Position numbers and translations under genes: made by a program
Notes under the pieces: model-generated
The model's database searches: none
The model's input: the letters and a program-made list of their open reading frames with translations, nothing else
What the model was told of the DNA's origin: nothing
DNA from: a virus
DNA: 46,230 nucleotides
Direction: 5' to 3' (one strand)
IMG/VR virus record: IMGVR_UViG_3300008262_000232
Span: 1-46,230 of that record
Shown here: positions 1 to 46,230 of the stretch, one piece after another
Layout: the number at the start of each line of letters is the position of its first letter
Numbering within the stretch: position 1 is the first letter of the stretch

Positions 1-468
1 GTTGAAGGTATCTTCTTCTCAGGTTCATTCTGTTCAATATTTTGGTTAAAATCTCGTGGTATTATGCAAGGTTTGTGTAATGCTAATTCATTAATCTTTA
101 AAGATGAGAATTTACATTGTGATTTTGCGATTCATTTGTTAAACAATCATATTGAAAACAAACCAAGTGAAAAGAGAATTAAAGAAATTCTACTTTCAGC
201 TCTTGAAATTGAAAAAGAATTCATCACTGAATCATTACCTGTTTCTTTAATTGGTATGAACCAAAACTTAATGAAACAATATCTTGAGTTTGTTGTTGAT
301 GGTTTATTGGTAAAGTTTGGATGTAAAAAACAATTTAATGTTGAACAACCATTTAAGTTCATGGAACAAATTGCGGTTGAAACAAAAGGTAATTTCTTCG
401 AGTCAAGAACCGTTGAATACCAAAAAGCTAAATTGAATGAAACATTGTCCTTTACTGACGATTTCTAA
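1..468 (+). CDS. nrdB: Ribonucleotide reductase small subunit NrdB (3' part)
   Basis: The reading frame is open from the first base, so this is the C-terminal 155 residues of a protein that begins upstream of the window. It matches the class I ribonucleotide reductase beta subunit, which holds the di-metal/tyrosyl radical cofactor. The visible metal-site motifs are the Glu in [10 protein letters not shown] near the partial N-terminus and the E-x-x-H pair in [10 protein letters not shown]. The C-terminus ends in an acidic-aromatic tail (SFTDDF), the type of peptide that docks on the large subunit. It lies 20 bp before nrdA in the same direction, so the two subunits are surely co-expressed. The first ATG in the window (position 64) is internal, not the start. 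Confidence 0.9.
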
Positions 469-488
469 TTTATTATTTTTATAGAACT

Positions 489-2327
489 ATGATGTCACTT
501 AAAATTAAAAAGAGAGGTGGAGATGATGCGTCATTTAACCCACAGAAAATTTATAACCGCATTAAAAGAGCTTCAAAGGGGTTGAGTGTCAACTCCGATG
601 AAATCTTTATTAAGGTTATCACTTCAGTACCAACTGAAGGTATTATTACAACAAAAGAATTAGATAAATTAATCTATGAAATTGCTGCAGCATTTACAGG
701 CAGTCATCATGATTACTCAAGATTGGCTTCTTCAGTTGCTATTTCATCTTATCATAAAGAAACTGACCCAAGTTTTTCAAACACAATGAATTTGTTACAT
801 GGTGAAGGTATCATCAATGATAAATTAATGGAAATTATTGAGTCTTACGGACCTGATAAGATTGATGAAGTTATCAATCACGATAATGATTATAACTTCG
901 ACTATTTTGCTTGGAGGTCACTTGCTGAGATGTATCTTTTGAAATTGTCAGAAGGTAAAGTAGTTGAACGTCCACAACATATGTATATGAGAGTTGCTCT
1001 TTGGGTAACTAATACATTTGAGGAAGCGGTTGAGTATTACCAAGCGTTATCAACACAAAGAATATCTCCGGCAACACCAATTATGATTAACGCTGGTACT
1101 AAAACACCACAACTTGCTTCTTGTGTTCTTCATTACAATGATTCGGATTCAAGAGAAGGTTTGTTAAACACTATGAGAGATATCTCAACCTACTCATCGG
1201 ATGCTGCGGGTATCGGACTATCAATGTCTAACATTCGTAGTAAGGAGAGTCGTATTTCATCTTCAGGTGGATATGCTGGTGGATTGTTGAAGTATCTTAA
1301 AATTGTTAACGAGTCACTTCGTTTCTTTAACCAACAAGGACGTAGACCTGGTTCTGCGGCAATTTACTTGGAACCTTGGCATAAAGATATCTTTGACCTA
1401 TTGGAGATTAAAAAGAACACAGGTGCTGAGGAATTGAGAGCACGTGATTTATTTACAGCACTTTGGATTCCTGACAACTTTATGAACGCAGTTAAGAATA
1501 ACGACGATTGGTATTTGTTCTGTCCTAACGATATTATTAAGGCTGGTATTAAACCATTACAAGAAAGTTATGGTGATGAGTATGAAACTAACTATAACAA
1601 AGCAGTTGAGTTAGGTCTTGGTAAGAAAGTTAAGGCTCAGGAAATTTGGAATAAGATTATTGAATCACAAGTTGAAACAGGTGTTCCATATCTATGTTCT
1701 AAAGATAGTGCTAACAGAAAGACAAACCATCAGAACATTGGTGTTATCAAACAATCAAATCTTTGTAATGAAATCTATCAATACACAGATGAAAAAACTA
1801 CTGCTATTTGTACTTTATCATCTATGGTATTAAAGAACTATGTAAAAGATGGTGAGTTTGATTTCCAAGGATTATATGACGAAACCCGTAAGGTTGTAAG
1901 AGCGTTGAACAAAGTTGTTAATATCAATAATTACTCAACTGACAAAGGTCATACTGGTGGATTACTACAAAGAGCAATCGCTATTGGTACACAAGGTCTT
2001 GCTGACGTATTTTATTTAATGGATTACATCTTTACATCTGAAGAAGCTCGTAAGTTGAACAAAGATATTTTTGAAACAATCTATTTTGCGGCAATCACTG
2101 AAAGTAACAGATTGTGTATGGATGGTAAGTATGAACCGTATGCTTACTTTAAAGGGTCACCAATGTCACAAGGAGTATTCCAATTTGATATGTGGGGATT
2201 AAACGAAAATGAATTATCAGGAAGATGGCCATGGTCAACTCTGAAAGAGAATGTTAGTAAGTATGGAGTTTGTAACTCATTATTTACCGCTCAAATGCCT
2301 GTAAATGCCTGTAGCTTCTTCAGCTAA
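489..2327 (+). CDS. nrdA: Ribonucleotide reductase large subunit NrdA, N-terminal part (frame broken)
   Basis: This is the catalytic subunit of class I ribonucleotide reductase, which makes dNDPs for phage replication. Residues about 1-90 look like an ATP-cone regulatory domain. The catalytic barrel follows, with Cys212 in LASCVLHYN, Cys426 and Glu428 in NLCNEIYQY, and Cys441 in CTLSS; these match the redox pair and active-site N-x-C-x-E of the family. The frame runs to ...LFTAQMPV and then hits a premature stop just after a 10-bp tandem duplication (2293-2313). The rest of the protein continues in another frame from about 2305. Without the extra 10 bases the two parts join as TAQMPVASSAKITG, the expected family sequence. 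Start is ATG 489 or the adjacent ATG 492. Confidence 0.9.
   Translation: MMSLKIKKRGGDDASFNPQKIYNRIKRASKGLSVNSDEIFIKVITSVPTEGIITTKELDKLIYEIAAAFTGSHHDYSRLASSVAISSYHKETDPSFSNTMNLLHGEGIINDKLMEIIESYGPDKIDEVINHDNDYNFDYFAWRSLAEMYLLKLSEGKVVERPQHMYMRVALWVTNTFEEAVEYYQALSTQRISPATPIMINAGTKTPQLASCVLHYNDSDSREGLLNTMRDISTYSSDAAGIGLSMSNIRSKESRISSSGGYAGGLLKYLKIVNESLRFFNQQGRRPGSAAIYLEPWHKDIFDLLEIKKNTGAEELRARDLFTALWIPDNFMNAVKNNDDWYLFCPNDIIKAGIKPLQESYGDEYETNYNKAVELGLGKKVKAQEIWNKIIESQVETGVPYLCSKDSANRKTNHQNIGVIKQSNLCNEIYQYTDEKTTAICTLSSMVLKNYVKDGEFDFQGLYDETRKVVRALNKVVNINNYSTDKGHTGGLLQRAIAIGTQGLADVFYLMDYIFTSEEARKLNKDIFETIYFAAITESNRLCMDGKYEPYAYFKGSPMSQGVFQFDMWGLNENELSGRWPWSTLKENVSKYGVCNSLFTAQMPVNACSFFS
2293..2313 (+). 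repeat. 10-bp tandem duplication breaking nrdA
   Basis: The decamer aaatgcctgt occurs twice head to tail, at 2293-2302 and 2303-2312, followed by one more shared base. One copy fits the coding frame of nrdA. The second shifts the frame by +10 (one mod three) and brings a stop codon in at 2325-2327. Deleting one unit gives an intact large subunit. Confidence 0.9.
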
Positions 2328-2931
2328 GATTACAGGTTCATATGAAATGACTGAACCCGCTCACTCGGCAATCTTTAATAGACGTGTGGTTGGAGGAGAG
2401 ATTATGATTGTTAACAAGTATTTGATTAGTGATTTTGAGAAGATTGGAATTTGGTCTGAAGACTTAAAGAATGAAATTATTATGAACGAAGGTTCAATTC
2501 AAAATATTAATTTCAACAACTACCTTGACCAAGAAGATAAGAGATATAACTTCAAAGTTAAAAGAACTGAACATTTAATTAAGAAGTACAAAACAATTTG
2601 GGAGATTTCACAAAGAGAATTGATTGAGATGGCAGCAGACAGGGCTCCATTTATTGACCAATCACAATCAATGAATATCTACATGTCAAACCCAACATTG
2701 TCTAAGATTTCATCATCACATTTCTACGGATGGGAAAAAGGATTGAAAACACTTTGTTACTACGTTAGAACAAGAGCAATATCAACGGGGGCTAAACACT
2801 TGGCTATGGACGTATCAAAAATAAACAAACCAAAGACAACTCCTGAACCACCAAAGGTAGATTATACTTATATGAATTTACCACCAAAACCTGAAAATAG
2901 TGAATTTGATTGTTTTGGATGTTCTTCTTAA
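2305..2931 (+). CDS. nrdA: Ribonucleotide reductase large subunit NrdA, C-terminal part
   Basis: This frame encodes the C-terminal third of NrdA: the barrel end (PVASSAKITGSYEMTEPA), the Tyr-Tyr pair of the radical-transfer path in LCYYVRTRAI, and a C-terminal tail ending FDCFGCSS. The C-x-x-C of that tail is the redox pair that re-reduces the active site in class I enzymes. The ATG at 2305 lies inside the duplicated decamer and is probably not a natural start, because this piece lacks the catalytic cysteines and has no independent function in the family. Read it with the preceding entry as one gene. A strong terminator follows 17 bp after the stop. Confidence 0.88.
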   Translation: MPVASSAKITGSYEMTEPAHSAIFNRRVVGGEIMIVNKYLISDFEKIGIWSEDLKNEIIMNEGSIQNINFNNYLDQEDKRYNFKVKRTEHLIKKYKTIWEISQRELIEMAADRAPFIDQSQSMNIYMSNPTLSKISSSHFYGWEKGLKTLCYYVRTRAISTGAKHLAMDVSKINKPKTTPEPPKVDYTYMNLPPKPENSEFDCFGCSS

Positions 2932-2948
2932 AAAAAATCCGATGTGTT

Positions 2949-2972
2949 ATCCCGAGCTAGGTCGGGATTTTT
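2949..2972 (+). terminator. Rho-independent terminator after nrdA
   Basis: A perfect 7-bp stem (ATCCCGA / TCGGGAT) with a 6-base loop is followed directly by a run of T. It is one of the few G+C-rich spots in the region and separates the nucleotide-metabolism genes from the late genes downstream. Confidence 0.85.
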
Positions 2973-2983
2973 ATCTTTTGAAA

Positions 2984-2990
2984 TATTTAT
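2984..2990 (+). promoter_or_regulatory. TATTTAT box, putative phage promoter element
   Basis: TATTTAT sits 7 bases before the ATG at 2998 and just after the nrdA terminator, where a new transcript is needed. The same heptamer precedes six other gene starts in the window. A start site a few bases downstream would give an almost leaderless mRNA. The promoter function is inferred. Confidence 0.45.
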
Positions 2991-2997
2991 GTTTAAT

Positions 2998-3774
2998 ATG
3001 AAACAACAAATAAGAGAAGAAATTGAAAAAATAAGAAATATGATGATTTCTGAAGAGATGGTCCAAGATGATGGATTTAAGGCTCTAAAAGAAACAATAA
3101 ATGAACTTTCTAAAAAGAAAAAAGTTCTTTTATTAAGTTGCTCAAACAGATTTAATTGGGATGATAATAATATCGATATTCCTAAGTCAAGAATTTTAGC
3201 GTTATATATTAATGAAGAACTTAAAGATAATTCAACTTTTATTGATATTTCTGAATTAAAAATTTTCCCTTGTGAAGGTAATGTTTCAAGAGAAGAAGGT
3301 AATAGTTGTGGAGTGTTAAAATCATTATTGAAAGATGATAAAAAAAATCCATCAGGAAATCATAGATGTTGGGCTAGTTTAAATAATAAATCTGATGAGT
3401 TATGGAAAGTTTCTAAAGAACTTTTTGAATCTGATGTTGTATTATTTTTTAGTTCAGTAAGATGGGGTCAAGCAAATATGTATTATCAAAATTTAATAGA
3501 ACGTTTAACTTGGATTCAAAATAGACATAGTACTTTGGGTGAAAAAAATGTAGTTGAGAATATTGAAAGTGGTTTCATTTGTGTTGGCCAAAATTGGAAT
3601 GGTGAAAATGTTACAGAAGTTCAGAAGAATGTACATGAATTTTATGGGTTTAAAACAAATGATAAATTGTACTGGAATTGGCAATATACCAAAGACGAAA
3701 ACGATGAAACACAAAAATCGTATAAAAAAAGTTACAACAAGTTTTACAAAGATTTTAAAATTGATGGTAAGTAA
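2998..3774 (+). CDS. Flavodoxin-fold / NADPH-dependent FMN reductase-like protein
   Basis: This 258-residue protein starts at ATG 2998, which follows the TATTTAT box; an upstream in-frame start at 2944 would lie across the terminator. After a helical N-terminus of about 40 residues it shows an alpha/beta pattern: strand VLLLSCSNRF followed by a phosphate-loop-like turn, then SDVVLFFSSVRWGQ and the segment MYYQNLIERLTWIQNRHSTL. These resemble the FMN-binding loops of the NAD(P)H-dependent FMN reductase / flavodoxin superfamily, though longer than usual. In host relatives such proteins move electrons through FMN. Its place right after nrdBA suggests, but does not show, a link to reductase chemistry. 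It is not NrdI, which is far shorter. Confidence 0.6.
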   Translation: MKQQIREEIEKIRNMMISEEMVQDDGFKALKETINELSKKKKVLLLSCSNRFNWDDNNIDIPKSRILALYINEELKDNSTFIDISELKIFPCEGNVSREEGNSCGVLKSLLKDDKKNPSGNHRCWASLNNKSDELWKVSKELFESDVVLFFSSVRWGQANMYYQNLIERLTWIQNRHSTLGEKNVVENIESGFICVGQNWNGENVTEVQKNVHEFYGFKTNDKLYWNWQYTKDENDETQKSYKKSYNKFYKDFKIDGK

Positions 3775-3937
3775 GATTGGATTTTTTAAATACGAAAATT
3801 TAATGAGTAAAAATAGTTTTGATTTACCATATTATCCTATTGATGAAAGTATTTTAAAATCCGTAAAACATTTTAAATATGAAATGGAAAATGAGTTACC
3901 AAAAAAAATTAATGGAAAATATGTGGTTTTGATTTAA
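3764..3937 (+). CDS. Hypothetical small protein (57 aa)
   Basis: The ATG at 3764 overlaps the end of the flavodoxin-like gene by 11 bases, a coupling arrangement common in this window. The product begins MVSKIGFFKYENLMSK and ends with a basic and hydrophobic stretch. I recognise no family. A second ATG at 3803 is also possible. The ORF fills what would otherwise be a gap between two real genes and stops 16 bases before the gp25 start, which supports it being genuine. Confidence 0.5.
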   Translation: MVSKIGFFKYENLMSKNSFDLPYYPIDESILKSVKHFKYEMENELPKKINGKYVVLI

Positions 3938-3941
3938 AAAG

Positions 3942-3948
3942 TATTTAT
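3942..3948 (+). promoter_or_regulatory. TATTTAT box before gp25
   Basis: TATTTAT followed by TTAAT and then the ATG of the gp25 homologue; the spacing of 5 bases nearly matches the copy at 2984. It would be the natural entry point for transcription of the baseplate operon. Function is inferred from recurrence. Confidence 0.45.
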
Positions 3949-3953
3949 TTAAT

Positions 3954-4412
3954 ATGGCAGAAGGTAAAACATACGGTATAAATTTCCCATTCCAAGATTC
4001 AAGATATGGAAATTATTTTAGTTTATCACAAACTAATGATGATGATATTAGGTCTAGTTTAATACATTTAATATTAACGAGAAAAGGTTCAAGATATTAC
4101 CTTCCTGATTTTGGGACTCGTCTTTACGAATATATTTTTGAACCATTGGACGGTCCTACATTTTCGGATATTGAATCTGAAATTAGAGAATCGGTTGATG
4201 AGTACTTACCAAGTATTACAATAACAAATATTGAAATTAAAGATGCTTCAACAGGATTAGAAAATAAAGGAACTTACATTAATGATAATGACGAAAGAGT
4301 TTTCAAGGTTCCTGGAATATCTGATTTAGAACACACAGCTAAAATAAAAATTGATTACAGAATTAATAATGACGCTTTCAATCAGAGTGATTTTGTGATT
4401 ATTAATATTTAA
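3954..4412 (+). CDS. 25: Baseplate wedge protein, gp25-like
   Basis: This 152-residue protein matches the gp25 / GPW_gp25 family, a conserved baseplate wedge component at the inner rim of contractile tails that links to the sheath. Typical features are the segment DIRSSLIHLILTRKGSRYYL, the motif PDFGTRLYEYIFEPLD and the acidic DIESEIRESVDEYLP helix, followed by a beta-rich end. The length fits the family. It is the first gene of the tail module and is followed after 6 bases by gp6, the usual partner in T4-like and other contractile systems. Confidence 0.88.
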   Translation: MAEGKTYGINFPFQDSRYGNYFSLSQTNDDDIRSSLIHLILTRKGSRYYLPDFGTRLYEYIFEPLDGPTFSDIESEIRESVDEYLPSITITNIEIKDASTGLENKGTYINDNDERVFKVPGISDLEHTAKIKIDYRINNDAFNQSDFVIINI

Positions 4413-4418
4413 GGATAT

Positions 4419-6257
4419 ATGGCAAACAAAAAGATATCTTATACTACAAGAGATTTTCAACAAATAAGAAACGAATTAATCAATTTTACAAAAACGTATT
4501 ATCCTGATTTAGTTGATAATTTTAACGACGCTTCTGTTTTTTCAGCACTTTTAGATTTAAATGCTGCGGTATCTGACAACTTACAGTTCAATATTGACAG
4601 AAGTATTCAGGAGACAGTTTTACAATACGCTCAACAAAAATCATCAATATATAATATTGCTCGAACTTATGGATTAAAGATACCTGGACAAAGACCTTCA
4701 GTTGCTTTAGTTGATTTTTCAATCACAGTTCCTGCTTTTGGTGATAAAGAAGATGTTAGATATTGTGGTATTTTAAGAAGAGGTTCTCAAGTGTTAGGTG
4801 CTGGACAAATTTTTGAAAATGTATATGATATTGATTTTGCTTCACCTGTAAATGCTGAAGGATTTCCAAACAGATTAAAAATACCAAATTTTGATGCTAA
4901 TAATAAACTTTTAAATTATACTATTGTTAAAAGAGAAACAGTAGTTAATGGTCAAACAAAAGTTTATAAAAAAGTTATTACATCAAACGATGTTAAACCA
5001 TTTTATGAATTATTTTTACCTGAAAAAAATGTTTTAGGTGTTACAAGTGTACTTTTAAAAGACGGTACTCAATATGCAAATGTACCAAGTCCTCAAGAGT
5101 TTATAGGTCTTGATAATAGATGGTACGAAGTTCAGGCTTTGGCGGAAAATAGAGTTTTTGTTGAAGACCCTACTAAAGTATCTGACAGTCCAGGTATTAA
5201 AGTTGGAAAATATATTGAAACAAGTACTAAATTTATGTCAGAATTCACACCTGAAGGATTTTGTAAAATGACTTTTGGTGGTGGTAGTCAATCTGCTGAT
5301 GAACAATTAAGAGAGTTTGCTAGAAATGGATATAAATTGAATTTGTATAAATATTCAAATAATTTTGCTTTAGGGTCAACATTAAAGGCGAATACTACAT
5401 TATTTGTTCAGTATAGAGTTGGTGGTGGAGTATCTTCAAATTTAGGTGTTAACGTTATTACTCAAATAGGTAATGTTTCATTTTATGTAAACGGACCATC
5501 AGCAAATATAAACAATATAACAATTAATTCACTTCGTTGTACAAATGTTACTGCTGCTATAGGTGGAGCGAACAACCCAACAATAGAAGAAGTAAGAAAT
5601 TTAGTTTCATTTAATTTTGCGGCTCAAAACAGAGCGGTTACGGTGAACGATTATGATTCTATTATAAGAACAATGCCTTCACAGTTTGGAGCACCTGCAA
5701 AAGTTGCGATAACTGAAGATAATAACAAAATTAGAGTAAAAATGTTGTCATATGATAATAATGGAACTTTAACTGAAGTTATATCAAACACATTAAAAAG
5801 TAATGTTGCAAATTATCTGTCTAATTATAGGATGATTAATGATTATATTTCAATTGAAAGTGCTAACGTTATTGATTTAGCGTTAAACATTGATGTTGTA
5901 TTGGATAATAGTCAAAATCAAGGAGCGGTAATCTCTCAATTAATTAGTATTGTTAGTACATTCTTTGACCCTGGTACAAGAAATATGGGTGAGAATGTGT
6001 ATATCTCTGATTTGAGACGTTTAGTACAAGATGAAAATGGAGTTATATCTGTTTCAGATATCCAAGTGTTTAACAGAGTTGGTGGTCAATATTCGTCATC
6101 ACAAACATCACAATCATATTCTGATAATACAACAAAACAAATCCAATTGGTTGATGATACTATTTTTGCTCAACCAACACAAATTTATCAAGTAAGATTC
6201 GCAACCAAAGATATTACAATTAGAGTTAAAAATCTTACTACCGTTAACTTTTCTTGA
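4419..6257 (+). CDS. 6: Baseplate wedge protein, gp6-like (Baseplate_J)
   Basis: This 612-residue protein resembles T4 gp6, which forms the wedge ring of the baseplate and belongs to the Baseplate_J superfamily. The N-terminus (ISYTTRDFQQIRNELINFTK, then YPDLVDNFNDASVFSALLDL) is the family's typical opening, with a helical region SIQETVLQYAQQKSSIYNIA next. The C-terminal half contains the conserved-looking stretch AAQNRAVTVNDYDSIIRTMP, which in this family precedes the J-like fold. Size is close to T4 gp6 (660 residues). It directly follows gp25. Confidence 0.85.
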   Translation: MANKKISYTTRDFQQIRNELINFTKTYYPDLVDNFNDASVFSALLDLNAAVSDNLQFNIDRSIQETVLQYAQQKSSIYNIARTYGLKIPGQRPSVALVDFSITVPAFGDKEDVRYCGILRRGSQVLGAGQIFENVYDIDFASPVNAEGFPNRLKIPNFDANNKLLNYTIVKRETVVNGQTKVYKKVITSNDVKPFYELFLPEKNVLGVTSVLLKDGTQYANVPSPQEFIGLDNRWYEVQALAENRVFVEDPTKVSDSPGIKVGKYIETSTKFMSEFTPEGFCKMTFGGGSQSADEQLREFARNGYKLNLYKYSNNFALGSTLKANTTLFVQYRVGGGVSSNLGVNVITQIGNVSFYVNGPSANINNITINSLRCTNVTAAIGGANNPTIEEVRNLVSFNFAAQNRAVTVNDYDSIIRTMPSQFGAPAKVAITEDNNKIRVKMLSYDNNGTLTEVISNTLKSNVANYLSNYRMINDYISIESANVIDLALNIDVVLDNSQNQGAVISQLISIVSTFFDPGTRNMGENVYISDLRRLVQDENGVISVSDIQVFNRVGGQYSSSQTSQSYSDNTTKQIQLVDDTIFAQPTQIYQVRFATKDITIRVKNLTTVNFS

Positions 6258-6309
6258 TAATTTATTTTAGAAATTTTTATCTTATCTTTTTTAAAAATTT
6301 CAAATAAAC

Positions 6310-6316
6310 TATTTAT
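6310..6316 (+). promoter_or_regulatory. TATTTAT box before the 1738-aa virion gene
   Basis: TATTTAT lies 13 bases before ATG 6330 in a 72-base intergenic gap, one of the few in the tail module. The gap also contains ttttatcttatctt (6275-6288), a 14-mer repeated upstream of the primase gene at 30364. Confidence 0.42.
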
Positions 6317-6329
6317 GAAAAAAAGTTAA

Positions 6330-9300
6330 ATGTCAGATTCATATAGAATAAGAACACAAGTAGGTGTTGACAAATCAGTTAGAGTACAGTTAGACCAAGA
6401 TTTTGAGTCTTTAGAAATATTATCTTTAAAGATTTTACAGAGTGATATTTATACTCGACAATGTTCTGATTATGGGGTAGTTGTTGGTAGGGTTACAGTT
6501 AACAATGGTTTAGGTATACCTAACGCAAGAATATCTGTTTTTATACCGTTATCTGATGATGATTCAAATAATCCAATCATATCTTCATTATATCCTTATA
6601 AAAGTTTAAATGAGTTAAACGATGATGGTTTTAGGTATAATTTATTACCTTATGAAAAACAACACGGTGGACATAATCCGACAGGTACTTTTTTCAATAG
6701 AGAGGACGTTTTAATTAACCCTTCATTTATTGAAGTTTATGACAAGTATTATAGGTACACATGTCAAACAAATGAGAGTGGTGATTATATGATTTTTGGG
6801 GTACCAATCGGTACTCAAACTATACACGTTGATATTGATTTATCTGACATTGGTGAATTTTCTTTATCACCACAAGACTTAGTAAGACTTGGGTTTGCAA
6901 ATGAGAATCAACTAAATGGAACAGAATTTAAAAGTTCTTTTAATTTTGCCGATTTACCTCAAATTGTTACTATTAATAGAACTTTAGAGGTTGAGCCATT
7001 TTGGGGACAACCTGAAATTTGTAATTTAGGTATTACAAGAACTGACTTTGATTTACAACAAGAATTAGGTTTAAAAATTGAACCTACTGCAATTTTTATG
7101 GGTTCAATCATTTCAAATGTTGATGAGGCAATTCTAAAACAAAATTGTAATGTTAAACCAAAGTTAGGTGAAAAATGTAGTTTAATTGCGGGTCCTGGTC
7201 AAATTTTGGCAATTCGTCAAACAATATTTTCAGATAATTTAGGTAGACCAATATTAGAAGAATATAAATTAGAACAGGGTGGTAAATGTATTGATGAAAA
7301 TGGAACATGGTTAATTGATGTTCCGATGAATTTAGAATATGTCACTACTAATGAATATGGAGAAAGAGTTATTTCACTTGACCCAAAAACCGGAGTACCA
7401 ACTAAGGCAAAATATAGATTTAAAATTAAATGGGACCAACCTTCAAGTTTTGATTATATAGTTAGAAGAGGTAATTTTTTAGCCCCAAATATTAAAGAAT
7501 GGGGTTGGATTGACCCTGACAATGACCCAAGTTATTTAGATACTTATGATGATACTTTATGTAAACAACCAAACTTAAATGATTATAATGATTCAAATTA
7601 TAGACAAGTTAAAGCGTCATACGCATTTAGTTTAAATTGGGATGACTATGCGGAATTAGATACTTTTGGTAATGTAACATCAACAGGTCAATTAATGATT
7701 GATGATGCTATTTCATGTAGAGACAGATTTTATTATATGACATATAATAAAGTTTATTCAGTTTCCCAATTATTAACTGAATACAGGTCACAAAAGGGAA
7801 ATAGGAAATACATAGGAATAAAAAATATTACTAATGAAGACTGTAACGGCACAGCTAACAAATTTCCATCAAATGACGGACAAAAGGAACCTTCTTTTTT
7901 ATATACAATTCTTAATTTTTTACTCAGTTTATTACTAGTGAACTTGATTGCAATTGTATTTGTTATACACATATTAATTGCTATTGTATGTCTTTTATCA
8001 TATATTGTTTGGTTTATAAAATTAATTGTTTGTTCATTATATGATTTTTTTAATTGGTTAACCAATTTAGAAATTGCTGGGTTTACACCTTTTGACGGTG
8101 GGTTTATCGGTGGTATTGCTTTTTTATTAGAACAAGGTTGTAATGCGTTAACATCCGCTTACGAATTTTTAGATGACACATGTAAAGGTTTTACATTAAA
8201 TTTACCAATGTATACTTATCCTGACTGTGAGTTCTGTGACTGTAGTCCCGCTGAAATCGGTGGTGAAGTATCACCTTCAGATGTTGGAGGTGGTGGTATA
8301 AGTACCTTCAATGAAAATAACGGTAATATGTTTACCTTTTTATCACAAATTAATTTACCAGGAAGTTATACGTGTGGTAATACTTCTTTAAATAATTTAA
8401 TTTCAGGATTTGAAAATAGAGTACCATCACTTCAAGGGGGTCCAAGTTCATATTATTTCACATCTAGTTTACATTTTTCAGAAAGACTAAATCTTTATAA
8501 TACTAAAGCAAAGTATTTTAACGAAAGTACTGAAAATCCTGGTGGTGGTTGGAATAGAGTTAAAGTTAGTTTTAACGTAAATATGAATGACCCTGAAACA
8601 CAATGGCATTTAGATAACATTGTTGTTTTGATGATTAATCCTGACTCGGAAATGGATTACACTACTGGTAACTTAATAACATTTCAGGATTACAAACGTT
8701 CAACAGACCCGAATTTAACGGGTAGTACTGTAGTGAATAGTTTTAATAATAACGCTATAACAGGTACACCAACAGGTTTTATTACAGGACCTGAAGGTTC
8801 TGAATATTATCAAGAACCTATTACAGTTTCATATGCTAATCCTGACGGTTCAGGTAATTTGAGTCAACTTTATTTAATAACAGGGGCGACAGATGATGCT
8901 AATTATTGTAAATTCCCAATTGATTTGGAATATTTCCAAATTATACATAGTAGTTCAGTTTCTGACTTTATTGCTGATAGTAATCCGAGTGAATTAAATA
9001 CATTAACTAACAGATTTTTAAATAATTATTCTTTGGTTACCCAAATCGATGGTAGTGGTAGTGTTTTTTCAAATGAGTCACAAACAACTATTAATAATTC
9101 TTGTTTTAATAATTTTGGTAATCAAATATTGGTATTTTTAGTTAGGGGTGTTGACCCAAATTCAACTAGAACTACTTGTCAGTTTGACTTAAGTAGAATT
9201 TATGGTTATGATGTTGATTTTAATACAACTTGGAATCCTTTATATACTATTTCAGGACAATTTAAGTTAAACATACCAATACAAGGAAGTTATAGATGTG

Positions 9301-11546
9301 TTCGTCATAATGACCCTTCAATAATTGCAAATAGTTCATCTATAGATTCATATTCAAACGAATTTTTATATTATAATTCTTTTCATTTTTTACCTAGCCC
9401 AACAAATTTTTTACCATTCCAAACTAACTTGACAACATTTTATTCTAAAATTGATGAGTCAAATGTTAATGGTGCGGGTACAGGTGTTGTACTACCTAAT
9501 CCTGTTTCACCAAACTCAGGATTAGTAATAAGTCCTTCTAACGGATTTACAAAAGAATTATATATATTAGGTAATACAAGTCCTAATATATATGTTACCT
9601 ATCCATCAGGTCCGACACTACCACAATTTGTATGGAACTGGCCTACCTCAACGAGAGACAGAGGATATTATAGAAATGAAATAGTTGAAGGTGGTTCATT
9701 TATAAACGTTAATCCTGGCGATTTATACCCTACTTGGTCTTTAATTCCAACAGTATCAGTACCAACATTCCCACCATCAGTATCATCTAATTATTATTGT
9801 GAAAAGTATCAATCAACTGACGTAGTTAATATTAATTTAGGGTTATCGGGTAGACAAATTGTTATGAGGTCAGATAGATTACCAACATCTACTAGTATAG
9901 AAGATTCAGGTTCATCAACACATGTATTGTTTTCAAATAATAATTTTGGAATTTTTCCTGTCCCTGAAGAAGGATTTAATTTTATTGTAACGACACCAGG
10001 ACTTGGAGGAATACCTGATGGTGCTACTTTAGATAACCAACAATCTTTAACTGACTTATCTAATGAGTTACCTTATTTTTCAGGTGAAGGAATTTCAAAT
10101 TCACCTAGTTGTGGGGCAATAGTTCCTTTAAGATGTTACGGTACTGATGAAAATGGTATTTTATATGTAAAACCACCAGGTGATTCCTGTTATGAAAACG
10201 GTATAAATGGTGAATTAATAATAAAAAACGGAAGTTGTTATAGTTTAATTAGCGTACCAATTGTATCACTACTATTAGATTTTGCGTTAATTTACGAATG
10301 GGTAAAAAGAGTGAAAACAAATATCATGGCTTGTCAAGGTGTATTTGGACATATATTTACAAACAATTGGATTAACGGAACACTATTTGCCTTTCCATTT
10401 AATAATACGACAAGATACACTACTAATTTTGAACAATTACCAGGTCAATTACCTCCAAATACTCCTTATTCTTGTTATTGTAAACATAATATATTTTTAA
10501 ACCCTGATACACAAAATTTTTATTATAGAAGTTCACCATATAAAACAAATATTGGGTTTATTGGTAGAAGAAATCCTGTACCAGGTGATGATGATTCATC
10601 ATCATCTTATGGTGGGAATAGTCTTGACCTAATGTACCCAACAACTTTAATTGATTTAGGACCTAGAACTTCATATAGTGAAGAATTATCTCTTAATAAC
10701 GACTATAATGGTTATGTTATGGATAGATTATCACCAACAACATTTAAAGATACTACAGAATTATTAAATTTATTTATTCTATCTAGAACTTTTTCTTCAG
10801 GTTTCATTTCTACCATTATTCAAACACAAATTGACCCAGCGATTGTATTCTTCCCAAGAAAGAACAATAAAATTGCGGGAGATTATGCTCAAATGGATGC
10901 TATAAATTCACAATTAGGTGTACAAGAATATCAAGATGGTGAATATGGGGCATCACAAATATATTTTAGTACTGCATTATTCAGAAATATTTTTGGAATA
11001 TTTTATAATACTAATTTACAAACTACTGATTTAATTTCACCTAAAAGGAATATAATTAATCAATATTCTAATCCGAGTAATTACTGTACTTTTGATGAAT
11101 TCCCAATAACTTCTCAAGAAGTACCATTTTATTTATGGAAAATTAGACAACCTGTTGGTTCTGAGATACTTGGAAATTTACTTGGGGGTGATTCTATTTT
11201 TGGTTCTTCATTAAGAAATAATTGGGATACATTACCAATTAATGGTCAAACATTCCACACTTTAGAATACCAAGAAGTTGATAGGGTAAATCCACTTCAT
11301 AGAAATATGCAACCTGTTGATACATCACAATCAAGATTTTTCAAAGGTTTTATATCCAATAGTGTAGGTTCCGACCCAGTCACTTTAGCTCCAAGTTATT
11401 CTGCCCAACCCCCAACTGCGGGTGGACCATCAGATAGAAAAATATTACAAGGTGCCCCTTATTATTTTTACTTTGGATTAAAACCTGGAGCAACAGCATA
11501 TGATAGATTTCAAATTAAATGGATAAAAACTGAAATAATTGAATAA
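6330..11546 (+). CDS. Very large virion/baseplate protein with hydrophobic segments
   Basis: At 1738 residues this is the largest product in the window. Its position right after gp25 and gp6 and its beta-rich, Asn/Ser/Gly-rich composition mark it as structural. Residues about 45-170 (VVVGRVTVNNGLGIPNARIS ... TNESGDYMIFGVPIG) resemble a carboxypeptidase-regulatory-like beta-sandwich. Residues about 523-572 are almost entirely hydrophobic (LLSLLLVNLIAIVFV, HILIAIVCLLSYIVW), enough for two membrane helices. A second hydrophobic patch lies near 1303-1320 (SVPIVSLLLDFALIY). Short Cys-rich motifs such as CEFCDC follow the first patch. The hydrophobic parts are unusual for a tail protein and could insert into the host envelope during DNA entry (inference). 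No T4 counterpart is assigned. Confidence 0.7.
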   Translation: MSDSYRIRTQVGVDKSVRVQLDQDFESLEILSLKILQSDIYTRQCSDYGVVVGRVTVNNGLGIPNARISVFIPLSDDDSNNPIISSLYPYKSLNELNDDGFRYNLLPYEKQHGGHNPTGTFFNREDVLINPSFIEVYDKYYRYTCQTNESGDYMIFGVPIGTQTIHVDIDLSDIGEFSLSPQDLVRLGFANENQLNGTEFKSSFNFADLPQIVTINRTLEVEPFWGQPEICNLGITRTDFDLQQELGLKIEPTAIFMGSIISNVDEAILKQNCNVKPKLGEKCSLIAGPGQILAIRQTIFSDNLGRPILEEYKLEQGGKCIDENGTWLIDVPMNLEYVTTNEYGERVISLDPKTGVPTKAKYRFKIKWDQPSSFDYIVRRGNFLAPNIKEWGWIDPDNDPSYLDTYDDTLCKQPNLNDYNDSNYRQVKASYAFSLNWDDYAELDTFGNVTSTGQLMIDDAISCRDRFYYMTYNKVYSVSQLLTEYRSQKGNRKYIGIKNITNEDCNGTANKFPSNDGQKEPSFLYTILNFLLSLLLVNLIAIVFVIHILIAIVCLLSYIVWFIKLIVCSLYDFFNWLTNLEIAGFTPFDGGFIGGIAFLLEQGCNALTSAYEFLDDTCKGFTLNLPMYTYPDCEFCDCSPAEIGGEVSPSDVGGGGISTFNENNGNMFTFLSQINLPGSYTCGNTSLNNLISGFENRVPSLQGGPSSYYFTSSLHFSERLNLYNTKAKYFNESTENPGGGWNRVKVSFNVNMNDPETQWHLDNIVVLMINPDSEMDYTTGNLITFQDYKRSTDPNLTGSTVVNSFNNNAITGTPTGFITGPEGSEYYQEPITVSYANPDGSGNLSQLYLITGATDDANYCKFPIDLEYFQIIHSSSVSDFIADSNPSELNTLTNRFLNNYSLVTQIDGSGSVFSNESQTTINNSCFNNFGNQILVFLVRGVDPNSTRTTCQFDLSRIYGYDVDFNTTWNPLYTISGQFKLNIPIQGSYRCVRHNDPSIIANSSSIDSYSNEFLYYNSFHFLPSPTNFLPFQTNLTTFYSKIDESNVNGAGTGVVLPNPVSPNSGLVISPSNGFTKELYILGNTSPNIYVTYPSGPTLPQFVWNWPTSTRDRGYYRNEIVEGGSFINVNPGDLYPTWSLIPTVSVPTFPPSVSSNYYCEKYQSTDVVNINLGLSGRQIVMRSDRLPTSTSIEDSGSSTHVLFSNNNFGIFPVPEEGFNFIVTTPGLGGIPDGATLDNQQSLTDLSNELPYFSGEGISNSPSCGAIVPLRCYGTDENGILYVKPPGDSCYENGINGELIIKNGSCYSLISVPIVSLLLDFALIYEWVKRVKTNIMACQGVFGHIFTNNWINGTLFAFPFNNTTRYTTNFEQLPGQLPPNTPYSCYCKHNIFLNPDTQNFYYRSSPYKTNIGFIGRRNPVPGDDDSSSSYGGNSLDLMYPTTLIDLGPRTSYSEELSLNNDYNGYVMDRLSPTTFKDTTELLNLFILSRTFSSGFISTIIQTQIDPAIVFFPRKNNKIAGDYAQMDAINSQLGVQEYQDGEYGASQIYFSTALFRNIFGIFYNTNLQTTDLISPKRNIINQYSNPSNYCTFDEFPITSQEVPFYLWKIRQPVGSEILGNLLGGDSIFGSSLRNNWDTLPINGQTFHTLEYQEVDRVNPLHRNMQPVDTSQSRFFKGFISNSVGSDPVTLAPSYSAQPPTAGGPSDRKILQGAPYYFYFGLKPGATAYDRFQIKWIKTEIIE

Positions 11547-13366
11547 TGAGTAGAATTTTTGATGATAGAGTTGTTTTAGGTTCTTTAAGATTTAAATCAG
11601 CACCAAATACTGATTTATTATTTAAGATACCTTTTATACAAAGTAGTAAAATATTAACAGAATATGACAGAAGTGAAAGTATTAGTTTAAGTCAAGTTTT
11701 TGATGATGAAAGACAAAGGTCAACATTATTTAGACCCACATCAAAATTCCAAATTTTATTTAATAATACTTACACTGGGTCAACAAATTATCTACCATTT
11801 AAAAATGAATTATATTATACCAATGCTAAACAGGCGGCCGCTTTAACTTGTGTTAACCCTCAAAATACTATATGGCAAGGATTTCCACAGTACCATGAGT
11901 TTGATTTTATTAGAAATGATATATTTGAGTCAGGTTATACACAATATGATACAACTTATACACCTCCTCTTATTCACAATTTATTTGTTCCAAAAAGTGC
12001 ATCAACATATAATTGGAATCATTTTTTGAGTTATGCTTTTGAAAATGATTATAATAAACAACTACAGACTTTATATAAAGTGGATAGTAATCCTGTTGTG
12101 ACATTATCTTGGATTGTTTCTGATGGTATACCATTTGTGATTAGTAACACTCAAATGAATGGGATGAATGTTGTTTCATTTATATGTCCTATGAAACATA
12201 ATGTTTTAGTTGGGGAATATATAAAATTGAGTTTTGATTATTTAGGTCAGGATACTTTCCAAGTTGATTCATTAGGTAATGGTTCAATAGGAAGTGAAAA
12301 TTATATAATTAATATTTTAAATCCTGGGTTTCTTGGATTTATTTTTAATAACAATCAGACCGGAACTTTAAAAAGAATTGTAAACCTTAATAATCAATCC
12401 GAGACAACATCGAAATATTATATTAGACGACACAAAATATTAACTAATTATGATGATTCGTTAATATCTTATGCTGGTTTTGAAGAAAATGTTTTTGGTG
12501 TGAATAAGCAATACGAAAGGTCTAGTTTAACACCAAATGGTCGAGCAAGAATTTCCACTAAAAATGGTGATAAATCTTATACTTTAAGTTTTAATAAAGA
12601 TATTGATATTTTAGGTTTAATTGATAACCAAAAAAGACCTGTTTCTGAATTATTTTACACGACACTTTGGATTGGATATTTTGGATGGACTTTAGGAGAA
12701 CCAAACCAACAAGGTGGATTTTATAGGATGAGACAAGGTTGGGAATTTAATATACCATTACATCCTGTGACAGAACTTCCATCATCTTGGTGGTCATATG
12801 CTAATAGTAATTCTGACTCAGGAATTGATAATAGTTTTTATAATGTACCGTCACCATATGGTAATAATAATGGTCAACCATTTAATTTTGTTTATAATCA
12901 AACATTACAAACAGGTGATATTATTGATGGAGCTATTTGTGAATGGAATGATTTTCTTCAAGAAGAAACTGTTTTAAATGAATTATATCACAAAATAACA
13001 TTTAATAGATATAATTTTAACATTGGAATGACTAGTTCATTATCCTTAAACCAATTTGGATATTTTTATAAACCATTTGAGGGTGTTAAGATTAGAGCAT
13101 TTTCAGATTCAATAGAACAAGCACCACCAAGTAACGATTATATTGTACCTGACCACTCTCAGTTTTCAGTAAATCGTAATGTTTTTGTATGGAAAGATAT
13201 ATATACATATGGATTCATTGATAATAATGGTATTGGTGTTGATTTTCCTTTTTTAAATAATAAACATCACCCTTATAAAAATATTATTTTTAGAATCATA
13301 CCTGAAGGTACAAACTACAGAGAGTTTACTACCATAATTGACCCAATAACAGATAACTGTGAGTAA
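11546..13366 (+). CDS. Structural tail/baseplate protein (606 aa), unknown family
   Basis: The start ATG shares its A with the TAA stop of the preceding gene (TAATG), implying coupled translation and fixed stoichiometry with the 1738-residue protein. The sequence is rich in Tyr, Asn and Phe with alternating beta-like segments (GFYRMRQGWEFNIPLHP, KPFEGVKIRAFSD), few charged runs and no signal peptide. This composition fits a virion protein. I recognise no family. Its location in the middle of the baseplate operon makes a baseplate or fibre-attachment role likely, but that is inference. Confidence 0.6.
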   Translation: MSRIFDDRVVLGSLRFKSAPNTDLLFKIPFIQSSKILTEYDRSESISLSQVFDDERQRSTLFRPTSKFQILFNNTYTGSTNYLPFKNELYYTNAKQAAALTCVNPQNTIWQGFPQYHEFDFIRNDIFESGYTQYDTTYTPPLIHNLFVPKSASTYNWNHFLSYAFENDYNKQLQTLYKVDSNPVVTLSWIVSDGIPFVISNTQMNGMNVVSFICPMKHNVLVGEYIKLSFDYLGQDTFQVDSLGNGSIGSENYIINILNPGFLGFIFNNNQTGTLKRIVNLNNQSETTSKYYIRRHKILTNYDDSLISYAGFEENVFGVNKQYERSSLTPNGRARISTKNGDKSYTLSFNKDIDILGLIDNQKRPVSELFYTTLWIGYFGWTLGEPNQQGGFYRMRQGWEFNIPLHPVTELPSSWWSYANSNSDSGIDNSFYNVPSPYGNNNGQPFNFVYNQTLQTGDIIDGAICEWNDFLQEETVLNELYHKITFNRYNFNIGMTSSLSLNQFGYFYKPFEGVKIRAFSDSIEQAPPSNDYIVPDHSQFSVNRNVFVWKDIYTYGFIDNNGIGVDFPFLNNKHHPYKNIIFRIIPEGTNYREFTTIIDPITDNCE

Positions 13367-14180
13367 TAAGTATAAATTTACAATACCAATTTCAACCGAT
13401 AAATATATTAATATACCGGTTGAAATTAAATGGGATTTTCATGGTCAAGATGATAGTATTGAAGAATTTAAAGAAAATTTAATTGGTGATATTATTGGTA
13501 ATCCAAAAGATTATGAGACTCTAAGATTTTCACATAACTCATATGGAGAAAATTCATTTACAAAATTACAATATAATTTTTTCTTTTATAATTCTACGTC
13601 TAGTGATATACCAACATCAAACATTTTAAACTGGACTCAAAATTACGAAAATGCGGGAATTCCATATAAAGACGTATATTATAAAACGAGACCCTTTAAA
13701 AAATCTTTTTTCAAAATAGATTTTTACGATACAAAAGAACCAAATACACAAAAAAATTATTTTACAATTATTTTACCTGTTACTAACAGTGAATTTATGG
13801 AAGAATTTATTCCAAGTATAAACTCATTGGGTAATGTGAAAATTAATTTCCCTCAATTTAATTTGGATTATGTTGGGTATAATGAAGGATTTTTTATTTA
13901 TTGGTTAAAAGATTTTGATTTATTTAAGCTGAAAACATTTTATATGACTGCTAAATTTTTTGATGCTAAAAATGGTGTTTTTATAAAAATGATGACAGTT
14001 CCACAAGCAACTTTACCTGGTGATAGATTTTCATTTAATCCATCTGATTATTTTTATTATAAAGTGGATTTAAATTATACTAATAAAACATATGAAATTT
14101 ATGATGTTGTTTCATTAAATAGGGTAGGTACCGATACTTCACCTATAAACTGGTTTGAATATGTTAACCCACCTGCGTAA
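13359..14180 (+). CDS. Structural tail/baseplate protein (273 aa), GTG start
   Basis: The gene opens with GTG at 13359 (VSNKYKFTIPISTDKYIN, with Met as initiator), overlapping the upstream gene by 8 bases; no ATG fits as well. The protein begins with paired beta-strand patterns and the segment PVEIKWDFHGQDDSIEEF, then aromatic-rich stretches (YNFFFYNSTSSDIP). I recognise no family. The tight overlap with both neighbours and the shared composition place it among the baseplate/tail structural proteins. Confidence 0.55.
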   Translation: MSNKYKFTIPISTDKYINIPVEIKWDFHGQDDSIEEFKENLIGDIIGNPKDYETLRFSHNSYGENSFTKLQYNFFFYNSTSSDIPTSNILNWTQNYENAGIPYKDVYYKTRPFKKSFFKIDFYDTKEPNTQKNYFTIILPVTNSEFMEEFIPSINSLGNVKINFPQFNLDYVGYNEGFFIYWLKDFDLFKLKTFYMTAKFFDAKNGVFIKMMTVPQATLPGDRFSFNPSDYFYYKVDLNYTNKTYEIYDVVSLNRVGTDTSPINWFEYVNPPA

Positions 14181-15352
14181 TGGAAGATAGATTATTTAAA
14201 ATAAGAATTTCACCTGAAAATATTAAGGGTGATTTAGTTCCTTTAAGATATATTCTAAATGAATATTCTGAAGTACTTCCATTTGACCCATGTTGTCAAA
14301 TAACTGGTGATACTGTAACAGGTATAACTACAGGAATCACTTTTACATATACCTCTATGACGGAATTATTGTCGGGAGGTACTGAAGGTAAATCACTTTT
14401 AAATTTAACAATCCCAATTTTTTTAAGTGAAAATATTGTTGATATTGGTTATTATAATGTATTTGATGGACTTGTGTCTCAAAAAGACACTTTATTGAAT
14501 TTTTTATTTAGTGCTGATACTATAAATCCATATAGGTATTACTTTTTTAATACTTCAGATATCGAATTTAAAAAATTTCTTGAGTTTTGTGATTATCAAA
14601 TTAGTTGGGGTGATGGTACACCAATTCAAACAGTAACATCAGTTTCACCAAATTATTATTATCATGATTATGTTCAAGATGGTGAATATGAAATTGTAAT
14701 GTCAGGTATGAGTCCTTGGGGGTCTAATATTATTAAAAAAACAGTATATGTTCCGTTCGATAATGTTACAATTACCAACCCAAGTGGTGAAGTGTTTTTT
14801 ATACCAAGTGGAGGTAATTGGTCTGCGACTCCAATATCTTATGATTACATTTTTTCAGGTGATTCATACTGTGAAAATAATTCACCATGTTGTGATTTTA
14901 CAACAGTTCCGTTTTTAGTTACAGGATATACGTTCTCAAGAGCGAATGATTTAGAAGTATATGGTAAAAAAGTGGATTTAGTGTTAGGTAAGTTTAAACC
15001 TGGTGTAACAGTTACAGGACCTAATGGTTCTGAAGGTATTTGGTGGGGTTCATCTCCTGATGGATTGTATACTGCCTATACAATAAATAATATTAATTAC
15101 TATGATTATGTGGATGGCTCAACGGTATTTGTTGTTGAATCGTCAGGTTGTACAAGTGATTTGATATGTTCAGCTATTACAAAAAATGAGGTTTTAATGA
15201 ATGTTATCTCAGAAATTGAAGTACAATCAAATGTTTTTGCAGAAAGAGGTAAAAATACGGCTTTAGAATATATCCAAAGATTAGGTGAAGTGAGGAATAT
15301 GGGACAACTTGATAGCTATGGTTATGGATTTTTTAATGTTATAAAAATATAA
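14180..15352 (+). CDS. Structural tail protein with PKD-like domain (390 aa)
   Basis: The start is coupled to the upstream stop as TAATG. Residues about 130-195 contain YQISWGDGTPIQTV, a Tyr/His-rich stretch, then DGEYEIVMSGMS. The W-G-D-G motif and following strand pattern are hallmarks of a PKD-like immunoglobulin fold, common in surface adhesins of Bacteroidetes and in phage decoration proteins. A helical C-terminus (ALEYIQRLGEVRNMGQLDSY) could serve for oligomerisation or attachment. It is most likely a virion surface or baseplate component. The gene ends just before a TATTTAT box, so it closes the 6330-15352 operon or subunit. Confidence 0.6.
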   Translation: MEDRLFKIRISPENIKGDLVPLRYILNEYSEVLPFDPCCQITGDTVTGITTGITFTYTSMTELLSGGTEGKSLLNLTIPIFLSENIVDIGYYNVFDGLVSQKDTLLNFLFSADTINPYRYYFFNTSDIEFKKFLEFCDYQISWGDGTPIQTVTSVSPNYYYHDYVQDGEYEIVMSGMSPWGSNIIKKTVYVPFDNVTITNPSGEVFFIPSGGNWSATPISYDYIFSGDSYCENNSPCCDFTTVPFLVTGYTFSRANDLEVYGKKVDLVLGKFKPGVTVTGPNGSEGIWWGSSPDGLYTAYTINNINYYDYVDGSTVFVVESSGCTSDLICSAITKNEVLMNVISEIEVQSNVFAERGKNTALEYIQRLGEVRNMGQLDSYGYGFFNVIKI

Positions 15353-15358
15353 ATTCAA

Positions 15359-15370
15359 TATTTATAAATA
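15359..15370 (+). promoter_or_regulatory. TATTTATAAATA box before the 302-aa structural gene
   Basis: The sequence TATTTATAAATA contains both the recurrent TATTTAT box (15359-15365) and an exact match to the T4 late-promoter octamer TATAAATA (15363-15370). It lies 21 bases before ATG 15392 in a 39-base gap. A promoter role is inferred. Confidence 0.42.
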
Positions 15371-15391
15371 CGAAAGTAAAATTATTTTAAA

Positions 15392-16300
15392 ATGGCAACA
15401 GGCACATATGGTACAATAAGACCGTCAGACGTTTCACCCGAAGATGTTGATATAATAATGTTATATACTCCATCAAGAGATGAAACTGATAATTTTGTTT
15501 TAACAAAATTAAATTCAGTTTCTTTATTGAAACCATACTTTAACAATGCTCAAACAGGTGGAAATACAGATGTTGAAGTTTTAGGTGGTTTATATAATTT
15601 AAAATTGCCATCTGACCAATTTAATAAACTTGGGATTTATACACTTTATTTGAGACCTACTGAAATAAGAACTACAATTTTAGATTGTGGTGTTTTGTCG
15701 GCATTACCAAATGTTAGAGGTTTGGTTATTGATTTAAATGCTGTACCAGCAGAATTCAGAAATAGATTTATAAATCAAGGATTAATTGGTTATAGAATTG
15801 AATATCTAAATGATAATGGTACAAAAATACCAAATTTTTTCAGGATAATAACATCATGTTTTTATTGTGAACCTGTTGTACAAAATTTAACAAATACTAC
15901 AGCGAAGGCGGTTAGATATAGGTATACTGATAATAATACAAATCTAATTTTTTGTACTCTAACCCCATCAACTGCACCGACTAATAAACCAAATGCTATT
16001 CCATATATTGGACAACCAAATCAAAATATTGTAATTACGAATACTTTTTTCAACCCAATTACAATTGATATTGAAATTGCTGACCAAGACTTCTCAACTT
16101 TAGCAATTGCTCTTTATGGTAATCAAACTAAGTCTATGGATGATGGAATTTATACAATTTATGATTCTAATAACAACATTTATAAACAATATAACTTGTA
16201 TGAAATCAGAGACCAATTTAATAACTTGTTATATGAAGTGAGACAGGATAGAGGTAATAACATTGACTTTAGTAAAAACTTTACAAATATAACTCAATAA
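15392..16300 (+). CDS. Structural tail protein (302 aa), unknown family
   Basis: It starts at ATG 15392 after a promoter-like box and ends in a TAATG overlap with the 1006-residue gene, so the two are probably made together. The N-terminus (GTIRPSDVSPEDVDIIMLYT) and beta-rich body with few cysteines suggest a compact virion protein. The segment EVRQDRGNNIDFSKNFTNI closes the protein. I do not recognise a family. Candidates by position are small baseplate wedge or fibre-socket proteins, but no motif decides this. Confidence 0.55.
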   Translation: MATGTYGTIRPSDVSPEDVDIIMLYTPSRDETDNFVLTKLNSVSLLKPYFNNAQTGGNTDVEVLGGLYNLKLPSDQFNKLGIYTLYLRPTEIRTTILDCGVLSALPNVRGLVIDLNAVPAEFRNRFINQGLIGYRIEYLNDNGTKIPNFFRIITSCFYCEPVVQNLTNTTAKAVRYRYTDNNTNLIFCTLTPSTAPTNKPNAIPYIGQPNQNIVITNTFFNPITIDIEIADQDFSTLAIALYGNQTKSMDDGIYTIYDSNNNIYKQYNLYEIRDQFNNLLYEVRQDRGNNIDFSKNFTNITQ

Positions 16301-19300
16301 TGGCTGTTAATAAATTTCTTTGCCCCCCGATTGCAGCAACTGGAAGTGGTTCATTTTCAGATGATTTAGTTGGTTTTCAATTAGTTCAAGGTGGGGGACT
16401 TACTCAAGGTAATTTTGAATTTACCGTTGGTGTTACGGAAAAAACCAATCGAGAGTTTTATACTGGTACTTTTTCAGACCCAATAAATTTAACATCTATG
16501 GGTGTTGAGAGTGTTGCTCAATCTAAAGTAATATTTGAAAATAACTTTAAAGTATATCCAAATTATGATTTAAGTGAGGTAACTAATTTCACTTTATATG
16601 GTTCAATGACGAAGAGAATATCTACGTCTGTTACAACTATTATAAATTATTTTCCAGCGGCATTGGAAATGCAGTTTATTGGTATTAATTACACCACAGG
16701 AACAACAGCGTCTAACGTTGTATTTGATTCAATTGAAAATACTACAAAATTTGATTTAGATTTATCAAGAATTAGAAACCCATTCGGTATTGATTTTACG
16801 GTAAATTCAACAAGGAATTTATCACTTAAAGAAGTTCAAGTTTCACCTCTAAGAGATATGACTATAGAATATAAAAAATATTCTTTATTCTATTTGGGTA
16901 ATGAATTTCCTTTAATTTTATTATTACCTACAACATCTCTAACATCTGGTTTATTAACAATATATGTTGAGGGAAATCCATTTTCAGGTGAAACTCAAAT
17001 ATATAATGATATTGTAGTTAGACCTAATGATTATGAGGTTAATAAAGTTTTTAATGAAAGTTTGGATGACGTTGAAAATTTTATTTTAAATAGAAACTCT
17101 GTTCCTAAATACACTGCTCAATTTAAAATACCTCAAATGAGTGATGGTGGACAATATTCGGTAACAAGTACATTTATCACATGGCCTTTATCAGGAAAAT
17201 GGAACTTAGATATTGTTTCAAGTACATTTACGACATACTTAACAAAATTAAATGCGGTAAGTGAAGATTTTGATTCTTATCGTACAAATTTAATTGCTAG
17301 ATTTTTAACCACTGATGCGTTTAAAGAGTTTGATACTGTGGGTCAAAAAATGCAAAAAGTTTTACAAATTTATGGTAGAAGTTTTGATGAAATAAATAAA
17401 TTCATTAATGCTTTGGCGTTTATGAATTCTGTTCATTATAATACAGGAAATGATATACCATCACAACTATTAAAAAATTTAGCTCAGACTTTAGGATGGA
17501 ATACTTCAATTTCACCAATTAGTAATGATAACTTTTTAAATTCTGTATTTGGAAGTACTGATAGTGGAGTCTCTCATTTTTCAGGTTTACCTACACAACA
17601 AACACCTGACGAATTAAATTATCAATTCTATAAGAATTTAATTTTAAATTCGGCATTTCTTTTCAAATCAAAAGGAACAAGAAAATCAATTGAAGTTTTA
17701 TTAAGATTAATTGGGGCACCTGATGCACTTGTTGAATTTAATGAATACGTTTATTTGGCTGACCAAAGAATTAATATGAGTAGTTTTGAAACACAATACG
17801 CTCAAATTTCGGGAGGTACTTACTCACAAGAAATACCTATATTGAATCCTGCGGATGTTTTCACAATTTTTGGGGTTTCTTATACTGGAACGACAACAAC
17901 TACATCCTATGAAGATGTTAATTTTATAATTTCGGAATATCCTATAGATAATGAAGGATATCCATCAGTACCTGAACCAAGTCAGAGTTATTATTTCCAA
18001 ATAGGTGCGGGATGGTTTGAATCCACACCAAAACACAGGTCACCTGAACAAATAAATTTAACTAATGCTGTCTTTACAGGTTCAAATCCAAATTATCAAA
18101 CAAGTTTGATACCATTTTCTTATGGTCAAATTTATTTAAATAGATTTAGATATTTCCCTTATACGAAATTAGGTTTTAATTTAAGAGAAACCATAGATAA
18201 TAATAAAAGTTGGACTAACAACGAAATAGGCCTTAGAACAAATTTCGATGCTGGATATAACTCAAGATATTTTACTGATGATGACCGTTTAGTTTTAAAT
18301 GTTAAAAACACTGAAATATTTTTAAATCCCGCACAAGGATTGGCTTATGACGTTTGGTATATGTCAAGACAGTACAATTACCCAATTCCAAATCAAGGAT
18401 TGAGATATGTGCCACCAACACCATGTAATCCAAGCCCTGTATCTAATTATCCTATCAGAGGAGGTGTTGATTGGACAGAGATTAATCCTAAACCTGGAAG
18501 AAAAACATTTTTTGAGTTTGCTCAAACTTTTTGGTTGAATATGATTAATGTTAGGAATAGACAACATATTAGTGATGGTAAGACAGGTGGTTATCCGACA
18601 TTACAGTCAATATATTGGAAATACCTTCAATCGGAAGAAAATATTGGTATTGCTAATGATAACTTTACATATCAAACAATGATTCAGTATGTTGAAGGAT
18701 TAGGTGACTATTGGGTTCGTTTAATTGAACAATTAGTTCCGGCAACAACAATTTGGAATACTGGTTTAAAATACGAAAACTCAATTTTCCACAGACAAAA
18801 ATTTGTATATCGAAGACAAAGTGGTTGTCAGTTAATACCTATTCCTTGTAATCCATGTTCACTTACTACTAATATTTTCAGTTATGATTGTCCTGTTGAG
18901 TCTGTTGAGTGTTCTAAATACCCTTGGATGGTTAGTACGACAATACAAGATTTTACAGGTGTTTTAGGTGTTCTATTAAATAACTATTTGACGGCAAATG
19001 GATATATTTTAAATGATTGTGTTGTTGATAGTTTAAATACTGAATGGTTTGTTGATTTAAGATTTAATGACGTACCTGTGGTTACAGAAAGTTTCTTTAA
19101 TGGTATTGGTTATAATACACCAGGGTTGAGTAGTCCTACAAATACAGATTGGGAAAATGGTTTAGTAAATGCTTTGGATAGTTTATCTTCACTTGGTTAT
19201 GATTATTATTTAACAAGTGAAGATACCATAATTATATATGGTACCGTGTGTGGTTTGGATTTAAATGATTTAAATTTCAAACTTAACTTAGGAATAAATT

Positions 19301-19320
19301 TTAATATTTTGTGTAATTAA
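16300..19320 (+). CDS. Large baseplate/tail protein with P2 gpI-like segment (1006 aa)
   Basis: The gene is coupled at both ends by TAATG overlaps. Residues about 335-485 form a helical region (AFKEFDTVGQKMQKVLQIYG, then FDEINKFINALAF, DIPSQLLKNLAQTLGW and FLFKSKGTRKSIEVLLRLIG). That pattern resembles the P2 gpI / tail-protein-I type of baseplate wedge protein. The surrounding parts are beta-rich. Size and neighbourhood are reminiscent of T4 gp7 (1032 residues), but I see no motif proving orthology. The last 140 residues hold a Cys-rich start (CQLIPIPCNPCS) and a module that resembles the C-terminal module of the next protein. Likely a wedge or tail-tip component carrying adhesin proteins. 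Confidence 0.6.
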   Translation: MAVNKFLCPPIAATGSGSFSDDLVGFQLVQGGGLTQGNFEFTVGVTEKTNREFYTGTFSDPINLTSMGVESVAQSKVIFENNFKVYPNYDLSEVTNFTLYGSMTKRISTSVTTIINYFPAALEMQFIGINYTTGTTASNVVFDSIENTTKFDLDLSRIRNPFGIDFTVNSTRNLSLKEVQVSPLRDMTIEYKKYSLFYLGNEFPLILLLPTTSLTSGLLTIYVEGNPFSGETQIYNDIVVRPNDYEVNKVFNESLDDVENFILNRNSVPKYTAQFKIPQMSDGGQYSVTSTFITWPLSGKWNLDIVSSTFTTYLTKLNAVSEDFDSYRTNLIARFLTTDAFKEFDTVGQKMQKVLQIYGRSFDEINKFINALAFMNSVHYNTGNDIPSQLLKNLAQTLGWNTSISPISNDNFLNSVFGSTDSGVSHFSGLPTQQTPDELNYQFYKNLILNSAFLFKSKGTRKSIEVLLRLIGAPDALVEFNEYVYLADQRINMSSFETQYAQISGGTYSQEIPILNPADVFTIFGVSYTGTTTTTSYEDVNFIISEYPIDNEGYPSVPEPSQSYYFQIGAGWFESTPKHRSPEQINLTNAVFTGSNPNYQTSLIPFSYGQIYLNRFRYFPYTKLGFNLRETIDNNKSWTNNEIGLRTNFDAGYNSRYFTDDDRLVLNVKNTEIFLNPAQGLAYDVWYMSRQYNYPIPNQGLRYVPPTPCNPSPVSNYPIRGGVDWTEINPKPGRKTFFEFAQTFWLNMINVRNRQHISDGKTGGYPTLQSIYWKYLQSEENIGIANDNFTYQTMIQYVEGLGDYWVRLIEQLVPATTIWNTGLKYENSIFHRQKFVYRRQSGCQLIPIPCNPCSLTTNIFSYDCPVESVECSKYPWMVSTTIQDFTGVLGVLLNNYLTANGYILNDCVVDSLNTEWFVDLRFNDVPVVTESFFNGIGYNTPGLSSPTNTDWENGLVNALDSLSSLGYDYYLTSEDTIIIYGTVCGLDLNDLNFKLNLGINFNILCN

Positions 19321-21461
19321 TGTCAATTTGTAGTCTAATATATAGTGCAAGTGTTACCGGTGATTGTAGTAATACTGGAGTTGGAAGTTTTTTAATTGAT
19401 ATAATTGGTTCAGCTCCTGATTACACAATAACTTGGGTCAATCCTACATATGGTACTATACCTTTATCTCCTGGTCAAACGACTTATGAGTTAAGTGGTT
19501 TATTGGCTGACACATATGTTTTTTATATTAATGACTCTTGTTTACCATCATCAACATCTGTATTGGTAAGTATCCCAATTTCAAGTGGAACTTGTTGTTC
19601 AATCGAACACCAAAATACTTTGTGTGGATTAGATAACGGTTCAATAACTGCGACGACATCTAATTTTTACGGTAATGCTAGCTTTTATTTATATGAAACA
19701 ACAGATGGATATATAACATCAGGTAATAGTTTAACCCAAAATTATACATTTACTAATTTATCCGCTGGAACATATTACGTTGTTGCAAATGATGGAGGCG
19801 GATGTACAGGTTCAAGTCAAAGTTGTATTGTAAAATCATCAACAACGGTTAGTTTTGGATTATACGTTGTTAATGATTCAGGTTGTTCACCCGGTTTGGG
19901 TAAGATATATATTACGGGATTAACAGGTAATCCACCATTTTCTTATTTGTGGTCAAATGGTGAGACTACTAATTTTATTTCAGGTTTAACTTCAGGTTCT
20001 TATTCAGTCACAGTTACTGATGGTACGGGTTGTTCACAAGGACTTGGTACTTTAGTTAATTTTGTTTCACCATTAGGATTAGGGTCTTTAATGTCAGTAA
20101 GTCCAACTTGTTTTAATTCGGATGGTGAATTAACGGTAACAGTGACTGGAGGTACCGCACCATATTATTTTTCAGGGTTTAACGGTGATAGTTCAATTAC
20201 TTTTAGTAATTCATATACGTTTACTAATTTAAGTAGCGGGTACTTTGGTGTATATGTAGTTGACGCAGGATTATGTACGTTAAATACTGGAACATCTATT
20301 TTAACACCTGGTGGGTTTAGTTTGGTATCTTTAACAACAAGTGATTCAATTTGTGGTAATAATGTGGGGAGTATTAATATTACATTACTTGGAGGTTCAC
20401 CACCGTATGTCTATTCAATTACTGGTACATCAGGTAATATTACGACAATTAGTTCATCAAGTCCTGATTATAATTTTATAGGATTATCTGCGGATACTTA
20501 TTCGTTACAAATTTCAGATAATGGTCCATGTGTATACAATGATATAATTACGATTAATAGTGTTAATAGTATTGAGTTGTACTATAATGTGACTGGAACA
20601 ACATGTGAATTAAATAACGGTTCTATTGAACTTTATTTAAATGGAGGTACAGGTCCATATACATATGATATAAATGGTAGTTTAATTGTCACAACTCAAA
20701 GTGCGGTAACGTTTACTAATCTATATTCAGGAACTTATTTAGCAACTGTTACAGATAATACAGGTTGTACAATTAATGAATGGGTTAATGTAACAAATAC
20801 TTCAAATATTGATTTTATTTTATCAGGTGTTGACCCATCAAATGGAAATGATGGTTCAATATCTGTATTCATAACAGATGGTACTCCACTTTTTAATATT
20901 GTTTGGAGTAATAATGTTAACGGGCAAACAGGATTGACAGTTAGTAATTTAACTGCGGGTACTTATACTGTAACGATTACTGATAGTTATAATTGTACTT
21001 TATCTAGAACAATAGATTTAATTGGTTATAATAACTTAGTATCTTACGAAGTTTTCAATATATGTGATTCAACATTTAATAACAATGGTATAAATACTAG
21101 AAAAGGACCTCAACAAATGTTAAATGAGGGATTTTACGATTTAACAAATGATGATTCAATATGTATTTTAAATAATGCTATTTTTATTGCTCAAGTTTCC
21201 GTAAGTGGTATTACTACCTCACAATCTTTTTATACTGGTTACACTTTAAATGATTATCCGTCAGATAACCAATTTTATGATGTTGTAACAACATTAATTG
21301 AGGCGTTTCCAGGTATTGACAATGTTATTGTTGACCCTATAAATAATTTAATTACAATAAATGCAGGATGTACTGACCAAACTATAAGTTTCTCAGATGT
21401 TTCGGTAATAATTACATTGAAAATTAATTACGATATTTCTTGTGTTGAATGTGCACCATAA
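19320..21461 (+). CDS. SprB-repeat tail adhesin (713 aa)
   Basis: The first 565 residues are about seven repeats of 65-75 residues of the SprB type, a repeat best known from the gliding-motility adhesin SprB of Flavobacterium. The clearest copy reads GNPPFSYLWSNGETTNFISG, then LTSGSYSVTVTDGTGCS; others end in GTYLATVTDNTGC and GTYTVTITDSYNC. Each repeat carries a D/N-G-S/E strand, a G-x-x-P-Y/F turn and a closing Asp-x-x-Gly-Cys. Residues about 570-713 form a separate module like the end of the preceding protein. There is no signal peptide, so it is not secreted as in the host; placement in the tail operon makes it a virion adhesin or fibre, probably for host recognition (inference). Confidence 0.72.
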   Translation: MSICSLIYSASVTGDCSNTGVGSFLIDIIGSAPDYTITWVNPTYGTIPLSPGQTTYELSGLLADTYVFYINDSCLPSSTSVLVSIPISSGTCCSIEHQNTLCGLDNGSITATTSNFYGNASFYLYETTDGYITSGNSLTQNYTFTNLSAGTYYVVANDGGGCTGSSQSCIVKSSTTVSFGLYVVNDSGCSPGLGKIYITGLTGNPPFSYLWSNGETTNFISGLTSGSYSVTVTDGTGCSQGLGTLVNFVSPLGLGSLMSVSPTCFNSDGELTVTVTGGTAPYYFSGFNGDSSITFSNSYTFTNLSSGYFGVYVVDAGLCTLNTGTSILTPGGFSLVSLTTSDSICGNNVGSINITLLGGSPPYVYSITGTSGNITTISSSSPDYNFIGLSADTYSLQISDNGPCVYNDIITINSVNSIELYYNVTGTTCELNNGSIELYLNGGTGPYTYDINGSLIVTTQSAVTFTNLYSGTYLATVTDNTGCTINEWVNVTNTSNIDFILSGVDPSNGNDGSISVFITDGTPLFNIVWSNNVNGQTGLTVSNLTAGTYTVTITDSYNCTLSRTIDLIGYNNLVSYEVFNICDSTFNNNGINTRKGPQQMLNEGFYDLTNDDSICILNNAIFIAQVSVSGITTSQSFYTGYTLNDYPSDNQFYDVVTTLIEAFPGIDNVIVDPINNLITINAGCTDQTISFSDVSVIITLKINYDISCVECAP

Positions 21462-21477
21462 AAATTAAGAAAACAAA

Positions 21478-22845
21478 ATGATATTAAAAAATGAACCAAC
21501 ATCCTATTTGACGGCAAACACTGAATGTGGCGTTGTTTATACATTTCAAAATGAATGTGAACCAATTACATTATATCCATTAGGTGTTGAATGTATTGTA
21601 ACAGATGCTACTCAAATTGGTAATTCGGATGGTTCAATTTTTTTAACTGTGACAGGAGGTACTCCACCTTATTTTATAGTTTGGGATGATAAAAACATTG
21701 GACCATATATTAATAATTTGGCGGCAGGTACATATACTGCGGTAGTTGTGGATTATTATGGTGATTTCTCAAGTACAACGACTTGTACAGTTTTACAACC
21801 AACATTACCACCGACACCAACCCCAACACCCACACCATCACCTTTACCAAATACTATAGATTTTTGTTTACAATTGAAATTAAAAAATTGTACAATAACT
21901 AATTTACATTTTAACCCAAACGGTTCATTTAATGGACAATACGCTTGGATTGATGATACCCTCGTTTATTCAATTTATTGGGATGGTGATAAATGGGTGT
22001 TAGATAGTTGGAGTTGTTATACTGTGATTAATAATAATCCTACCTCACCACCAATTACAGGATGGTCAATTTTAGGAACAACAGGTTCTGTAACAGGGTA
22101 TTTAGGTCCTTGTAACCCATCGACATCACTTCAAATGAAAGTCATGTCAAATGACCCGACAAAAGGTTCTGATGGTAATATTGTTATAACGGCGAGTGAT
22201 GGTAATCCTCCGTATTTATATTCTATTGACGGAGGAACTTCATATCAAGTATCACCTATATTTAAAGGGTTGAAATCAGGAGTATATGCGGTACAAAGTC
22301 AAGATTCAAGTGGTAATACTGTGTATGATTCTGTTACTTTGAAAAACCCACCATTATCAACTACTTATTCGGTTTCTCTTAAAACAACTTCAAGAATTTT
22401 ATCTTATACATTAACAACATACTCAGTAGAATATACAACGACAATTGATGTATCACCGGCATTACCAAGTGGCGTAACAATTAATTTTGATTTAGTACAC
22501 ACTAATGACTCTGAAGTTTCACCTTCACTTACATCGTCAACAATCTCAACGAGTAGTGTTTTAACTAAAAACATGGTAATTGTTCCACAAACAACAACTG
22601 TAACAACAGGTGAGACGGCAAATACTTTAGTTTTATGTGGTTCACAAACAATTTATTTAACTTCTGAAACTGATTCGTGGAATTCTCAAAGTTTAAATAA
22701 TACTGATAGTTTATATATTACAACAACTACAACTAAAATAAGGAATACTAATGATATTTGTTATTTATCTAATTCAAATGATACGTACTCTATTTATAAT
22801 GTGACTATTTTGGGATGTAGTCCATGTAATGTGATTGTTACTTAA
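21478..22845 (+). CDS. Adhesin-like tail protein with SprB-like repeats and Pro/Thr linker (455 aa)
   Basis: Residues about 40-100 form one SprB-like repeat (GGTPPYFIVWDDKN, AAGTYTAVVVDYYG). A Pro/Thr linker (PPTPTPTPTPSP, about 110-125) follows, then a small Cys/Trp module (IYWDGDKWVLDSWSC), and a second repeat at about 218-290 (DGNPPYLYSIDGG, LKSGVYAVQSQDSSG). The C-terminal 160 residues are Thr/Ser-rich beta sequence. It follows the larger SprB-repeat gene after 16 bases and is co-directional, so it probably joins the same fibre complex. There is no signal peptide. The host-adhesin-like design suggests receptor binding or surface display. Confidence 0.65.
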   Translation: MILKNEPTSYLTANTECGVVYTFQNECEPITLYPLGVECIVTDATQIGNSDGSIFLTVTGGTPPYFIVWDDKNIGPYINNLAAGTYTAVVVDYYGDFSSTTTCTVLQPTLPPTPTPTPTPSPLPNTIDFCLQLKLKNCTITNLHFNPNGSFNGQYAWIDDTLVYSIYWDGDKWVLDSWSCYTVINNNPTSPPITGWSILGTTGSVTGYLGPCNPSTSLQMKVMSNDPTKGSDGNIVITASDGNPPYLYSIDGGTSYQVSPIFKGLKSGVYAVQSQDSSGNTVYDSVTLKNPPLSTTYSVSLKTTSRILSYTLTTYSVEYTTTIDVSPALPSGVTINFDLVHTNDSEVSPSLTSSTISTSSVLTKNMVIVPQTTTVTTGETANTLVLCGSQTIYLTSETDSWNSQSLNNTDSLYITTTTTKIRNTNDICYLSNSNDTYSIYNVTILGCSPCNVIVT

Positions 22846-22862
22846 AAAAATTAAAAAAAGGA

Positions 22863-22869
22863 TATTTAT
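22863..22869 (+). promoter_or_regulatory. TATTTAT box before the 801-aa tail gene
   Basis: TATTTAT lies 5 bases before ATG 22875, the same spacing as at gp25. An A-rich tract (aaaaaaattaaaaaaagg) lies directly upstream. Confidence 0.42.
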
Positions 22870-22874
22870 ACACG

Positions 22875-25280
22875 ATGGGATATATTTTAAAAAATACTGC
22901 AGGATTAATAAATTCAAGATTAACTGACACTGGCAGATTAAAGTTGTCACAAGGAAATTTTAATATTTCATACTTCCAAATTGGGGATAGCGAAGTTTCA
23001 TACAACACACTTCCAAGTACCTATAATCAGTATGATACTATGATTTTAGAACCTAACTATAATTCTCAAAATTCATCATATTATCCTGAAACTAACAAAC
23101 AATACGTAAAATATCCTTATTTTGTTGCGGGTACTAAAGGTAATACTTACGGTATACCGTTTATGGATTCATATGTGAGCCCTGTTTATAATAGGGCTGC
23201 AATGAGAGGATTTTTTACAGGTGATTTAACTGCAACAACTATTGATTGGAGTGCTAGAACAAATAGTAGTTATGTAATTAATTCTAACTACATTGTTGAT
23301 ATGACAACATTAACTGGTGGTACAACAATAAAACTTATATATTCAGGTTGTAATACTGATATTGTTAGATTACCACAAGTTGGTGATTTAGTTACAATTT
23401 ATTATGACGGTGGTCAAGTTAGTAATAGTTGTTATTGTGAATCTCCAACACCTACTCCAACACCATATGCTAGTTCGACACCAAGTGCAACTCCATTACC
23501 CTCATTACCACCTTGTGATACACCAACTCCGACACCAACACCTTCGTCAACAATTTGTTTATCACCGACACCAAAAAATTATTGTACACCAACACCAAAA
23601 CCTGAATGTGTAGTTGATATTACTAATTGTTACCCTGTATTGACTTATCGAATTGTCTCAATATGTCTAAATGAAGTAACATTAGATAGAGCAACACCTG
23701 ATTATAGTATATTTTTACCGGGTTGTTACGGAAGAGCAATAATCTACCCATCAACAATGACTGAAATCTATGACAGTTTAACTCCAAGTCCACATTGGAG
23801 AGATGATGTTATTAATTTTGAATCAATTTGCGATACGGACCAATTTGATGTTAAAATTTGGAATATGAATATTCCTTGGTCTGAAAATCCTGCAGGATTA
23901 ATTTCAAATAGTTATGAAGATTATACTCAGTTTGGGTCAATTAACTATTTGGGGTCTAAAGAGTATTTTGGATATTCATCATCTTCAGGACAAACTGATA
24001 CTGACTCTGTTTATTTCTTTAACTCTTTTTCTGACAAAATAGTGGTGACACCTGAAGAACAAAAATCTATTGCGATTGTTCATTATACAAATCAAACTAT
24101 TGATAATTTTTATGGTGAAAAATTTGCATTAGAACCTTATGATGTTTCTAATCCTAATGATACGACAGGACAAGCTAGGAACTTTAGAGTTCATTTGCCT
24201 TGGTTAATGTGGCATAAGTCGCCAATTTGTTGTAGTGGTCAAACATTTTGGGTTGACCCGCCTGGATTTGAACAACTTAATTTATTTGAAGTTCATTATT
24301 TGGAGTCAGATAAAAATACTGATATGAATTTACCTGGACATAGGTATTATCATTTATGGGATACTAATATTAATATTAATGGTTATCCTAATAGAGTCGG
24401 AAAGGTATTCCCTGATGATAAGATTATAATTTTTGATGATGAGGAAATCATTGCGGCAATGTCATATAAGTCTAATCGAAATTGGACATTACCGGCACCG
24501 AGAGTTTCATTAATTACTCCAAATACATGTGGAAATGAAAATCCAGTAAATGATGGTATTTTAAGTGCTAATACCGAATATCTTTATGTTACTTATAGAT
24601 TGGGTAACAGTAGTGGTTTTACTAATTATCTTCACTGTAACTATTATATGAAGATGCAAGGACCTAATCTTGATTGTACAATAACTGATTCACAGAACGT
24701 TGCCGTAAGATTTGGAACTGAGTTTTCTTGTTTAAATTATATTGAAGAAATTCCTGCAACTCTAACAGGATTTGTTGCAGATACTTTTGAAATATTGGTA
24801 CAAAAGGTTGAAGGGGATATTAGACCAAATTCTGCTGAGTGGAAAGTGATAGATTTTTCTGACTCTTTATCCGCAACAACTATTAATGGGTATATTACCC
24901 AAGATAGTTTAACAGGAAATACATTTGTAATAACACAAGATTTGTACGATTCCGCTCCAACATATGACTTAAGTGATTATATTGATTTAACCCCACAAGG
25001 TGCAACAGGACAAACTTTGAATTTTGGGGATGAGTATTATTTTTATGGTTCATTAGAAACAGATATTGAAGCAACAATTTATGAAATGAGATATAAAATA
25101 AATTTAGGTCAAGCTGAATTCCAAAGTACTACTAACCCAACATGGTTACCTGGTACTAAATCATACATTACAGAAATTGGTCTTTATGATTCTGAAAAAA
25201 ATCTAATGATTGTGTCTAAAATGCAATCACCAATTTTAAGAACAGGTATACAACAGTTCTTAGTAAAGTTTGATTTTTAA
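22875..25280 (+). CDS. Tail fibre/baseplate-type protein with Pro/Thr linker (801 aa)
   Basis: The N-terminus (LINSRLTDTGRLKLSQGNFN, YFQIGDSEVSY) resembles an opening seen in structural proteins of T4-like environmental phages. Residues about 191-245 are a Pro/Thr/Ser linker with scattered cysteines (PTPTPTPYASSTP, CTPTPKPEC), absent from typical relatives and shared with adhesins elsewhere in this window. The C-terminus (SYITEIGLYDSEKNLMIVSK) carries the T-E-I-G-x-Y-D motif common to tail-collar and fibre-attachment modules. The protein is likely a virion component at the fibre-baseplate junction. It is the last + strand gene of the tail module. The Pro/Thr insertion looks like a later acquisition. 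Confidence 0.6.
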   Translation: MGYILKNTAGLINSRLTDTGRLKLSQGNFNISYFQIGDSEVSYNTLPSTYNQYDTMILEPNYNSQNSSYYPETNKQYVKYPYFVAGTKGNTYGIPFMDSYVSPVYNRAAMRGFFTGDLTATTIDWSARTNSSYVINSNYIVDMTTLTGGTTIKLIYSGCNTDIVRLPQVGDLVTIYYDGGQVSNSCYCESPTPTPTPYASSTPSATPLPSLPPCDTPTPTPTPSSTICLSPTPKNYCTPTPKPECVVDITNCYPVLTYRIVSICLNEVTLDRATPDYSIFLPGCYGRAIIYPSTMTEIYDSLTPSPHWRDDVINFESICDTDQFDVKIWNMNIPWSENPAGLISNSYEDYTQFGSINYLGSKEYFGYSSSSGQTDTDSVYFFNSFSDKIVVTPEEQKSIAIVHYTNQTIDNFYGEKFALEPYDVSNPNDTTGQARNFRVHLPWLMWHKSPICCSGQTFWVDPPGFEQLNLFEVHYLESDKNTDMNLPGHRYYHLWDTNININGYPNRVGKVFPDDKIIIFDDEEIIAAMSYKSNRNWTLPAPRVSLITPNTCGNENPVNDGILSANTEYLYVTYRLGNSSGFTNYLHCNYYMKMQGPNLDCTITDSQNVAVRFGTEFSCLNYIEEIPATLTGFVADTFEILVQKVEGDIRPNSAEWKVIDFSDSLSATTINGYITQDSLTGNTFVITQDLYDSAPTYDLSDYIDLTPQGATGQTLNFGDEYYFYGSLETDIEATIYEMRYKINLGQAEFQSTTNPTWLPGTKSYITEIGLYDSEKNLMIVSKMQSPILRTGIQQFLVKFDF

Positions 25281-25344
25281 TTTGTTTAACTTAAATAGCT
25301 TTACTATTTTCACATCTTTACGAATTTTATATAAAATAATATTC

Positions 25345-25369
25345 TATAGGTGTCACTTTATTACCTATA
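25345..25369. other. Inverted repeat in the 110-bp gap before the resolvase gene
   Basis: TATAGGT (25345-25351) and ACCTATA (25363-25369) form a perfect 7-bp inverted repeat around an 11-base loop, 21 bases before the resolvase ATG. No T-run follows, so it is not a standard terminator; an operator or RNA hairpin is possible. The rest of the gap (25281-25390) is A/T-rich with no gene. Confidence 0.4.
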
Positions 25370-25390
25370 AAAGGATAATCAAATTATATA

Positions 25391-25993
25391 ATGAGTAAAA
25401 ATAGATTAAAAGAAAGCCCAAAAGTATTGGGATTAGACGTATCAACTCGCACAATAGGATGGGCATTATTTGATATACGAACAAAAGAATTGTTGGAGTT
25501 AACTCATGTCTCACCTGTTCCTAAACCGAAAGAGGATAACAAAATTAAAGAACTTATTCTAAAAAGTGAGATTTTTAAAACAAAACTAATTCAATATAAA
25601 GATTTAGGTATTACTAAAGTTATTATTGAAGAACCATTGTTGAACAGTAATAACGTTTATACTATTCAAACATTATTAAGATTTAACACTTTAATTACTA
25701 AACAAATCTATGATGTTTTGGGTATTGTACCTGAATATATCTCAACATATAACTCAAGAAAATTTGCATTCCCTGAATTAGTCCAAAAAAACGATAAAAA
25801 CAAAATGGTCTTATTTGGAGGACACCCAAAAGATTGTGATAAGAAACAAATAATTTGGGATTTAGTTGCAAAAAAAGAACCACAAATTCAGTGGCAATAT
25901 ACAAAAAACAATACTCTTAAGAAAGAAAATTTTGACCAAACTGATGCTTATACCTGTGTTTTAGGTTTTATGAATCAGGAAAATATTTGGTAA
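25391..25993 (+). CDS. RuvC-like Holliday junction resolvase / RNase H-fold nuclease
   Basis: This 200-residue protein shows the RuvC-type RNase H fold. A first strand carries catalytic Asp16 in VLGLDVSTRTIGWALFD. A second acidic site is Glu80/Glu81 in KVIIEEPLL. The C-terminal acidic pair is Asp182/Asp185 in DQTDAYTCVLG. These fit the metal-binding residues of RuvC and poxvirus/phage resolvases. It would cut branched DNA before packaging, the role endonuclease VII plays in T4. It stands alone on the + strand between the tail module and the inverted adhesin operon, with only 5 bases to the convergent stop codon, and has its own 110-bp upstream gap. Confidence 0.78.
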   Translation: MSKNRLKESPKVLGLDVSTRTIGWALFDIRTKELLELTHVSPVPKPKEDNKIKELILKSEIFKTKLIQYKDLGITKVIIEEPLLNSNNVYTIQTLLRFNTLITKQIYDVLGIVPEYISTYNSRKFAFPELVQKNDKNKMVLFGGHPKDCDKKQIIWDLVAKKEPQIQWQYTKNNTLKKENFDQTDAYTCVLGFMNQENIW

Positions 25994-25998
25994 AAATA

Positions 25999-27924
25999 TT
26001 ATGGTTTAACGGTTACGTTCCAGTTATAAGGTGCGTTTTTAAGTAACAAATAATTTGGATTTGTTAAACCTCCTGTTGGTGACTGTGGTTGATTCACAGA
26101 AGTACCTGATAAATAAAGTGTCTTATTATACAAAGTATTTGCGGTTGCAATAGTTGCAACATCTTGTAAGATATAATCTACGGCTATAGTTTTAAGATTG
26201 GTATTTCTAAAATCTAATAATAACATATTAGTCATTGCTGAGAATGTTGATGTCCACCCTGTTAATAATGGAGTACCTGCAACATTAAATGTTCTTAAAG
26301 TTGATGGGAAATTACCTTGGATTATTTGTGGACTATCAGTGAAATTATTACTTCCTATTGTTAAAGTGGTTAAAGAAGTGTGACCTGATAAATTTGTCGT
26401 ACCCGTTAATATGTTATTGTATAAACTTATTGATGTTGCACCTTGAGTGTAATTAAAATCAAAATCCTTTAAAAGATTACTTTCAAAACTGATTGTCTTA
26501 ATTGATGTTGGGAATTGTGTTGTCCATCCTGATAAACTAACACTGTTAAGTAAAAATGTATTTAATGAAGTTGAACCTGTTAATTCAACAGACCATTGTG
26601 GTACATATTGTAAAGGTCCTGTGTCACTCATATCAAAATATACACAACCTGTTGGAAAATTACTTGTATAACCTGTAATGTCATTTAATTGTAGTGTCAA
26701 AGTTTGTATACTATTAGGAAATATTGGAGGTAATGATGTTAAATTATTATTATCTAACCTTAACGTTGTTAAAGATGTACATGCTGATACACTATTAGTG
26801 AAAGAACTTAATACAATATTGCTATCAAGTCGTAATGTTGTTAGATTAGTATTTGTACTTAAATCAGTATTAAAATTACGAATTCTATTAGAACTTAAAA
26901 TTGCTTGTTGGGAGGATACCGGTAATGTATAAGTCCAACCTGTTAATGATGTATTACCAAATACTTGGATATCTTTAAGACCTGTACAACCTGATAAATA
27001 ATTAGTTACCGTAAATGTGGGTAACAAAGTATTATTTATTACAAAAAAGTCCCTAAATGTTGACCCAGTTGGAACAGTTATATTTAAGTTAGTTAAACTG
27101 TTATTTCCATAAAGATTTAAAGTTCTAAATGAATTACTACCTGAAAAATTATATGTAAAACCCGACATGTCAGTATCTCTAATTAATAATTCTCTAAAAC
27201 TTGGTAATGTTGCTAAGTTTGTTGTTGGATTAAAATTGAAAAATTGAGTAGTTGGTGCATATGTATTGTAGATATAAAAATCAATAAGTGCATCTGGTAA
27301 ACTTGATACAAATTCTGTGAGAGTTGTACTTGATAATATTATTCTTGTTGTTGCACTAAATGCACTAAAAGTGTAACTGTTTTCAATTATATCTGAAATG
27401 TTGTATAAATTAATTTCTCTAATGTAATCAGTTGAAAGAGAAGATGATACTTGAAAATTTTCACACGTTGCAGTATATATACTTGCACCATAAGAATGAT
27501 TGTATTGATAGTTTGCAAATGGTAACGGAAATGGTGGATTAGTAATATTAACAGATAATGTTGAAGTATCACCCCAATCAATATTAAAACTACTATTAGG
27601 TGCGGTCCTAAAATTAATCAATAAAGGATTCGTACCTAAAATATTTGAAACTTGGAAATAAGGTGGTATAAATGGTAAAGGCGTTGGTGTAGGAGTAACA
27701 TAACAGTTATATATCTCAAATCTTTCACATCCATCACCTGTTATTATTTTAATACCAATTGATGGTATTACATCAAATGGCGGTGGTAATACAAAAGTAA
27801 ATGTTGGTGGAACTGTTGAAACTATTGTAGATAAAACTGTACAATTATTACCAAAAACATCACAAGCATAAACTGTGTATGGTAAGTTTAATCCTGTTAT
27901 TGAATTTAATGTTATCGTTTGCAT
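25999..27924 (-). CDS. Leucine-rich-repeat adhesin-like protein (641 aa)
   Basis: The protein starts with a module of about 80 residues (ITGLNLPYTVYACD, GDGCERFEIYNC) that is also found alone as the 71-residue product of this operon. A short Pro/Thr linker (VTPTPTPLP) follows, then a PKD-like segment with FNIDWGDTSTLSVN, and from about residue 160 to the end an irregular leucine-rich repeat array (TSLTTLRLDNNNLTSLPP, SIQTLTLQLNDITGYT, TSLTTLTIGSNNFTD). Leucine-rich repeats are binding scaffolds. There is no signal peptide, so a virion-borne receptor-binding or decoration role is likely. The start overlaps the upstream stop by one base (TAATG). It faces the resolvase gene. Confidence 0.65.
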   Translation of the reverse strand: MQTITLNSITGLNLPYTVYACDVFGNNCTVLSTIVSTVPPTFTFVLPPPFDVIPSIGIKIITGDGCERFEIYNCYVTPTPTPLPFIPPYFQVSNILGTNPLLINFRTAPNSSFNIDWGDTSTLSVNITNPPFPLPFANYQYNHSYGASIYTATCENFQVSSSLSTDYIREINLYNISDIIENSYTFSAFSATTRIILSSTTLTEFVSSLPDALIDFYIYNTYAPTTQFFNFNPTTNLATLPSFRELLIRDTDMSGFTYNFSGSNSFRTLNLYGNNSLTNLNITVPTGSTFRDFFVINNTLLPTFTVTNYLSGCTGLKDIQVFGNTSLTGWTYTLPVSSQQAILSSNRIRNFNTDLSTNTNLTTLRLDSNIVLSSFTNSVSACTSLTTLRLDNNNLTSLPPIFPNSIQTLTLQLNDITGYTSNFPTGCVYFDMSDTGPLQYVPQWSVELTGSTSLNTFLLNSVSLSGWTTQFPTSIKTISFESNLLKDFDFNYTQGATSISLYNNILTGTTNLSGHTSLTTLTIGSNNFTDSPQIIQGNFPSTLRTFNVAGTPLLTGWTSTFSAMTNMLLLDFRNTNLKTIAVDYILQDVATIATANTLYNKTLYLSGTSVNQPQSPTGGLTNPNYLLLKNAPYNWNVTVKP

Positions 27925-30083
27925 TACACAAAATTAGTTGGTATACAGAATGGTCCTATCTTTAATCTAGCTTGTGATACTCCAAAATTAGCACCTAATG
28001 GACCGAATGGACCAACCATTGATGATTGTGGTAACAAGGCGTAAGGTGAAGTATTAGATATTTTGTAAACCGAGTTATCATTAGTAACTAAATAAATCCT
28101 TGAGGATTGTTCGAAAATACCTGTTAAAGTTTTACCTGGCATTCCTGAAGTAACATTTATATCAAATTCAAGAGTACCTGTACTACTATATTGTAAAACT
28201 CTTTGAGTTACTGATGGGCTTGGAGTACCTACTAATACAATAATTTTACTACTTGTATCTGTAACCATTAAATCTTTATTTGCTAAATAACCTGCAGGTA
28301 ATGTTGCAATATCTGTAACACTCGCAGTTGTCGACGTAATATTTAAAGATACAATTTTATTTGGACTAACTCCAATATTTGTACTATATAAAATTGTGTT
28401 AGAAACTGAGAAAAGTGAACCTAAACTAACTGGTGATGTAATTATTCGATTCAATACTATTGAACCAGGACAAAGATTTAAGTCATATTCTTCAATAGTT
28501 ACATTATCACTTCTTAACATCCATAATTTATCTGTTGAATTTGCAATATCGCTATATAAAATTGAAAAATTGGAGAATAATGTTAATGTGTTAGATGATT
28601 GTAAATAAGTATAAACGCTAAATCCTGAACCTCCCGCACTTGTGCCTCTAAATGCTATGAATGTCGAACAATCAATTAAACATGGGGGAGTTGATGTTGG
28701 TGTAGGTGTTAATGTATTAGTAACTGTTGGGGTATTAGTAACTGTTGGGGTAACTGTAATTGTTGGTGTAACACTTGGTGTAATCGATATTGTCGGTGTA
28801 TTTGTCGGTGTAATCGATATTGTTGGTGTATTTGTTGGGGTTAAAGTTTGAGTTTGAGTAACAGTTGGTGTTGGTGTCATGGTTGACGTAACAGTTGGTG
28901 TTGGTGTAACAGTTGGTGTAAGTGTTGGTGTTTGACTGGCAATAACATTGTTATTACAATCAATACAACCATTATAAACAAGACCTGTTGTATTTGTAAA
29001 ATAGTTACCAACAAAATAAGTAACTGTATCAAAAGGTGATAAACTTGGATAAGAAACAGTTTGAGATATATATTCCCAACATGAGTTTGTGTTTAAATCA
29101 ACTAAACATTGACCAATAAGTGGTAAAAATGATGGTAATGTTTGTATAACATATTGATTTAAACTATCACAGTTTTTAAACAAATAATACGCTAATGGTA
29201 AACTTGTTGTTGGTGTAGGTGTTAATGTAGGTGTTTGTGTATTTGTAGGTGTGTTTGTTGGAGTTTGAGAAACTTCAGGTACACATAATGAACAATCACC
29301 TAAATTAGAAAAACCTAAAGGACCATTAATCAAAATTATGGTATTAATACCAATAGTTTGAGTTGTGTTCCCAACATAACTTATACATCTTGATATTCCA
29401 TCAATAACTGATTCAAAAATCATAAATTGAGTTAATGTATCACCTGATGGGGTTATAATTTCACTTGTTGTATAATAATATTCTCCGGTATAACAATCTT
29501 GGAATTGTTTACTACCTGGACATTGTATGGTTGAATTAACTGTAATGAAACTAACATCACCTGAAAAATTACAATAATAAGTTATAACTGGTGAAGTTGT
29601 TGGTGTTGGTGTTGGTGTTGAAGTTGCGGTTGGGGTTATACCCGTAATTGTAACATCAATTCCAATACTTGGACAGTAATTAGTTGAACTTGGCGTTGGT
29701 GTAAATGTTGGTGTAGGTGTAACTGTTGGTGTAACTGTTGAACTTGGTGTTACTTCACAATCAAAAATTGCTGTAAAATCTAAAATAGTACAATTAACAG
29801 TTGGACTTGGTGTTGGTGACGGACAAATACCTGTTAAAAAGTTTGCCTCACAGATATCAGGACAACTTGAAATACAAGGACTGGCCCCAAATAGTATACA
29901 ACTACCACCTAAAGAAGATGATACACACCAATATTCACTTGTTCCTGTAACATAGTAAATATAATATCCGTAAGTTGAACCTGACCAATAGTCATAACTA
30001 TTATATACTCCTGATAAAGTATAGTTATCATCAACATTTGGTATTCCGGTATTTGAAATACAATAAAAATTACTACAAGGCAT
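27924..30083 (-). CDS. Pro/Thr-rich (mucin-like) protein with probable beta-propeller (719 aa)
   Basis: An N-terminal Cys/Tyr-rich part ([19 protein letters not shown]) leads into several Pro/Thr tracts ([28 protein letters not shown], and a long one at about residues 383-465) that separate small Cys-containing modules of 60-100 residues. The last about 250 residues repeat a strand pattern ending in phrases such as [29 protein letters not shown] and [14 protein letters not shown], which suggests a beta-propeller. The layout resembles beads on extended stalks. No signal peptide is present. It is the middle gene of the inverted operon, 1 base from the 71-residue gene and overlapping the LRR gene by 1. 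Probably a fibre-like adhesin; no family is certain. Confidence 0.6.
28690..28935 (-). repeat. Tandem short repeats encoding the Pro/Thr stalk
   Basis: This stretch of the 719-residue gene is built of degenerate tandem units. Clear examples are an exact 18-bp pair at 28714-28731 and 28732-28749, and a 30-bp pair at 28781-28810 and 28811-28840 with three differences (encoding [10 protein letters not shown] twice). All units are multiples of three, so copy-number change keeps the frame and alters stalk length. Confidence 0.8.
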
Positions 30084-30084
30084 A

Positions 30085-30300
30085 TTATGGTGTTAATATT
30101 GTTATTATTTCGCAACCGTTATCATCTATAACTTTTATATTAAAATCATCTTGAGATTCTAAAGGTAAAGGGACGTTAAAATCGTATGGTGTTGACGATA
30201 TAGTATCTATGTAAATACAAGTTGTTATTGGATTGTCACATAAGTAAACATCAAAAGGACTTGTCCCTGTCAGACCATTTATAGTAATAACTGTTGGCAT
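30085..30300 (-). CDS. Small single-module protein, paralogous to the LRR protein N-terminus (71 aa)
   Basis: The start is taken at the ATG at 30300-30298 ([20 protein letters not shown]), downstream of the TATTTAT box; a longer version from 30336 would run through that box. The product aligns by eye with the first 75 residues of the 641-residue LRR protein: G-L-T-G/G-L, P-x-x-V-Y-x-C-D, a central Cys, F-x-x-P-P/L, and I-K-V/I followed by G-C-E. It is therefore a free-standing copy of a module otherwise fused to larger adhesins, first in the inverted operon. Function unknown; it may cap or attach the other two products. Confidence 0.55.
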
Positions 30301-30316
30301 TTTAAATATTATTTCA

Positions 30317-30323
30317 ATAAATA
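30317..30323 (-). promoter_or_regulatory. TATTTAT box (minus strand) for the inverted adhesin operon
   Basis: ATAAATA on the + strand reads TATTTAT on the minus strand, 16 bases before the start at 30300. It shows that the box keeps its orientation relative to the gene on the opposite strand. The 85-bp gap 30301-30385 also serves the divergent primase gene. Confidence 0.45.
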
Positions 30324-30385
30324 TAAGTTTAAGCAAAAACTTGTGAAGGTTGATAAACTTATTATTTTATCTTATCTTATAGTTT

Positions 30386-30745
30386 ATGACTGATGAAAAG
30401 GAAATAATTGTTGAGTTACTTACAGAATTATTTGGAAAATACAAACAACATTACGTATCTAAAGGTCAAATTGCCTTTAATTGTCCTGTTTGTGATGAAG
30501 AAAGAAATAAAGGTAATTTAGAAGTTAACTATTTTGACCACGTATTCAAATGTTGGAGTTGTGGTGATACTAGTGGGATGAGAGGACCTTTAGGGAGATT
30601 GGTTGAAAAGTATGGTAATAAAAAACAAATAAAGATTTATAAAGTTTTTGCTCCCGAAAAAAACGAAGAAGTAAAAAAAGAAAAACCAAAACTTGTATTA
30701 CCTGAAAGTTTTACTTTATTCAAAACCAAAACTTGTATTACCTGA
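30386..30745 (+). CDS. DNA primase, zinc-binding N-terminal part (frame broken)
   Basis: The first about 110 residues of a phage primase. A zinc-binding domain is visible with CPVCDEERNKGN and FKCWSCGDTSG (two C-x2-C pairs), as in DnaG/T4 gp61-type primases that lay RNA primers on the lagging strand. The frame runs through LVLPESFTLFK and then into KTCIT and a stop, because a 40-bp segment is duplicated at 30682-30761. The TOPRIM half continues in another frame. Its divergent neighbour is the inverted adhesin operon; the 85-bp gap between them contains ttttatcttatctt (30364-30377), a 14-mer also found before the 1738-residue gene. Confidence 0.8.
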   Translation: MTDEKEIIVELLTELFGKYKQHYVSKGQIAFNCPVCDEERNKGNLEVNYFDHVFKCWSCGDTSGMRGPLGRLVEKYGNKKQIKIYKVFAPEKNEEVKKEKPKLVLPESFTLFKTKTCIT

Positions 30746-30764
30746 AAGTTTTACTTTATTCAAA
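30682..30764 (+). repeat. 40-bp exact tandem duplication breaking the primase gene
   Basis: Bases 30682-30721 are repeated exactly at 30722-30761, with three more matching bases. The unit length is one mod three, so it shifts the frame. Both copies encode the same stretch (PKLVLPESFTLF) in two different frames. Removing one unit joins the two primase pieces perfectly. Confidence 0.92.
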
Positions 30765-31328
30765 GATTCTCACCCAAGATACCCTGTAAGGTTACAAGCC
30801 TACAATTATTTGAAGTTAAGGGGTATTGATGATACTATCATAGAGAAATATAATATTGGGTTTTGTGATAATGGTTCACATATTGGACGTGTAATAGTTC
30901 CATCGTATGATAAAAAGAATGAACTCAATTATTACATTGCCCGAAGTTGGGACCCAAACAGTCGGGCTAAATATAAAAACCCTGAAGCTGAAAAAGATAA
31001 AATAATATTCAATGAACATCTAATAGATTGGAAGAAAGATATTTTTTTAGTTGAAGGTGTGTTTGACGGATTTTTCTTGGACAACAGTATCCCAATGTTA
31101 GGTAAACATTTAAGTGAATTGTTATTCACGACAATATACGAAAAGGCTAAAGGGGATATCATTCTTGCTCTTGATGGGGATGCGTTTGGTGATGCGGTTA
31201 AAATATATAGAGAACTAAATGGTGGTTCACTATACGGTAGAATTAAAATTATAAAACTACCAAAAGATAAAGACGTTTGTGACCTTAGGGGACAAATAGA
31301 TAATTTTTACATAGAAATTAAAGACTGA
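30693..31328 (+). CDS. DNA primase, TOPRIM catalytic part
   Basis: This frame encodes the catalytic half of the primase. After the duplicated segment it reads DSHPRYPVRLQAYNYLKLRG, a helical linker, a core with RVIVPSYDKKNELNYYIARS, then the TOPRIM motifs IFLVEGVFDGFFL (acidic Glu) and DIILALDGDAFGDAVKIYRE (Asp-x-Asp). These bind Mg2+ in DnaG-type primases. The first in-frame start codon lies inside the duplicated unit, so translation of this piece alone is doubtful; read it with the preceding entry as one gene. Its stop overlaps the next start as TGATG. Confidence 0.82.
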   Translation: MYYLKVLLYSKPKLVLPESFTLFKDSHPRYPVRLQAYNYLKLRGIDDTIIEKYNIGFCDNGSHIGRVIVPSYDKKNELNYYIARSWDPNSRAKYKNPEAEKDKIIFNEHLIDWKKDIFLVEGVFDGFFLDNSIPMLGKHLSELLFTTIYEKAKGDIILALDGDAFGDAVKIYRELNGGSLYGRIKIIKLPKDKDVCDLRGQIDNFYIEIKD

Positions 31329-32185
31329 TGAATTTAGAAAACATTGCAGTAGAAATAAGAAAAATCTTAGAAGATAGAAGAAAAGAAATTGAATTGACCT
31401 TTATTGAGGAAGACCACAAATATTTTATGAAAAATAAAGATGGTGAAATTAAAAGTGATTTCCCATCAGTATCAAAAGTTATGAAATTATTTTATGACGA
31501 ATTCCCAACAGAGGAGGCTGCTGAAAAGAAGTCAAAAGGTGACCCAGTATTAAAACAACAGTTAATTGAAGAGTGGGCTGCTGCCGGAACATACTCGACA
31601 AACATGGGTAGTCGGGTACATTATTTTTTGGAACAAAGTACGATTAATTTATTTGGTAATTACAAAGAAGTCAGACAACCAATTTTTGATTGTGACTTTA
31701 CCCAAATTTTAAAAGGTGACAGTATGATTTCAGCGGGTAAAAATTATTTGAATCTGATGATTGAAAGAGGTGCGGTGTTACTTGATACTGAGATTGTTTT
31801 AGGTGACCCAGATTTAGGATACACTGGACAACCTGACAAAGTATGGTTGATTCTTAATAAAGGTGGTGATGAACTCGGTTTAATTATTACAGATTGGAAA
31901 ACAAATAAGAAAAAGAACTTTGAAGAAAATCATTTTACCAAACGAATGAAGTTTCCATTTAATGATTTACCAAATAATGCTTTGGGTCACTATTTTATAC
32001 AACTACCACTATACGGTAAGTTAATTTTAAAGATGTTAGAAGGAACCAAATACGAAAAAATTAGGATATTCGGTGGAATAGTCGTACTTTTGAAAGATGA
32101 TGGTGATTATGAGGAGTTTCGTATACCGAAACAAACTTTAACCACTGTTTTGGAAATGGATATTGGTAAATTCTTAAAAAAATAA
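31328..32185 (+). CDS. PD-(D/E)XK nuclease (RecB-like)
   Basis: This 285-residue protein carries the nuclease signature of the PD-(D/E)XK superfamily: Asp170 in GYTGQPDKVW, then Asp189-x-Lys191 in LIITDWKTNKK, and a following YFIQLPLYGKLILK helix corresponding to the Q-x-x-x-Y element of RecB/Cas4-type enzymes. The N-terminal part contains PSVSKVMKLFY and GSRVHYFLEQ, typical of phage exonucleases of this group. It probably processes DNA ends during recombination or degrades host DNA. It is translationally coupled to the primase by TGATG, which favours a role at the replication fork. Confidence 0.75.
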   Translation: MNLENIAVEIRKILEDRRKEIELTFIEEDHKYFMKNKDGEIKSDFPSVSKVMKLFYDEFPTEEAAEKKSKGDPVLKQQLIEEWAAAGTYSTNMGSRVHYFLEQSTINLFGNYKEVRQPIFDCDFTQILKGDSMISAGKNYLNLMIERGAVLLDTEIVLGDPDLGYTGQPDKVWLILNKGGDELGLIITDWKTNKKKNFEENHFTKRMKFPFNDLPNNALGHYFIQLPLYGKLILKMLEGTKYEKIRIFGGIVVLLKDDGDYEEFRIPKQTLTTVLEMDIGKFLKK

Positions 32186-32190
32186 ATATT

Positions 32191-32736
32191 ATGAAAACAT
32201 TTAACTTGTTATTAATCTCTTCTCTTTCAGTACTTTTAGTTAATGCTTCTTTTAATCTTGAAGTACCTAACCCTGAACCTGTAAAGCAAAAAACTTATGC
32301 GGAAAGAATGTTTGAGGCAATAACACTTTATTCGGATTCATTTAATGTTCCTATTAACATTGCGTTTAATGTTGCGTATTTGGAAACAACATATAGAGGT
32401 CCTCACGATACTTTGTATGTTCATAAAAAAACATCAAGAGCGGGGGCGGTTGGTGCTATGCAAATCATGCCTCAATACGCATCACACTATGCTGGTTTTA
32501 AAGTGACTAAACAACAATTAAAAGATTCATTGGAATTGAATGTTATGATTTCTATGAAAATCCTTTCAGAGAATTACAAAAAAACTAAAAATTGGATGAA
32601 AGCTTTGGGAAAATATAATACAGGTAAACCATGTATTAACGGATATGCTCGTAAAGGTGTTATTAAAGATTACAAAAAGAATTGGGTGTTACCAAAACCT
32701 GAAGATGAGATTACTCTTGTTGATTTAATGAAATAA
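32191..32736 (+). CDS. Secreted lytic transglycosylase (SLT domain)
   Basis: The N-terminus (MKTFNLLLISSLSVLLVNAS) is a signal peptide with a likely cleavage after about residue 20, so the enzyme acts in the periplasm. The catalytic domain fits the soluble lytic transglycosylase fold: Glu65 in FNVAYLETTYRG is the expected general acid, followed by AGAVGAMQIMPQYA and KALGKYNTGKPCINGYA. Such enzymes cleave the glycan strand of peptidoglycan with formation of an anhydro end. The position among replication genes is odd for a lysis protein. It could act in lysis together with the amidase at 39827 or earlier in infection. Confidence 0.82.
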   Translation: MKTFNLLLISSLSVLLVNASFNLEVPNPEPVKQKTYAERMFEAITLYSDSFNVPINIAFNVAYLETTYRGPHDTLYVHKKTSRAGAVGAMQIMPQYASHYAGFKVTKQQLKDSLELNVMISMKILSENYKKTKNWMKALGKYNTGKPCINGYARKGVIKDYKKNWVLPKPEDEITLVDLMK

Positions 32737-32762
32737 AACTATTATAATTAATAAAAACTATT

Positions 32763-32981
32763 ATGGATAATTTAGATTTAAGACCCAAGATTGACTTGAA
32801 ACAACAACCAACTGTTACTTGTAGTGAGTGTGGTAGCAAGTTCTTCAAAGAAGTGGTACTAATTAAAAAAGTGCCAGCATTATTAACAGGGAATAGTGAA
32901 GATACATTAGTTCCTTTCCCAACATACAGATGTGATGATTGTGGACATGTAAATGAAGATTTTGATTTATTTGAGAAATGA
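32763..32981 (+). CDS. Small zinc-ribbon protein (72 aa)
   Basis: Two C-x-x-C knuckles are visible: CSECGSKFF at the N-terminal third and CDDCGHVNEDF near the end, about 40 residues apart, which is a zinc-ribbon layout. It overlaps the gp47 gene by 4 bases (ATGA), suggesting co-translation. Such short ribbons occur near recombination genes in T4-like environmental phages. Function is unknown; it may be a DNA- or protein-binding accessory. Confidence 0.65.
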   Translation: MDNLDLRPKIDLKQQPTVTCSECGSKFFKEVVLIKKVPALLTGNSEDTLVPFPTYRCDDCGHVNEDFDLFEK

Positions 32982-33757
32982 TAAATAAAGTAGTACATTT
33001 TTCTGACCTACACATTCGTCTTTTCAAAGACCATGAACTTTACCGAAGTATAGTTCAGAATATGTTAGATGAGTTTGTCGAACTTAAACCTGATAGAATC
33101 GTTTTTACAGGTGATTTAGTACACTCTAAAAATCAAATGACACCTGAACTAATTGAGATGGTTTCTTGGGTTTTAAATGAATGTTCTAAAATTGCTAAGA
33201 CAGTATTAATCATTGGTAATCATGATTTCCTTGAGAACAATATGTCAAGATTGGATGCATTAACTCCAATAATCGATTCCTTACAAAATGACAATATTGT
33301 TTATTATAAAAATCGTGGTGTTTATGAAGATGAGAATATTGAATGGGTTGTTTACTCATTGATTGACCATAATATTCCACCTGATATTCAAAAGTCAGAC
33401 AAACTAAAGATAGGATTATTTCACGGACCAGTTCAAGGTTTAACGACTGATATCGGTTATAAGTTTGAAACAGGTTTTGAAACTGATAAATTTGATGGTT
33501 GTGATTTAGTTTTTTGTGGGGATATTCATAAGAGACAAATCTTTAACATACCTGGTGGTAAAAAAGCATATATGGTTGGTTCAACTATACAACAAAACTA
33601 TGGTGAAACAATTAAAAAACATGGATATGGTATCTATGATGTGGTAAACAACACTTATGATTTTGTTGATTTAGATAACCCAAAACCATTTCTATCATTT
33701 AAAATGAAATCATTTGATGATATAGTTAATGGTACAGAAAAATTATCAAATTTTTAA
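32978..33757 (+). CDS. 47: Recombination endonuclease subunit gp47-like (Mre11/SbcD)
   Basis: This 259-residue metallophosphoesterase corresponds to T4 gp47, the Mre11-type nuclease that with gp46 (Rad50-type) resects DNA ends for recombination-dependent replication. The five metal-binding motifs are in order: HFSDLHIRL (Asp10, His12), VFTGDLVHSK, LIIGNHDF, LFHGPVQG and VFCGDIHKRQ. The following GGKKAYMVGSTIQQNYGET is typical of the family. It is shorter than T4 gp47 (339 residues), mainly because it lacks a C-terminal extension. The partner gp46 lies 1.2 kb downstream, separated by three small genes. Confidence 0.87.
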   Translation: MINKVVHFSDLHIRLFKDHELYRSIVQNMLDEFVELKPDRIVFTGDLVHSKNQMTPELIEMVSWVLNECSKIAKTVLIIGNHDFLENNMSRLDALTPIIDSLQNDNIVYYKNRGVYEDENIEWVVYSLIDHNIPPDIQKSDKLKIGLFHGPVQGLTTDIGYKFETGFETDKFDGCDLVFCGDIHKRQIFNIPGGKKAYMVGSTIQQNYGETIKKHGYGIYDVVNNTYDFVDLDNPKPFLSFKMKSFDDIVNGTEKLSNF

Positions 33758-34390
33758 ATGTATTCAGTTGAAGTAAAAAATAACAAAGAAATTTATGATT
33801 TCTGTATGATAAATGGTATCACAGATATTAATAAATTTATTCAGGAATGTTTTAAACAGGGATTTGATATTAAGAGATATGGTCTTTTAGGGGAAACAGG
33901 AGGGAAAGAGGTGATTGTTGAAAAAATGGTAGAAGTACCTGTTGAAGTTATTAAAGAGGTTGAAAAAATTATTGAGGTAATTAAAGAGGTACCTATTGAG
34001 ATAACTAAAGAAATTGAAGTGATTAAAGAAGTTCCTTTTGAAAAGATTGTTATTAAAGAAATAATAAAGGAAGTTCCTGTTGAAAAAGTTATTAAAGTAT
34101 CTGATGATACTCAAGTAAATGAACTGTTGTTAAAAATACAACAGTTGGAAAATAAACAACCTGAAATTGTTGAAGTGATTAAGGAAGTTCCTGTTGAGAA
34201 AATTGTTGAAATAGAAGTTAAGGATAATAAATCACAACTTTTACAAGAGACATTAGTTAAATTAAGATTAGAAATTGTTGATAAAACAAAAAAAATTGAA
34301 GAATTAGAAAATAAAATAAAAACAATGGAATCCAATATGAGTCAACCGGCTTTTTATTTAAAGGGTTCCAATTTAAATCAAAAAATGTAA
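33758..34390 (+). CDS. Repetitive EVPVE/coiled-coil protein between gp47 and gp46 (210 aa)
   Basis: Residues about 1-48 form a small folded head (NNKEIYDFCMINGITDINKF). The middle part is a degenerate repeat of about nine residues, seen as VIKEVPIEI, VIKEVPFEK, IIKEVPVEK and again VIKEVPVEK after a break. The end is a long coiled-coil (LLQETLVKLRLEIVDKTKKI). The charge pattern alternates Lys/Glu with Val/Ile. I recognise no family. It starts directly at the gp47 stop, so it may work with the gp46/47 complex, for instance as a tether or clamp; this is inference from position only. Confidence 0.6.
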   Translation: MYSVEVKNNKEIYDFCMINGITDINKFIQECFKQGFDIKRYGLLGETGGKEVIVEKMVEVPVEVIKEVEKIIEVIKEVPIEITKEIEVIKEVPFEKIVIKEIIKEVPVEKVIKVSDDTQVNELLLKIQQLENKQPEIVEVIKEVPVEKIVEIEVKDNKSQLLQETLVKLRLEIVDKTKKIEELENKIKTMESNMSQPAFYLKGSNLNQKM

Positions 34391-34391
34391 T

Positions 34392-34745
34392 ATGAGTACT
34401 TTAGCTTGGATTTTAATTGCGTATGGGATGACTAATATTTTAGTTTACGGTTCCATTTTTAATAAACAAAGAGATTTTATTCACAAATGGGGTGGTAATG
34501 AAAAGAATATTTTTTATGGATTAGGTAAATTCATATCAGGACTAATCTCCTGTGTAATGTGTGTGAGTACGTGGGTTGGATTTTTTCTCTCATTAGTATT
34601 TTTCTCACCAACCCAACAATTATTTGACACTAACGAAATTTTGTCTATATTTTTTGACGGGATGTTAGCATCAGGTTCAGTTTGGGCTGTTAACGCAATA
34701 ATTGAATGGTTTGAACAAAACCGACCACAAAACACAAATCTTTAA
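34392..34745 (+). CDS. Small integral membrane protein (117 aa)
   Basis: At least three hydrophobic segments are visible: LAWILIAYGMTNILVYG at the N-terminus, SGLISCVMCVSTWVGFFLSL in the middle, and SIFFDGMLASGSVWAVNAII near the end. The C-V-M-C-x-S-T-W-V-G motif resembles the Cys/Trp signature of DUF1360-type membrane proteins, a tentative match. A polar tail (EWFEQNRPQNTNL) ends the protein. It is coupled to the upstream gene with 1 base between. The role is unknown; a membrane partner of replication or a superinfection factor are both possible. Confidence 0.55.
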   Translation: MSTLAWILIAYGMTNILVYGSIFNKQRDFIHKWGGNEKNIFYGLGKFISGLISCVMCVSTWVGFFLSLVFFSPTQQLFDTNEILSIFFDGMLASGSVWAVNAIIEWFEQNRPQNTNL

Positions 34746-34757
34746 AAACAAATATAT

Positions 34758-34949
34758 ATGCCAGTATCAAGAAACAGAGGTGGAGCTAAAGCCCACAGAT
34801 TGCGAGTTAAAAAAAGAAACATTAACGTCGCAAATGCAAAAACAAATTTCCAAAAACAATACACAAAGTTAATGGAAGAAAAATTGGAAGAAATGAGAAG
34901 TCAACTTTCAGCACAGACTGAAACAACTGAGATTTCTGAAAATGTCTAA
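34758..34949 (+). CDS. Small basic protein (63 aa)
   Basis: The first 30 residues are strongly basic (RNRGGAKAHRLRVKKRN), followed by a helical region (YTKLMEEKLEEMRSQL). The basic arm suggests nucleic-acid binding. It lies 12 bases after the membrane gene and 2 bases before gp46, in the same operon. I recognise no family. Confidence 0.55.
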   Translation: MPVSRNRGGAKAHRLRVKKRNINVANAKTNFQKQYTKLMEEKLEEMRSQLSAQTETTEISENV

Positions 34950-34951
34950 TA

Positions 34952-37327
34952 ATGGATTTGTTTAATCCATCACCAATTTTAAATTATTCACATATGACTC
35001 ATGACTTAGATTTGAGTAAGCTTGACAACCCATATATACAAGTTGTATGGGAGGATTTCGCTGAAAACTTTACTCAAGAAAAAATTAAAAGCGTAAGACA
35101 ATACTTTCAAAAAAAGTATCAATCTACTAACGTAAACGTAATTACTAAAACTAAAACTGTTGATGATGACACGGTACATAACGTTGATATCTCATTCAAT
35201 ATTTTAGATAAAAATTACCAATTAGAATTAGTTAAGTCTTATCTCAAATCTAAGTCAAATGAGGATTTGTATGATGATATCTTTAAATTGGACAATGCAG
35301 TTGATAGTAAACTCATATTAAATCAAACTGAAGTAACTCCATTTAAAAAATGGTTTATTAAGAACATTGAGTTTTCAAATTTCTTATCATATGGTGAAAA
35401 TCAAAGACTTGATTTTGATAAATGTGATGGTATATCAGTAGTTGAGTCTAACCCACCTAACTTTGGAGGAAAGACAGTTCTTTCAGTGGATTTATTATTG
35501 TTCTTATTTTTTAATGAAACAACAAAGACTACAAAGGCTGAAGAAATATTTAATAGATTTACCGATAAAAACTCGGTAGTTGTTAAAGGTGAAATCATGA
35601 TTGATGGTGAGGACTACATTATCGTTAGAAAGATTGAAAGAAAACTTTCGAAAAGTAATGATTGGAATGTTAAAACTGAATTAGATTTCTTTAAGAAATT
35701 ATCAGACGGTAGTTTACAGAATTTCACTGGTGAACAACGTAGAGAAACGGAAGCATTTATTAAAACATCAATAGGTTCTAAAGATGATTTCTTGATGACT
35801 ATCCTAACAACTGCGACAAACTTAGAGGATTTAATTGATTCTAAACCTACTGCAAGAGGACAGGTCCTTTCAAGGTTCATGGGATTAGATTTTTTAAAGA
35901 AAAAAGAAGAATCGGCTAAAGAACTTTATTCTGATTTTTCTAAATCAATGTTATCTAATGTTTATAACAGTGAACAACTTAAAAATGAAATTCAGGAAAA
36001 CATTGAAAAAATAGATAGTCTTAAGAACGATAATTTAGAGTTAGAAAAAACTTTAAGTGATGTTATTGTTAGGATTGGTAAAGGTCAAGAATATCGTGAT
36101 AATTTATTAAAGAGTAAGTTTACTGACATCGATAAGGAGATTAGTTTATTACAACCTGATAAAGTTAATAGTGAGATAAGTTCTATTAATTTACAGAAAT
36201 CTAATGTTGTATCCCAACTTAATGAGATAAAAGTTATTGAACCTTCTCAATACTATCATGAAGATGAACATGATAAAATTAAATCGGAATACCAAGTACA
36301 ATACCGAAAGAAAGTTGAAACTGAAACTAAAATATCTTCGTTAGAACAGTTAAAGAGTTCAGTAAGTGATGGTATTAAGTGTGAACACTGTGGTATTGAA
36401 CTTATGAATGCTGCAATAACACAATCAAAGATTGCTGAACTTGACGGACTTATTGTGCAAAAAACCCAAATTGAGGGGGTTATGTCTGAGTTATCAGGTA
36501 AGGAACAAGGTTTTGTCCAACTTAAAAAAGACTTTGATGAGTATGAAAAAAATAAATTAGTTAAAGAAAAGTTAGAAGTTAGTATTGAGAGTTTTGATTT
36601 GAAAATTGAAAACTTAAATAACAAACTAACAAAGTATCAAGAAATTCAAGATAAGATTTCAGAGAATACCAAAATTGATGCTCAATTAATCAAAGCTGGA
36701 ATGAGACTTGATGAACTTGATGCTGAGAAAAGAGGAGTTGAAAACAAAATTAACACTAATAATTTTACAATAAAAAATTCTGAAGATAAAATTGATTCTA
36801 ATAAAAAGTTAATAGAAAAAATTAAAGAAGAATCCGAGAAAGAAAAAATATACAAAATATATTTAGAAATCTTTGGTAAGAATGGTATCTCAAAAATGAT
36901 TATGAAAACGATGATGCCTTTGATAAATTCAGAATTACAAAGGTTATTAGAGGATAGTTCACACTTTAGATTAGAGATTAGAATTAATGATAAGAATGAA
37001 GTTGAATTCATTATGATTGATAACAATACACAAGTTGAAAAATTAATGGCTTCAGGTTCAGGATATGAAAGGACCATAGCATCATTAGCTTTAAGAGCGG
37101 TGTTGAGTAAAATCTGTTCATTACCAAAACCAAATATTATTGTATTTGATGAGGTGTTTGGTAAAATTTCTAATGATAACTTGGATATGGTTTCTGAATT
37201 CTTTACAAAGATTAAAGAATATTTTGAAAAGATTTTTGTAATCACTCACAACCCATTAGTAACCAATTGGTCAGACAATATTATTAGAATTAAAAAAATT
37301 GATAATATTAGTTTTGTAACTCAGTAA
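34952..37327 (+). CDS. 46: Recombination endonuclease subunit gp46-like (Rad50/SbcC)
   Basis: This 791-residue SMC-like ATPase pairs with gp47. A Walker A-like loop lies in NPPNFGGKTVLSVDLLLF (Lys174-Thr175); its first position is Pro rather than the usual Gly. Two long coiled-coil arms flank a zinc hook with C-x-x-C at Cys477/Cys480 (IKCEHCGIEL). The C-terminal lobe has the ABC signature-like LMASGSGYERTIASLALRAV and Walker B IIVFDEVFGKI, followed by the D-loop region and FVITHNP, the H-loop histidine. It is longer than T4 gp46 (560 residues) because of an N-terminal extension of about 130 residues and longer arms. Confidence 0.87.
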   Translation: MDLFNPSPILNYSHMTHDLDLSKLDNPYIQVVWEDFAENFTQEKIKSVRQYFQKKYQSTNVNVITKTKTVDDDTVHNVDISFNILDKNYQLELVKSYLKSKSNEDLYDDIFKLDNAVDSKLILNQTEVTPFKKWFIKNIEFSNFLSYGENQRLDFDKCDGISVVESNPPNFGGKTVLSVDLLLFLFFNETTKTTKAEEIFNRFTDKNSVVVKGEIMIDGEDYIIVRKIERKLSKSNDWNVKTELDFFKKLSDGSLQNFTGEQRRETEAFIKTSIGSKDDFLMTILTTATNLEDLIDSKPTARGQVLSRFMGLDFLKKKEESAKELYSDFSKSMLSNVYNSEQLKNEIQENIEKIDSLKNDNLELEKTLSDVIVRIGKGQEYRDNLLKSKFTDIDKEISLLQPDKVNSEISSINLQKSNVVSQLNEIKVIEPSQYYHEDEHDKIKSEYQVQYRKKVETETKISSLEQLKSSVSDGIKCEHCGIELMNAAITQSKIAELDGLIVQKTQIEGVMSELSGKEQGFVQLKKDFDEYEKNKLVKEKLEVSIESFDLKIENLNNKLTKYQEIQDKISENTKIDAQLIKAGMRLDELDAEKRGVENKINTNNFTIKNSEDKIDSNKKLIEKIKEESEKEKIYKIYLEIFGKNGISKMIMKTMMPLINSELQRLLEDSSHFRLEIRINDKNEVEFIMIDNNTQVEKLMASGSGYERTIASLALRAVLSKICSLPKPNIIVFDEVFGKISNDNLDMVSEFFTKIKEYFEKIFVITHNPLVTNWSDNIIRIKKIDNISFVTQ

Positions 37328-37342
37328 TTTAGTTTATATTAG
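37312..37342 (+). promoter_or_regulatory. Bacteroidetes-type promoter candidate before the sigma operon
   Basis: TTTTG (37312-37316) and TATATTAG (37335-37342), 18 bases apart, resemble the Bacteroidetes housekeeping pattern TTTG ... TANNTTTG with one mismatch in the second box. It lies 13 bases before ATG 37356 and would let host RNA polymerase transcribe the phage sigma factor. Confidence 0.4.
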
Positions 37343-37355
37343 CAAAAAATATATT

Positions 37356-37865
37356 ATGAAGTACATCTTATTCTTGTTTGGTAAATCTGATAATCAAGAA
37401 ATTTTTGTTGAAAAGGTTGGGAAATTTTTAAGTATGGCAATGCAAAGTGATTCCGTAAGGTTTTATTTTGGAGATACTGCAGCTGTTTTTACCTTTGAAA
37501 CTGATTTCAACTTAAAGAATGTTACATCTCATTTAGATGAGTTGTTTAGTAAACCTGAAATAATTTATTTTTTATTACCCTATCAAACTGACAAATTGTC
37601 AGTAAAACTTGACGCAATTACACAAACTCACTTGTTTGGCACTGATGATGATATAATTTCAGAAGAAGAATTTTTAAATATTATTAAGGAACGAGTGGAA
37701 AAAAACATTATCTTTGAAGACGAAGAAGATGATGAGATTGACTTGTGTTATAGTAAAAAAGTAAAAGAACCATCTTTGGATGATATTTTAGATAAAATTT
37801 CTGATAGTGGAATGAATTCTTTAAGTGAAAACGAAAAAGAAATATTAAGCAAATACTCAAAATAA
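37356..37865 (+). CDS. Hypothetical protein upstream of the sigma factor (169 aa)
   Basis: The first 110 residues have an alpha/beta look (KYILFLFGKSDNQEIFVEKV, EIIYFLLPYQTD). An acidic stretch (EDEEDDEID) follows, then a C-terminal segment PSLDDILDKISDSGMNSLSE with a helical end, resembling the short C-terminal motif found on several Bacteroidetes proteins (L-D-x-I-x-x-x-G-x-x-S-L-x-x-x-E). I recognise no enzymatic family. The gene is 5 bases from the sigma gene, so the two are one unit; it might modulate the sigma factor or RNA polymerase, but nothing proves this. Confidence 0.55.
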   Translation: MKYILFLFGKSDNQEIFVEKVGKFLSMAMQSDSVRFYFGDTAAVFTFETDFNLKNVTSHLDELFSKPEIIYFLLPYQTDKLSVKLDAITQTHLFGTDDDIISEEEFLNIIKERVEKNIIFEDEEDDEIDLCYSKKVKEPSLDDILDKISDSGMNSLSENEKEILSKYSK

Positions 37866-37870
37866 ATTAT

Positions 37871-38671
37871 ATGAAAGAAAAAAACTCATCAATTCCGATT
37901 AACCAAGAAGAAATTCAACATTATCTAAAAGATATTCGTAGAATTAAGGTTATGACACCTGAACGAGAGAAAGAATTGGCAAAGATGATTCAATCGGGTG
38001 ACATCTCAGAACAAGAAAGACAACGAATAAACAAAGAGTTGTTAGAAGGTAATTTACGATTTGTTATTACCGTTGCTAAACAATACCAAAATCAAGGGTT
38101 GGATTTTCCTGATTTGATAGCTGAAGGTAATTTAGGGTTAATGAAAGCAATTCAAAACTTTGACTGGTCAAAAAACCTACGTTTTATATCATACGCAGTA
38201 TGGTGGGTTAAACAATCAATCTTACAATCTTTAAATGACAATGCTCGTACCATACGATTACCGGTAAACGTTGTACAAGATTTACAAAGAGCAAAAAAAC
38301 AAGTTGAGAATAGTGGTGGTAAGTTAGAAGACAAGTTTGAAAATTTACCATCTATTATTGACTTGGACATGTATATTAATGAAGAAGGTGATACTTTAGT
38401 TGATATTATTAAGAACGAAGATGCTGATATGCCTGATGCGGTTTTTAGTAATGATGGGGTATTAAAATCACAACTGATGTCAATACTTGGTATTTTAGAT
38501 GAAAGAGAAAAAGTAATCATACAGGACTATTTTGGTATCTCAGGGACACCAAGAACATTAGAAGATATTGGTGGTGACTTTAATCTTACGAAAGAAAGAG
38601 TTCGACAAATTAAAGAAAAGGCATTACGAAAATTAAGGAACGAGAGTTCGATTTTATTCGACTACTTGTAG
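37871..38671 (+). CDS. RNA polymerase sigma-70 factor, RpoD-like
   Basis: This 266-residue sigma factor has a full set of regions: 1.2 (EEIQHYLKDIRRIKVMTPER), 2 (GNLRFVITVAKQYQNQGLDF, LIAEGNLGLMKAIQNFD, FISYAVWWVKQSILQSL), 3 (TIRLPVNVVQDLQRA) and 4 (LDEREKVIIQDYFGI, TLEDIGGDFNLTKERVRQIK). It lacks the long 1.1 and non-conserved regions, as does the short RpoD of Bacteroidetes, and resembles it more than T4 gp55. It probably reprograms host RNA polymerase for middle or late phage promoters. The recurrent TATTTAT box is a candidate target. A terminator follows 8 bases after the stop. Confidence 0.88.
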   Translation: MKEKNSSIPINQEEIQHYLKDIRRIKVMTPEREKELAKMIQSGDISEQERQRINKELLEGNLRFVITVAKQYQNQGLDFPDLIAEGNLGLMKAIQNFDWSKNLRFISYAVWWVKQSILQSLNDNARTIRLPVNVVQDLQRAKKQVENSGGKLEDKFENLPSIIDLDMYINEEGDTLVDIIKNEDADMPDAVFSNDGVLKSQLMSILGILDEREKVIIQDYFGISGTPRTLEDIGGDFNLTKERVRQIKEKALRKLRNESSILFDYL

Positions 38672-38679
38672 AAAAAATA

Positions 38680-38713
38680 AAAACCTTCTATTTATTATGA
38701 TAGAGGGTTTTTT
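38680..38713 (+). terminator. Rho-independent terminator after the sigma gene
   Basis: AAAACCTTCTAT (38680-38691) pairs with ATAGAGGGTTTT (38700-38711) with one G-T wobble around an 8-base loop, followed by T residues. It ends the sigma operon. Confidence 0.82.
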
Positions 38714-38734
38714 ATTTTATTAAAAAAAATTATT

Positions 38735-39064
38735 ATGAAAAATTTTATTGAGTTAGTAAAAAAATATAAATTATATATTTTATCCGCATTATTTGTGATT
38801 TTCTTTTTTAGGTCGTGTAGTAAATCAGGACAGGTAAACAAATTAGAAAAGTCCGAAATAAAAAAGGAAAAAATGATAGATAGTTTAAGTAATGTGATTA
38901 AGAGTCAGGATTACACTATCAATAACATTTCAGAAGTTATTCGACTTGAAAAAGTTAAAGTCCATACTGAATATGATAATTATATTTCAAGTAAAGATAG
39001 AGGTGAACAACTTATGGAACTACATATGATAGTTAAACAAAATATTAAAGATTTACAAAAATGA
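38735..39064 (+). CDS. Membrane-anchored coiled-coil protein (109 aa)
   Basis: A basic N-terminus (ELVKKYK) precedes one membrane segment (LYILSALFVIFFF) and a polar, helical remainder with heptad-like spacing (KLEKSEIKKEKMIDSLSNVI). One N-terminal anchor with a periplasmic coiled coil is the shape of phage inner-membrane spanins (Rz-like), but similar small proteins have other roles. It overlaps the next membrane protein by 4 bases (ATGA), supporting a shared membrane function near the lysis genes. Confidence 0.5.
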   Translation: MKNFIELVKKYKLYILSALFVIFFFRSCSKSGQVNKLEKSEIKKEKMIDSLSNVIKSQDYTINNISEVIRLEKVKVHTEYDNYISSKDRGEQLMELHMIVKQNIKDLQK

Positions 39065-39813
39065 GTAAAATTTGGGAATGGATAAAGAATAATCCTAATA
39101 GGACCATGTTTTTGGTCCCTATTTTTTTAGTTGCAGGTATTTCCATTTCACACGTAGTCTCATGGTATGATATTGCAAATCCTTTTAGTTGGGCGGTTTA
39201 TTTGTCAATTGCTATTGAGGTTGGGGCAATGACCGCTTTAGTTGCGGCTACTAATAAAATTAAAGGTGGCGTTTGGTTTATGTTTGGTCTTATCACATTA
39301 ATTCAAATGATAGGGAATGTATTCTTCTCATATAAAGAAATTGATTCTAATAGTGACTTATTTAAATCTTGGGTAGAACTTACAGGTCCTTTATTTGAAG
39401 GGTTAGGTTCTGACCCTTCAGATATTATATCACAAAAGAGATGGTTGGCATTTTTAGAGGGTGGATTACTTCCGATAATATCTTTAACTTCCTTACATTT
39501 CTTCACCAAGTATGATAGTGGTAAAAATAATGATGAAATCGTAAAAGAAGATAAGGAAAAATACATTGAAGATGTAAAATTAAAGATAACCCAAGAAGAA
39601 CCTCAGCAAGTTGAAATTGAACATTCATTCCAAGATGAAATTACTGATGTTAATTTTAAAAAATTTATAGAAGAAGAAGTAAGTGACCAAGTTACCGACC
39701 AAGTTATCGTACATGATGAGGTTACAGAAACTTTTGATACTAATGAATCTGATACACAGGAGGAAAAAAACGAAAACGATAAAAAAAGAATTGTGTATTC
39801 TAAAACTGTTTAA
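39061..39813 (+). CDS. Multi-spanning membrane protein with acidic tail (250 aa)
   Basis: Four hydrophobic segments are visible in the first about 165 residues: MFLVPIFLVAGISISHVV, WAVYLSIAIEVGAMTALVAA, GGVWFMFGLITLIQMIGNVF and FLEGGLLPIISLTSLHFF. The rest (about 85 residues) is strongly acidic and polar (DEITDVNFKKFIEEEVSDQV). I recognise no family. Size and topology differ from small holins, yet its place before the amidase gene makes a holin-like or envelope role conceivable. Confidence 0.5.
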   Translation: MSKIWEWIKNNPNRTMFLVPIFLVAGISISHVVSWYDIANPFSWAVYLSIAIEVGAMTALVAATNKIKGGVWFMFGLITLIQMIGNVFFSYKEIDSNSDLFKSWVELTGPLFEGLGSDPSDIISQKRWLAFLEGGLLPIISLTSLHFFTKYDSGKNNDEIVKEDKEKYIEDVKLKITQEEPQQVEIEHSFQDEITDVNFKKFIEEEVSDQVTDQVIVHDEVTETFDTNESDTQEEKNENDKKRIVYSKTV

Positions 39814-39826
39814 AATTTAATGGTTG

Positions 39827-40432
39827 ATGAATGAAATCATTAAATACGGTAAATTTAAACCAACAGGTAAACAAAAAAAGAAAAATCAAATAATTCTTGT
39901 TCATACTTCTAGACCAATAGAATCTTATTTATCAGGGTTAAAATATAGATTCAATGGAAAATATCAAAAAATTCCAAATTATTTAATCAGTAGAGACGGT
40001 AAAATATTACAATTACTGTCAAATACTGAGTATTCCAGTTTTTTTAATTCACCTGATATAAACCGTAATTCAATAATTATTTCATTAGAAAATTTAGGTT
40101 GGTTACATAAAGAACCTTTAAATGATTATTACGTTAACTGGATTGGTGATATTTATAAGGGAGATGTTTTCGAAAGAAAGTGGAGAGATTATTTTTTTTG
40201 GCAACCTTATACAACAATACAGTTAGAAAACACTGCAAAACTCTGTAAGATGTTGTTTAATGAAGTTTCAATTGAAAATAATGTTTTGGGTCACAACACC
40301 AAAATAAGTGGGATTGAGAAGTACGAAGGAGTGGTGAGTAGGAGTAATTTCGGAATGGAATTTACAGATGTAAGTCCAGCATTTAATTTTGAAATATTTT
40401 TAAAAAACATAGAAAATGAACAATACACATGA
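39827..40432 (+). CDS. N-acetylmuramoyl-L-alanine amidase endolysin (Amidase_2/PGRP fold)
   Basis: Start ATG 39827 is preferred over the in-frame TTG three bases earlier. The 201-residue protein fits the zinc amidases related to T7 lysozyme: His26 in IILVHTSR and His156 in VLGHNTK are zinc ligands, and Asp181 in FTDVSPAFNF fits the third ligand position. NYLISRDGKI and SIIISLENLGWL match conserved strands, and TTIQLENTAKLCKMLF the helix after the active site. It cuts the bond between muramic acid and the peptide stem at lysis. No signal peptide is present, so release through a holin is expected. It overlaps the next gene by 17 bases. Confidence 0.78.
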   Translation: MNEIIKYGKFKPTGKQKKKNQIILVHTSRPIESYLSGLKYRFNGKYQKIPNYLISRDGKILQLLSNTEYSSFFNSPDINRNSIIISLENLGWLHKEPLNDYYVNWIGDIYKGDVFERKWRDYFFWQPYTTIQLENTAKLCKMLFNEVSIENNVLGHNTKISGIEKYEGVVSRSNFGMEFTDVSPAFNFEIFLKNIENEQYT

Positions 40433-41021
40433 TGAAATAAAGAATTTATTGAAAGCTTCAAGAAACATGCTTTCTAGCACAATAAATGAAGAACAAGTAA
40501 AAAATATCAGACAAAAATATTCATTACTTACTGAAGAAGAATATGAGACAGGTTCGTCTGTTGTTGATAAAATGAACATTACAAAATCAGTTGAAGATAG
40601 AATTGATGATGATGTAAAGTCAAAGAAAGATAAATCTCAAGCTTATAGAATTTCTGGAGGTATCTTAGTTTTAAATGGTAAAGAACAATCAGAATTAGAA
40701 TTAACAACAGATGAAAAAATTGCTTTCCAAGAAACAATGGATGAGTTTGTTGCTGAAGTATCTGATTTGGTTGATTTTAATAAATTAAATGTTTATACCA
40801 ACAATGTTGAATGGTCAGGAAAAATAATTGATTTTGATATTGAATTTTTCTTTTCCATTGGAGAGGAAAATGGTATGTACATTAATGGTGATATGATTAA
40901 GACCGACCAAAACTTTTTAGATTTATTAGGTAAGTTAAAAACTTATTATGAAAAATTTAAATCTAAATGGGCGAAAGTATTAGCATCAAGGAAAAAAACT
41001 AAAAAAGAAGATGAAGAATAA
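40416..41021 (+). CDS. Hypothetical virion-like protein (201 aa)
   Basis: The ATG at 40416 overlaps the amidase end by 17 bases. The N-terminus (DEIKNLLKASRNMLSSTINE) is amphipathic, followed by an acidic linker and a folded middle part (YRISGGILVLNGKEQSELEL, VDFNKLNVYTNNVEWSGKII). The C-terminus is basic (SRKKTKKEDEE). I recognise no family. Similar layouts (helical head, globular core, charged end) occur in scaffold- or virion-associated proteins of large phages, but no function can be assigned. Confidence 0.5.
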   Translation: MNNTHDEIKNLLKASRNMLSSTINEEQVKNIRQKYSLLTEEEYETGSSVVDKMNITKSVEDRIDDDVKSKKDKSQAYRISGGILVLNGKEQSELELTTDEKIAFQETMDEFVAEVSDLVDFNKLNVYTNNVEWSGKIIDFDIEFFFSIGEENGMYINGDMIKTDQNFLDLLGKLKTYYEKFKSKWAKVLASRKKTKKEDEE

Positions 41022-41349
41022 TATTGTTGGTGTTTTATTTTTAATTATAATCGGTTTGTTTGTTTATGAAAGTATTACAACTAACAAAATAAAAACTGAT
41101 GTTGAAAAGTATCGAACTTCAATAGATAGCCTCCAAACAAAAATTGATTCAGTATCTTTAATTAATAAAGAATTGGACAATAAATTAGCGGAACTTGATA
41201 CGAATATTGCTGAAATTACTCAAGAAATTGAATTGGTTGATAACAACATAAACGTTATAAAAAACAAAACAAATGAAAAAGTTGATATTGTTGACCATTA
41301 TGACAACGCTGAGCTTAATCAGTTTTTCACAGGTAGATACGGGAATTAA
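41011..41349 (+). CDS. Inner-membrane spanin-like protein (112 aa)
   Basis: One N-terminal membrane segment (IVGVLFLIIIGLFVYESI) is followed by a continuous coiled coil (IDSLQTKIDSVSLINKELD, IAEITQEIELVDNNINVIK) and a conserved-looking end (AELNQFFTGRYGN). This is the architecture of Rz-type inner-membrane spanins, which span the periplasm and fuse membranes in the last step of lysis. Its last 77 bases are shared, in another frame, with the start of the next gene, whose product has a signal peptide. That nested layout is characteristic of Rz/Rz1-like pairs. Assignment is by architecture, not by similarity. Confidence 0.55.
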   Translation: MKNNIVGVLFLIIIGLFVYESITTNKIKTDVEKYRTSIDSLQTKIDSVSLINKELDNKLAELDTNIAEITQEIELVDNNINVIKNKTNEKVDIVDHYDNAELNQFFTGRYGN

Positions 41350-41695
41350 AGACACAACTAAAGTTATTATTAGTTCTCAAGTTGCTAGAAAGATTGCGAA
41401 AGACTTAGTTAGATTGGATGGGTGTATTCAGGAGAATCAAGAATTATATTCTAAAATATCATTGATTGAGGACCGAGAAAAACAAAAAGATGGTAAGATT
41501 AAGTTTTTAGAAGAGAAAGATTCTCATAATCAAGAAATTATTCATGATAAAGATTTACAGATTTATCAGTACGAACATCTTACTGATGATTTACAGAATG
41601 AAATAAAAACCACTAATGATAAATTCATTTGGTGGAGACGAGGAACTATCGCTAGTGGTGGTGTAATAATTTTACTTTTAATCTTTGCGTTATAA
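41273..41695 (+). CDS. Exported coiled-coil protein with C-terminal membrane anchor (140 aa)
   Basis: The start is nested in the 3' end of the previous gene, out of frame. The N-terminus (MKKLILLTIMTTLSLISFS) looks like a cleavable signal peptide without a lipobox. A charged coiled-coil body follows (QENQELYSKISLIEDREKQK), and the C-terminus has a membrane segment (IASGGVIILLLIFAL) preceded by WWRRG. The signal peptide plus overlap suggests the partner of a two-component spanin, but a true outer-membrane spanin would be a short lipoprotein, and this one has a membrane anchor instead. It may be a different type of periplasmic spacer. Confidence 0.55.
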   Translation: MKKLILLTIMTTLSLISFSQVDTGIKDTTKVIISSQVARKIAKDLVRLDGCIQENQELYSKISLIEDREKQKDGKIKFLEEKDSHNQEIIHDKDLQIYQYEHLTDDLQNEIKTTNDKFIWWRRGTIASGGVIILLLIFAL

Positions 41696-42591
41696 TGAAA
41701 TTAAAAGAAAATTTAACTGACGATTTTAAACAAAAAGTTGGTAATTATATTATGGGACAACATGATATATCATCAAATCCCGAAGGTGCTGTAACTGGTT
41801 TTCAAACTATAAATAAACTGAATAGTGAATTAACAGAAAAAAAAATGAAAAACAAACCAATTAAGAAAGGGTTTAAAAAAAGTAATATTACTGATTTGGT
41901 TGGTAACGATAAGATGGATTTACCTATCGGTAAATTATATTCAATTGGTAAATCTCAAACTAATGAAGATAAAAGAGCTAAAGAACAATTTAAATTAGAT
42001 TTAAAAAACGACCCTGAATTCCAAGATATTAAGAAAGATGCTGGTGAATTCGGAACTCCAAATGTATCACTTAACGACCCATTTATCAAAAAGAAAAAAT
42101 ATAAGCACATTCCTAAAATTGAGAAAATAGATGAAGAATGGTCTGAGAAATATAAGAAAAGTATAGATTGTAAGAATCCAAAAGGATTCTCACAAAAAGC
42201 TCATTGTCAAGGAAGAAAAAAGAAAGGGGAACAAAGTGAAGCGACAGGTGCTGGTTCTGCTGGAGGTTTTATGGCACCTGTAGGGTTTGACCCTAACAGT
42301 GATTTTGTTAAAAGAAGTTTTTCAGAAAAACCTAAAAAAATTGAAACAAAAGAAGCTACAGGTGTTGGTTCATCTGGTTCATATGAAACCACTGGAGCTT
42401 GGGCTAAATCAACAAATAAAAAAGATTGGAGAGGTGCTTCTAAGACACAAATACCCGGAGGTAAATTTGTTCAGGTTAAGAAAAAATGTAAAAAGTTTCC
42501 ATATTGTAATCAAGGTGATATTAAAGCATTGAATATATGGGAAAATGAAACTTTAAAAAAAGTTATATCTAATCAAATCAAGTATGGATGA
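41695..42591 (+). CDS. Basic virion-associated-like protein with CKNPKGFSQKAHC motif (298 aa)
   Basis: Coupled to the previous gene by TAATG. The N-terminal half is lysine-rich and helical. Around residues 160-180 is CKNPKGFSQKAHCQGRKKKG, a Cys-basic motif I have met in structural proteins of environmental T4-like phages. Gly/Ser/Ala-rich segments follow (ATGAGSAGGFMAPVG, ATGVGSSGSYETTGAW), and then KKCKKFPYCNQGD. The repeated ATG(A/V)GS(A/S)G phrase suggests processing or linker sites. The protein is probably part of the capsid or its internal content. Function not established. Confidence 0.5.
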   Translation: MKLKENLTDDFKQKVGNYIMGQHDISSNPEGAVTGFQTINKLNSELTEKKMKNKPIKKGFKKSNITDLVGNDKMDLPIGKLYSIGKSQTNEDKRAKEQFKLDLKNDPEFQDIKKDAGEFGTPNVSLNDPFIKKKKYKHIPKIEKIDEEWSEKYKKSIDCKNPKGFSQKAHCQGRKKKGEQSEATGAGSAGGFMAPVGFDPNSDFVKRSFSEKPKKIETKEATGVGSSGSYETTGAWAKSTNKKDWRGASKTQIPGGKFVQVKKKCKKFPYCNQGDIKALNIWENETLKKVISNQIKYG

Positions 42592-43162
42592 AGATTTGGG
42601 AGGTATGGAAGATTCACATCCTCGTTTTGGTAAACTTAATTTTTCAGACTATACAAGTGATGAAGTTAAAGACATGTTAAGAAAACCAATGATTGAACCA
42701 ATGGATATTACTGTTGACGATGAAGAAGGATTTGATGATGAAGATGACATGATGTATGTACCGAAAAGACGAAAGTCTAGTTTTGAAGACGATGAAGAGG
42801 ATTATGAATCTTATGAAAATATGTACGAAGAATTAGAAGAAGGTATGGGTATGGCTTGTGAGTCATGTGGTGGAACTTTATCTGAAGGTGAATGTACTGA
42901 GTGTGGGTGGAGTAAGACCTCAATGGATGAGAATATTCATCAAGATACTAAATTCAGACCTGCAGGGTCATCATTTGACTATGTTCAAGAAGAAGATATG
43001 GAAGATGACGAGGGTGTAGACCAAGATATGTCTTCAGCTTATGAAGAAAGAGTATCAAGATTTTGTGACACTGAAAGTGAAGATTATAATGAAGAATCTT
43101 GTAACTACTTGAAGAATGATTTCTTAACTGAAGAAATGAAAGAAATGAATCATTACAGTTAA
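42584..43162 (+). CDS. Acidic zinc-ribbon-containing protein (192 aa), possibly N-terminal part of a broken gene
   Basis: It overlaps the preceding gene by 8 bases. The N-terminal two thirds are very acidic (DDEEGFDDEDDMMYVPKRRK). A small zinc-ribbon motif lies at about residues 86-107 (CESCGGTLSEGECTECGW). A second acidic part ends in NDFLTEEMKEMNHYS. Immediately after the last Met/Lys codons another frame continues as NESLQLTEDELVALIENI without its own ATG, so one base may be missing near 43139-43145 (for instance one A of an AAAA run). If so, this is one longer gene. Function unknown; probably a virion or scaffold-like protein. Confidence 0.5.
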   Translation: MDEDLGGMEDSHPRFGKLNFSDYTSDEVKDMLRKPMIEPMDITVDDEEGFDDEDDMMYVPKRRKSSFEDDEEDYESYENMYEELEEGMGMACESCGGTLSEGECTECGWSKTSMDENIHQDTKFRPAGSSFDYVQEEDMEDDEGVDQDMSSAYEERVSRFCDTESEDYNEESCNYLKNDFLTEEMKEMNHYS

Positions 43163-43821
43163 CTGAAGATGAATTAGTTGCTTTAATAGAAAATATCATT
43201 AAAGAAGATAAAAAAACAAAATTTAAAAAGTCTAATACAAAAGGTTTAGATGTTTATCAAAAAGCTCATAGAGGTTCGGGTAAAGAAAATGATGACTATT
43301 TGAAATCAGTTGCTAAGAAAATGAAAGATTACTTAAAAGATGGTTCAAAAGGTAATTATGATACAAACCCTGAAATATTTCCTAAAGGTAATGGAGAATT
43401 AGCTAAGATGTCTAAAAAAGCATATGTTCCATCTGACGCTGTTAAGGATTACACAGATAATTTAACTGCTGCGGGACTTGAGAATATAGATTATGATGAA
43501 ATCCATCCTAATGAAGATTGGGTGTCTGCAAATGTTGAAGGTTCTTCTAAAACAGGTAATAATCCTGATTGGGCTAATACTGGTAAATCAGATGTTAACA
43601 AGAAAAGAAACAAGATTAGAAAAGACAATATGTTAGCTAAGATTAAGAGAAAGGCATATAACAAAGCCGCTCAACCAATTGTTACAGATAAGACAGGTGA
43701 AGATGCGACTGATAAATTAATGGTTAAACTTGAATCTACTGAAGACAAGAAAAATAACATTTTATCTGAAGAATTTAACAGAATGAAAAATTTAATGGGT
43801 TACAATAAGAAAACTCAATAA
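43132..43821 (+). CDS. Virion-like protein, continuation frame lacking an ATG
   Basis: This frame is open from 43132 and looks coding from about 43144 (NESLQLTEDELVALIENIIK). It has no ATG or GTG before the TTG at 43300, which falls inside the protein. The simplest reading is that it continues the preceding acidic gene after a one-base frame error. The body contains VYQKAHRGSGKENDDYL, NPEIFPKGNGELAKMSKKAY and WANTGKSDVNKKRNKIRKDN, and ends in NILSEEFNRMKNLMGYNKKT, a C-terminal phrase (E-x-N/F-R-M-K-x-L-M-G-Y) that I associate with virion proteins of related phages. Function unknown. Confidence 0.55.
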   Translation, partial: RNERNESLQLTEDELVALIENIIKEDKKTKFKKSNTKGLDVYQKAHRGSGKENDDYLKSVAKKMKDYLKDGSKGNYDTNPEIFPKGNGELAKMSKKAYVPSDAVKDYTDNLTAAGLENIDYDEIHPNEDWVSANVEGSSKTGNNPDWANTGKSDVNKKRNKIRKDNMLAKIKRKAYNKAAQPIVTDKTGEDATDKLMVKLESTEDKKNNILSEEFNRMKNLMGYNKKTQ

Positions 43822-43849
43822 TTCACATTTTAAAAACTATGATTATAAT

Positions 43850-43883
43850 TTCTCCATAAGAGTTTCTTATGGAGAATTTTTTT
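43850..43883 (+). terminator. Strong terminator-like hairpin overlapping the next start codon
   Basis: TTCTCCATAAGA (43850-43861) and TCTTATGGAGAA (43865-43876) form a perfect 12-bp stem with a 3-base loop and a 7-T tail. The ATG of the next gene (43869) lies in the 3' arm. The element would both terminate and bury the start codon. Confidence 0.8.
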
Positions 43884-44342
43884 AATTATATAACACAACC
43901 TGTTAAACCTGAAGACGTTGAAAAATGGTTTAAGGTTAATAACATCTTTCAAGAGAAACTAGATTTATTTTCAGATTTTTCTCATTCTTTAAACTTATTA
44001 ATAGTTGAAACATATTTGGGTCAACAGGATTCCCCGAATGAGACAAAAATTGTGATGTCTGATGAAGACAATAGTAAACATTTTGAATGGTGTTGGGATA
44101 AAATAGTTAACAATTTTATTAAGGAAGATTTAAATTTTGAAAATAGAGGTGAACACTTTGATTATTTCAAATCATTCTTTGACGAAATCTTTTATACTCA
44201 AAAAGACGAGAAGATAAGAAAATCAATTACAAATTTTTTTACTGATTTATTTGATATAAATAAACCATTCACAAAATCTGATTTGGATATGGTCTCAACA
44301 ATCTATAAAATTTTAGATAAACATTTAAGTAAAAAATCTTGA
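43869..44342 (+). CDS. Hypothetical protein whose start lies in a terminator hairpin (157 aa)
   Basis: The only sensible start is the ATG at 43869, giving MENFFNYITQPVKPEDVEKW; the next in-frame Met is far inside the protein. The product is mostly helical and acidic with aromatic clusters (FEWCWDKIVNNFIKEDL, DYFKSFFDEIFYTQKDEKIR) and shows no membrane segment. I recognise no family. Because the first codons form the 3' arm and T-tract of a hairpin, expression from upstream readthrough would be hindered. Confidence 0.55.
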   Translation: MENFFNYITQPVKPEDVEKWFKVNNIFQEKLDLFSDFSHSLNLLIVETYLGQQDSPNETKIVMSDEDNSKHFEWCWDKIVNNFIKEDLNFENRGEHFDYFKSFFDEIFYTQKDEKIRKSITNFFTDLFDINKPFTKSDLDMVSTIYKILDKHLSKKS

Positions 44343-44410
44343 TTTTTATTTACTCTGGCTTAAAAAAACTTACAATTATATTGTTACAATAAACATAAAT
44401 TTTTATTATA

Positions 44411-44593
44411 ATGGAAACGTTAGAAAAAATCAAAACATTGACCGAAGAACTTTCAGTAGACGCTACAAAATTCTTCAAAGGAAATAAAAGTGCCGGTACA
44501 AGAGCTAGAAAAATTGCTCAAGACCTAAAGTCACTTTTACAAACTTTGAGAAATGAAATTTTGGACGAAAGAAAAAAAGACGAGAATGCTTAA
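44411..44593 (+). CDS. Histone H1-like small DNA-binding protein (60 aa)
   Basis: The 60-residue product (LTEELSVDATKFFKGNKSAG, then TRARKIAQDLKSLLQTLRNE) matches the short histone H1-like (Hc1-type) proteins common in Bacteroidetes: an N-terminal helix with D-A-x-K-F, the N-K-S-A-G-T-R-A-R-K turn, and a second helix. Host versions bind DNA and help compact the nucleoid. A phage copy might coat or condense phage DNA, alter host chromatin, or be packaged. It has a 68-bp upstream gap with A/T-rich promoter-like sequence, and its end overlaps the start of a membrane gene. Confidence 0.72.
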   Translation: METLEKIKTLTEELSVDATKFFKGNKSAGTRARKIAQDLKSLLQTLRNEILDERKKDENA

Positions 44594-44771
44594 TATTAAT
44601 AATATTTTTATATTCTTTTTTATTTTTTCAACACTGTATATTATACGGACAGGGTTTAAATTTATAAGTGCCCTATTACAAAATCCACCATCAAAAATGG
44701 TGATTAGTAGTAGGGAACTTATATTTTTTGGGGTATTTTTATCATACATTATAACATATTTAATTAGCTAA
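44586..44771 (+). CDS. Small membrane protein (61 aa)
   Basis: The start at ATG 44586 overlaps the end of the histone-like gene by 8 bases; a longer in-frame form from 44553 would add a charged stretch inside that gene and is less likely. Two hydrophobic segments are clear: INNIFIFFFIFSTLYII and ELIFFGVFLSYIITYLI, with a short loop (QNPPSKMVISSR). No family is recognised. A small two-helix membrane protein could be a holin or an envelope modifier. Confidence 0.5.
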   Translation: MLNINNIFIFFFIFSTLYIIRTGFKFISALLQNPPSKMVISSRELIFFGVFLSYIITYLIS

Positions 44772-44772
44772 T

Positions 44773-45198
44773 ATGAGTTTATTTAAAGAATTTTCACAAC
44801 TATTACCATATCTACAATCAGTAAGAAAACTTGAAAAATATTTGAGTTTTGATGTACAATTTCCAAAAACATGGAAAATATTAAAAAAATATGTGAACGA
44901 AGAAAACGTTTTACAACAAGAAAGTAAAAACGCTGATGAGAGATTATTTTCATTTGTTAGTCAAATAAATGAAGATGATGTCAATCAAATAATAGATAAC
45001 ATTAAAAACATTATTTCTTACAATTTAGAACTTGAAATGAAAGAAAAATTGTTCGAAGATAAAGTTAATGAATTAAAAACCATATTTGAAAAACAAAATT
45101 TAAATTCATTGAAAAATTTGCAATTCCAACTCCCTAAAAATAAACTTAAATTGAATGACGATGAAGAGCCAATCAAGTCTGAAATGGTATCAGAGTGA
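44773..45198 (+). CDS. Hypothetical helical protein (141 aa)
   Basis: It begins 1 base after the membrane gene. The N-terminus (LFKEFSQLLPYLQSVRKLEK) is helical, followed by LSFDVQFPKTWKILKKYV, which looks like a small folded unit, and a coiled-coil end (LELEMKEKLFEDKVNELKTI). There are no cysteines or membrane segments. I recognise no family. Its 3' end overlaps the next gene by 44 bases, in another frame. Confidence 0.55.
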   Translation: MSLFKEFSQLLPYLQSVRKLEKYLSFDVQFPKTWKILKKYVNEENVLQQESKNADERLFSFVSQINEDDVNQIIDNIKNIISYNLELEMKEKLFEDKVNELKTIFEKQNLNSLKNLQFQLPKNKLKLNDDEEPIKSEMVSE

Positions 45199-45343
45199 AA
45201 TTGATAAAGATAAAAAAGATTTAGATAAACAAAAGTTAGAGTTTATTAATGAAATTAAAAAACTCAAAAAAGATGATATCATCCCTAAAACTGAGAAAAA
45301 AATAAGTATATGGCGGAGAATACTCAAGGTGTTAGCAATTTAG
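45155..45343 (+). CDS. Small charged helical protein (62 aa), overlapping
   Basis: The product (or a form starting at ATG 45161) is very rich in Lys/Asp/Glu (EIDKDKKDLDKQKLEFINEI) and ends in a basic amphipathic stretch (ISIWRRILKVLAI). It overlaps both neighbours, by 44 and 34 bases. It is probably real because it bridges two genes in the coupled style of the region, but there is no family evidence. Confidence 0.42.
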   Translation: MTMKSQSSLKWYQSEIDKDKKDLDKQKLEFINEIKKLKKDDIIPKTEKKISIWRRILKVLAI

Positions 45344-45546
45344 TTGAAAAAATGGCATTATTTACGGACGCTATTGATGATATGTTCCCAAACGGTAAAA
45401 AAATCATTTTAATAGAATTATCAAATCATGATTTTACTGCAACAAAATTAAATTTTGGTAATAATGATTTTGATACAAACCAATTTAGAGTTGATATCTC
45501 AGGACTTGAATTTGTGTTTATTCGGGATGGGTTGTTGAATGTCTAA
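45310..45546 (+). CDS. Hypothetical small protein (78 aa)
   Basis: The start at ATG 45310 overlaps the previous ORF by 34 bases. The product (VSNLVEKMALFTDAIDDMFP, then KIILIELSNHDFTATKLNFG) looks like a compact alpha/beta domain. Its last 29 bases overlap the end of the convergent gene on the minus strand, so no terminator separates the two transcripts. No family is recognised. Confidence 0.5.
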   Translation: MAENTQGVSNLVEKMALFTDAIDDMFPNGKKIILIELSNHDFTATKLNFGNNDFDTNQFRVDISGLEFVFIRDGLLNV

Positions 45547-46159
45547 GTAAATAATTTTTAGGAAACCCTTTTTCAACTAAAATATTATATAGATATTTTC
45601 TTTGAATGGTTGAAGTATCTCTTACCAATAAACAATTTTGTTTATTGTTATCCATCAAATATTGTGTTAGAACGTCTATAAATCTTTCAGAATCAGATAT
45701 GGTTTTAAATGTAAACAAGTTAAAATCGTCATCATTTTGTACCACAATTTTATTATTTAATTTTGATATCAATACGATACCTGATTCGGATAAATAAGAT
45801 TTTATAAATTGATGTATTGTTATTTTTTCTTTTGTTTGGTAATTAACAAAAGTCTCTTCAATATTGTAACTTAAAATTTTGGTAATCATAAAATTATCAT
45901 CATCTAACTCAACTTTAATCTGTCTACCAATTTCATCTTTTAAAAATATTGGTAAAAATGTACCTGAAGTTTTTTCTAAAATTGCTAATTCAAAATTAGA
46001 ATGTTGACCACCCTCAACTTTTTTTGGAAATAAAACCTCATCACTCTCAATCATAAGGTTTTCAAAAAAAGTTTTTGCCTTTTTATGTGTTTTAAACTTA
46101 TTGATTATTTTCTTTTTTACTTTATTTTTGAATAGTACTATTTGAAAATTATAATCCAT
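45518..46159 (-). CDS. Hypothetical protein on the minus strand (213 aa)
   Basis: The N-terminal half (YNFQIVLFKNKVKKKIINKF, KTHKKAKTFFENLMIESDEV) reads like a small beta-alpha domain of the type found in T4-like phages of Bacteroidetes, with charged strands and a helix carrying F-x-N-L. The C-terminal half holds YLSESGIVLISKLNNKIVVQ and RDTSTIQRKYLYNILVEKGF. No enzymatic motif is visible. The upstream 33-bp gap to the divergent J-domain gene carries a TATTTAT box facing this gene, which hints at late expression. Confidence 0.55.
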   Translation of the reverse strand: MDYNFQIVLFKNKVKKKIINKFKTHKKAKTFFENLMIESDEVLFPKKVEGGQHSNFELAILEKTSGTFLPIFLKDEIGRQIKVELDDDNFMITKILSYNIEETFVNYQTKEKITIHQFIKSYLSESGIVLISKLNNKIVVQNDDDFNLFTFKTISDSERFIDVLTQYLMDNNKQNCLLVRDTSTIQRKYLYNILVEKGFPKNYLLRHSTTHPE

Positions 46160-46177
46160 TACAAAAAAATAAAATTT

Positions 46178-46184
46178 ATAAATA
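46178..46184 (-). promoter_or_regulatory. TATTTAT box (minus strand) before the 213-aa gene
   Basis: TATTTAT on the minus strand lies 18 bases before the start at 46159. The same bases read TATAAATA (46177-46184) on the + strand, the T4 late octamer, so the element could also serve the divergent J-domain gene. Confidence 0.4.
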
Positions 46185-46192
46185 TTAAGTAA

Positions 46193-46230
46193 ATGAACGA
46201 ATCAAGTTTCTACGATGTTTTAGGTGTTAA
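46193..46230 (+). CDS. J-domain (DnaJ-like) protein, first codons only
   Basis: Twelve codons are visible from ATG 46193 to the window edge (MNESSFYDVLGV). The phrase S-F-Y-D-V-L-G-V is the typical start of a J-domain, the co-chaperone domain that recruits Hsp70/DnaK. The rest lies outside the window, so the His-Pro-Asp motif cannot be checked. If real, it would recruit host DnaK for phage assembly or replication. Confidence 0.55.
   Translation, partial: MNESSFYDVLGV

Follow-up and report, generated by a model that had tools for sequence, protein, structure and literature searches.

Two neighbouring genes of a phage genome fragment encode proteins with SprB-type repeats. This raises the question whether the phage has borrowed modules of a host adhesin, as the earlier note had suggested, or whether the repeats serve as structural elements of the virion. 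The window, that is, the whole stretch of DNA that was analysed, is one entire IMG/VR record of 46,230 bases; it is part of a bigger phage, with related records of up to 322 kb.

Genomic context and probable host

At the head of the operon are ribonucleotide reductase genes; the genes for a gp25-like and then a gp6/J-like wedge protein follow. Both wedge genes are encoded on the same strand as the two SprB genes, and thus the baseplate operon context described in the earlier note was confirmed. The genes of the tail region are as follows.

3954..4412, + strand: gp25-like baseplate wedge protein, the operon anchor (PF04965, E 1.1e-11; phrog_261, E 2.4e-17)
4419..6257, + strand: baseplate wedge gp6 / Baseplate_J-like protein (phrog_219, E 2.7e-22; PF04865)
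6330..16300, + strand: five conserved tail-region genes of 1738, 606, 273, 390 and 302 aa (relatives in 170-238 fetched loci)
16300..19320, + strand: conserved 1006-aa baseplate-region protein, immediately 5' of the candidate fibre gene (519 IMG/VR relatives)
19320..21461, + strand: 713-aa candidate fibre protein, with a knob behind seven SprB domains and without a tip
21478..22845, + strand: 455-aa second SprB protein (Pfam 47.6 bits)
22875..25280, + strand: 801-aa tail-region protein, downstream (E 7e-6 to the Flavobacterium phage immuto locus L090, 26992-28005)

For each of the five tail-region proteins and the 1006-aa protein, relatives were detected in between 170 and all 240 of the phage loci that were fetched; some of these loci represent the same contig twice. 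The 1006-aa protein is 61-70% identical to its relatives, and profile searches against Pfam, PHROGs and the PDB placed it in no recognised family; its assignment to the baseplate follows from gene order. Sequence motifs had raised the suspicion that it might be similar to P2 gpI, which was not supported by the Pfam, PHROGs and PDB profiles. The ATG of the 713-aa gene overlaps the stop codon of the 1006-aa gene. The C-terminus of the 801-aa protein is related to an immuto protein that is encoded two genes upstream of the annotated tail fibre of that phage.

Behind the tail operon, two genes are located on the minus strand. One encodes a 641-aa leucine-rich-repeat-like protein (25999-27924) with related ORFs in 31 fetched loci, and the other a 719-aa protein with long PTPTP linkers (27924-30083) that matches phrog_15511 (function unknown) with an E-value of 7e-15. 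As phrog_15511 also matches 11 of 46 relatives of the fibre protein, these genes probably have modules in common.

No near relatives were found at the DNA level among the phages searched. When known phages were compared by protein, the fibre protein matched LR756502.1 only, while no match was obtained for the 1006-aa and 1738-aa proteins. PF13573, the SprB family of Pfam, was absent from Flavobacterium phage immuto, Tenacibaculum pT24, Cellulophaga phi13:1 and LR756508. In its ribonucleotide reductase, the window shares 40-43% identity with Cellulophaga and Tenacibaculum phages, compared to about 29% with the next-listed Enterococcus, Pseudomonas and Bacillus phages. For the gp6/J-like protein, immuto is among the closest phages (27% identity to its baseplate wedge protein). 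Judged from these similarities, the host is likely to belong to the Bacteroidota. The gene of the large subunit of the ribonucleotide reductase (489-2931) is split into the overlapping ORFs 489-2327 and 2305-2931, the latter of which holds the remainder of the barrel domain; a frameshift or a natural split are both possible.

SprB-type domains in the two proteins

PF13573 was the best family for both ORFs, with 63.8 bits (E 1.1e-17) for the 713-aa protein and 47.6 bits (E 1.3e-12) for the 455-aa protein at a curated cut-off of 28 bits, and no other model exceeded its cut-off in either of them. Pfam alone located seven SprB stretches in the window, distributed over both ORFs. In addition, nine repeats of 75-90 aa, seven in the first and two in the second protein, were bounded by eye, aligned, and built into a profile of our own. 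The domains of the 713-aa protein, the N-terminus of which reads MSICSLIYSASVTGDC, are as follows.

19320..19589, + strand: SprB domain 1 (own profile; beta-sandwich in the model)
19590..19847, + strand: SprB domain 2 (own profile; beta-sandwich in the model)
19848..20072, + strand: SprB domain 3 (Pfam 16.8 bits; own profile; model)
20073..20315, + strand: SprB domain 4 (Pfam 36.5 bits; own profile; model)
20316..20570, + strand: SprB domain 5 (Pfam 28.2 bits; own profile; model)
20571..20807, + strand: SprB domain 6 (Pfam 27.6 bits; own profile; model)
20808..21035, + strand: SprB domain 7 (Pfam 19.7 bits; own profile; model)
21036..21458, + strand: knob, a conserved alpha/beta domain of about 140 aa after repeat 7 (profile E 2.5e-60; helix-strand pattern in the model)

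An AlphaFold2 model of the 713-aa protein (pLDDT 82) predicted seven successive 7-stranded beta-sandwiches of the Ig-like fold that is expected for SprB repeats, followed by the alpha/beta domain. The pTM was low (0.37), and thus the spatial arrangement of the domains is not fixed by the model. The profile search and the structure prediction that the earlier note had proposed therefore both bore out its assignment to the SprB type and its count of about nine repeats.

One might argue that the SprB match reflects a mere Ig-like motif and that the domains descend from phage Ig domains in general, without any special relation to the SprB repeats of Bacteroidota, which would be compatible with a fibre. 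The PF13573 profile is just 37 positions long, and T5 pb10 and a neck-whisker domain reach 26.6 and 21.8 bits against it, respectively. However, SprB surpasses the next-best Ig-type model (20.8 bits) by about 43 bits in the window, several single repeats score 28-36 bits on their own, and nearly all domains have kept paired cysteines that are missing in the aligned T5 stretch. We regard a generic origin as possible, though doubtful, and the domain as a marker of an Ig-like rod with a probable Bacteroidota flavour.

Neither window protein contains a signal peptide, in agreement with the earlier note, or a C-terminal T9SS sorting domain over the cut-off. A match to Por_Secre_tail is located in the middle of a protein, and its 20.8 bits are below the cut-off of 27 bits. 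Hydropathy likewise revealed no hydrophobic core of a signal peptide in 46 relatives. Both features were detected by the same analyses in a 1670-aa SprB protein of LR756502.1, a 642-kb uncultured phage, which is encoded near topoisomerase genes (L089, 13453-18465). Besides a signal peptide and 13-14 homogeneous SprB repeats (mean identity 50%, best pair 80%), that protein contains a PKD domain and a T9SS sorting domain of the CHU_C type. It is apparently a host-type T9SS-secreted adhesin that was gained independently of the tail fibre. Its existence in a huge phage could be taken to suggest that the window proteins are also displayed on the host cell surface via the T9SS during infection and are not parts of the virion; yet they lack the signal peptide and the sorting domain that this route involves, and such a role is exceedingly unlikely. 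Their location in the virion, which the earlier note had concluded from the missing signal peptides and the baseplate operon, is presumed.

The second SprB protein

According to the alignment and a structural model, the 455-aa protein would consist of an SprB domain, a PTPTP linker, an all-beta domain, a second SprB domain and a C-terminal beta-sandwich.

21565..21798, + strand: SprB copy 1 of the 455-aa protein (Pfam 34.9 bits; own profile)
22123..22353, + strand: SprB copy 2 of the 455-aa protein (Pfam 25.2 bits; own profile)
22354..22842, + strand: conserved C-terminal beta-sandwich of the 455-aa protein (mostly long strands, pLDDT about 85-96; alignment)

A structure search with the model yielded generic beta-sandwich matches only. 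In two relatives (L041, 15946-19341; L064, 15902-19303) the second SprB protein is fused to an N-terminal metallopeptidase-like domain with an HExxHxxxxxH motif, which by eye resembles pappalysin; if so, this fusion would place a protease on the tail fibre. In twelve further loci (L016, L037, L039, L046, L047, L051, L052, L067, L070, L074, L080 and L087), the homologues are encoded on the minus strand or split into two genes, in contrast to the plus strand in the window, indicating that the tail region has been rearranged among the relatives.

A fixed array of seven repeats

A scan of IMG/VR with the 1006-aa protein retrieved 519 relatives, of which 80 were fetched, and further loci were added later. 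SprB repeats over the cut-off were present in 36 of 36 longer related records, and of the 46 fibre-protein relatives that were compared, every one matched PF13573. Exactly seven repeats were found in 92 of 93 distinct complete IMG/VR fibre proteins; in the 93rd, repeat 1 is split. The fibre gene is located directly behind the homologue of the 1006-aa gene in all 93 cases, the loci having been selected for similarity either to that gene or to the fibre. While the total length of the proteins varies from 711 to 1498 aa, the knob begins at nearly the same residue throughout (573-586 for the 5th-95th percentile).

The individual positions of the array are orthologous. With a repeat profile that was built from these phages, the repeats at positions 1-3 found their best match elsewhere at the same position in 2862 of 2862 comparisons, and even for position 6, the least clear one, this was true for 2504 of 2862. 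In a tree based on domains of about 80 aa, each of the positions 1-7 was monophyletic (support 0.93-0.999) with no sampled bacterial repeat inside, and 11 label changes were observed versus at least 65 in shuffles. The median of the mean within-array identities was 28.7% for the phages versus 46.2% for bacterial arrays, in some of which copies are nearly identical. At the DNA level, repeats in the window are weak (the longest being 65 nt at 72%), which fits an old divergence. The fixed count, the orthology of the positions, the separate clades and the high divergence together make the array look like an old structural shaft, different from bacterial SprB arrays.

Possible borrowing of adhesin modules and a possible link to gliding

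The earlier note had proposed that the phage borrowed host adhesin modules to bind to the gliding machinery or to the polysaccharides to which SprB binds. The family is indeed abundant in some Bacteroidota, with 148 repeats in one Crocinitomicaceae genome, and SprB was found in 11 of the 61 genomes sampled from the phylum to which the Crocinitomicaceae MAG belongs (Bacteroidota), compared to 0 of 14 controls over the cut-off. The repeat profile also gave a weak PDB sequence match (E 5e-4) to RemZ, a gliding-associated surface protein of Flavobacterium. However, the same profile matched the T5 decoration domain ahead of RemZ (E 5e-8), and PF13573 nearly accepts the Ig domain of T5, such that the motif is not diagnostic of gliding. 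Moreover, SprB repeats are not specific for gliding proteins: one has been described in a secreted fucoidanase (PMC7698502), and others occur in T9SS substrates that are encoded near toxin genes (PMC7073777). The fixed count, the orthologous positions and the clades free of sampled bacterial repeats also speak against borrowing, and the search for copies in bacterial genome contigs, be they from viruses or prophages, yielded one distant bacterial SprB protein only, with 27% identity. A recent borrowing of host modules, as judged from these comparisons, is thus not supported, and neither is a link of the array to gliding; as an explanation, the binding of borrowed modules to the gliding machinery or the SprB polysaccharides is very unlikely. 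The related idea that the domains were kept to meet SprB-type adhesins or the track of the host, such that virions attach to the moving surface layer of gliding Bacteroidota or are carried along by it, is even more improbable.

Knob and exchangeable tip

The knob was present in all 54 proteins compared, and those of the 53 others share 34-89% identity with the one of the window. Plain BLAST of the 1006-aa against the 713-aa protein gave nothing significant, and it was a profile-profile comparison that revealed the homology of the knob to the C-terminal 100 aa, approximately, of the 1006-aa protein (hhalign, 95.3%, E 2.2e-8). In plain searches, the profiles of the knob and of the 1006-aa C-terminus each retrieved members of the other group.

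The region behind the knob varied from 0 to 787 aa in the 93 proteins. Seventeen of these are nearly tipless, including those of the window's kind, and the 713-aa protein itself stops at the knob. Among 41 pairs with shafts of at least 70% identity, 15 had no detectable tip homology; such pairs cover shaft identities of 70-83%, e.g., L019/L071 with 82.9% for the shaft and 82.7% for the knob. Conversely, related tips were found on shafts that are merely 45-52% identical. Some tips matched Fib_succ_major (E 5e-42) or beta-propellers, and the others are unknown. A diversity-generating retroelement was considered as the source of the tip diversity and rejected, as none was detected and a reverse transcriptase was lacking in 29 related records.

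A fixed shaft, a conserved knob and an exchangeable tip constitute the architecture of a tail fibre, with a conserved proximal and an exchangeable distal part (the latter missing in the window's copy), and the gene resides inside a baseplate/tail operon. Nevertheless, Ig-like domains also occur on heads and necks, and the protein could be a decoration similar to Hoc, pb10 or whiskers that is encoded among tail genes by chance. In sequence searches of the PDB, the repeat was closest to the T5 decoration protein and to neck whiskers, and a weak match to a Hoc-like PHROG (E 9e-4), which involves the Ig parts only, reaches up to 6e-13 in relatives. No capsid-binding domain was recognised. However, the locus is at the baseplate, the gene following in 93 of 93 cases directly on a baseplate-region gene with which it shares the C-terminal domain. 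Exchangeable C-terminal tips also fit a fibre better, and a decoration protein is therefore unlikely.

Comparison with known systems

The closest precedent by analogy is crAssphage, in which a tail-region protein carries a stable tandem array of eight BACON domains (PMC6949934): the logic appears to be the same, the domain is another one. Both arrays consist of Ig-like domains associated with Bacteroidota, are set apart from the bacterial copies, and precede a poorly conserved C-terminus (PMC6949934). They differ in that the array described here has seven copies of SprB in an unrelated phage group, and that the sharing of the knob with the upstream baseplate-region protein and the exchange of tips could be shown. 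Pfam scans of the window ORFs and of the 46 relatives gave no BACON family match.

SprB of Flavobacterium johnsoniae has the repeat family in common with the window protein, which in contrast to it is encoded in a phage tail operon, has neither a signal peptide nor a T9SS sorting domain, and carries no long array but seven diverged repeats. T4 Hoc, T5 pb10 and the neck whiskers share Ig-like domains on virions, a location that is presumed for the protein of the window; the latter differs from them in its place in a baseplate operon, in its knob and in the C-terminal tip of its relatives. The best structural match in the PDB was the grappling hook GhpA of Aureispira (9fly, 9flp, 9flw), likewise a Bacteroidota protein with long Ig-like strings. 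GhpA is cellular and far longer (fragments up to residue 5009), and it was missed by the repeat sequence profile. A protein of the same kind is already present in UniProt under the automatic name 'SprB repeat' (A0A6J5LD72, uncultured Caudovirales phage, 714 aa), with 34% identity over the whole model. A literature search found no published treatment of SprB repeats in phages.

A proposed model for the fibre

We consider it quite probable that the 713-aa protein is the shaft and knob of a tail fibre attached to the baseplate of a large phage, the host of which is probably a member of the Bacteroidota. The seven SprB-type Ig-like domains would stack to form a rigid or semi-rigid rod of fixed length, and the knob of about 140 aa, which has its counterpart at the C-terminal end of the 1006-aa protein, would act as a junction or an oligomerisation module. 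A role of the whole protein in host-surface binding is likely, and contact with the host is more likely to occur at the variable tip beyond the array, which most relatives possess, than at the array itself. Because 17 of the 93 proteins are nearly tipless, the tip cannot be the sole receptor-binding element. In the tipless phage of the window, the receptor would probably be contacted either by the knob itself, by the second SprB protein or by the PTPTP-linker proteins encoded nearby.

At least 519 IMG/VR relatives belong to this uncultured group, in which the shaft, the knob and the exchangeable tip can now be told apart. The boundary between shaft and knob marks where putative host-range modules are swapped, which helps host prediction. 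An SprB annotation in a virus implies neither gliding nor secretion, and phages carry both kinds of SprB proteins, the presumed virion shaft and the T9SS-secreted adhesin. Beside the BACON array of crAssphage, the SprB shaft would be a second, independent case in which phages of Bacteroidota have built their fibres from Ig-like domains that are typical of their hosts.
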